IMG/VR virus record: IMGVR_UViG_3300046543_000095
Coordinates: 1 to 31,673 of that record
DNA length: 31,673 nucleotides
Direction: 5' to 3' (one strand)
Source of the DNA: a virus
Below, in pieces: positions 1 through 31,673 of this stretch. Made by a program: the position numbers and the translations under genes. The notes under the pieces were generated by a model. The model was not told the origin of the DNA and ran no database searches. It saw only the letters and a list, made by a program, of their open reading frames with translations. The number at the start of each line of letters is the position of its first letter. The first letter of the stretch is position 1.

Positions 1-4
1 TTGA

Positions 5-502
5 TCAGCGGGGCACGCCCCGTGTCGCGCGATCGATGAAGTCGCCAGTGTCTTTCTCAAGGTAATGATGCATCGCGTCGTAGCGCGCCTCGGCTTCATC
101 ACCGCTCTGATAAGCCGGGAATTGCTCGATGCCGAACCGGTGCGCCGCCGCGATGGCGGCATCCGGCTCCAGCGCCTTGCCACCCCACACGGTGGGGATG
201 TTGTAGGTCTTGCCGTCGTCGTTTTCGAAAGACATTTGCAACAAGGACGACACGCCACCATCCGGATGGACGATCTTGCCGGTGCCGTAAAGGTTGTTGA
301 GATGCACGTTGTAGAGAAACTTTTCCTCCGGCGTGAGCGACATCGCCGCGTCGGCCTCGGGCATGTGGTTGGCGCGCGGGCCGGGATCGATCCGCTTCAG
401 CGCGTCGAGGTATTCGGGCGACGGCGGCGGCTCCTCGGCCAGCGGTGGCCGCGGCACCATCGGCGCCGGTCCCATGTCCAGGTTGTTGATCAGCGAAGCC
501 AC
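5..502 (-). CDS. Conserved phage virion-associated domain protein (function unknown)
   Basis: 165 residues, GTG start at 502; its first 13 nt overlap the end of the preceding gene (stop at 490-492), so translation is probably coupled. The protein opens with Met-Ala-Ser-Leu-Ile-Asn, one copy of the Leu-Ile-Asn tag also seen in other proteins here. A Pro-rich linker (about residues 10-55) follows, then a compact domain with NVHLNNLYGTG, HPDGGVSSLLQ and YNIPTVWGGK and a C-terminal part ending EARYDAMHHYLEKDT. I recognise this domain from many phage structural or internal proteins, but no biochemical role is established. Its place at the end of the tail and internal-protein block makes a virion or ejected protein plausible. 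The domain is recognised from memory; the function is unassigned. Confidence 0.85.
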   Translation of the reverse strand: MASLINNLDMGPAPMVPRPPLAEEPPPSPEYLDALKRIDPGPRANHMPEADAAMSLTPEEKFLYNVHLNNLYGTGKIVHPDGGVSSLLQMSFENDDGKTYNIPTVWGGKALEPDAAIAAAHRFGIEQFPAYQSGDEAEARYDAMHHYLEKDTGDFIDRATRGVPR

Positions 503-864
503 CGCGACCCCGCCGCTTCCATGCGGTAAATCACGTTGAATTCATCGCCGCCGATCTGCCGAAAGCCCGCCACGCGATTGAACCGGTGCTGCCGCGTGTC
601 GTGGTGCGGCGTGCGCGTGATGACGTGCCCGTGGGCCGCGAGGACCGGCGCGAGGCAATGGCGGACATCGGTCAGGGTGATCGGCTTGTCCGGATTGAAC
701 AGCACGAAGTGAAACTCTGGTCCGTTGACCAGCGTGGCCCCGACCAGTTCGCCGCCGCGCTCGTAACCCTCGATCGTCCAGCCCCGCCAACAGCGTTCGT
801 AATGCTCGCGCGTGAGGTAGATCGTTGGCCCGACGACCTCCCAGATGCGGTCCATGAGCGTCAT
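490..864 (-). CDS. Small conserved protein, possibly GNAT-like fold
   Basis: 124 residues; ATG at 864 overlaps the previous stop in an ATGA junction. It is mixed alpha/beta, with a Trp-rich N-terminal part (residues 7-35) and a C-terminal strand pattern (FNRVAGFRQIGGDEFNVIYR) resembling the last strands of GNAT acetyltransferases, where a 'GFR..G...F..YR' ending is common. I do not see a convincing acetyl-CoA pyrophosphate loop (R/Q-x-x-G-x-G/A), so it may be a degenerate or structural version. Podoviral genomes often carry a small GNAT-like protein in the tail or internal-protein region, which fits this position. The gene is certain; the fold call is weak inference. Confidence 0.8.
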   Translation of the reverse strand: MTLMDRIWEVVGPTIYLTREHYERCWRGWTIEGYERGGELVGATLVNGPEFHFVLFNPDKPITLTDVRHCLAPVLAAHGHVITRTPHHDTRQHRFNRVAGFRQIGGDEFNVIYRMEAAGSRWLR

Positions 865-2246
865 TCACCGCCACCGCCGCCGGGGTTGGTGTTGGTCGGA
901 TTACCGGGGGTGCTGAACGTCGGAGAACCCGACGCCGGGGTCGCGGTCGAACCCGGCGGGCCAAGCTGCCGCTGATCACCGAGGTTCGACGGTGGCCCCG
1001 TTGACTGCGTCGCCGATGAGGACGGCTGTCCGAACCGCAGCACGGAGTTGATATTCGTGTTGGCGTCGATGTTGCCGAACATCTTCAGGCCCTCGTTGAG
1101 GGTGTCCATCGTGTTGTTGAGCGCCGTCGCCTGCTGGTCCGTGTTTAAGTTCGGGTTCGTCATGAATTGCTGCATGTTTTGCAGGGCCTGGGAGTAAAGC
1201 GCCTGCGCCCCAGCCGAGTTTTGCAGCACGCGCTTGTTGTCTTCCTGGATCTGCGTGATTTTCTGTTGCGCGGTCGAATTGGCCGCGATGTTGGCCAGCG
1301 CGCCCTGATTGACGAGGTTCTGCGCGGCCAGTGTCGTCGCGTTGTTGCCCTGCGCGATGATCTGCGCCGACAGGGTCTGCTTGTCGGCCACGCTCAATGA
1401 CGTGTCGGCCTGGATCTGGGCGATCCGCTGTTGGCTCGTGTTGTTCAGCGTGGCGAGGATCTGCGCCGCCGACGATGCCTTGTCCTGCAACGTCAGTTGC
1501 GTGTTGGCGCTCAACTGCCCGAGGGCCAGCTGTGCGTTTGTCTGGATATTCTGCGCGGCCAGTGTGGTCGCGTCCTGCTTCTCCTGGTTTGTCAGCGAGG
1601 TGTCGGATTGCAGTTTCGCGATGGCCTGCGAGGTCTGACTGATCTTGTCCTGCACGCTCAGTGACGTGTTGGACTGGATGTTCGCGATGTCCTTCTGTGA
1701 CTGCGTCTGGATCTGGGCGATATTGGTCTGCCCGGCGATCTGTTGCGCCTGCAATTTCGCCGTGTTCTGCGCCGTGGTGGTGTCGGACGCCGCCTTGGCA
1801 TAGGTCGCGGCGTCGGCGGCGGCGATCGGCGTGGCGGCGGTGTAGAGCGCGGACTGCCCCGCCGTGATGCCGGTCGAGGAGTTGATCAGACCCCGCTGGT
1901 TCATCAAATTGCGGGCGTTCGCCTCGGCCTGCTGCATGAGCGGCGAGCCGGAAGCGATGATGTTGCCGATCTGATGTGAAACGGTCTGATCGGGGGTGAC
2001 GTTGAACGCGTTCGGCGCGTTCGGATCAGTCGGCGCGGCAGGCGTGGCCGTCGTCGGCGTGGCGCTGGGCGCCGCCGCGGGGGCGGTGTTCGGCGGCGTG
2101 GCCGGCGCGCTGGTGCCGTCCGGTGCCGGCGCGCTGTTGATCAGGCCGTTAGCCTGCGGCACCGCCGGAGGTGCCGTGCCCGGCGGTGGCGGGATCGGCG
2201 GCGGCGCGGTCGGGGTGTTAAGCCCCGGGCTGAGGGACGCGGACAT
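861..2246 (-). CDS. Gln-rich repeat protein, candidate internal/ejection virion protein
   Basis: 461 residues; the ATG (2244-2246) overlaps the upstream TGA by one base (TGATG). Layout: a Pro/Ala/Thr-rich disordered region (1-85), a conserved block (about 95-145: MNQRGLINSSTGITAGQSAL, then AATPIAAADAATY), a Gln/Ala/Thr-rich helical region of about 180 residues, and a Gly/Pro/Ser-rich tail ending in five glycines. The helical region holds at least four imperfect 24-residue repeats around 'TSLSVQDK ... AQxIAxLQ'. The block with RGLINSS followed by a PIA-containing stretch is familiar from podoviral structural proteins found near the tail genes. Leu-Ile-Asn occurs twice (NGLINSA and RGLINSS). 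Role as an internal or ejected protein is inferred from position and composition; a tail-fibre linker is the alternative. Confidence 0.8.
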   Translation of the reverse strand: MSASLSPGLNTPTAPPPIPPPPGTAPPAVPQANGLINSAPAPDGTSAPATPPNTAPAAAPSATPTTATPAAPTDPNAPNAFNVTPDQTVSHQIGNIIASGSPLMQQAEANARNLMNQRGLINSSTGITAGQSALYTAATPIAAADAATYAKAASDTTTAQNTAKLQAQQIAGQTNIAQIQTQSQKDIANIQSNTSLSVQDKISQTSQAIAKLQSDTSLTNQEKQDATTLAAQNIQTNAQLALGQLSANTQLTLQDKASSAAQILATLNNTSQQRIAQIQADTSLSVADKQTLSAQIIAQGNNATTLAAQNLVNQGALANIAANSTAQQKITQIQEDNKRVLQNSAGAQALYSQALQNMQQFMTNPNLNTDQQATALNNTMDTLNEGLKMFGNIDANTNINSVLRFGQPSSSATQSTGPPSNLGDQRQLGPPGSTATPASGSPTFSTPGNPTNTNPGGGGGE

Positions 2247-2431
2247 CAGTCGCCTTCGACGGTGACGTTACGCTCACGGGACATTGATTGTAAGCGGATC
2301 ACATCAATGATCGGCGCCGAGTGCCGATAGGGGATTTCGTAAAGCGCGGCGAGAACGACGTTCCACTGTTGCGCCTCGAGACTTATCTCAAGGCGCTCGT
2401 TCGGCTGGAACTGCATCGGTTGCTGGTCCAT
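2246..2431 (-). CDS. Small conserved phage protein, unknown function
   Basis: 61 residues. ATG at 2431 immediately follows the TGA of the fibre gene (2432-2434), with an AAAGGA Shine-Dalgarno-like sequence about 9 nt upstream. The core 'LEAQQWNVVLAALYEIPYRH' followed by 'APIIDVI' is one amphipathic helix pair, a pattern I have seen in tiny conserved phage proteins encoded among tail genes. There are no Cys, TM segment or signal peptide. It ends one base into the next gene (TGATG), so it is part of the coupled late operon. Function not known. Confidence 0.8.
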   Translation of the reverse strand: MDQQPMQFQPNERLEISLEAQQWNVVLAALYEIPYRHSAPIIDVIRLQSMSRERNVTVEGD

Positions 2432-4060
2432 TCAGGCTGATCCTTTCGTCTCGAGCGCGGTCAGGCGCGCATGCAACGTCTTGATGGCGTTGACGGCGGC
2501 GGCCAGAATTGGGTCTGTCTGAATGCCGAGGACCGGGCCACCGTCGCCAGCCACCGCTTTCCACTCGTCGGGCGCGTCCATCTCCACGACCGCCTCGGGC
2601 AGCACGGCCTGTAGCTGCGCCGCGCCAAAGCCGAGTTCAATACGATCGTGAAATCGCTTCTCGGCCTGATGCCAGCGGCGGAACGTCAGCGGCGCGATGG
2701 CCAGGATCTCAGCGAGACCGTGCGGAGCCTCGGTGATGTCAGCCTTGGTGCGCTCGTCCGACGTTACGATATACGGGCCTGTCCCGGCCTGTCCCGCCAG
2801 CCAGTTGTAAGAAACATAGTCAACGATGCTGAAAATATACTGCTGACCGCCGGGGATCGAATAGACAAGCTGCCCGTTGCTGATGTTCCAGTTCCAATTC
2901 CACCCCGGCGAGTACTGCTGGAAACGATAAGACCCGTCAGTGTAGAACCGCCAATTTCGCGTGCTGTCGGGCCAGATGCCTCCGTTGCTCTGAACGTATG
3001 AGGTCGTGACCTCTCCCGAAACCGTCGCGTTGCCGGTCGTGGAGAAGCTGGCGCCCGCCACGTTGCCATTCGCGCCGATGTTGCCCGCCCCATCGATGGT
3101 GAACAGAGCGAAACTGTCACTGCCGCGGATATATTGCATCACGCCGCTGGAGCGCACGTATTGCCAACGCCAGCCGCCGCTGTCCTGCATTAAATATGTG
3201 TAGTTGGCGTCTGACTGAAACGACGCGCCGCTACTGTTGATATAGAAGATAGCCTGGGTGCCTATGTTGCCGTTGGCCGTCAGCAGACCATTGACCGTCA
3301 GCGGTCCCGTGATCGTTCCACCAGCGATCGGTAGGTAACCGCCGGCCACGCCACCGACATACGCCTGCGTCGCCAGCGCCCCGATATTCGATCCGTCCAC
3401 GTAAGCCAGGATGGCGGAACCGGTCCAGGCGAAGCCATGATAATGCCCCGCGCCGACACCCGTGTAGGTGATCCCGATGCCGCCGACCCCCGCGGTGCCG
3501 CTGATCGTCGCGGAGGTGGCCGATAACGCCGCCAGCACAGTCGCTCCAGCCACTGCCAGCCCACCATTAAGACCCACCCCGCCACCGACGTTCAGCGTAC
3601 CGCTGACATTCAGGTTTCCCGGGCCATTGAGGGTGCCTCCCGTCAGCGGCAAATAGCTTGCCACCGTGTTGTTGACGGTGTTCCCGACATACTGCCGTGT
3701 CGCCGCCTCGAGCGGCGCTGACGGGTCGTGCGCGAGGATCAGGCTTCCGACCATGGTCCCGCCGCCAAACGTCATCAGCGTGCCGTCCACGACCGGCAGC
3801 GTCAGGTTGACGTTCGCGCCGGCCAGAAGCGAGGTGCTGAACGCGCCGAACGTCGTCAGATCGCCGCCCAGCGCCAGCCCGCCCGCCGTCGTCACGATCC
3901 CGCTGCCGCTGGCGTTCACCACCAGCGCCTTGTTGGGCACTCCGGCGAGGTCGGGAAACAGGTCGAACGCCTCCGCGATGAGCGAGAACTCGTTGCGGAT
4001 TGTCGATGAGGCGCCGGGGGTCAGCGTGCCGGGGGCGCCGGTTGGAACGTAAAACGCCAT
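2432..4060 (-). CDS. Tail fibre with C-terminal S74 intramolecular chaperone
   Basis: 542 residues; ATG at 4060 shares one base with the stop of the nozzle-like gene. The N-terminal half holds repeated fibre modules: 'YLPLTGGTLNGPG' near residue 135 and 'YLPIAGGTITGPL' near residue 245, each after an 'AT..YV' segment, as in many trimeric phage fibres. From about residue 433 there is a peptidase S74 (intramolecular chaperone) domain: T-S-D-E-R-T-K-A-D-I with the expected Ser434/Lys439 autocleavage pair, then FRRWHQ, ELGFGAAQLQAVLPEAV and a final coiled-coil helix. In the family this domain trimerises the fibre and cuts itself off. It is probably a receptor-binding or side fibre. The Trp/Tyr-rich region before S74 (residues 365-425) is the likely receptor-binding tip. 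Confidence 0.92.
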   Translation of the reverse strand: MAFYVPTGAPGTLTPGASSTIRNEFSLIAEAFDLFPDLAGVPNKALVVNASGSGIVTTAGGLALGGDLTTFGAFSTSLLAGANVNLTLPVVDGTLMTFGGGTMVGSLILAHDPSAPLEAATRQYVGNTVNNTVASYLPLTGGTLNGPGNLNVSGTLNVGGGVGLNGGLAVAGATVLAALSATSATISGTAGVGGIGITYTGVGAGHYHGFAWTGSAILAYVDGSNIGALATQAYVGGVAGGYLPIAGGTITGPLTVNGLLTANGNIGTQAIFYINSSGASFQSDANYTYLMQDSGGWRWQYVRSSGVMQYIRGSDSFALFTIDGAGNIGANGNVAGASFSTTGNATVSGEVTTSYVQSNGGIWPDSTRNWRFYTDGSYRFQQYSPGWNWNWNISNGQLVYSIPGGQQYIFSIVDYVSYNWLAGQAGTGPYIVTSDERTKADITEAPHGLAEILAIAPLTFRRWHQAEKRFHDRIELGFGAAQLQAVLPEAVVEMDAPDEWKAVAGDGGPVLGIQTDPILAAAVNAIKTLHARLTALETKGSA

Positions 4061-6234
4061 CAGACCCGCAGCCCCCTTCGCATCGAGTAATGGTAAATTA
4101 TGCTGTTGACCGTATATGACGCGATGTAGTTAGTTCCCGATCCGATCTGAAACCGCGCGTTCTCGGCGGTCCCCGTCATGTCGAGGTCAGTCGGCAGCAG
4201 GCTCGACCCGTCCCAGGTAAACGTATCCCAAACGAAACGATCCCAATATGGCGTCCGTGTCAGGTCGAGAACGGTGTTGACCGGCGGAAGCTGCGCGATC
4301 TGCGGGCTGTCGTAGCCAAGCTGATAGCCGAACTGGACCTCGGTATACTCGTCGCCCTGGAATTCCAGCGACACCGCCCGGTATCGCTTCAACACGCGCG
4401 GCGACCGCTGGAAGTCCCACGCCGTCGTGATGTAGGCGTCGATCACCGCGCCGTCGAAGCCCGGCCCCGTGTCCAACAGGTAGACGAACCCGTCGAGACC
4501 GCCGCCGAACGTGTTCTCGTATTCGCCGACGCAATTCATCGTGTCGACGCAGTTCATCGCGACCGAGTAACGCGCCAGGGTGGCGCCGAGATACTGCTGA
4601 TTGAGCATCGACACGTAGAGAACCGACTTGTCATGGAAATACAGCCGATATTGGCTCTTTTCGCGGTTCACCGATGACGCCAGGAGGTTGCCGCGCTGAC
4701 TGATGATGAACGGCAGGATGTTCTTGGTCAGCGTGTTGGGCGTGAAGTTGCCATAGTTGAGCGTGGTTTTCATCGTGATCACGCCAAGGTCGTCAAGAAT
4801 GAACGTATCGAACAGGTTCTGGGCGGAATAAGGCACCGTGCCGATGCCCGTGCTGAACGCGACATAATTGAACGTCGTCGGATCGGTGCCATACAGCACC
4901 GAAAAGTTGCCCCGCAGCAAGACCGCCATCGCCGCCGATGTCTGATCGCCGGGCAGCGTGATCATCGCGTTGACCTGGTCGCCCGTGGCGATCTCGCCGC
5001 CGCCGTCAACCGCCGACCACATGAACGGCAGGCCAGCGGCGCAATGGACGATCGACGAGTCCTGCGCCACGAACAGGAAGTTCTTGTGAAACGTTACGTG
5101 TTTCGGCTGGTCGGGGTTCAGGCCGGTTTTGATCGGCGCGTAGGTCGTGCCGTCGAATTCGAACGCCGGATTGACCCCGTCGCACCCGTAGATCCGCCGT
5201 GTGCGGCTCTGGCCGCTGAAATTCCCCTTGGTGAACTCATACCGCCCGCCGGGCAGCAGTGTTACCGCCGCCTGCGGCCCCGCCAGGGTCACCGCGACGC
5301 CGCCGGGCGCCGTCGCCGCGCCGGCCGTGAACGACCCGCCGGTCGTGGGGCCGACGACCATCTGGCCGACCGCGGAACCGGCCCACGCGCCGGATTGCCA
5401 CATCACCCGGTTGATCGTGGCGCTCACCGCGCCCTGCGTCAGGATGGCGCCGTCGAGCGGCGGCGCGCCGCCCGTGCCGGCGGTGAACGAAACGAGGCTG
5501 CCCAGCGGCACCGCCACCCAGCCGCCTCCCGTGGCATGCCACAGGCCTCCGGCGGTGGCGCCGACGTTGTCGCGGAAAGCGAACACCTGGTCGACGCCGT
5601 TGAAGACCATCCCGACCACGCCGCGCACCGGCCCGCTGCCGGGCACGGCGAGGATGTCGGCCCGGTAAATATCAGCGGCGAGCGCCTGGTAGATCGCCGC
5701 CTGTTTCAGGCTCAAACCGAACGACAACGGCGCTGGTATGCCCACGTAGACGCCGCCGGGTGAGGTGCGGATGGGGTGGATCGTGTCGAACACCCCGGTC
5801 ACCTTGGTCACGACCAGGAAGGGAGTCGGCGTCGTCTCGACCGCGATGACGGTCCCCGTGGCGCCGGTCACATCCTGCGTGATGATCGAGCCGACCGGCG
5901 GTAGCGACTGGATCGCCGAGACCAGGAAGTCAAAATCGAAGTCCGGGGTGAAATCGCCCACCGACGCGGAGCCGCTCAACTCCAGCACCTGAAACGTCGC
6001 GGTGTGCGGCGGCGTCCGCCCGTCGAACCGCTCGTAGCCCTCGATGCGGCTGTAGCCGCCGTTCTGGGCGCACTCGAAATTCAGCACATCGCGCAGCACG
6101 CCGGGTTGCAGGCGCAGCGTCGGCGTGACGAGGTCGAGGCCCCCAGGCATGAACGTACCCTGGACCGTGACGCCGCCTAGCTGCGTCGTCCCGTACTGGA
6201 CCTTTGTCCATTGCTGTTTGGAGACGACGTTCAT
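4060..6234 (-). CDS. Tail nozzle/hub-like structural protein
   Basis: 724 residues; ATG at 6234 overlaps the stop of the microprotein gene (TGATG). The N-terminus has 'GGLDLVTPTLRLQPGVLRD' and 'NGGYSRIEGYERFDGR', a signature I associate with a family of large podoviral structural proteins encoded near the tail adaptor. The rest is beta-rich with many W/F/Y-containing strands (for example 'GNFSVLYGTD', 'YGNFTPNTL', 'DTFTWDGSS'), consistent with a beta-propeller-like hub, as in P22 gp10 or T7 gp12 nozzles. No enzyme motif is visible. The adaptor lies two genes upstream, and spike and fibre genes flank it, supporting a role closing the tail and holding the fibres. The family is recognised; the nozzle assignment is inference from size and context. 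Confidence 0.75.
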   Translation of the reverse strand: MNVVSKQQWTKVQYGTTQLGGVTVQGTFMPGGLDLVTPTLRLQPGVLRDVLNFECAQNGGYSRIEGYERFDGRTPPHTATFQVLELSGSASVGDFTPDFDFDFLVSAIQSLPPVGSIITQDVTGATGTVIAVETTPTPFLVVTKVTGVFDTIHPIRTSPGGVYVGIPAPLSFGLSLKQAAIYQALAADIYRADILAVPGSGPVRGVVGMVFNGVDQVFAFRDNVGATAGGLWHATGGGWVAVPLGSLVSFTAGTGGAPPLDGAILTQGAVSATINRVMWQSGAWAGSAVGQMVVGPTTGGSFTAGAATAPGGVAVTLAGPQAAVTLLPGGRYEFTKGNFSGQSRTRRIYGCDGVNPAFEFDGTTYAPIKTGLNPDQPKHVTFHKNFLFVAQDSSIVHCAAGLPFMWSAVDGGGEIATGDQVNAMITLPGDQTSAAMAVLLRGNFSVLYGTDPTTFNYVAFSTGIGTVPYSAQNLFDTFILDDLGVITMKTTLNYGNFTPNTLTKNILPFIISQRGNLLASSVNREKSQYRLYFHDKSVLYVSMLNQQYLGATLARYSVAMNCVDTMNCVGEYENTFGGGLDGFVYLLDTGPGFDGAVIDAYITTAWDFQRSPRVLKRYRAVSLEFQGDEYTEVQFGYQLGYDSPQIAQLPPVNTVLDLTRTPYWDRFVWDTFTWDGSSLLPTDLDMTGTAENARFQIGSGTNYIASYTVNSIIYHYSMRRGLRV

Positions 6235-6317
6235 CGCGTCGGCGGCGCGATCCAGTGGTCACACACGAACACGTATCGCTCGCAGGCAGGGCACCAGTGC
6301 TGTGTGCGGGGTCTCAT
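6231..6317 (-). CDS. 28-residue Cys/His microprotein (putative zinc finger)
   Basis: A very short ORF fits exactly between the spike and nozzle-like genes. Its ATG (6315-6317) overlaps the spike stop TGA (6314-6316) as ATGA, and its TGA (6231-6233) overlaps the next ATG (6232-6234). Coupled junctions at both ends are the pattern of real genes in this operon. The peptide contains W-C-P-A-C, six residues, then C-D-H-W: a CxxC...CxH arrangement able to bind one zinc ion. Seven of 28 residues are Trp/Cys/His. I recognise no family. It may be a tiny zinc-binding protein of unknown role, or only a translational relay keeping ribosomes moving from spike to nozzle. Cys spacing and junctions are seen directly; function is not. 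Confidence 0.6.
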   Translation of the reverse strand: MRPRTQHWCPACERYVFVCDHWIAPPTR

Positions 6318-8776
6318 ACGCCCGCCACCGCCGCCCACGTCCCGGCGCCCTGGCTGACGTAGAGCGTGCTGCCCGCCGCGCCGTCGGTTCGCATCCACAA
6401 CGACCCCTTGGGCTGCGTGCCGGTCGCGGCGCCCGTGCCGGATCGAATGGTGGGTCCTGACGCATTGATCGTCAGCGGCTGCGTGACGGTCACGGCGGTG
6501 TCAGTGACCGTCAGGCGATCCGTCGCCGCCGTTCGCAGCGCCACGGTGCCGCTCGCGGGAACCTCGATCTGGATGATACCGCTGCCCGACGCATTTATCA
6601 GCCCGAGGGTGGTCGAGGTCGCGCCGACCATGCCGATGTAACCAGCGTAGACACCGTCAGCGCCCCGCGCGAAATCGACACGACCGCCCTGACCGGTATA
6701 GCCGATCTTGAACTGATTACTGTAGGTATTGGCGCTACTGATGTATTGCGTGCCGGCAAAACGCCATGAGAACGCGCCAGCGACATCGAATATCATATTG
6801 GCGCTACCGGACTGGTTCCGAATACGGAGGTCGTTATTGCCCGTCGCCGCGTCCATGCCGATGAAAGCGGTCACGCCGCCGTCCGACGCGCGCCGGAAAT
6901 CAAGCCGCCCGGCCTGTCCCACCCGGCCAAGCACGAGTTGATAACCATAAGCGCCGTCGAACCCGCTGCTATACATTCCGGTCAACGGTTCAGCGGGCAG
7001 CGACAGCGTGTATTGCTGGAAGTCGTTGTTAGCGATCCAGTTGTCTCCGTTGTCAGCGCCAACACTGACCACCACGCCGGAAGCGCCGCCGTGCATCGTA
7101 TTGCCGCTGACGATGATAACACCGCCGGTCTGGCTCAGAACCGGCGCCGTCAACGTCGATCCCGCGACAATGTAGCTGCTTAACAATGAGAACGTGCCGC
7201 CTGACTGGTTCAGCGCGCTACCCGCGCTGTTCGCCATGGCGAGAAATCCACCGACGAGCGTGAGCCTACCGCCGCTGATGCCAATCGTCGGCACGCTGCC
7301 GTTTTGCTGGATAAAGTAGTTTGAAAGCGTCGTCGTGCCACCCGTGATCTGAATGGGGTTGATGCTGGCGGGAGGCTGAGCCGACCCGCCGCGATACATC
7401 GAACTGACGCGGAGCAAACCGCCAGCGATAATCAGGTCAGCCGTGTTGTCCATTTGCAAATCAGTGATGACCCACGGCACCGGCTGGCCGCCCGGCAAAT
7501 CGGCATTGGCGGTCGTGACGAAGTTGGCGTCCACGAAAGTGATGTTACTCGCGTTCAACCCATCGACGCGGCCCAGACGCCACCCTTGGGGAAGACCATC
7601 GTGATGCGTGTTAAACGGGCCGATCGCGTTGCCGGTGAAACCATACAGCCAGGACCGCCAGCCATATACGTGCGTGGTGTCCAGCCCTCCATCAGACTGC
7701 CAGCCGATGTTCAGCGCGCCCATCTCGATGTTCGTGATGCGCGGCACGACGTTGCCGGAACAGAAAATCCCGTCCCAGGCCCCACCGACATAGAGGTCTT
7801 GCAGATGCGGCCTACCGGTCTGCGTGGACGGCGCATAAATGGCCGGCGGATACTTTACGCCGGTCCCGCCAACACCGCTGGTGCCGCCCGCCGCCAATGT
7901 CTTGAAGTTACTCCGGCCAGGGCCAAACCGTAGCGCGTCGCCGTTCGCCACCCCCGGCGCCACGACGGCGGTGGAGAGAGTCAGGACATTACCCGCGATG
8001 GCGGTTATGGTGGCCATGGCGGGGATCGCCGCGTTAGGGCCGCCCACGTAATTACCAACCAGGATATTGGTCGCGTCTGTCACGGTGATGGTGGTTGAGC
8101 CCACACCGCTGGCGGCTCCCGCTGTCTTTGGGAAATCTGGCGGCTGGGCGAACGTGATCGACAGGTCGCGCACCGTCGGGGACTGAAGTTCATAGCCGCT
8201 CAGCGACAGCACGCCGTTCGCGGTCGGAGAAAACGACTGGTCGATATACAGGCCGGCGGTCTTGGACGATGGCCCGCGTAACGTCGTGTTGGCCGGGATA
8301 TTGATCTGGCCGTTGATCCGGTAAGTACCGGGCGGCACGAATACATCACGCCCGGCGGCGCAGGCGGCGTTGAACGCGGCGGTGCTGTCCACGGCGGTGT
8401 TCGGGACCGCGCCATAGTTCAGGACATTCTCAGTGTCCGAAGCCATGTCCTGGGCCGAACGCGCCACGGTACCGCCGGTCGCGGTGTAAGTCAGCGGCCC
8501 CACCATGGACCCGCCGGCCAAAGGCAAATACGCCGCCCCGGCCGTGGTCACCGCGGCGCGCACAAAAGCAGTGGACGCGATCTGCGGCGTATTGGTCCCA
8601 GGCGCCGCCGTGGGGGCGGTCGAAACGCCAGCGAGGGCCAAGGGACCTGACAGTGCCCCGCCGGTCAGCGGCAACCAGAACGCCGTGAACTCGTTGTTGA
8701 TCGAGGTGGCCAGCGCCTCGGGCGTGATCACCGGCAGCGCGGGGTTGTAGCTGGGGCCGTGCAGGACGAGCGTCAT
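6314..8776 (-). CDS. Tailspike with pectate-lyase-like right-handed beta-helix
   Basis: 820 residues; ATG at 8776 forms an ATGA junction with the adaptor gene. The N-terminus carries two fibre modules ('FWLPLTGGALSGPL' at about 33-46 and 'YLPLAGGSMVGPL' at about 83-95). A classical beta-helix entry follows: NVLNYGAVPNTAVDSTAAFN (118-137), then 'VFVPPGTYRINGQINI' (145-160), as in Pectate_lyase_3 tailspikes. The middle is a long array of short beta rungs ('LTVTDT', 'IQITGGT', 'GGRLTLVGG'). The C-terminus ends 'KGSLWMRTDGAAGSTLYV', a common fibre ending. Such spikes bind and often cleave surface polysaccharide; no specific catalytic residues can be named from sequence alone. With the S74 fibre it probably forms the adsorption apparatus. 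Confidence 0.9.
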   Translation of the reverse strand: MTLVLHGPSYNPALPVITPEALATSINNEFTAFWLPLTGGALSGPLALAGVSTAPTAAPGTNTPQIASTAFVRAAVTTAGAAYLPLAGGSMVGPLTYTATGGTVARSAQDMASDTENVLNYGAVPNTAVDSTAAFNAACAAGRDVFVPPGTYRINGQINIPANTTLRGPSSKTAGLYIDQSFSPTANGVLSLSGYELQSPTVRDLSITFAQPPDFPKTAGAASGVGSTTITVTDATNILVGNYVGGPNAAIPAMATITAIAGNVLTLSTAVVAPGVANGDALRFGPGRSNFKTLAAGGTSGVGGTGVKYPPAIYAPSTQTGRPHLQDLYVGGAWDGIFCSGNVVPRITNIEMGALNIGWQSDGGLDTTHVYGWRSWLYGFTGNAIGPFNTHHDGLPQGWRLGRVDGLNASNITFVDANFVTTANADLPGGQPVPWVITDLQMDNTADLIIAGGLLRVSSMYRGGSAQPPASINPIQITGGTTTLSNYFIQQNGSVPTIGISGGRLTLVGGFLAMANSAGSALNQSGGTFSLLSSYIVAGSTLTAPVLSQTGGVIIVSGNTMHGGASGVVVSVGADNGDNWIANNDFQQYTLSLPAEPLTGMYSSGFDGAYGYQLVLGRVGQAGRLDFRRASDGGVTAFIGMDAATGNNDLRIRNQSGSANMIFDVAGAFSWRFAGTQYISSANTYSNQFKIGYTGQGGRVDFARGADGVYAGYIGMVGATSTTLGLINASGSGIIQIEVPASGTVALRTAATDRLTVTDTAVTVTQPLTINASGPTIRSGTGAATGTQPKGSLWMRTDGAAGSTLYVSQGAGTWAAVAGV

Positions 8777-9504
8777 GCGAGCGCGGCCCCCCAGGTCACC
8801 CGCGGCGCGCGAAGAAGCTGCAATCGCGAATACATGCCCGCGTTCTCCTCCTGGCCGCGCGTATAGACTTCCTGCGCGGACTCATACTGGCCGTATTTCA
8901 TCATCGTCCTGTAGACGATCAGCATGTGGAACCGCGTCGGCAGGCCGAACGGCACGTCCGCGTCAGCCGTCAGATCCGGAGGAATCTGGAAATAGTCCCC
9001 GGTGACGGTGTACTGGTCGTTCGGCGGCGGACCCAGATTGAGGCTCAGATCCGGACCAATGGCGATGACGATCGGGCGCGTCTTCACGTTGCGCTGCGCC
9101 CCATACATGTAATCGTTGCGCCATTGATCATAGGGGATGTCATCGAGGTAGTTCTCGTTAACAAACCCGACCGATGTCGTGTAGTCGCGGAACGTGTGTT
9201 CAGCCCACTTGCCAAGCTGGTCGGGAGCCACGCCCACCGTTCCTGGCCCGGTGCCAAGCGGGTAGCTGGCCTGCCCGGCGATGGTCTGGAACGAAACACC
9301 GGCCCCCAGCATGTTGCTGGACCGCAGCCATTCCCAGTCGTCGTGTTCCATGACGATGTCGGAATAGGCGTCCTTGACCCACGCGGTGACCCTGCCGACG
9401 CTGCCGGTGGCCCCGACCACGGTCGGCAGCACCGTGTTAAGGGCGGCGAACGGCGCCACGCCGCAATTCATGATCGCCACGCGGCACATTTCGAGGTAGG
9501 TCAC
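8773..9504 (-). CDS. Head-tail adaptor protein
   Basis: 243 residues, GTG start at 9504 one base after the preceding stop (9506-9508). The N-terminal pattern 'YLEMCRVAIMNCGVA ... GRVTAWVKDAYSDI ... DDWEWLRSS' is the helical signature of the podoviral and SU10-type adaptor family: two helices with the conserved 'W..DA..DI...HDDW.W'. A beta-rich centre follows, and near the end a helix pair 'HMLIVYRTMMKYGQYESAQE'. Adaptors of this family form a ring under the portal and connect it to the nozzle. Position between capsid genes and spike/nozzle genes agrees. Family membership is from motif recognition; the specific relation to P22 gp4 or SU10 gp10 is not resolved. Confidence 0.8.
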   Translation of the reverse strand: MTYLEMCRVAIMNCGVAPFAALNTVLPTVVGATGSVGRVTAWVKDAYSDIVMEHDDWEWLRSSNMLGAGVSFQTIAGQASYPLGTGPGTVGVAPDQLGKWAEHTFRDYTTSVGFVNENYLDDIPYDQWRNDYMYGAQRNVKTRPIVIAIGPDLSLNLGPPPNDQYTVTGDYFQIPPDLTADADVPFGLPTRFHMLIVYRTMMKYGQYESAQEVYTRGQEENAGMYSRLQLLRAPRVTWGAALA

Positions 9505-9505
9505 G

Positions 9506-10006
9506 TCAATACGTCCTGCGAATGACCTCGGTCATCCACGCCGGTCCCTTGGGGTTCGGATCGGACAGCACGGACACGGAATGGACCGGCGTCGTGAAGC
9601 GCGGCGTCTTGTTTTCGGGCCGCTCGGTGTCGGAGCCGAAAATCTGCGTGTTCACGGTGTCGACCTTAGCGCGCAGGATGATCTCCAGCACCGACCGGCG
9701 CACCGTCAGGTTCGTCGCCACCGGCAGCCAGCCCAATTCTCGCCAGCGCCCGTTGGTCATCACCTCGGCTGGCTTGCCGTTCACCCAGACGGGGAACGAC
9801 ATGGCGGCGTTCCTGTCAGTCGAAGGTTGCAGGCGGATCTCGATGGGTTCGTTCATAAACGCCAGTTCGTCGGCGTAGTCCTTGGCGATCAGGTCCTTGT
9901 CCGCGAGGATGATATCGCCATCGTAATCCTTTGGATCGGCGATGGGTTCGTATTGCTCAACCGCGACATCGCTGTTGTGGGCTTCTTTCTTCTGAAACGG
10001 CGGCAT
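9506..10006 (-). CDS. Conserved structural-block protein, unknown function
   Basis: 166 residues, ATG at 10006 preceded by a good GAGGAGA ribosome-binding site. It is acidic near the N-terminus ('DPKDYDGDIILADKDLIAKD') and has a mixed middle ('IEIRLQPSTDRNAAMSFPVW', 'GRWRELGWLPV') and a C-terminal 'PVHSVSVLSDPNPKGPAWM'. It has no Cys, TM segment or enzyme motif. It sits between two small capsid-associated proteins and the tail adaptor, so a minor head or head-tail completion role is plausible. I do not recognise a named family; the call rests on ORF quality, ribosome-binding site and context. Confidence 0.8.
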   Translation of the reverse strand: MPPFQKKEAHNSDVAVEQYEPIADPKDYDGDIILADKDLIAKDYADELAFMNEPIEIRLQPSTDRNAAMSFPVWVNGKPAEVMTNGRWRELGWLPVATNLTVRRSVLEIILRAKVDTVNTQIFGSDTERPENKTPRFTTPVHSVSVLSDPNPKGPAWMTEVIRRTY

Positions 10007-10069
10007 GTGTGTCTCCTCGGGAAGTGACGCCGCGGCCTGGGGGGGACGTGGGCCGCGGCGCCCGCGCCA

Positions 10070-10570
10070 TCAGCTAAGTTGGGGCCGGCTGGGTAGCTGA
10101 CTGACGTTCTGGAAGGCCGTGGCCGTCACGCCCGACGCGGCCCACGCGCCCGTGCCCGGCGTCCAGGGCGCCGCCGAGGGCGCCGTGCGGATCACGGTGT
10201 AGGCGAGCGCGCAGAAGTTATCCGCCAGCGGCGGAAACTGCGGGTCGCGCAGGAACGCCCCAACGGTGGTCGTGACGCCCGTGTTGGTCGGCAGGATCTG
10301 TCCCTGCGCCATCTGGATCGCGCCAGCGGCGTTGACGCCGATGACCAGCACGCATGTGCTGTTCGGCAACACCGGAACAAACGGCTGCCCGGTGACCGCG
10401 TCGGTGGTCGGCGTCGGCTGCGCGGTCTGCGGCGCCAGGGGCGTCGTGAACTTGCCCTGGATCACGCAGCTGGTCGCCGCCGTCGTCGTGTAGGTCGAGG
10501 TAGCCCCGGCGACCACGCCCGCGTTGGACAGGTTCTGTGTGACACCGTAATCAAAATTGAGGGTAGCCAT
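10070..10570 (-). CDS. Small structural protein, candidate capsid decoration protein (copy 1)
   Basis: 166 residues, ATG at 10570 with AAGGGGAA upstream. It is rich in Thr/Ala/Val/Pro with beta-strand periodicity: 'TTTAATSCVIQGKF', then 'LPNSTCVLVIGVNAAGAIQM', then 'DNFCALAYTVIRTAP'. Three Cys occur at beta-strand positions. It and the next gene upstream (10583-11083) are both 166 residues, both lie directly downstream of the capsid gene, and share the order 'CxxxG / VGxFFxxG-like / FPQFPxG or FPPLADN / VTVxxG'. They may be diverged paralogues acting as decoration or cement proteins. The decoration role is inference from position, size and beta-rich composition; no named family recognised. 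Confidence 0.8.
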   Translation of the reverse strand: MATLNFDYGVTQNLSNAGVVAGATSTYTTTAATSCVIQGKFTTPLAPQTAQPTPTTDAVTGQPFVPVLPNSTCVLVIGVNAAGAIQMAQGQILPTNTGVTTTVGAFLRDPQFPPLADNFCALAYTVIRTAPSAAPWTPGTGAWAASGVTATAFQNVSQLPSRPQLS

Positions 10571-10582
10571 TTCATTCCCCTT

Positions 10583-11083
10583 TCAAACGAGGATCGTCGG
10601 ATCGAACGCCCCGGTGGGCGAGAAATAGGCGGTGGTCGCGCCGCTCAGTGGCGTGGTGCCGCCGATGAACGAGCCGCTGATGGTCACGGTGACGAAACCA
10701 ATCAACGCCTGCCCACGCGGGAACTGCGGGAACCCCGCGCTGCCCGCCGACGTGCCGTTGGGGCCGGGCGCGAACGTCACGACCCCGGCGCTGTCGGTGA
10801 ACCAGCAGCCGATGCCGAAAAACCCCGTGGTCACGCTGAGGCCCAGCGGTTTCGGCAGTTCGGTGCCGGCGGCGATCGTCACCATGCGACCGTTGGCGCA
10901 GGCCTGGAACGCCGACGCGCCGATCTTCGCGGTGGTGTTGTCGGTCGTTCCGATCACCAGCCCGGCGGGTGTGAGCGCCTGCGAGGACATGCGGTCGCCG
11001 ATCGGGATCAGGCAGGCACGCAGGGCATGCACCCACCGCACCTCGCGGAAGCCGGCGAGGTATCTGTTCATCGAGTCAAGCAT
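10583..11083 (-). CDS. Small structural protein next to capsid gene (copy 2)
   Basis: 166 residues, ATG at 11083 behind a strong AAAGGAGA site, 24 nt after the major capsid stop. The first 31 residues are more basic and helical ('NRYLAGFREVRWVHALRA'). An internal ATG at residue 32 ('MSSQALTPAGLVIGTTDN') could be an alternative start, but it lacks the strong ribosome-binding site. The rest is beta-rich: 'GRMVTIAAGTELPKPLGL', 'GFFGIGCWFTDSAGVVTFAP', 'FPQFPRGQALIGFVTV', 'ATTAYFSPTGAFDPTILV'. It is likely a head decoration or minor capsid protein given its immediate proximity to the capsid gene. It resembles the following gene in length and layout. Function inferred from context only. Confidence 0.8.
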   Translation of the reverse strand: MLDSMNRYLAGFREVRWVHALRACLIPIGDRMSSQALTPAGLVIGTTDNTTAKIGASAFQACANGRMVTIAAGTELPKPLGLSVTTGFFGIGCWFTDSAGVVTFAPGPNGTSAGSAGFPQFPRGQALIGFVTVTISGSFIGGTTPLSGATTAYFSPTGAFDPTILV

Positions 11084-11107
11084 TGGATGTCTCCTTTACT
11101 TGATCAC

Positions 11108-12178
11108 TCAGACCAATACTTTGGAACCGACGTTCCCAACGGCCATCCAGCCTTGATTCTCGATCATCACGGCTTTCCACCACGCGCAGCCGACGTAACC
11201 GCGCTGGCCCAACGGGTCAGACTTGGTTTTGTCGCCGGGCGGAATGAATGTCGGATCGAGCGCGCCGAGGCCGCGCACCGCGATCTGGCCCCAGGCGTCC
11301 TGCGCCGTGACGATGAACGGGTAGATGTCGATATTCGCGCCCGTGGTGGACGACAGCCCGGTGGCGCCCACACCCGCGCCGCCGTCCTGGATGGACGGGA
11401 GATCCGCCGAGGTGATGAAGCGGAACCGCTCGCACTTGCCGATTTCGTTCTGGATCGGTGACCCGGACGCGTAGGCCTCGGCGGGCACGAAGTTGGGAAG
11501 GTCCCTGATGTCAGGCTCAAGGTCGGTGTGGCTGTAAACCGTGAAGCCCTCGGCGACCGGGTCGGTGCCGAAATTTTGTGACGCCTTCAGAACCTTGTTG
11601 ACCGGTTTGCCGTGGTTGGCCTGAAGGTTGCGCGCGATGCGCCGGATGAGGCCCAGCGTCAGCCCGCCATTGGTCGTGGAGATCGATGTGCCCGCGCCGC
11701 CGTAGTAGACGTTGGTGCAGGCCCGCAACGCGCCGTAGGCGATCATTTCGTTGACGAACGTCATCCGCTCGCCAGCCTGTTCGATCATCGCCTTGGGAAT
11801 GTCATCCTCATACAAGTTGTAGGTCTTGTCTGAGAACCCGTACAAGCAACCGAATTGCTGCACGACCACGGTGATGTCCAACGGCACGATGGAGTCTGGC
11901 GGCGGGGTCACGCCCTCGGAGAGTTGATGCGCCTGGGCAATGATATTGCCCCGATCGCCCGGCCCGTTCTGGAAAAACTGGTTCTGCGACGAGGCCGTGG
12001 CCCCGGTGGCGCCATAGGGCAGCCAGCGGCGCGCGACGTACGTGTCAGAGTTGTTCTTGGGCATCGGGATCTGTCGCCCGCTGCGGCCCAATACTTCCTG
12101 CGGCACGGCGTGGCTTAGGATTTCACCTTTGAATTTCGCAAGTCGGGCGGTGGTCATGCCAAACGTTTGCATTGCCAT
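11108..12178 (-). CDS. Major capsid protein, N4-gp56 family
   Basis: 356 residues; ATG at 12178 with an AGGAG site upstream. The sequence follows the N4-gp56-type HK97-fold capsid pattern: N-terminal 'LAKFKGEILSHAVPQEVLG' and 'QIPMPKNNSDTYVARRWLPY'; an E-loop-like region; 'GFSDKTYNLYEDDIPKAMIE'; the spine helix 'TLGLIRRIARNLQANHGKPV'; then 'NEIGKCERFRFITSADLP' and a C-terminal 'GYVGCAWWKAVMIENQGWMA'. The 'IGKCERFRFITS' block is especially diagnostic. Length is close to typical for this group (about 350-400). It forms the icosahedral shell on the scaffold encoded just upstream. The 103 bp between scaffold stop and this start holds no gene, only weak hairpins and the ribosome-binding site, so capsid translation is initiated independently, as expected for a highly expressed protein. 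Confidence 0.92.
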   Translation of the reverse strand: MAMQTFGMTTARLAKFKGEILSHAVPQEVLGRSGRQIPMPKNNSDTYVARRWLPYGATGATASSQNQFFQNGPGDRGNIIAQAHQLSEGVTPPPDSIVPLDITVVVQQFGCLYGFSDKTYNLYEDDIPKAMIEQAGERMTFVNEMIAYGALRACTNVYYGGAGTSISTTNGGLTLGLIRRIARNLQANHGKPVNKVLKASQNFGTDPVAEGFTVYSHTDLEPDIRDLPNFVPAEAYASGSPIQNEIGKCERFRFITSADLPSIQDGGAGVGATGLSSTTGANIDIYPFIVTAQDAWGQIAVRGLGALDPTFIPPGDKTKSDPLGQRGYVGCAWWKAVMIENQGWMAVGNVGSKVLV

Positions 12179-12281
12179 GGTTGGCGCTCCTGTGAAGAGG
12201 ATTTTTTGAGGTATTCACGGGAACCGCCGTCAAATGGCGTCGGTCACAGGCCGGAATGAACCGGTCGTCGGCGTAGGCGTG

Positions 12282-13136
12282 TCAGCGGTTTTTGAAGCCA
12301 GACTCGAAAGCGGCCTCAACGTCGTTGGTGGCGTCGGCGGCGGGTGCCGCCCCATCGCCGCGTGGTTGTACCGCCTGGCGGATGCGGTCAGTGCGCGCAT
12401 CGGCGCGAGCCGCCTGCGCCTGGCGCGTCTGCGTCCTGGTTTGCGTCTCGCGCTGGAACAGGTTGATCGCGCGCATCACCACGGCGGCTGATTCAGTGCC
12501 GTTGATCCGCCGCTGGTAGCCGGCGTCCTTGGTCGCCAGCCACTTGCGGAACGGGTTATTGGGGTCAGGCATCTGCTGGGAGACATCGACGGCGCCGACG
12601 ATGTCCCGCCAGTCAGGATGGGCGTCCTCAAGGACCTCCACCTCACGCTCGGACGAGTGTTCGTTGAGCATGCGGCGGATGACGGCGGGATCAGCGCCGT
12701 TCCCGTTGACGCCCGAGAGAGCGCGCTCCAGCGCGGCCCGCGTGGAATTCGCCAGTTCGGGGAAATCGCGTTCCAGGTCGGCAAACGCTTCGCGCGATAC
12801 CTCGATCTTGCGACCCTGCGGCGTCTGGTCGCGCAGGCCATTGATGACTTTCTGTAGGTTGCCGATCGTCCCGAACGCTTTGGAAAGCTGTTGATCATAT
12901 GTGGCCGTCTTTGCCGCGGCGGTCCTCACATGGTCCCAGTCCGACCTCGTGATCTGGACGTAGTCCGGGTCCTTGCCGTTCGGCTTGGTCTCCCGTGGGG
13001 TTTCCGCGGGCTGAACTTTACCGGGATCGGCGCGTGGCTCCGGACGTTTCGGCGTTTCGGCTTCGAACCCGCCCGCGAAGGCAGCCTCGGCAGCCGCGTC
13101 ATCAGTGGTGGTGGTGTCGTTGTCGTCTACGTTCAT
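12282..13136 (-). CDS. Capsid scaffolding protein
   Basis: 284 residues; ATG at 13136 forms ATGA with the previous gene. It is highly charged and mostly helical: an acidic Asp/Thr-rich N-terminus, a Pro/Lys-rich linker (28-60), a coiled-coil region (about 65-105), a central helical domain ('EVEVLEDAHPDWRDIVGAV', 'NPFRKWLATKDAGYQRRING') and an Arg/Gln-rich helix ('QTRTQTRQAQAARADARTD'). This composition and its position directly before the capsid gene are typical of podoviral scaffolds. It has an E-A-A-F-x-x-G-F element at both ends: EAAFAGGF near residue 17 and EAAFESGF at the very C-terminus. Scaffolds usually bind the coat through a C-terminal helix, so the C-terminal copy may be the coat- or portal-contact element (inference). 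Confidence 0.85.
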   Translation of the reverse strand: MNVDDNDTTTTDDAAAEAAFAGGFEAETPKRPEPRADPGKVQPAETPRETKPNGKDPDYVQITRSDWDHVRTAAAKTATYDQQLSKAFGTIGNLQKVINGLRDQTPQGRKIEVSREAFADLERDFPELANSTRAALERALSGVNGNGADPAVIRRMLNEHSSEREVEVLEDAHPDWRDIVGAVDVSQQMPDPNNPFRKWLATKDAGYQRRINGTESAAVVMRAINLFQRETQTRTQTRQAQAARADARTDRIRQAVQPRGDGAAPAADATNDVEAAFESGFKNR

Positions 13137-13414
13137 GGGTTACTCCACAGTCCGGACACGCCTCGCGGTGTGTCCTCTCCGCCATCGGTCAATATTGGCC
13201 GATCTTGTCCCAGCGCGAGGAATCGCTTGATCGCGCGTATTTCGCCTCGCAGCATCGCGGTATCGAGTTCCGGGCGTGTCGCGTCGTTGCGCCGCCGGGC
13301 GTTGTCCAGTTCGCTGGCGAGCCAGCCTTCCAGGCGCCGCCACAGGGGGGACGCGCGGTCCACCGGGCCGAGGTCGAACGGCGGGTCGGGCTGCGACGGG
13401 AAGAAGTCGCTCAC
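13133..13414 (-). CDS. Small helical protein between ART paralogue and scaffold
   Basis: 93 residues, GTG start at 13414 (GTGA overlap with the ART-like gene's stop), ending in an ATGA junction with the scaffold gene. The core 'LWRRLEGWLASELDNARRRN' and 'ELDTAMLRGEIRAIKRFLAL' predicts two amphipathic helices; '[LT]A.LRG.I..IK..L.L' is a pattern I have seen in small conserved phage proteins near portal and scaffold genes. The ends are Pro/Gly-rich and probably disordered. There are no catalytic or metal-binding motifs. It may be a minor head component or assembly chaperone; function not known. Confidence 0.8.
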   Translation of the reverse strand: MSDFFPSQPDPPFDLGPVDRASPLWRRLEGWLASELDNARRRNDATRPELDTAMLRGEIRAIKRFLALGQDRPILTDGGEDTPRGVSGLWSNP

Positions 13415-15000
13415 TGGGTCTGGTCTCGCCCCTGCGTGGCGGCGGCGCCAGCGCCCGCCATGAGGCCAGCGATGCCATACCGGCGGATGATGTCCATGTT
13501 TTTCGGATCGAACACGACCGCGTTACGGGTGCCCTCGCCCGCGGCCCGGCTGTCGGCGTCGAGGTAGCGGAGGCCAGGAACGCCAGCCGCGTTCAGCGCC
13601 GCCGACGCATCAGCCTGCGAGGACCGCGAAGCCAGGCGATGATAAATCATCTGACCGCTCTCAGCCGGGTCGTAGTCGCCCGACGACGGGTGGTACATGT
13701 CGGGGGCGATCTTCGCCAGCGCCGCCTGGACATCGGGATGCTGCTCCGACAGCGATCGATCCCAGTCCAGGAATCTCGCCGGGTCGGCGTTGACCCTGAC
13801 CTCATACATATGCCCGCCCTGCGTACCGCTGGTGATGCTTTCCTTATTCGCGTCCAGCCAGTCGCGCGCGGCGCGGTATTCCCTGTCCACCGCGGCGAGG
13901 TTCTTCAACTTCGTTTCCGCCTCTAGCAGATTATCCGACCCGTGCAGGGTCTCGAGCGCCAGTGATTTACCGGGTGGAACGGTGCCCGCCTCAGCCCCAT
14001 AGGTGCCGTTCAGCACCTCAAGCAGCGGCTTGCCACCAACACGGAACCCCGGTGCGCCGGCCATGGTCTCCGGGTCTTTGTAAGTGTGCGCGACCGGCTC
14101 GGCGCCCGCGAGATATCCCGCGCCAACACCGTAGGCCTGACTGCCCTCGCCCGTGCCGATCTTCATCGGATCGAACTCGCCCAGCGGATTGCGCTCGGTC
14201 GGCGGGAACAGGTGCGGGCTGCCGTGGTAGGCCGTGAAGCCGGGTTGTTCAATGTTCGCGGGGCGGATTTGACTGCCATCGAACACCCGCAACCCGTAGC
14301 CCAGCATCGGATCGCCGCGATAATCGATCGCGTCATAGCCGTCTTGCTTCAGCCAACCGAGGAGCCGGTGCGGATCGACATCCATCGCGGCGAACTCATC
14401 GTCCCCCACGCGCCCGGCCTTGCGCGCGGCATACTCCTCCAGTTGCGAGTAGGGCATCGCCTTCCTCACCGTGACCTCGACCGGCTGCACCCGGCCATAA
14501 GATGCCGCCTCCTCGGGATGGTCAGTGAGGGATATGCCAGGGACGTGATCGTCAGGCGTCAGGTTCGGCCTGAACTCATCAAACGTCTCCGGCGAGCCGT
14601 GGAACATGATCTCTGGCGGCATGCCCGTCGCGTTGATCAACCCCCTCGATGGCGGTGGCATGTTACGCGGGATGCGCTTCGACGCCAGCGCCACGGCGCC
14701 GCCCTCGGCGCCCATCGGGCCGCCCGCGAGCATCGTCGCGTCGTGCAGTTCCATCGACGTGTCAGTGAGATCCCGGGCCTGCGTGGGCGTCATGTAGCGT
14801 TGGTCGCCCCAGATCCCACCGCCGACCGGGATGACCGACCGCACCTCGGCCTGGGCGGGGCGCGCAGGCTCGGCGGGCAACGTCGGCAACGCGCGCTCGC
14901 CCCCGAACATCCCAGACAACCAGTCCATGACCCCGCGACCAGCGGTCAACTCCGGTGGCGCCGGGTCGGCGTTCGGTGTGCCGTTGATCAAACCAGCCAC
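13411..15000 (-). CDS. Double ADP-ribosyltransferase-like (ART-PolyVal) virion protein
   Basis: 529 residues, GTG start at 15000, 7 nt after the upstream paralogue's stop, with GAGG at -7. The N-terminus (M-A-G-L-I-N-G-T...) and an internal 'SRGLINATG' at about residue 120 carry the Leu-Ile-Asn tag. Two ART-like modules follow. Module 1 (about 130-250): 'IMFHGSPETFDEFRP', 'GISLTDHPEEAASYG', 'YGLRVFDGSQIRPAN'. Module 2 (about 254-510): 'FTAYHGSPHLFPP', 'IGTGEGSQAYGVGAGYLAG', 'GHMYEVRVNADPARFLDWDR', 'GLRYLDADSRAAGEGTRN', 'AVVFDPKN'. The H-G-S and G-x-G-x-Y elements match the NAD-binding His/Tyr positions of H-Y-E-type ARTs; the third catalytic Glu is not obvious, so activity is uncertain. Such modules are known from phage polyvalent and head-delivered proteins that modify host targets. 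Position between portal and scaffold fits a packaged head protein. Confidence 0.75.
   Translation of the reverse strand: MAGLINGTPNADPAPPELTAGRGVMDWLSGMFGGERALPTLPAEPARPAQAEVRSVIPVGGGIWGDQRYMTPTQARDLTDTSMELHDATMLAGGPMGAEGGAVALASKRIPRNMPPPSRGLINATGMPPEIMFHGSPETFDEFRPNLTPDDHVPGISLTDHPEEAASYGRVQPVEVTVRKAMPYSQLEEYAARKAGRVGDDEFAAMDVDPHRLLGWLKQDGYDAIDYRGDPMLGYGLRVFDGSQIRPANIEQPGFTAYHGSPHLFPPTERNPLGEFDPMKIGTGEGSQAYGVGAGYLAGAEPVAHTYKDPETMAGAPGFRVGGKPLLEVLNGTYGAEAGTVPPGKSLALETLHGSDNLLEAETKLKNLAAVDREYRAARDWLDANKESITSGTQGGHMYEVRVNADPARFLDWDRSLSEQHPDVQAALAKIAPDMYHPSSGDYDPAESGQMIYHRLASRSSQADASAALNAAGVPGLRYLDADSRAAGEGTRNAVVFDPKNMDIIRRYGIAGLMAGAGAAATQGRDQTQ
14951..14992 (-). repeat. 42-bp direct repeat, copy A (encodes the LING tag)
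   Basis: A perfect 42-bp match to 16356-16397 lies in the same orientation. It encodes the N-terminal Leu-Ile-Asn-Gly-Thr-Pro-Asn-Ala-Asp-Pro segment of both ART-like proteins. Similarity continues with substitutions into both genes for about 120 codons, marking the 5' third of each gene as a duplication. The perfect core could result from recent recombination or from selection on the peptide. Confidence 0.95.
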
Positions 15001-15007
15001 CGTCGCC

Positions 15008-16402
15008 TCATTGCGTCTGATCCTGGGTGCCAGCCGCGGCCCCGGCGCCAGAGATGAGGCCGGCGATGCCGTAGCGGCGGATAATCGCCATGATGGACGG
15101 AGAGAACGTCACATAGTTGTGGGTGCCCTCGCCCGCCTGCCGGCTGCCGCTGTCGAGGTAGCGGATTCCGGGAATACCCGCCTCCTGAAGCGCGGCGGAA
15201 GCGGCGGTGGGGTCGCCCAGATAATTACTCCGATACAGGTCGCCCATTGTCGTCGGTTGACGGCTGTAGCTTCCCCACCCTTCCGGGTGGAGCGCGGCGC
15301 GCTGAATGTCCCACACCGCGTTATGGTCGATGTCGGGCGCCTCTTTCATCAGCCGCGCGAACTCCGGCGCATCGCCAGTAATGTTCGGGTTGTCCAACGC
15401 CCTGGTCGCGACGGCCCGCAAATCATCATTCGGTAGACTTGCAAGATAAGCCGCGCGTTCCTGCACGCCACCGGGCCTCAAATCAAACCGATCCGCCATC
15501 GCCTTCTGAACCACCGGATGCTGCTCGCTCAGCGGCTTGTCCCAGTTCAGATAGTGTTCCGGATCGGCATTGATATTGACCTCATACATATTGCCGCCGA
15601 CACGCCTGAACCGATCCGGGTTCAGGGTGTTCACATAGTCGAGGTAATGCTGGCCCCACTGGTCCGGGTTGGCCTTCGCGTCCTCGATGAGTTGTCGAGG
15701 CGAGCGGCCCAGTACCACGTTCTCCCAGAATTCACGTTGCGCGTTCAGCCTGCTCCAGCCCTCGTTGTCGAGGCCGCGCTCGTTCGCCTGGTTGTGGAGA
15801 TTGTCGTAGATCGTCTGTGCTTTCTGCCGCCCATACGACCAGTTGGCGTTCTGCACATACGTTTCAGCGGTCGGTTCCGCTCCGGCGGTGTAGTGGCCCA
15901 TGCCATACGCCTGCGCGCCCTCACCCGTGCCGATGAACGCGTCATCGAACCGGTCGAACTTCGCGCCGCTACCGTGGTAGGACGTGAAGCCAGGTGCCTC
16001 GCCCGCCGCGTTGATCAGCCCTCTCGACGGCGGTGGAAGGTTGACCGGCGTCCGCCTCGACGCCAGCGCCACCGCGCCGGTCCCGGCCTCGGCGCCCATG
16101 GGACCGCCGGCCAGCATCGTCGCGTCGTGCAACTCCATCGACGCCTCGCGCATTCGATCGGCCTGCTCGGCGGACATTGGAACGCTGCCTCCAATGTCCG
16201 TGCCGGGCCTGAAGTCGGCGCGCGGCATCGTCATGGACTGCCCGGCATAGGCGTCCCGCGCCGGCCCCGCAGGCTCCGCGGGCAGCGTCGGTAGAGTCCG
16301 CGCGCCCCCGAACATGCCCGACAGCCAGTCCATGACCCCGCCGCCCGAGGTCAGTTCCGGTGGCGCCGGGTCGGCGTTCGGTGTGCCGTTGATCAAAGGC
16401 AC
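15008..16402 (-). CDS. ADP-ribosyltransferase-like (ART-PolyVal) virion protein, paralogue
   Basis: 464 residues, GTG start at 16402 (Met-Pro-Leu-Ile-Asn-Gly). Residues 1-130 are nearly the same as in the next gene downstream: 'GVMDWLSGMFGG', 'SMELHDATMLAGGPMGAE', 'PPPSRGLINAAG'. It has one ART-like module: 'FTSYHGSGAKFDRFDDAFIG', 'GEGAQAYGMGHYTAGAE', an insertion of about 80 residues, then 'NMYEVNINADPEHYLNWDK', 'IPGIRYLDSGSRQAGEGTHN', 'YVTFSPSIMAIIRRYG'. Both paralogues end with a short Gly/Ala-rich hydrophobic stretch after 'IIRRYGIAGL' and a Gln-rich tail (DQTQ). It lacks the first module of its paralogue. It is probably packaged in the head and delivered to the host (inference from tag, position and the known polyvalent-ART family). 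NAD-dependent activity is not demonstrated. Confidence 0.75.
   Translation of the reverse strand: MPLINGTPNADPAPPELTSGGGVMDWLSGMFGGARTLPTLPAEPAGPARDAYAGQSMTMPRADFRPGTDIGGSVPMSAEQADRMREASMELHDATMLAGGPMGAEAGTGAVALASRRTPVNLPPPSRGLINAAGEAPGFTSYHGSGAKFDRFDDAFIGTGEGAQAYGMGHYTAGAEPTAETYVQNANWSYGRQKAQTIYDNLHNQANERGLDNEGWSRLNAQREFWENVVLGRSPRQLIEDAKANPDQWGQHYLDYVNTLNPDRFRRVGGNMYEVNINADPEHYLNWDKPLSEQHPVVQKAMADRFDLRPGGVQERAAYLASLPNDDLRAVATRALDNPNITGDAPEFARLMKEAPDIDHNAVWDIQRAALHPEGWGSYSRQPTTMGDLYRSNYLGDPTAASAALQEAGIPGIRYLDSGSRQAGEGTHNYVTFSPSIMAIIRRYGIAGLISGAGAAAGTQDQTQ
16356..16397 (-). repeat. 42-bp direct repeat, copy B
   Basis: Second copy of the perfect direct repeat described at 14951-14992, 1,405 bp away in the same orientation. 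It covers codons of the N-terminal tag region. Homologous recombination between the copies would remove one whole ART-like gene and leave an in-frame single gene. Confidence 0.95.
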
Positions 16403-16420
16403 TTACCCACCCACGCGCGG

Positions 16421-16618
16421 TTACTCGTCATCGCACCCGCATTCGTCGTAACAACCGTAGACGCTGACCGGCGCGCCGCACGTATCGCAGAACGGCTCAT
16501 CGCGTCGCAGACACTTCGACTCACACATGCATCCCGGCCACTTACAGGCCAGCCCAAGCGCCTTACCCAGCGCGACCAGCCCCTCTGGCCCCCCGGGCAC
16601 GTTTTTGTAATCGCTCAT
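16421..16618 (-). CDS. Cys-rich small protein (9 Cys in 65 residues), putative metal binding
   Basis: 65 residues; ATG at 16618 forms ATGA with the preceding coiled-coil gene. Nine Cys lie in the last 42 residues: 'ACKWPGCMCESKC', 'FCDTCGAP', 'YGCYDECGCDDE'. The spacing suggests two zinc sites, or a disulfide-rich domain if it ever leaves the cytoplasm, but no signal peptide is present. The acidic C-terminus is unusual. It lies between portal and ART-like genes, so a minor head component is possible. I do not recognise the family; the Cys pattern is directly visible. Confidence 0.75.
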   Translation of the reverse strand: MSDYKNVPGGPEGLVALGKALGLACKWPGCMCESKCLRRDEPFCDTCGAPVSVYGCYDECGCDDE

Positions 16619-16806
16619 CCGCCAATCCTCCTGCGTTCCACCTGGAACGCTCGGAACGGATTATGCGCCAGCGGCGCCTTGACCTGGGCGCGCTCCACCA
16701 ACAGCCGCCGCAGCATATCCACCTCGCGCCTGAGCAACGCGTTCTCGCGCTCCATGTCGACCATCTGAAGGCCGACCTCAAGCGCGTGCTGATACCAGTC
16801 GATCAT
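16615..16806 (-). CDS. Short coiled-coil protein downstream of portal
   Basis: 63 residues. I place the start at ATG 16804-16806, which overlaps the portal stop (16803-16805) as ATGA; the longer open frame upstream is only antisense-like low-complexity sequence overlapping the portal gene. A single long heptad helix spans residues 8-42 ('EVGLQMVDMERENALLRREV', then 'DMLRRLLVER'), followed by a short basic tail ('NPFRAFQVERRRIGG'). It is likely a dimeric or trimeric coiled coil that binds another head protein. Function not known. Confidence 0.75.
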   Translation of the reverse strand: MIDWYQHALEVGLQMVDMERENALLRREVDMLRRLLVERAQVKAPLAHNPFRAFQVERRRIGG

Positions 16807-19577
16807 GGGTTCACCTGTGACGCCGCCTGACCGTTCGCGGCACGACCGGGGACCTGAACGGCTGGCGGGTTCTGGTGTTTGAACAGATCCGATCCTGTGT
16901 CGATGGTGTGCTGGCGCCGCTGTTCCGCCGTCTGCTGGTCCGCCTGCCGGGCCGCGTGCGCCGAGTCGAGCGCGTGCGTGACCGCCGCGTGATCGGTGTC
17001 CACGGCGTGCTGGCGCGCTTCCTCGGCGGTGTCGACCGCGTGCTTGTGGACATCGACCACATGCGCCGCGTGCGTGTCGCGCGTATGGATCGCGTTGTTG
17101 ATCGCGTTCAGTTGCTGTTCGACCTGTAGCTTCATCGCGGTCGACGCGAGTTCCGCCTTGGTCTGGTCGAGGCTGATCTGGTGGCGGTTGGCGTAGTCCA
17201 GCATGGCCAGTTGGCGTTTCTGTTCCATTTCGTGCAAATCGACGGTCGCCTGGACATGCAGCTTCTGCCCCTCCAGCGTGTTGGCGGCGTCGGCCACGCG
17301 TTGTTCCGCCTGCTGCGTCTGCTGATCGGCGGTCTGCTTCATCACGCCAAGCTTGATCTGCGTGTCGGCGTTTATGCGCGCGACGGTGACCGGGGGCGGC
17401 TCGGGCGGCGGCGCCGCGGCCATCTTCTCTTGCTCTTCCTCGGTGTATTGCATGTCGGTGGGATCGAGGCGCTTGCTCTTGAGGAACAACGCGGCCCACT
17501 TTTTCGGATCGATACCGTAAATTGGGTTCGCCGCCATGTTGCCCATCTGCGCGATGCTCTGGTCCTGAATGGCGCGCTCGACCAGCGCGACGGAACCGTG
17601 CGCGTCGACCTCGAATTCGCCTTTTTCCTCGTTGGGAACATCAGGATCGAGCAACAGCCATTCATAAAACTGGCGTATCAGAGGCTCGGTGATGAAGTCG
17701 TCAAAACTGTAGCCAATTGAACGGAGAAGCTGGTTCGCGTTGTTGTTCTGCAATTGCGTCGCGCCGAACGTGTCTGGCGTGGTCGATCCGGACTGCCCTT
17801 GCGTGATCAGCGGGATCGATGTCGTTTCCTCGGCGAACCGTTCCGCCAAGGTGATAATCGACATGAGTTGCTCGGTGACGTTGGGGATCGCGATGGCCAT
17901 CATCGCCTGCCGCACGTCCTGCGGCCCGTCGTTGGTCTTGAACCATATCTTGTCGGGGGTGATCGTCCACAGACCGTCCGCCGGTATGATGGCGCTCTGG
18001 TCGATGACCAACTGGCTGCCCGCGCTTTTGCCCGCGTTGTTGAGCAACGCGCGCACGGCGGCGTTGACCATGCGTTGCGGCGTCCGCATCTGTTCCGCCA
18101 CGCCGACGCCGGCCCAGCTTTCGGCGCGCCGCTGCCAAGGCATGGAGTTATACGGGAACGAGCCGCTGTCGAGCGGATTGACCGTGGCGCGGATCACCGT
18201 GTCGTTGATCAGCGTCACGATCACGAACACCTCGTCGCGCTTGTCGTTCTCGGCATCCTCGTCGGTGTAAGGATCGCGGCCCGAGGCCATGTCGATCGCG
18301 CGCATCTCCTCCTTGGTCAGCGTGCCCTGGAAATACCAGATTTCGAAACGATCCTTGTCGCGCTTCGACCCGGGACCGCGATCGGTCTCCGACCGGTAGG
18401 CCTTGTTCGGTCCCTCATCCAGCACCTGATCGATCGCGTCCCCGATATACCCGGGCAGGCTCTTAAGCTTGCGGATTTGCCGCGCCGACATGTGGTCGCG
18501 CTCAAAGATGTAGCTGCCGTCATGGATGTTCTCACCGCACGCGGGGTCCGGGAATATGTTCCACGGGTCCACCCACACCGCCGCCGGCTGGATGGTGTCC
18601 TTGATGATGACCTTAAGGTCCTCGCCGTGGCGTTGCTTCGTCAGCGCCATCACCCGTTTGGTGCGCGGCGTCGGCCCCTTCAGCACGCCAACGCCGAGGC
18701 GAGCGGCGTCGAAAATCACCTTGCGGATCTCGCCGCGATACTGACACGACAGCAGCCAGTTATAGATCCGGGTCTCAGCCGCTTTGGCCTTCTCGTCCGC
18801 CATCTGGATGTTTTCGACGGCGAGGTCCTTGACCGTCAGCGGGACGTGCCCTGGCGGCGTGGGCGAGGCCGGGGCGAGCGGCGTGCCCGGCGGTGTCAGC
18901 GCCTGCCCGGGTTGGCCCGCGGGGGGCGGCGGTGCCCCGGGCGCGGCGCCGGGGGCGGGTTGCCCGCCGCCCTGCCCAAACGCCGACGCGGCAGCCGCCG
19001 CTGCCGCCGCCATGGGGTCGCCACCGGATGGTGGGGGCGCGCCAGGTGGGGCAGCGGGCGCACCGGTCTCGCCGGGCTGCGCCGGGCGCGTCAGCGGCAC
19101 GCCCATGTCGCCATGGACGACCTGGCTGGTGTCCTCTTTCGCTTTGATCAGGCGCGGCACCGGCATCGCCCGGAACGAGAACGCCTTATCGTCGGCGGGC
19201 AGCAGGATCTCGCCCAGCTTCGCGGCCCCGGCGTCGACATAGCGCGAGGTGAGCCGCAGGAACGCGGTCGATCGGTGGTCGGGGTTCCGGTTCCTGCGCT
19301 CCGTCATCAGCGGGCCATCCACGCTCATCGGCTTGGCCCAGCGTCCACCGTCGCCCACCTCGCCACGGTTCGCGTCGTCCACGCCCTCGTAGGCCTCATC
19401 AGCGGCGCGCCACGCGTCCTCGATGCCCGACATCTTGCGCGCCATCTTCGCCTCGTCGCGCTTGCCTGCGATCTCCACGCCGATCGCGGCCAGCGTCGGG
19501 CTGTCCTCCTCGCCACCGAGGTGCGGCTCGATGAGGTCGCGAACGGCGCGCGGGAGAGCGTCGAGAACGTCGCTCAA
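16803..19577 (-). CDS. Portal protein
   Basis: 924 residues. The start is probably TTG at 19577, five bases before the upstream gene's stop triplet (19582-19584); there is no ATG or GTG near the start of the conserved N-terminus and no clear ribosome-binding site, so re-initiation is likely. The body follows the podoviral portal pattern: 'AWRAADEAYEGVDDAN', 'STAFLRLTSRYVDAGAAKL', 'AAVWVDPWNIFPDPACG', 'DKDRFEIWYFQGTLT', 'SFPYNSMPWQRRAESWAGVG', 'QMRTPQRMVNAAVRALLNN', 'EFEVDAHGSVALVERAIQDQ'. A Pro/Ala/Gly-rich insertion occupies about 160-245. The C-terminal 200 residues are helical and Gln/His-rich, with three successive 11-residue units of the form H-A-[VL]-D-[TS]-x6, expected for a portal barrel. 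It forms the dodecameric DNA entry ring that docks terminase and adaptor. Confidence 0.9.
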   Translation of the reverse strand: MSDVLDALPRAVRDLIEPHLGGEEDSPTLAAIGVEIAGKRDEAKMARKMSGIEDAWRAADEAYEGVDDANRGEVGDGGRWAKPMSVDGPLMTERRNRNPDHRSTAFLRLTSRYVDAGAAKLGEILLPADDKAFSFRAMPVPRLIKAKEDTSQVVHGDMGVPLTRPAQPGETGAPAAPPGAPPPSGGDPMAAAAAAAASAFGQGGGQPAPGAAPGAPPPPAGQPGQALTPPGTPLAPASPTPPGHVPLTVKDLAVENIQMADEKAKAAETRIYNWLLSCQYRGEIRKVIFDAARLGVGVLKGPTPRTKRVMALTKQRHGEDLKVIIKDTIQPAAVWVDPWNIFPDPACGENIHDGSYIFERDHMSARQIRKLKSLPGYIGDAIDQVLDEGPNKAYRSETDRGPGSKRDKDRFEIWYFQGTLTKEEMRAIDMASGRDPYTDEDAENDKRDEVFVIVTLINDTVIRATVNPLDSGSFPYNSMPWQRRAESWAGVGVAEQMRTPQRMVNAAVRALLNNAGKSAGSQLVIDQSAIIPADGLWTITPDKIWFKTNDGPQDVRQAMMAIAIPNVTEQLMSIITLAERFAEETTSIPLITQGQSGSTTPDTFGATQLQNNNANQLLRSIGYSFDDFITEPLIRQFYEWLLLDPDVPNEEKGEFEVDAHGSVALVERAIQDQSIAQMGNMAANPIYGIDPKKWAALFLKSKRLDPTDMQYTEEEQEKMAAAPPPEPPPVTVARINADTQIKLGVMKQTADQQTQQAEQRVADAANTLEGQKLHVQATVDLHEMEQKRQLAMLDYANRHQISLDQTKAELASTAMKLQVEQQLNAINNAIHTRDTHAAHVVDVHKHAVDTAEEARQHAVDTDHAAVTHALDSAHAARQADQQTAEQRRQHTIDTGSDLFKHQNPPAVQVPGRAANGQAASQVNP

Positions 19578-19581
19578 CAGA

Positions 19582-20640
19582 TCACGCCGTCGTGCTGTCG
19601 ATGATGAAGCCGTAGGCCGCTAAAGCCACGCACAATGCCTTACCAGCGGTGTTGCCCGCCCAGGCGCCGCTCACCGTCTGACGGACGACCGGGGCCACGC
19701 CGAACCACCCGATTTTGGAGTCACCCATGATGTCGAGGATCGAACCGCCGCTGTTGCGAAACCGCGTCACGCGTGTGGTCGAGAGGCTGTCGGGCGTGCG
19801 GACCTCAAGCCAGCCGACCGGGGTCGCGGTGCCGATGCCCGATGGCGCCGGCATGTAAAATCCATACTCATTGACGGCCTTGCCGGGGACGCCGCTAGGC
19901 CCATAGATGATGTAGTGGTTCGTGACCGTGCCGGTGCTGGCGTTGACGACCGGGTGGCCGAGGAAGTCGCACGCGTTGGTGACCGTGCCGACGCCGTTGT
20001 TGCCCGACACGCCCTGCACGCCCGCCGCCCAGACCACCGTCCCGCCCGCCACGGTGTCGATCGCGGAGGTCTCGCCGTAAACCGCCGGGGTGTGCTGCGA
20101 CGAAAAGACCGTGCCGCCGCCATTGGTCTTGATGTGCATGCGCGCGGTGAAGTTCAGCACGTCCTGCGCGTTGTTGGAGTTGATGTTCAGGATCGTCTGG
20201 AACTGGGTCGGGATCGTCTCGGCCAGCGGATCGGTCACCGTCGAGTTGATATAGACCGGCGTCGTCGGGTCGTTATTGATCGTCAGCCCACCGTTGAACG
20301 TGACCGGCCCCGCGACGGTGCCGCCCGTGGCCAGCGGCAGGAAGGCACTGCCGTCCAGCCCGGTGACCAGCGCCGATCCGGTGCTGACGAAACGGGTGTA
20401 GGGCGCGACATTGAGGCGAAAGACGCTGTTGATATCAGCGAGCATCGCGGCCGGGGGGGACGATATCTGCGCCGATGTCACCTCGACCGGCGCCCACATT
20501 CCGTCCGCCCCGGTGGCGTTCGGGTTATCGATCCCGACCGGCGCTCCGGACACCGGATCGACAAGGAACTTAAAGTTGTTCCACGGCTTGCGCGGCTGCG
20601 CGGGGGAGACCGTCGAACGGAAGGTGGTGACTACCGGCAT
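19582..20640 (-). CDS. Fibre/spike-like structural protein between terminase and portal
   Basis: 352 residues; ATG at 20640 shares one base with the preceding stop (TGATG). N-terminal residues 1-60 look like a baseplate- or virion-binding domain ('RKPWNNFKFLVDPVSG'). A fibre module follows at about 100-120 ('SAFLPLATGGTVAGPVTFNG'), then a beta-rich region and a C-terminus ending 'GWFGVAPVVRQTVSGAWAG' and 'ALAAYGFIIDSTTA', a typical ending of phage tail-fibre and appendage proteins. The location between terminase and portal is unusual for a fibre; it may be a head-attached fibre or a displaced tail fibre gene. The third fibre-type protein in the window; the specific role is open. Confidence 0.75.
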   Translation of the reverse strand: MPVVTTFRSTVSPAQPRKPWNNFKFLVDPVSGAPVGIDNPNATGADGMWAPVEVTSAQISSPPAAMLADINSVFRLNVAPYTRFVSTGSALVTGLDGSAFLPLATGGTVAGPVTFNGGLTINNDPTTPVYINSTVTDPLAETIPTQFQTILNINSNNAQDVLNFTARMHIKTNGGGTVFSSQHTPAVYGETSAIDTVAGGTVVWAAGVQGVSGNNGVGTVTNACDFLGHPVVNASTGTVTNHYIIYGPSGVPGKAVNEYGFYMPAPSGIGTATPVGWLEVRTPDSLSTTRVTRFRNSGGSILDIMGDSKIGWFGVAPVVRQTVSGAWAGNTAGKALCVALAAYGFIIDSTTA

Positions 20641-20831
20641 CAGCGCAGGCCCCCTCGCGGTAACGGCACTTCACCCAGCAGGAAGGACACCAGGATCAGA
20701 ATGAAGATCAGCGCGACGATCGCGATGGCGATCGTGCTGAACGGTTGCGGTAGAGGAATCATCTGAATGATCCAGATAATGAGGCCCAGGACCAGGCACA
20801 GGACCAGCAGCCAGATCAGCAACGAGATCAT
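20640..20831 (-). CDS. Two-TM small membrane protein, holin-like candidate
   Basis: 63 residues; ATG at 20831 overlaps the terminase stop as ATGA. Two hydrophobic helices: about residues 2-24 (Leu/Ile/Trp-rich) and 30-53 (Ile/Ala/Leu-rich), joined by a short Pro-rich turn 'MIPLPQPFS', with an Arg-containing C-terminus. This size and topology fit class II-like holins, and the same type of protein occurs often in phages near structural genes. No endolysin is beside it in the window, so the lysis role is not proven; a membrane anchor for packaging or ejection is the alternative. TM segments are seen; function is inferred. Confidence 0.75.
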   Translation of the reverse strand: MISLLIWLLVLCLVLGLIIWIIQMIPLPQPFSTIAIAIVALIFILILVSFLLGEVPLPRGGLR

Positions 20832-22102
20832 CCCAGCATCCCCATGCCTGAGTCATGCGTTTCGAACACCGGCACGCGCGGTCGCGCCTCGGTGGCCGGG
20901 TCGCGCGTCACGGCGCCGTAGCGACCGGCGTCGGCGGCGTGTGAGGCCCAGTCATGGTGCGGGTGGTCCTGAAAGCGCCTGTTCTTGTCGTCCCACGCCT
21001 TGCGGTATTGCCGCAAAGCCTCAATCAGGCGGTCGCATTTCTTTATATCGAACATGCATCGAGGCAGCATGGCGCGCACCGCGTCGATGCCGTCCTCGAT
21101 GCCGATGTTGGGCGCGAGGATGAACCGGATGCCGAGGCCCGCGGCGGTCTCGCGGCGCGTTTTGCCGGTGCCGAATTCGCGCACCTCGATGTCGTGCGGC
21201 GCGATGTGGCGGCTGTAAACGTATGGTTTCGCTTGCAGAACCTTGGCGTAATGCGACAGACCCTCGCCGCTCATCTCGTAATAGTCGATCACGCGGATCT
21301 CGCGCTGGTATCGTTGCACGAACCAAATAGCCGTGCTGTCGCCGACACCCAGATCCCACCACGTCTCAACGCGAAGGTTCGGCTCGTAAGGCACGTTGCC
21401 GATGCGGCCTTCCTTCTCGGCGTCGGACATCTGCCGACCGTAGTAGGCGCCCACCAGGGCGGCGCTGAAGCTGCAATAAAACTCTTGCTGGATCATGTCT
21501 TCCGACATGCCGGCGGCGCGCTCCTCATCGATGACATCGGGACCGATCACCCGGGTGTCATCGACCGTGAGTAGCTGCGCGAACCACGATGGATTGCCCT
21601 TCGCCATCTCGTAAAGCATTGCGCCATGGTTACGACCGCGCGCCGTGTAGATGAACACCGCCCAACCGCCGTTCTCGGCGAGGATCGGTCGGATGTAGTC
21701 CCAGGCGGCGGGGTCGGCGACCGAGTATTCGCTGAACACCACGCCGACCGGGTTGGCGCCGATCAGCGCGTTGTAGTTGTCACTGCCCACGAGTTGCCAG
21801 ACCGAACCGCATTTCAGTTCGATCTTCATTTCGTCTTTCCGATGATTGATCCGGATCGAGGGCGGGAACGCCTGGTCGATCATCCTGCGGCCCGCGCGAT
21901 CGATGCCGTCCCACACCGTTTTGCGCGCCTGCGCCTGGGTCGGCAGCATGTGCCAATAGGTGCCCTTGCGCTGGTGCGCCGCGGCGGCGGTCCAGTTGAG
22001 AGCGACGGAGTCCTTGCCAGCGCGTCGGTGCCACACGGCGACGGCGCGTTTGCCGCCGCCCTCCAGGTGGTCCCAGAGCGGCATCTGATAGTCGTTGGGC
22101 AC
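20828..22102 (-). CDS. terL: Terminase large subunit (DNA packaging ATPase/nuclease)
   Basis: 424 residues, GTG start at 22102 ('PNDYQMPLWDHLEGGGKRAV'); the frame is open upstream to a TAA but offers no other start. ATPase: Walker A variant 'WHRRAGKDS' (residues 24-32, Lys30), Walker B 'VGVVFSEYS' with Glu125, coupling motif 'YTARGRNHG' (152-160). RNase H-like nuclease: Asp250 in 'WWDLGVGDST', Asp304 in 'APHDIE', and C-terminal Asp384/Asp391 in 'HHDWASHAADAGRY'. All expected catalytic residues are present. It pumps DNA through the portal and cuts the concatemer. The gene follows the small terminase after an intervening Acb2-like gene. It has no Shine-Dalgarno sequence, so expression probably depends on coupling. 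Confidence 0.95.
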   Translation of the reverse strand: MPNDYQMPLWDHLEGGGKRAVAVWHRRAGKDSVALNWTAAAAHQRKGTYWHMLPTQAQARKTVWDGIDRAGRRMIDQAFPPSIRINHRKDEMKIELKCGSVWQLVGSDNYNALIGANPVGVVFSEYSVADPAAWDYIRPILAENGGWAVFIYTARGRNHGAMLYEMAKGNPSWFAQLLTVDDTRVIGPDVIDEERAAGMSEDMIQQEFYCSFSAALVGAYYGRQMSDAEKEGRIGNVPYEPNLRVETWWDLGVGDSTAIWFVQRYQREIRVIDYYEMSGEGLSHYAKVLQAKPYVYSRHIAPHDIEVREFGTGKTRRETAAGLGIRFILAPNIGIEDGIDAVRAMLPRCMFDIKKCDRLIEALRQYRKAWDDKNRRFQDHPHHDWASHAADAGRYGAVTRDPATEARPRVPVFETHDSGMGMLG

Positions 22103-22119
22103 CCAGCCGTTAGGGATCG

Positions 22120-22344
22120 TTACGTTCGTGGCGACCCGTCCGGATTGCGCGTGATGGCGATGTTAGCCCACATCGCGCAGTCGCGTAGCTGCCGCATCAG
22201 GTAGGTCTTATCCGGGCCATCCGGTATGATGTTGTCGAGTTCAACGGTAAGTTCCGCGAAAGCGGAACGTGCCTGCGTCATGGTTCGCATCTGATCGTCT
22301 GTCGGCTTCAGGTATTCGAACGTCGAAGCGTGCAGCATGGTCAC
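22120..22344 (-). CDS. Acb2-like cyclic-nucleotide sponge (putative anti-CBASS)
   Basis: 74 residues. The start is GTG 22344 (GTGA overlap with the small-terminase stop) or ATG 22338 two codons later. The pattern 'FEYLKPTDDQMRTMTQARSA', 'LTVELDNIIPDGPDKTY', 'LMRQLRDCAMWANIAITR', 'NPDG' matches what I know of the Acb2/Tad1 hairpin family: F-x-Y-x-x-P near the start, x-x-Q, a helix, a central P-x-x-x-x-K-x, then L-x-x-[CA]-x-x-W-A-N-x-A-I-x-R near the end. Acb2 proteins are hexameric sponges that bind cyclic di- and trinucleotides and so block CBASS and some Thoeris signalling. Length (about 70-100) is normal. It is sandwiched between terminase genes, so it would be made late unless it has its own promoter. 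The family call rests on motif memory, not a search. Confidence 0.65.
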   Translation of the reverse strand: MTMLHASTFEYLKPTDDQMRTMTQARSAFAELTVELDNIIPDGPDKTYLMRQLRDCAMWANIAITRNPDGSPRT

Positions 22345-22739
22345 TCCGTTTTGCTCTTGGAACTAAACTTCACGACCTGTATCGTCACGTCTCCATCACC
22401 CGCCGCGTTGGCGTGTTGAAGTTTATCACCGTAGACCCCGGGCTTAAGTTTACCAGCGGCCCATTTGTAAGCATCGAACGCCAGTCTGGCTTTTGCCGCA
22501 TCTTCACACGCGACCGCGACCTCGAGACCCATTTCGAAGTAGGTGTCACCTTGTTCTTCTCTCGCATGCGCGTATTGGTTGCGGAAGGCTTCAAAACTAT
22601 TCTTCCAGCGCAGGACAGTGACCTTATCGGGCATTTCAGGATCTTTGCAAATCTGTCTGAGGCTTTCACCGAGTGCCAGCCTCTGACAGATAAGATCCGC
22701 CATTCCCTGTGTGAACGAAGAGGGTCGTCCAATCCCCAT
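22341..22739 (-). CDS. terS: Terminase small subunit (Sf6 gp1-like)
   Basis: 132 residues, ATG at 22739. The N-terminal helix-turn-helix 'MADLICQRLALGESLRQICK', 'MPDKVTVLRW' is the DNA-recognition domain of the Sf6/P22-type small terminases (I-x-x-R-x-A-x-G-E-S-L-R-x-I-C). 'FRNQYAHAREEQGDTYFEMG' then starts the central oligomerisation helices, and the C-terminus ('GDVTIQVVKFSSKSKTE') is the short tail that usually contacts the portal or TerL. It recognises the packaging site, often inside or close to its own gene. It ends in a GTGA junction with the Acb2-like gene, and the upstream small gene ends 3 nt before its ATG. Confidence 0.88.
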   Translation of the reverse strand: MGIGRPSSFTQGMADLICQRLALGESLRQICKDPEMPDKVTVLRWKNSFEAFRNQYAHAREEQGDTYFEMGLEVAVACEDAAKARLAFDAYKWAAGKLKPGVYGDKLQHANAAGDGDVTIQVVKFSSKSKTE

Positions 22740-22742
22740 TGC

Positions 22743-22919
22743 TCACACCGCCTGCACGGATTCGGGAGGGTCGCCCTCGATCAGGGTGACTTTGTCGGGT
22801 TGTTCGTCGCGCCTGACGAGGTCGAGGATTTTGGCGGCGACGAGTTCATCGTCCCAGCCGCCCTGGATGCGTTGTTGCTCGATCAGGTGGGTGATGCTTT
22901 GGAGTAGGGTTTGGCTCAC
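22743..22919 (-). CDS. Small helical protein upstream of terS (tandem paralogue A)
   Basis: 58 residues, GTG start at 22919 overlapping the previous stop (22916-22918) as GTGA; its stop is 3 nt before the small-terminase ATG. The core is 'HLIEQQRIQGGWDDELVAAK' followed by 'ILDLVRRDE'. It aligns with the gene just upstream over the pattern I-x(7-9)-G-G-[WM]-[DT]-D-E-x-[VI]-A-A-x-I-[LV], suggesting a duplicated two-helix unit. The acidic C-terminus ('LIEGDPPES') differs. It is not in a family I recognise; it could be a small regulator of packaging or of the late operon. Confidence 0.7.
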   Translation of the reverse strand: MSQTLLQSITHLIEQQRIQGGWDDELVAAKILDLVRRDEQPDKVTLIEGDPPESVQAV

Positions 22920-23083
22920 TTTTTGTTATCCGCCTTGGTGTTGTGCGCGGCGGGTTCGGGGTGTTTTGGGTCGTCCACGAGTTTCAGTTCGGCGACGATA
23001 TTGGCGGCGATTTGTTCGTCTGTCATGCCGCCGGCTGATCTGGCGTTGCCCAGGATGGTGGCGATTTGTTCGACCTTAGACAT
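22916..23083 (-). CDS. Small helical protein (tandem paralogue B)
   Basis: 55 residues, ATG at 23083, CGGAGT ribosome-binding site about 7 nt upstream, one base after the stop of the preceding basic protein. The core 'QIATILGNARSAGGMTDEQI' continues 'AANIVAEL', the same Gly-Gly-x-x-D-E-x-[IV]-A-A-x-I pattern as its downstream neighbour. A Lys/Pro-rich tail 'DDPKHPEPAAHNTKADNKK' follows. It is probably a two-helix protein with a disordered end. Function not known. Confidence 0.7.
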   Translation of the reverse strand: MSKVEQIATILGNARSAGGMTDEQIAANIVAELKLVDDPKHPEPAAHNTKADNKK

Positions 23084-23084
23084 G

Positions 23085-23363
23085 TCAGTACTCCGTTGAG
23101 TTGATCAGTCCCGGTGCAACGCGTTGGCGGGGGGGTGGTTTCCCCGAGGTTTTGGTGGCGCCTTTGGCGGGGGCCTTTTTGCGCGGCGGGAGTTTACCGG
23201 GCTTATCCGCGGCGACGTATTCGCGCCCGACCTTGGCCGGGATACCGATGGTGGACTTACCGGCCGCGGCGGCTCTCATGGCGCCACGCTGAGACTGCGA
23301 TACCGGCGGCATGGGCTTCCCCGTGGTTTTCCCGATCCTGGGTGGTGGCGAGCCGCCCATCAT
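23085..23363 (-). CDS. Basic conserved protein carrying a C-terminal GLIN tag
   Basis: 92 residues from ATG 23363, one base after the stop of the acidic gene (23365-23367). The open frame extends further upstream, but that part only shadows the acidic gene. It is strongly basic and Pro-rich. The conserved-looking centre is 'PVSQSQRGAMRAAAAGKSTI', 'GIPAKVGREYVAADKPGKLP', a pattern I have met in small phage proteins without known function. It ends 'RQRVAPGLINSTEY', the only case of the Leu-Ile-Asn tag at a C-terminus. Together with the acidic neighbour it may form a charge-complementary pair, perhaps packaged with DNA (inference). Confidence 0.75.
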   Translation of the reverse strand: MMGGSPPPRIGKTTGKPMPPVSQSQRGAMRAAAAGKSTIGIPAKVGREYVAADKPGKLPPRKKAPAKGATKTSGKPPPRQRVAPGLINSTEY

Positions 23364-23364
23364 A

Positions 23365-23814
23365 TCAGGCGAACTTCTGTGCCGCTGGTGAGCCGCCGTT
23401 GCCCGCTGGCGTGGCCCCTTGAGGGCCACCGAACCCGGACGCGAAGGCAGCCTCGGCGCCACCGCCGCCGGATTGTTCGTCTTGCTGGAGGATGTTCATC
23501 GCGATCTTGAGGGCTTCCCCGATCGATCCGGCGGTCTGGGGTTGGTTGGACTGTTGGTCGCCGGCCGGTCCCATGGCGTTGGCATCGTCGGTGGACATGT
23601 CGCCGCCTTCGTCGTCCTCGGGTTCGTCGCCCTGATAGACGAGGTATCCGCCGCCCTCGGGGTCGCGGGCGATCGTGAGGATGACGTTGTCCTCCGGGCT
23701 TCCGGCGTCATCATCGGGTGGTGGGGCGCCGCCCGCGGTTGGGTCGGTTGCTCCCATGCCCGGTGGCATGCCGCCGCCTGGGGGTCCGCCGGGTGGTGCC
23801 GGGGGTAGGGCCAT
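23365..23814 (-). CDS. Acidic, Gly/Pro-rich protein with EAAFxxGF motif
   Basis: 149 residues, ATG at 23814 with AGAGGAG 8 nt upstream. The N-terminal Pro/Gly/Met-rich region (1-40) is followed by a short beta segment 'NVILTIARDPEGGGYLVYQG', an acidic stretch 'DEPEDDEGGDMSTDDAN' and a helix 'IGEALKIAMNILQQDEQ'. A Gly-rich linker ends in 'EAAFASGF', almost the same octapeptide as the two copies in the scaffold gene about 11 kb away. That shared element suggests it binds the same partner as the scaffold, for example coat or portal. No enzyme motif. It may be an assembly factor rather than a regulator. Confidence 0.75.
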   Translation of the reverse strand: MALPPAPPGGPPGGGMPPGMGATDPTAGGAPPPDDDAGSPEDNVILTIARDPEGGGYLVYQGDEPEDDEGGDMSTDDANAMGPAGDQQSNQPQTAGSIGEALKIAMNILQQDEQSGGGGAEAAFASGFGGPQGATPAGNGGSPAAQKFA

Positions 23815-23863
23815 GGGTCAGGCTCCTCTGATGCGTTTCAAGTATTGGCGGCGTCCGCTCATT

Positions 23864-24418
23864 TCACGCTGCTTCGACCATATCGAGCGTGACGGAGATC
23901 TCGACCGGTCGTTTCATCACGTCGATGAGCAGCCAGATGCGGTTGCGTAGCGTGCGTTGGCATATGCCGACCATGTCGTTGAACGGGCCTTTGACGACGC
24001 GGAGGGGATCGGCGGGGCGCGGATCGGCTGGCGCCGGAGGGTAGATGACGCCGTTCGGCGCGGCCTGCGCCCACAGGGTTTGCATGGCGAGGAGGGGCAC
24101 GATGGCGGGGAGCCGGGTGGTTGGCACGATCATCACGCGGGCGATTTCCTCGCCGCCGAGGGTCCGTACGACCTGTCGGTCGTAGGCCTGCGCGAACAGG
24201 TAGCGCGGGAAAATGCCGCGCAGCACCGTCTGGCGGTTGGCGAGCCTCGCCTGTTCCATCGGCCACCAGGCGGCGTGGCCTTGTGCGCGGATGCGGTGTT
24301 CGGTGGCTCGCTCAAATCCTGGCTTTGTATAGACGCAGTACCAGGGGGCGTCCGGAATGCTGGCGCAGGGCGCGAAGCACGAAGCGGTGTGCCCGGCGAC
24401 CTCAGTCGTTGTTGACAT
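23864..24418 (-). CDS. NusG paralogue (NGN + KOW-like), putative late antiterminator
   Basis: 184 residues from ATG 24418 (GGGGAG just upstream, but only a 2-nt spacer). The frame also extends to TTG 24472, which overlaps the upstream TGA as TTGA, so a 202-residue form is equally possible. The NGN domain covers about residues 26-118: 'WYCVYTKPGFERATEHRIRA', 'WWPMEQARL', 'GIFPRYLFAQ'. A C-terminal KOW-like domain follows ('PLRVVKGPFNDMVGICQ', 'RIWLLIDVMKRPVEI'). NusG/RfaH/LoaP-type proteins bind RNA polymerase and change pausing and termination. It lies directly after a sigma-like gene and before about 23 kb of late genes without a visible intrinsic terminator, so late-operon antitermination is a reasonable inference. 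Confidence 0.85.
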   Translation of the reverse strand: MSTTTEVAGHTASCFAPCASIPDAPWYCVYTKPGFERATEHRIRAQGHAAWWPMEQARLANRQTVLRGIFPRYLFAQAYDRQVVRTLGGEEIARVMIVPTTRLPAIVPLLAMQTLWAQAAPNGVIYPPAPADPRPADPLRVVKGPFNDMVGICQRTLRNRIWLLIDVMKRPVEISVTLDMVEAA

Positions 24419-24468
24419 GGCTCCCCGACCGGTGTCGCGCGGACACAGATCAAAAAAGCGGCGGTTGG

Positions 24469-25236
24469 TCAAGGATTGAAGTAGAAATTGTTCGGGAAAG
24501 GGGGGAACTTGGCGAACATGGCGTCAAGGTTGACCGCGTACCAGTTGTATTTCGCCATCGCGCGATCTTCGGGACTGAGACTGGCGAGTTGCTCGGCGGC
24601 GGCGGGGTTGGCGGGGATGAGCGGGCCGGCGCCGCGGCGGATGAATTCTTGCTCCAGGAGAAGCGCGAGACTGCGTTTCTGTTGGTCGGCGCGGTTGGAT
24701 TCGGGGATGTAAAGCAGGCGCAGCCACTCGGGTGGTTTGGGCTTGGGGGGCGGTTTCGCCGCCAGGGCCGAGGCCCAGGCCAGCATGGCGTCGACCTCGA
24801 TTTCCGTCTCCGCGGGCACGTCCCATTTCGCTGGCCCCTCGCGCGCGATCAGGCCGCGCATCGCGTCGAGGTCGAGTCGGAACCGGCGTTCCTCTGCGTG
24901 GCGATCGGCTTCACGTTCACGCGCCTCGCGGTCGGCTTCCCATCGCGCCTCTTGCTCGCGCTGGATGCGTCGGGCCTCGATCAGGCGAACCATGTGGGCC
25001 AGGAAGGCCGGGCGGTCGAAGCCCGGCGGCGAGCGCAGGGCGTGGCGCAGGCGGTGGCCGGCGGTGGCCAGGATCTGGCCGACCCTCTCCCGGCTCAGGC
25101 CGTCAGCGCGGGCGATGTCAGTGGCGGTGTCCCCCCGGATGAAGCGGGTCAGCATGCCCCGCTCGCGCGGTTTGAGCCGACGCGCGGCCTGGCGCACATC
25201 GAGGCGCCAGATCAGCGCGTCCTCGATGTCAGACAC
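24469..25236 (-). CDS. Sigma region-4-like HTH protein with coiled coil
   Basis: 255 residues from GTG 25236, overlapping the previous stop (25229-25231) by 8 nt. The open frame further upstream only shadows the DUF6197-like gene. Residues 20-68 ('LKPRERGMLTRFIRGDT', 'ATDIARADGLSRERVGQILA') closely follow sigma region 4.2: L-x-x-R-E-R, then helix-turn-helix with [GV]-S-R-E-R-V-x-Q-I. A very charged helix follows (86-120, 'EARRIQREQEARWEADREAR'), then a C-terminal domain with 'PPEWLRLLYIPESNRADQQK' and an ending 'FAKFPPFPNNFYFNP'. No region 2 is visible, so it is not a full sigma factor; it may be a promoter-recognition adaptor or late activator. Context with NusG supports a regulatory job. 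Confidence 0.78.
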   Translation of the reverse strand: MSDIEDALIWRLDVRQAARRLKPRERGMLTRFIRGDTATDIARADGLSRERVGQILATAGHRLRHALRSPPGFDRPAFLAHMVRLIEARRIQREQEARWEADREAREREADRHAEERRFRLDLDAMRGLIAREGPAKWDVPAETEIEVDAMLAWASALAAKPPPKPKPPEWLRLLYIPESNRADQQKRSLALLLEQEFIRRGAGPLIPANPAAAEQLASLSPEDRAMAKYNWYAVNLDAMFAKFPPFPNNFYFNP

Positions 25237-25570
25237 CGCCAGCCTTCGCCTCGGCCAGTTCGACGGCGCGGTCGAACACCTTGATCGTGTTCGCGTGACC
25301 CCAGTGATCGTTGTAGCGATAGATCGCCTCGATGCGGGTGTCCTTGCCCTTGCGGGCGCTCTCGGGCAGCGCGGGCCAGACGTAGTCGACGGCGAGGCGG
25401 GTGGCGATCGTGGCATCGCCATCGGCGGCGTGCAGCAGCCAGCCCAGCGCGCAGTGTTTGCCCTCGATGCCGAGGGCGCCAGTCCGCCAACTGGTCCTGA
25501 CGCCGGCCAGGGCGACCTTCAGGGCGGCGAGATCCGAGAGTAGCCCGGGGGGGAATCCGTCGAACGGCAT
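25229..25570 (-). CDS. DUF6197-like small protein, first gene of late operon
   Basis: 113 residues, ATG at 25570 with a strong AGGAGG site 8-9 nt upstream, the best in the window. The pattern 'GKHCALGWLLHAADGD', 'IEAIYRYNDHWGHANTIKVF', 'DRAVELAEA' resembles the DUF6197 family: Cys-Ala-x-Gly/Leu helix, then a Y/W-N-D turn and a terminal helix. No biochemical role is known for that family. It leads the transcription unit that also encodes the sigma-like and NusG proteins, so it may be a co-regulator or simply a leader gene. The family call is moderate. Confidence 0.75.
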   Translation of the reverse strand: MPFDGFPPGLLSDLAALKVALAGVRTSWRTGALGIEGKHCALGWLLHAADGDATIATRLAVDYVWPALPESARKGKDTRIEAIYRYNDHWGHANTIKVFDRAVELAEAKAGGV

Positions 25571-25649
25571 GATGGGGGTCCTCCTGTGTGCGTGGCCAGA
25601 TTAACACACCAGGCGCGGGCGTCATCCGCCTGCGCGGGCGCGTACGACC

Positions 25650-25676
25650 CTGTTAGAGATAATTCTAACTGTTAGA
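25650..25676 (-). promoter_or_regulatory. Candidate promoter/operator of the late regulatory operon
   Basis: Two perfect direct repeats CTGTTAGA (25650-25657 and 25669-25676, 19 bp apart) flank a minus-strand TAGAAT hexamer (25662-25667), the same -10-like sequence as at the 30.5 kb promoter. The centre also forms an inverted repeat TTAGA-N6-TCTAA. No good -35 box lies 16-18 bp upstream, so the promoter may need an activator or be repressed by a protein bound to the repeats. The transcript would have a leader of about 80 nt before the ATG at 25570. Confidence 0.5.
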
Positions 25677-25693
25677 GCGGGAATAAAAGGGGG

Positions 25694-25715
25694 AGAAAAA
25701 GGCCGATAACTCGGC
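25694..25715 (-). terminator. Intrinsic terminator of the accessory operon
   Basis: On the minus strand GCCGA-GTTA-TCGGC (a 5-bp perfect stem, tetraloop) is followed by C and five T residues. It lies about 80 nt past the stop of the zinc-ribbon gene at 25792 and just before the next operon's candidate promoter. It would separate accessory and late transcription; the short stem suggests it may be leaky or controllable. Confidence 0.6.
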
Positions 25716-25730
25716 TGTCCACGACTGAGT

Positions 25731-25747
25731 AAACCATGCAAACCATG
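25731..25747. repeat. Tandem AAACCATG repeat
   Basis: AAACCATG occurs twice, separated by one base (25731-25738 and 25740-25747), in the 221-bp gene-free stretch between 25571 and 25791 that also holds the terminator and operator. It could be a protein-binding site; nothing more can be said. Confidence 0.5.
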
Positions 25748-25791
25748 TGAGGCAGACTAACACGCGTAGTGCGTTGATAATGTGGGGTTTT

Positions 25792-26088
25792 TTATCCGCG
25801 GTGGGTTTGGGTGGATTTGTCTGGGGCGACAAAAAATGTCACATCTTTTTTGTCAAAGCTGGTTTGACACCGTCCCAGGTCGAGTTTCGTGGGCAATTTC
25901 GTGGGGTTTTCTCTAACGGCGGCGGGTTCCTTGACGGGGTATTTGCCGCCGTTCGCATCCGCGATTTGTGCCAGGCAGACGCCGCAATAAGGCCTCCACC
26001 ATTGGACCATCGACGCGTGACCGTGACATCTGACGCACGTCAGGCCGTGAAACGCGGAACGTCCGGAAGCGGCGAACGGCAGGCTCAC
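25792..26088 (-). CDS. Zinc-ribbon small protein
   Basis: 98 residues, GTG start at 26088 overlapping the preceding stop as GTGA. 'LTCVRCHGHA' and 'RPYCGVCLAQIAD' give two CxxC pairs separated by about 13 residues: a zinc ribbon. The C-terminal half is Lys/Thr-rich and probably disordered ('ENPTKLPTKLDLGRC'). It is the last gene of the accessory operon, followed by a terminator. An overlapping plus-strand frame exists but has no support. DNA- or protein-binding roles are possible; not assigned. Confidence 0.7.
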   Translation of the reverse strand: MSLPFAASGRSAFHGLTCVRCHGHASMVQWWRPYCGVCLAQIADANGGKYPVKEPAAVRENPTKLPTKLDLGRCQTSFDKKDVTFFVAPDKSTQTHRG

Positions 26089-26393
26089 GGCGGCGACCCG
26101 CGCGCGATGCCCAAGGCCAGCGCGTGTCCAGCGAGCGCATCCGCTTTGCTGGTGTAGCGTTCCTGATACTTGTCATTCTGAAAGCCAAAGATCATCGTCT
26201 CCCACAGCACCGGGGGACCGCCGAGGTGGGAGTGGTCGACGCCCAGGAACACCGTCGACACCAGCACGCCGGGGACAGATTCGTCCCTCGCCACAACACC
26301 TCGGTCGTTGGTTGCCATCCACCGCGCCCATGCGTGGAGATCGTCGCACGCCACCGGTTCGCCCTCGGCGTCGAGAATGTAGCGCCGCTTCAT
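26085..26393 (-). CDS. Conserved phage accessory protein, unknown function
   Basis: 102 residues; ATG at 26393 forms ATGA with the upstream TM gene. The sequence 'DLHAWARWMATNDRGVVARD', 'VLVSTVFLGVDHSHLGGPPV', 'LWETMIFGFQND', 'ERYTSKADALAGHALALG' is a pattern recurring in phages of Proteobacteria (Trp-Ala-x-W start, V-S-T-V-F-L-G-x-D-H-x-x-x-G-G-P-P, E-T-M, x-G-H). The strict conservation of His/Asp/Glu could mean an enzyme or metal site, but no activity is known to me. Second-last gene of the accessory operon. Confidence 0.8.
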   Translation of the reverse strand: MKRRYILDAEGEPVACDDLHAWARWMATNDRGVVARDESVPGVLVSTVFLGVDHSHLGGPPVLWETMIFGFQNDKYQERYTSKADALAGHALALGIARGSPP

Positions 26394-26665
26394 CCGAGGC
26401 TATCGCCGCGGGCGCGGATCGTCGTGCCGCTGTTGGATGCCTGGCCGTCCGGTGGGCGGAAGAACGGGCGCATCGTCGTCTGTTGATCGAACTGGCGCGG
26501 CATCGCCAGCGCGGCGTTGACCTTGACCAGCAACTCGGCGCGCTCTTTCGCGGTCACCTCCAGCGCGCGGGTGAAGGCTCGGGCGCGGCTGATGTTCCAG
26601 GCCATGCAGACGAGGTTGGCCACGACCGCCAGCCAGAGCATGACGTTGAGCGTGGACATGCTCAT
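26390..26665 (-). CDS. Single-TM small protein
   Basis: 91 residues. I place the start at ATG 26663-26665, overlapping the preceding TGA as ATGA; the longer frame upstream is low-complexity shadow. One TM helix at about residues 6-25 ('LNVMLWLAVVANLVCMAW'), then a charged helix ('RALEVTAKERAELLVKVNAA') and a disordered tail. The N-in or N-out topology is unclear. It could be a membrane-attached accessory factor or a spanin-like fragment; there is no lipobox Cys. Function not known. Confidence 0.65.
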   Translation of the reverse strand: MSMSTLNVMLWLAVVANLVCMAWNISRARAFTRALEVTAKERAELLVKVNAALAMPRQFDQQTTMRPFFRPPDGQASNSGTTIRARGDSLG

Positions 26666-26871
26666 CGCGAGTCTCCGAAATTGGCGCGCACGGCGGTCCA
26701 GAACGCGATCGAGGCGATGTCGAGGTCGATGCCCTCGGGGATCTCGACCGCGCCGGTCTTCAGGTTGATCCGAATGCCAGACGTGCCCAGCGTCATCCAT
26801 TGCAGCATCGGCGTGTCCTGGAACGTGAGATATCGCAAAGCCGCGATTTTGGGCGGATCTTCGATGCTCAT
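26662..26871 (-). CDS. Small protein, unknown function
   Basis: 69 residues, ATG at 26871 with GAGG about 7 nt upstream. Moderately hydrophobic with mixed alpha/beta pattern ('ALRYLTFQDTPMLQWMTLGT', 'GIRINLKTGAVEIPEGIDLD', 'SIAFWTAVRANFG'). The middle looks like a small beta hairpin. No motif recognised. It is in the coupled accessory operon between a Pro-rich mini-ORF and a TM protein. Confidence 0.65.
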   Translation of the reverse strand: MSIEDPPKIAALRYLTFQDTPMLQWMTLGTSGIRINLKTGAVEIPEGIDLDIASIAFWTAVRANFGDSR

Positions 26872-26890
26872 TTCAACCTCAGTGACGGCA

Positions 26891-26995
26891 TCATGGCGGG
26901 GCCTGGACGTGGGCTACAGGCGGCGACGGCTCGGGCGGCTCTCTCATGCCCTGACCGGTCCAGACCGCCCCCAGCGCCTCCTGTACGCCGTTCAT
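26891..26995 (-). CDS. 34-residue Pro-rich mini-ORF
   Basis: ATG at 26993-26995 overlaps the HAD gene's stop (26992-26994) as ATGA. Sequence features: 'NGVQEALGAVWTGQGM' then a Pro-rich tail 'EPPEPSPPVAHVQAPP'. It fills most of the 120-bp space between two genes otherwise joined by overlaps, which is why I keep it. A further eight-codon frame starts inside its stop and ends at the next ATG. There is no family; it may be translated only as a coupling relay. Confidence 0.45.
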   Translation of the reverse strand: MNGVQEALGAVWTGQGMREPPEPSPPVAHVQAPP

Positions 26996-27396
26996 GACGC
27001 GTTCCACGATCTGAAACCACATAGTGCGGCCAGGGCGAGAGCGGGCGCCGACCAGTCGCCCGTGAACCGGATGCAGCGGTCATCAATCGTCAGCCATGCC
27101 GCCGGTTTCTGGTCCGCGAAGTCGAACGCGAGCGGGGCCTCGGTCTCGTGCATTCCGCCCTTCTCGCGCCACTTCCTTCGCTGATCTATCAGCCACGCGC
27201 CCATCGCCGTCCGACCTTCCTCGGTGGACGAGCGAGACGAATAGATCACCAATTTGAATTGCTTCGCGGCCTGTTCGGCCCACTCGAAAAAGCCATCGGT
27301 CACGTCGTCGTAGATCACGCCGTTCTGCCAACCTTTGGAATATCGATGCACAACCCCATCGAAATCGATACACAGTATCGGCTTGTAATCGCTCAT
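26992..27396 (-). CDS. HAD-superfamily phosphatase
   Basis: 134 residues; ATG at 27396 forms ATGA with the upstream gene. HAD motifs: I 'LCIDFDGVVHRYS' (Asp11 nucleophile, Asp13 acid/base), II 'LVIYSSRSS' (Ser53/54), III Lys97 in 'ADQKPAAW', IV 'LTIDDRCIRFTGDW' (Asp105/Asp106). All four are present. This compact version with 'KPAAWLTIDDR.I.F.G.W' is common in phages and is usually annotated only as HAD hydrolase; proposed substrates are nucleotides or nucleic-acid 3'-phosphates, but that is not established. It may act in nucleotide metabolism or repair during replication. Confidence 0.88.
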   Translation of the reverse strand: MSDYKPILCIDFDGVVHRYSKGWQNGVIYDDVTDGFFEWAEQAAKQFKLVIYSSRSSTEEGRTAMGAWLIDQRRKWREKGGMHETEAPLAFDFADQKPAAWLTIDDRCIRFTGDWSAPALALAALCGFRSWNAS

Positions 27397-27569
27397 GGTT
27401 CCACCCTTTCGAGATACCGGATCGGCAGCAGCGTCCGCTCCGATTTGCCGTCCCAGTCAACGCCAGCCCAACTGTTCGCCACGTAAGCGATGGTCCCGGC
27501 CCGCGTGCCGAGATCCCGGAAGCGTTCGGCGGCTGCGAGGGTCAGTTTCACGCGGTCGTCTTTGATCAT
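27393..27569 (-). CDS. Small SH3/KOW-like protein, unknown function
   Basis: 58 residues from ATG 27567-27569 (ATGA with the ribbon-helix-helix gene). The longer frame upstream is a low-complexity shadow. The second half 'GTIAYVANSWAGVDWDGK' and 'TLLPIRYLERVEP' has the short-strand pattern of a small SH3-like barrel (G-x-I/V-x-x-V-x-x-x-x-x-x-V-x-W-D-G), common in tiny phage proteins. It probably binds a partner protein or nucleic acid; not assigned. Confidence 0.7.
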   Translation of the reverse strand: MIKDDRVKLTLAAAERFRDLGTRAGTIAYVANSWAGVDWDGKSERTLLPIRYLERVEP

Positions 27570-27766
27570 CTGGCCCCGCCGCGGACGACCGGGCGCGGTT
27601 TCGGCGGTTTGGCGTGGACGATGATGGGAGGGTCGCCGAGGCCGCGCAGGATCAGCGCGCGAGCCAAATTGGCCGGCGAGCGGTGGTCGACCTCGGCGGC
27701 GGCGGTGAGGCGAGCGAACGCGGCGGGTTCCAGCCAGACGTGGAGATCGCGTAGGCGTGTGGCCAT
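27566..27766 (-). CDS. Ribbon-helix-helix DNA-binding protein
   Basis: 66 residues, ATG at 27766. 'TRLRDLHVWLEPAAFARLTA', 'SPANLARALILRGL' fits the Arc/CopG/MetJ fold: an N-terminal beta strand that would pair with its dimer partner, then two helices. The C-terminus is basic and Pro-rich ('KPPKPRPVVRGG'). It probably represses or activates phage promoters, possibly via the repeats near 28.2-28.5 kb or at 25.65 kb (inference). Confidence 0.72.
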   Translation of the reverse strand: MATRLRDLHVWLEPAAFARLTAAAEVDHRSPANLARALILRGLGDPPIIVHAKPPKPRPVVRGGAR

Positions 27767-27769
27767 GGG

Positions 27770-28192
27770 TCAGGCCCGCCTGGCGATGCGGATCAGCCGC
27801 TTGCGCTCGAGCCACACGCGGTCGCGCATTTCCTTCAGGTGGACACCCCGGTAGCCCGCGTCCGTCAGCGTCTGGGTGATCAGCGCGAAGGCCGCTTTGT
27901 TGTCCATGGCGCGGGTGTGGTCGGCGATCGTGTCGACGTTGCGCCGGTCGAGGTCGGTCGTGTCCGTTGACGGCGCGGCGGGCGCCGCCGTAGCGCGCCG
28001 CCGGGCCTGCCACACGCGGTAGTTCAACTCGTCCAGCTTGTTGCGCTTCCACCCGGTCGCCTCGCGCAGCAGGCGCTTGATCTCGCCGGCAGCCTCGGTG
28101 CCGTCCAGGTGCGCGGTGCGCGCGGCGACCTCAAGCACGAGCGGCTCGGTTTGTTCGACCGAGTAGTTCATGGGCGGGTGTGTCTGGCTCAT
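27770..28192 (-). CDS. Helical protein opening the accessory operon
   Basis: 140 residues from ATG 28192. Other in-frame starts are GTG 28219 and ATG 28171; none has a strong ribosome-binding site, so the start is uncertain. It is all-helical and basic: 'GEIKRLLREATGWKRNKLDE', 'NYRVWQARRRA', and a C-terminal 'TDAGYRGVHLKEMRDRVWLE', 'RKRLIRIARRA'. The Arg/Lys-rich helices suggest nucleic-acid or membrane contact. It is the first gene after the ATGTGAYGG repeat cluster, so that cluster may control it. No family recognised. Confidence 0.65.
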   Translation of the reverse strand: MSQTHPPMNYSVEQTEPLVLEVAARTAHLDGTEAAGEIKRLLREATGWKRNKLDELNYRVWQARRRATAAPAAPSTDTTDLDRRNVDTIADHTRAMDNKAAFALITQTLTDAGYRGVHLKEMRDRVWLERKRLIRIARRA

Positions 28193-28238
28193 GGGCCAGC
28201 GTAGGACGTTACGGGTCACCCCGGCAAGCGGCCTTTAT

Positions 28239-28455
28239 TTGATATTGGTCAATGTGACGGGTTTATTTTGCTAACCTGTTGATATTCCACACATGTGACG
28301 GGTGTGATGGTTCGTGTACACACGGCGTCTGGAGAGGGAGCGTGCCACACGGCGGTTTTTCGACCGATGTGACGGATGTGACGGATGTGACGGTTTTTTT
28401 CCACGCGCGCGTGTGTCTGACGATAAAAATACGGGACCCGTCACATCCATCACAT
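28239..28455. repeat. Iteron-like array of ATGTGAYGG (candidate origin or operator)
   Basis: Eight copies of a 9-mer lie in the gene-free stretch 28,193-28,496. Plus orientation: 28252-28260, 28293-28301, a variant at 28302-28310, and three perfect tandem copies at 28367-28393. Inverted: two tandem copies at 28438-28455. The first two are parts of a larger 40-bp unit with TTGATATT (28239-28246 and 28279-28286). Also present are two CACATGTG palindromes (28290, 28451) and the palindrome CACGCGCGCGTG (28402-28413), with poly-T beside it. Iteron-plus-AT-rich layout next to a helicase gene suits a replication origin; control of the accessory operon is the alternative. Confidence 0.75.
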
Positions 28456-28496
28456 GTGTGAGATATCAATGGGTTAGAAATTTACCAGTCGCACGC

Positions 28497-29987
28497 TTAT
28501 TCGCGCTCATGAGCTGGCTCACGAGGATCAGGCTCCACATGGATGCGTATGCCATTGATCAACCGCCCATTTCGGGAATGCTTACCGGGCGGAAAACCGT
28601 GCTTTTCCAGCACGCTGGTGAATGCCTTGTTAGATCCGGCCTTCTCGCCGGCCTGGAGCGCCCACGCCGTCCATGATTTGAACAGCGCGGCGCTTAAACC
28701 CTCGCACGTTGGTCCTGTGTCGCAGCACTCCGCGATCCAGAGGGCTATCGAATCCTCCTGGTCGAAATACTCCTCGGTCGCCGCCGTTACCTTGGTCGGC
28801 GGCGCCAGCCGGCCATGGCGCCAGTCGTGGCATCCCTCGATCGCCCAGGACAGGATGGCTGGCGCCTCGGCCCACAGCTTTTCCGACAGCCCGGGATCTC
28901 GCTCGGTGACGGGGATTGTGACCGTGAACGGCACCAGATTGAACCGCGCGCGGATCGCCTGGTCGACTGATCGCAGGCCCGGCTTGTGATTGCCGCTGAT
29001 GCCCAACTTGAAGTTCGGGAGGAACGTGAACGGGTCCTTGTGCATGAAATTCGCGGTGATCGGATCGCCCCCGGTCACTGCTTTGATGCGTGCCTCGGCC
29101 CACGGCACGCCCTCCTCAGTCTCTTGCGACACGACCAACCGGGCGCCTTGCAGGCGGGCCAGGACCGTGAGGTGTTTGCCATGCCCGTCCTGGGTGAACG
29201 TGTCGGGCGAGGCGACCATCGCGTAGTCGCCCATGATCCTGGTCAGGGTGTTGAGAAACACGCCTTTGCCGTTGCGACCGGTGCCGTAGAAAAACCACAT
29301 CGCGTGTTCCTGGGTGAGGCCGGTCAGCCAGTAGCCAGCAACGCGTTTCAGGTAAGCCTGGAGGAGGGGGTCGCCGCCGGTCACGCGGGCCAGGAACATC
29401 GTCCACTGTGGGCAGTAGTCCACCAGCGGATCGGGCCGCTCTCCGATCCACAATGGCGCCACGCCCGTGCATTTGGTCATGAGGCAGGCCGGATCGTGCG
29501 GGCCGATCTCGCCGGTCTCCAAATTGACGATGCCGCTCGGAGTGTTGAGCAGCCACGGGTTGGAATCCCAGGCATCGGCCTCGCGGGCGTGTCGGCGGTC
29601 GGAGCGGACCAGCTTCTCGATCGCGGCGACGGTCGACGCGGCGGCGAGCCGGGCACGGGTCTGGGCGTCGTCGGCCTCGGTGGCTTTCACGCGGACCATG
29701 CGGCGGACGAGGTCGAAGACCGACAATATTCGGTCCTGGCGCCAGACGCAGCCGTCCCAGGACATCCACTTGCCCCAGTCGTTCACCCATTTCAGCGCGT
29801 GGCCGTAGATCGCCGAGAAACGCAGGCCGAGGGAATCCTCGGAGAACTCCGGCGGCATGGCGTCGATCGGCTCCGCTTCGCCGTTGATGTAGCTGACCGG
29901 CTCGGGCATCGGCCTGGGCTGCCGCTTCGGCTTCGCGGGCTTCGGGGGCTTCGGGACGAAGAAATTGCCATCCTGGTCGTCACTCAT
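28497..29987 (-). CDS. SF3 / D5-like replicative helicase (P4-type C-terminal domain)
   Basis: 496 residues from ATG 29987 (GGGAG site 8 nt upstream; 8-nt overlap with the preceding stop). After a Pro/Lys-rich N-terminus (10-45), a D5_N-like region (50-225: 'RFSAIYGHALKWVNDWGKWM', 'WLLNTPSGIVNLETGEI') leads to the ATPase: Walker A 'FFYGTGRNGKGVFL' (Lys241), Walker B 'GARLVVSQETEEG' (281-293), motif C 'FKLGISGNHKP' with Asn333, and 'AIRARFNLVPF', which likely carries the Arg finger. The C-terminus has a small winged-helix-like domain. No AEP/TOPRIM primase domain is visible, so priming is done elsewhere or by the host. It unwinds DNA at the origin; the repeat array lies immediately downstream. 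Confidence 0.9.
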   Translation of the reverse strand: MSDDQDGNFFVPKPPKPAKPKRQPRPMPEPVSYINGEAEPIDAMPPEFSEDSLGLRFSAIYGHALKWVNDWGKWMSWDGCVWRQDRILSVFDLVRRMVRVKATEADDAQTRARLAAASTVAAIEKLVRSDRRHAREADAWDSNPWLLNTPSGIVNLETGEIGPHDPACLMTKCTGVAPLWIGERPDPLVDYCPQWTMFLARVTGGDPLLQAYLKRVAGYWLTGLTQEHAMWFFYGTGRNGKGVFLNTLTRIMGDYAMVASPDTFTQDGHGKHLTVLARLQGARLVVSQETEEGVPWAEARIKAVTGGDPITANFMHKDPFTFLPNFKLGISGNHKPGLRSVDQAIRARFNLVPFTVTIPVTERDPGLSEKLWAEAPAILSWAIEGCHDWRHGRLAPPTKVTAATEEYFDQEDSIALWIAECCDTGPTCEGLSAALFKSWTAWALQAGEKAGSNKAFTSVLEKHGFPPGKHSRNGRLINGIRIHVEPDPREPAHERE

Positions 29988-30312
29988 CGAGGAACTCCCG
30001 TATGGCTTTTCGCATTGCGTCGCGGCGCGGCTCGCGCAGGAGGCGCTGGACCAGCACATCCGCCTCCAGCGCGAGGCACGCCTCGGACAGCAGGGTCGAG
30101 GACAGCCAGTCGCGGAGTTGGGAATGAATCACGTCGGGCAAGAACCCCGCCCCGCGCGCATGGGCAAGGTGCATCAGTTCGGCCACGGCCGCGGGGAACG
30201 TCAGGCGATCGTCGGCCAGATGGCCCGCGAGCCGGTTGACCTCGGCGCGCAGGACCGGCGCGACCAGGCGTCGGAAATCAGCCGCGAAGCGGCCAGGGGT
30301 CTCCCCACCCAT
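29980..30312 (-). CDS. Small helical protein upstream of helicase
   Basis: 110 residues from ATG 30312; the open frame further upstream has no plausible start and only shadows the previous gene. All-alpha: 'AADFRRLVAPVLRAEVNRLA', 'AVAELMHLAHARGAGFLP', 'LRDWLSSTLLSEACLALEAD', 'DAMRKAIREFLDE'. It overlaps the helicase start by 8 nt, so the two are translated together; a helicase loader or partner is possible but not shown. No recognised family. Confidence 0.65.
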   Translation of the reverse strand: MGGETPGRFAADFRRLVAPVLRAEVNRLAGHLADDRLTFPAAVAELMHLAHARGAGFLPDVIHSQLRDWLSSTLLSEACLALEADVLVQRLLREPRRDAMRKAIREFLDE

Positions 30313-30319
30313 GGCCCCG

Positions 30320-30505
30320 TCACACCCCGTGGGCTGGCGGCGGTTCCTCGGTCTGGTCGAGTAGCACGCGCGCGGCCTCGGCCACCCACTGAGCGAGGGT
30401 GAGCCTCCGGCGCAGGGCGTCATATTTGACGCGGAAGTAAAGATCGGCGGGCACGGCAGCGTAAAGCACCCGCGCTTCAGGTGTTGCCGACATTTTCTTG
30501 TCCAT
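30320..30505 (-). CDS. Ribbon-helix-helix-like protein
   Basis: 61 residues from ATG 30505, or 57 from ATG 30493. The candidate promoter just upstream predicts a transcript start near 30511, so the first ATG would be almost leaderless, while the second has GGA(CAAGAAA) in front. 'RVLYAAVPADLYFRVKYDAL' and 'RRRLTLAQWVAEAARVLLDQ' suggest a beta strand plus two helices, as in Arc/omega-type ribbon-helix-helix proteins. It is the first gene of the replication operon and may be autoregulatory (inference). Confidence 0.68.
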   Translation of the reverse strand: MDKKMSATPEARVLYAAVPADLYFRVKYDALRRRLTLAQWVAEAARVLLDQTEEPPPAHGV

Positions 30506-30518
30506 TATTGTGGCTATT

Positions 30519-30547
30519 ATTCTAGGTTACTATGCGGATGTCGTCAA
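30519..30547 (-). promoter_or_regulatory. Sigma70-like promoter of replication operon
   Basis: On the minus strand TTGACG (30542-30547), exactly 17 bp, then TAGAAT (30519-30524). Both boxes are near consensus and the spacing is ideal. It lies in the gap between the HTH gene (ends 30562) and the RHH gene (starts 30505), in AT-richer sequence. Predicted start near 30511. Confidence 0.75.
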
Positions 30548-30561
30548 CCGTACGTATCCCG

Positions 30562-30903
30562 TCATTCCGGTGGCCACGCCGGTCGCGGTGGCGGCGGGCA
30601 GTCGCGCGCCAGTTCCGCGAGCCGCTCGATCCAGGCCAGGATCTCGGGCGGAACGGGGAACCGGCCCGATCGCCAGCGGCGGACGGTCGAGGATGAATTC
30701 TCGGACACGTCGGCCAGCGCCTGCGTCGTCCAGCGGAGGTCGCCCATGGCGACGATGAGGCGGGTGTGGTGGTCGAGGGCGACAGGTGGACCGGACGCGA
30801 CCACACGCCCGTCCTGGGGGCACAGGCCCCCATGGTAGGGGGCGCCCGGCATTTGACCACAGTCCTCGCCGCGGCGGCTGCCGCAGAACGTGCATTCACT
30901 CAT
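30562..30903 (-). CDS. HTH regulator with N-terminal Cys cluster
   Basis: 113 residues, ATG at 30903 with GAGGAG about 7 nt upstream. The N-terminus 'SECTFCGSRRGEDCG' plus 'GGLCPQDG' supplies four Cys able to bind zinc. The C-terminal half 'TTQALADVSENSSSTVRRWR' with 'VPPEILAWIERLAEL' is a XRE/Cro-like helix-turn-helix with an R-W-x-x-G turn. Probably a transcriptional repressor or activator; the promoter at 30.52-30.55 kb lies directly downstream and could be its target (inference). Zinc ribbon plus HTH in such a small protein is not common. Confidence 0.72.
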   Translation of the reverse strand: MSECTFCGSRRGEDCGQMPGAPYHGGLCPQDGRVVASGPPVALDHHTRLIVAMGDLRWTTQALADVSENSSSTVRRWRSGRFPVPPEILAWIERLAELARDCPPPPRPAWPPE

Positions 30904-30912
30904 GGGGTCTCC

Positions 30913-31065
30913 TCAGTGGCCCAGCCTCCTGGGCGGGCGTGGTTTGGGGGGGCGGTGTTCGGGGTGGCGGTGTTCGTAAACCTTGAGCAAGATCAGTCCC
31001 CAGATCGCGGCGCTCGCGTAGAGGATGGCCAGCGCCAACAGGATGCCGCCCGCGATGGTCAGCAC
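30913..31065 (-). CDS. 50-residue single-TM protein
   Basis: GTG start at 31063-31065, overlapping the stop of the preceding gene (31059-31061) by a few bases; GAGAGG lies just upstream. One TM helix at about residues 2-24 (Leu/Ala/Ile-rich: 'GGILLALAILYASAAIWGLI') followed by a His/Pro/Arg-rich tail 'EHRHPEHRPPKPRPPRRLGH'. The tail is strongly basic. A larger frame covering it upstream is a shadow of its neighbour. It is an early membrane protein; superinfection exclusion is a possibility, not evidence-based. Confidence 0.6.
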   Translation of the reverse strand: MLTIAGGILLALAILYASAAIWGLILLKVYEHRHPEHRPPKPRPPRRLGH

Positions 31066-31328
31066 TGGGCCTCTCCGTTCAGCAGCGCGGCCAGCGCCTC
31101 GGCCTCGCGGAGCGCGACCTGGTAGGCGCAGCGGTCGGTGCTGCCGACGTTCAGCCCGCCGGAGTAGGACACGATCCGGACGAGGTGTTTGGCGCGGTCG
31201 CTGATCATCTTCGGCATGCCGAGACCATCGGTCTCGACCACCGCGACGTTGCGGCGGACGTGCGTCCATTTGCCCTTTGACTGGGCGGAAGATGTCATGA
31301 CGACGAAGCGGTGGGTGGTGGTGTTCAT
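31059..31328 (-). CDS. Early conserved protein, unknown function
   Basis: 89 residues, ATG at 31328 with AAGGA inside the repeated element CGCGAAGGACGCG. The pattern 'RRNVAVVETDGLGMPKMISD', 'RAKHLVRIVSYSGGLNVG', 'STDRCAYQVALREAEALAAL' looks conserved and I have met it in early regions of alphaproteobacterial phages, with no function known. Ends Cys, overlapping the TM gene. Confidence 0.7.
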   Translation of the reverse strand: MNTTTHRFVVMTSSAQSKGKWTHVRRNVAVVETDGLGMPKMISDRAKHLVRIVSYSGGLNVGSTDRCAYQVALREAEALAALLNGEAQC

Positions 31329-31331
31329 GTT

Positions 31332-31344
31332 CGCGTCCTTCGCG
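31332..31344 (-). promoter_or_regulatory. Repeated RBS element, copy 1 (SD in hairpin loop)
   Basis: CGCGAAGGACGCG, with AAGGA 9-10 nt before the ATG at 31328. CGCG on each side can pair, placing the Shine-Dalgarno sequence in the loop. A 14-nt stretch including it (31331-31344) recurs exactly at 31573-31586. Confidence 0.6.
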
Positions 31345-31351
31345 TTGGAGA

Positions 31352-31370
31352 CCCGCCCCCGAGGGGCGGG
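31352..31370. other. Perfect 8-bp hairpin between early genes
   Basis: CCCGCCCC (31352-31359), a 3-base loop, then GGGGCGGG (31363-31370). There is no T tract on either side, so it is not a typical intrinsic terminator. In the transcript it lies between the stop at 31382 and the RBS element at 31344, so it may protect, process or attenuate the mRNA. Confidence 0.7.
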
Positions 31371-31381
31371 CCGGTTGGTGT

Positions 31382-31570
31382 TCAGCCGAGAACCTCGTCA
31401 TCCACGACGAGCATGTCGTTGGTATGCTGATCGATCAGCCGGGTCAGGCCGGCGACGAACGCCCGCATGTCCTTTTCGGTGACGAAGCACACCCCGAGGG
31501 CCATTTCGCCGTCGAACGTCTTGCTGCCGTCCGTCAGGATGTGTTCGATGATTTGCAGTGTGTTGGTCAT
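31382..31570 (-). CDS. Early small acidic protein, unknown function
   Basis: 62 residues from ATG 31570 (preferred because it follows the AAGGA element; an upstream in-frame ATG at 31600 lies within the leader hairpin). 'TLQIIEHILTDGSKTFDGEM', 'VCFVTEKDMRAFVAGLTRLI', 'DQHTNDMLVVDDEVLG' suggest a small alpha/beta fold. First gene behind the right-end promoter. Family not recognised. Confidence 0.65.
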   Translation of the reverse strand: MTNTLQIIEHILTDGSKTFDGEMALGVCFVTEKDMRAFVAGLTRLIDQHTNDMLVVDDEVLG

Positions 31571-31573
31571 TAT

Positions 31574-31586
31574 CGCGTCCTTCGCG
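31574..31586 (-). promoter_or_regulatory. Repeated RBS element, copy 2
   Basis: The same CGCGAAGGACGCG sequence as at 31332-31344, here before the ATG at 31570. Identity of two independent ribosome-binding regions suggests common translational control or recent duplication. Confidence 0.6.
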
Positions 31587-31593
31587 GTGTTTC

Positions 31594-31613
31594 CCGGCAC
31601 CCCGTGTGCCCGG
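31594..31613. other. Leader hairpin in right-end transcript
   Basis: CCGGCAC (31594-31600), 5-base loop, GTGCCCGG (31606-31613): a 7-bp stem with one bulge. It lies between the predicted transcript start (about 31614) and the RBS, so almost the first thing transcribed is a stable 5' hairpin. Confidence 0.55.
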
Positions 31614-31620
31614 CCCAGGT

Positions 31621-31649
31621 GTTATGAACGATCAGCGGATGAGCGTCAA
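31621..31649 (-). promoter_or_regulatory. Sigma70-like promoter at right end
   Basis: On the minus strand TTGACG (31644-31649), 17 bp, CATAAC (31621-31626). Its -35 box is identical to that of the 30.5 kb promoter and its -10 is weaker. An AT-rich stretch (about 31650-31673) lies upstream. It would drive the early genes at 31.6-30.6 kb. Confidence 0.6.
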
Positions 31650-31673
31650 CGACTTTTTACGGATTATTTTCGG

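What the first reader, a model, noticed from the sequence alone, without database searches (positions are those of the whole stretch)
13411..16402. Tandem, partly duplicated ADP-ribosyltransferase-like genes with three ART modules in the head-gene cluster
Seen: two adjacent paralogues with near-identical first 130 residues and the same C-terminal ending, one with one ART-like module and the other with two (three FHGS/YHGS starts in total). Known: ART-PolyVal and related phage ARTs (such as T4 Alt, which is packaged) modify host proteins on infection. Position between portal and scaffold, plus the Leu-Ile-Asn tag, suggests that these are loaded into the head and injected as host-takeover or counter-defence effectors. 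Different ART modules may have different targets. The usual third catalytic Glu is not clear, so some modules may be inactive binding domains.
Basis: partly seen in the sequence, partly recalled or inferred. Interest (0 to 1): 0.82.

Follow-up and report, generated by a model that had tools for sequence, protein, structure and literature searches.

The report
Swappable ADP-ribosyltransferase cargo of phage heads
Two neighbouring phage genes encode probable host-modifying (ADP-ribosyltransferase) proteins built from a conserved front tag, an exchangeable middle part and a constant enzyme-like end; the tag also occurs on other proteins likely to ride inside the virus particle, which would make it a loading signal that can be tested.

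Summary
The tandem pair is real: A (13411-15000) has two ART modules, B (15008-16402) has one, and both share a leader and a C-terminal tail, between portal and scaffold genes. The leaders are 73% identical, not near-identical. The A2 model matches ART-superfamily structures. A1 is a weaker ART (Pfam E=2.6e-5; structure rows all ART, Z below 4). B is a homologue of A2. The third catalytic residue in this clade is reported as Asp, not Glu. A1 and A2 keep it; B has Ser.

Two things go beyond the finding. (1) In phages with almost identical neighbouring genes this locus is one gene with the same leader and ART end, but a different middle: GNAT or another module. (2) A short LIN-x-[AT]-P motif in the leader recurs far above chance (13 seen, 0.285 expected), almost only in a coiled virion-type protein, an internal-virion-type transglycosylase and these ART proteins.

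Best reading: polyvalent-type effectors, probably head-packaged by a short tag in the manner of T4's capsid targeting sequence, then injected. Packaging and activity are inferred, not shown. Known kind, new variant.

The parts
13411..15000 (-). Gene A, 529 aa: leader, ART module A1, ART module A2, hydrophobic tail
   Evidence: ORF; Pfam ART-PolyVal at residues 129-252, E=2.6e-5, 25.5 bits against cut-off 31.2; structure model
14623..15000 (-). A leader (residues 1-126), predicted mostly disordered, LIN at residues 4 and 121
   Evidence: pLDDT 30-56; 73% identical to B leader, dN/dS 0.30
14974..14991 (-). LINGTP motif of A
   Evidence: motif scan
14245..14622 (-). A1, type-I ART-PolyVal-like module in the exchangeable slot (H134, Ser157 where PARPs have Tyr, D241)
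   Evidence: Pfam; alignment with other phage type-I modules; fold rows all ART
13477..14241 (-). A2, type-II ART module (H259, E285, Y296, Y307, N493, D498)
   Evidence: alignments A2 and A3, residue counts, PDB matches
13414..13476 (-). A tail, ending GIAGLMAGAGAAATQGRDQTQ, shared with B and relatives
   Evidence: alignment A1
15008..16402 (-). Gene B, 464 aa: leader directly joined to one ART module and tail
   Evidence: ORF; alignment
15998..16402 (-). B leader (residues 1-135), 94-98% identical in protein to the leader of single-gene relatives
16379..16396 (-). LINGTP motif of B
   Evidence: motif scan
15074..15991 (-). B ART module, type II (H143, Y171 kept; Ser434 in place of Asp)
   Evidence: alignment A2; residue counts
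861..2246 (-). 461-aa coiled protein with GLINSAP in a variable Pro/Thr/Ala-rich N-terminus; second carrier of the tag
5..502 (-). 165-aa protein starting VASLINN; its homologue in L050 (69%) sits between portal and the 93-aa gene in another phage
16803..19577 (-). Portal protein (SU10-type), context
   Evidence: Pfam SU10_portal 58.2 bits; PHROGs
13133..13414 (-). 93-aa gene, conserved partner between the cargo locus and scaffold
   Evidence: synteny
12282..13136 (-). Scaffold-like protein, context
   Evidence: position and synteny
11108..12178 (-). Major capsid protein, context
   Evidence: phrog_1357 E=7.9e-54
16421..16618 (-). 65-aa Cys-rich ORF between the portal end and B, absent from single-gene relatives
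   Evidence: upstream sequences compared

Best explanation
A and B are two diverged alleles of one phage cargo gene held in tandem. Each protein has a mostly disordered leader with a Leu-Ile-Asn motif, an exchangeable slot (an ART in A, nothing in B), a constant ART module and a short hydrophobic tail. Most likely the leader loads the protein into the head or the ejection apparatus during assembly, as the capsid targeting sequence does for T4 internal proteins. The protein is then injected with the DNA, and the ART and slot modules modify host proteins (take-over or counter-defence). Shown here: the architecture, the predicted ART fold of A2, the slot exchange between near-identical phages, the non-random tag and its restriction to few protein families, and purifying selection. 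Inferred: packaging, injection, enzymatic activity and targets. B, which lacks the Asp, is more likely a binding or altered-activity version than a standard transferase.
For: ART fold: the A2 model matches tankyrase, ParT, MbcT, AcrIF11 and toxin ART domains at Z 5-7; the top row is the cyanophage A4 pre-ejectosome (Z 9.6). Almost invariant H, Y, Y, E and N in about 148 homologues. Slot exchange: relatives with MCP 99-100% and portal 96-98% identity carry GNAT (Pfam above cut-off) or another module in the slot. More distant relatives carry another GNAT, phrog_18666 or a second ART. Head link: location next to portal, scaffold and MCP; the same order in Sulfitobacter phage phiGT1; the ART end matches phrog_873 'head and packaging'; vir555 carries the ART inside a 1974-aa protein close after an internal virion protein. 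Tag: 13 motif hits against 0.285 expected in 106,029 residues; among 991 clade ORFs all 15 carriers are the 461-aa family (9), ART leaders (4), L050 and an SLT protein matching 'internal virion protein with endolysin domain'. Leader dN/dS 0.04-0.11 between orthologues although predicted disordered. A second, unrelated leader is likewise shared by ART proteins and one other protein in other phages.
Against: No proteomic or biochemical evidence. Pfam scores of A and B stay below the curated cut-off. Of 58 distant clade loci with both portal and MCP none has a type-II ART in this interval, so the gene is accessory and not part of the head machinery. The LIN motif in the 461-aa protein is internal, not terminal. 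Nothing here shows what the leader binds. Third-residue conservation is loose in the family (D 95, N 11, S 8, E 8), so activity cannot be read from sequence.
Confidence: 0.6

Rival explanations
1. The proteins are ART-type effectors made late in infection that act in the producing cell (lysis timing, exclusion of competing phages) and are never packaged; the leader is an unrelated interaction or stability segment.
For: The genes are accessory and are found at either the portal-scaffold or the TerL-portal position, as moron genes can be. No virion data.
Against: The leader motif is shared with an internal-virion-type SLT protein and a coiled virion-type protein. The same ART end occurs in phrog_873 'head and packaging' proteins and close after an internal virion protein in vir555.
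Confidence: 0.2
2. Some or all modules are inactive, NAD- or protein-binding domains; the proteins serve as minor head or ejection components.
For: B has Ser in place of the Asp; A1 has Ser at the Tyr position; the position corresponding to PARP Glu is Asn in almost all homologues.
Against: H, Y, E and N are almost invariant across about 148 homologues, as expected for an active pocket. GNAT and other enzyme-like modules swap into the same protein, as expected of effectors.
Confidence: 0.15
3. The tandem pair is an assembly artefact joining two strain variants of a single gene.
For: A resembles the L009-type gene and B's 3' part the L002-type gene; all close relatives have one copy.
Against: A second record has the identical tandem with the same junction. 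A's leader differs from every single-gene leader (76-80% at DNA level), so the internal junction is not a simple chimera of known variants.
Confidence: 0.05

Closest known systems
Phage polyvalent proteins with ART (Tox-ART-HYD2 clade, Pfam PF18760 ART-PolyVal) and GNAT domains, Iyer et al. 2017 (PMC5512222)
   Same: Same ART clade by motif and Pfam match; ART next to ART or GNAT in one polypeptide; late structural gene context. phiGT1's annotation names BAR32501, the GNAT-ART phage protein cited there, as closest phage homologue of its own ART gene.
   Different: Small (464-552 aa), no metallopeptidase or other hub domains seen; tandem genes; a LIN-motif leader; slot exchange between near-identical phages; B lacks the Asp.
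T4 Alt and T4 internal proteins with capsid targeting sequence (PMC5512222, PMC3012670)
   Same: Diverse effectors behind one conserved signal; Alt is a packaged ART.
   Different: No sequence relation to the T4 signal was tested; packaging is not shown; a prohead protease cleavage was not looked for.
AcrIF11, an ART anti-CRISPR (PMC12421852)
   Same: Phage ART fold (6kyf matches A2 at Z 6.9); Asp as a catalytic residue (D115) is reported for it.
   Different: Single small domain, not head-linked; no evidence that A or B acts on CRISPR.
Cyanophage A4 pre-ejectosome protein (PDB 9k3a)
   Same: Best structural row for A (Z 9.6, 152 residues, 18% identity): an ART-like part within an ejection protein.
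   Different: A giant ejection protein (chain residues 858-1605 spanned); the link rests on one structural alignment; no sequence match was found with profiles.

Membership tests
ART-PolyVal (PF18760) / Tox-ART-HYD2 clade | Profile match over Pfam's curated cut-off (31.2 bits) | tested here: not met
   A 25.5 bits (E=2.6e-5, profile 6-137 of 140), B 18.5 bits; the relative L126 reaches 52.5
ART-PolyVal (PF18760) / Tox-ART-HYD2 clade | ART fold | tested here: met
   A2: PDB rows with Z above 5 are nearly all ART-superfamily. A1: all 47 rows ART but Z at most 3.8. B by homology only
ART-PolyVal (PF18760) / Tox-ART-HYD2 clade | His in strand 1 | tested here: met
   A H134 and H259, B H143
ART-PolyVal (PF18760) / Tox-ART-HYD2 clade | Tyr in strand 2 | tested here: inconclusive
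   Present in A2 (Y296) and B (Y171); A1 has Ser157 by motif alignment
ART-PolyVal (PF18760) / Tox-ART-HYD2 clade | Asp in strand 5 | tested here: inconclusive
   Asp in A1 (D241) and A2 (D498); Ser in B (S434). Motif alignment only, no ligand-bound structure
Polyvalent proteins (Iyer 2017) | Two or more effector domains in one polypeptide, encoded with phage late genes | tested here: met
   A has two ARTs; relatives combine GNAT + ART, ART + ART, phrog_18666 + ART; head gene context. B alone has one domain
Polyvalent proteins (Iyer 2017) | Packaged and injected | not testable with these tools
   Needs virion proteomics
T4-like capsid targeting sequence | Short conserved signal on diverse cargo | tested here: met
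   LIN-x-x-P motif on the ART proteins, the 461-aa family, L050 and an SLT protein; internal rather than terminal in the 461-aa family
T4-like capsid targeting sequence | Signal directs encapsidation | not testable with these tools
   Needs a reporter fusion or virion proteomics
T4-like capsid targeting sequence | Signal removed by prohead protease | not tested
   No protease gene was searched for in the window

The most novel reading that the evidence does not exclude
This phage clade uses a short linear motif, [GSA]LIN-x-[AT]-P in a disordered leader, as a general loading address for head or ejection-apparatus cargo. Any module placed behind it (ART, GNAT, transglycosylase, unknown domains) is packaged and injected, giving a freely exchangeable effector slot in the manner of T4 internal proteins but with an unrelated signal. 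A second phage group would use a different leader (MA[DE]xxRLAAAL) in the same way.
Probability: 0.45. Interest if true: 0.78.

Novelty: new variant of a known kind. Interest (0 to 1): 0.58.

Why it matters
Head-packaged ARTs have been proposed widely from gene context, but for phages outside the T4 group I know of no defined loading signal for them. Here a compact motif, shared by otherwise unrelated virion-type proteins and lying in a leader under strong purifying selection, makes that question directly testable with a reporter fusion. The exchangeable slot would let one list phage-injected effectors by reading what lies behind the tag.

Tried and rejected
H-Y-E reading: rejected for this clade, since the literature gives H-Y-D and the Asp is present in A1 and A2. 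Sequence profiles against solved structures found no ART; weak rows there are chance. Foldseek alone gave no PDB match at E <= 0.001 for A or A1; VIA-align was needed. Relatives of A1 as a single query: only itself, so its alignment used type-I modules from other phages. Isolated-phage relatives of the 461-aa protein: none; its weak profile match to the phiX174-type minor spike protein H (E=0.12) is treated as a coiled-coil coincidence. GC content of the pair (66%) does not differ from the window (65%), so there is no compositional sign of recent foreign origin. No host could be assigned. The L002 slot module (FYRAT...) matched no family.
Full report
Observation. The window is a 31,673-base virus record. 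On the - strand, in order of transcription: TerL (20828-22102), a 352-aa gene, an SU10-type portal (16803-19577), a 65-aa ORF, B (15008-16402), A (13411-15000), a 93-aa gene, a scaffold-like gene, the major capsid protein and tail genes. A and B are paralogues at both ends; the leaders are 73% identical. Three [FY]HGS starts are present. The pair recurs identically in a second record.

What the modules are. Pfam places A1 in ART-PolyVal over its full length at E=2.6e-5 but below the curated score, and B at E=0.004. There are two module types. Type I (A1) has the classical ART-PolyVal layout; type II (A2, B) begins HGSPHxF, then IGTGEGAQAYG about 15 residues on, and ends NxVVFDP. The two types stand in tandem in several other phage proteins, for example in L196, L206 and L163. 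About 148 type-II homologues keep His (143), the GTGEG Glu (147), two Tyr (148 and 147) and, where the end is aligned, Asn (120 of 128), whereas the Asp of VFD varies (D 95, N 11, S 8, E 8). The AlphaFold model of A gives A2 a pLDDT mostly of 80-98 and the leader a low one. Of the PDB rows aligned to A2 nearly all with Z above 5 are ART-superfamily; the top row is a cyanophage pre-ejectosome protein. A1 modelled alone gives only ART-superfamily rows, but with Z at most 3.8, so its ART identity rests mainly on Pfam. Foldseek alone found no PDB match at E <= 0.001 for either.

Catalytic residues. Iyer et al. describe polyvalent-protein ARTs as having His in strand 1, Tyr in strand 2 and Asp in strand 5 (PMC5512222). 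AcrIF11, another phage ART, also depends on an Asp (PMC12421852). A2 has H259, Y296 and D498. B has H143, Y171 and Ser434, a change shared with L002. A1 has H134 and D241 but Ser157 where A2 has Tyr; its relatives also lack Tyr there. From my own knowledge of PARP1, the position of its catalytic Glu corresponds by motif to the almost invariant Asn (N493). So A2 is the best candidate for activity and B the poorest. This is a motif-level inference, not a tested one.

Exchangeable slot. Relatives with nearly the same MCP (99-100%) and portal (96-98%) have a single gene at this place. The leader is 94-98% identical to B's, with dN/dS 0.04-0.11. The slot then holds a GNAT (L009; Pfam 35.9 bits against cut-off 27) or an unidentified module (L002; on this contig the MCP is not covered), followed by the ART and the same tail. 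In L119, L125 and L126, from phages with portals near 70% identity, the gene lies between TerL and portal instead. It has the same plan with GNAT, phrog_18666 or a second ART (52.5 bits) in the slot. A's ART end is closest to L009's and B's to L002's (74% and 76%), so the tandem holds two alleles. Of 58 more distant loci with both portal and MCP none has a type-II ART between them; L074 has a weak ART-PolyVal match there. The gene is therefore an accessory.

The tag. LIN-x-[AT]-P starts A, B, L125 and L126. The pattern L[IL]N[AGSTD][ATVS]P occurs 13 times in 106,029 residues of clade proteins against 0.285 expected from shuffles (maximum 3 in 200). Among 991 non-redundant clade ORFs 15 carry it: nine members of the 461-aa family (window 861-2246), four ART genes, a 172-aa protein in L050 and a 280-aa protein in L315. 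In the 461-aa family GLIN is kept in all members (10 of 10) within an otherwise variable Pro/Thr/Ala-rich stretch. The L315 protein has an SLT domain (48.4 bits) and matches 'internal virion protein with endolysin domain'. The L050 protein has a homologue in this window (5-502), which starts VASLINN. Caveats: related sequences are not independent, so 13 is not 13 separate events, and the pattern was chosen after seeing the first examples; but the motif recurs in four protein families with no detected relation. In other phages a different leader, MA[DE]xxRLAAALRYQQ, is shared by ART proteins and one non-ART neighbour, the same principle with another signal.

Mechanism. [quoted passage not shown] The present genes look the same in plan: constant tag, variable cargo, placed among head genes. 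Head linkage is also suggested by phiGT1, which has portal - structural gene - ART gene - small gene - scaffold - MCP, by vir555, where the ART sits in a giant protein close after an internal virion protein, and by phrog_873. Loading, injection and modification of host proteins are inferred. Targets are unknown.

Verdict. The kind (polyvalent phage ART effector) is known. The LIN tag shared with internal-virion-type proteins and the exchange of the slot between near-identical phages are, as far as I could find, not described for this clade, and make a new variant worth testing.

Noticed in passing
window 861-2246 (-): 461-aa Gln/Asn/Thr-rich coiled protein, no Pfam match, conserved in the clade, with invariant GLIN in a variable N-terminus; possibly an ejection or tail-interior protein.
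   Followed up: partly
window 5-502 (-): 165-aa LIN-starting protein of unknown function; its homologue lies between portal and the 93-aa gene in L050, so this family also changes place.
   Followed up: partly
window 16421-16618 (-): 65-aa Cys-rich (zinc-ribbon-like) ORF just before B, absent from single-gene relatives.
   Followed up: no
window 19582-20640 (-): 352-aa gene between TerL and portal without family match; in L009 it is replaced by a 260-aa gene sharing only about 73 residues, a second exchange point. It also shares a 72-residue stretch with the tail-fibre-type gene at 2432-4060.
   Followed up: no
L019 1034-2080; L013 632-2278: Leader-ART proteins of another phage group: one has a truncated ART followed by a weak ParB_N match, the other a second HGT-type module after the ART.
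   Followed up: no
L216 (G030), open frame of 4056 aa: Giant phage protein with four ART-PolyVal matches in one open frame.
   Followed up: no
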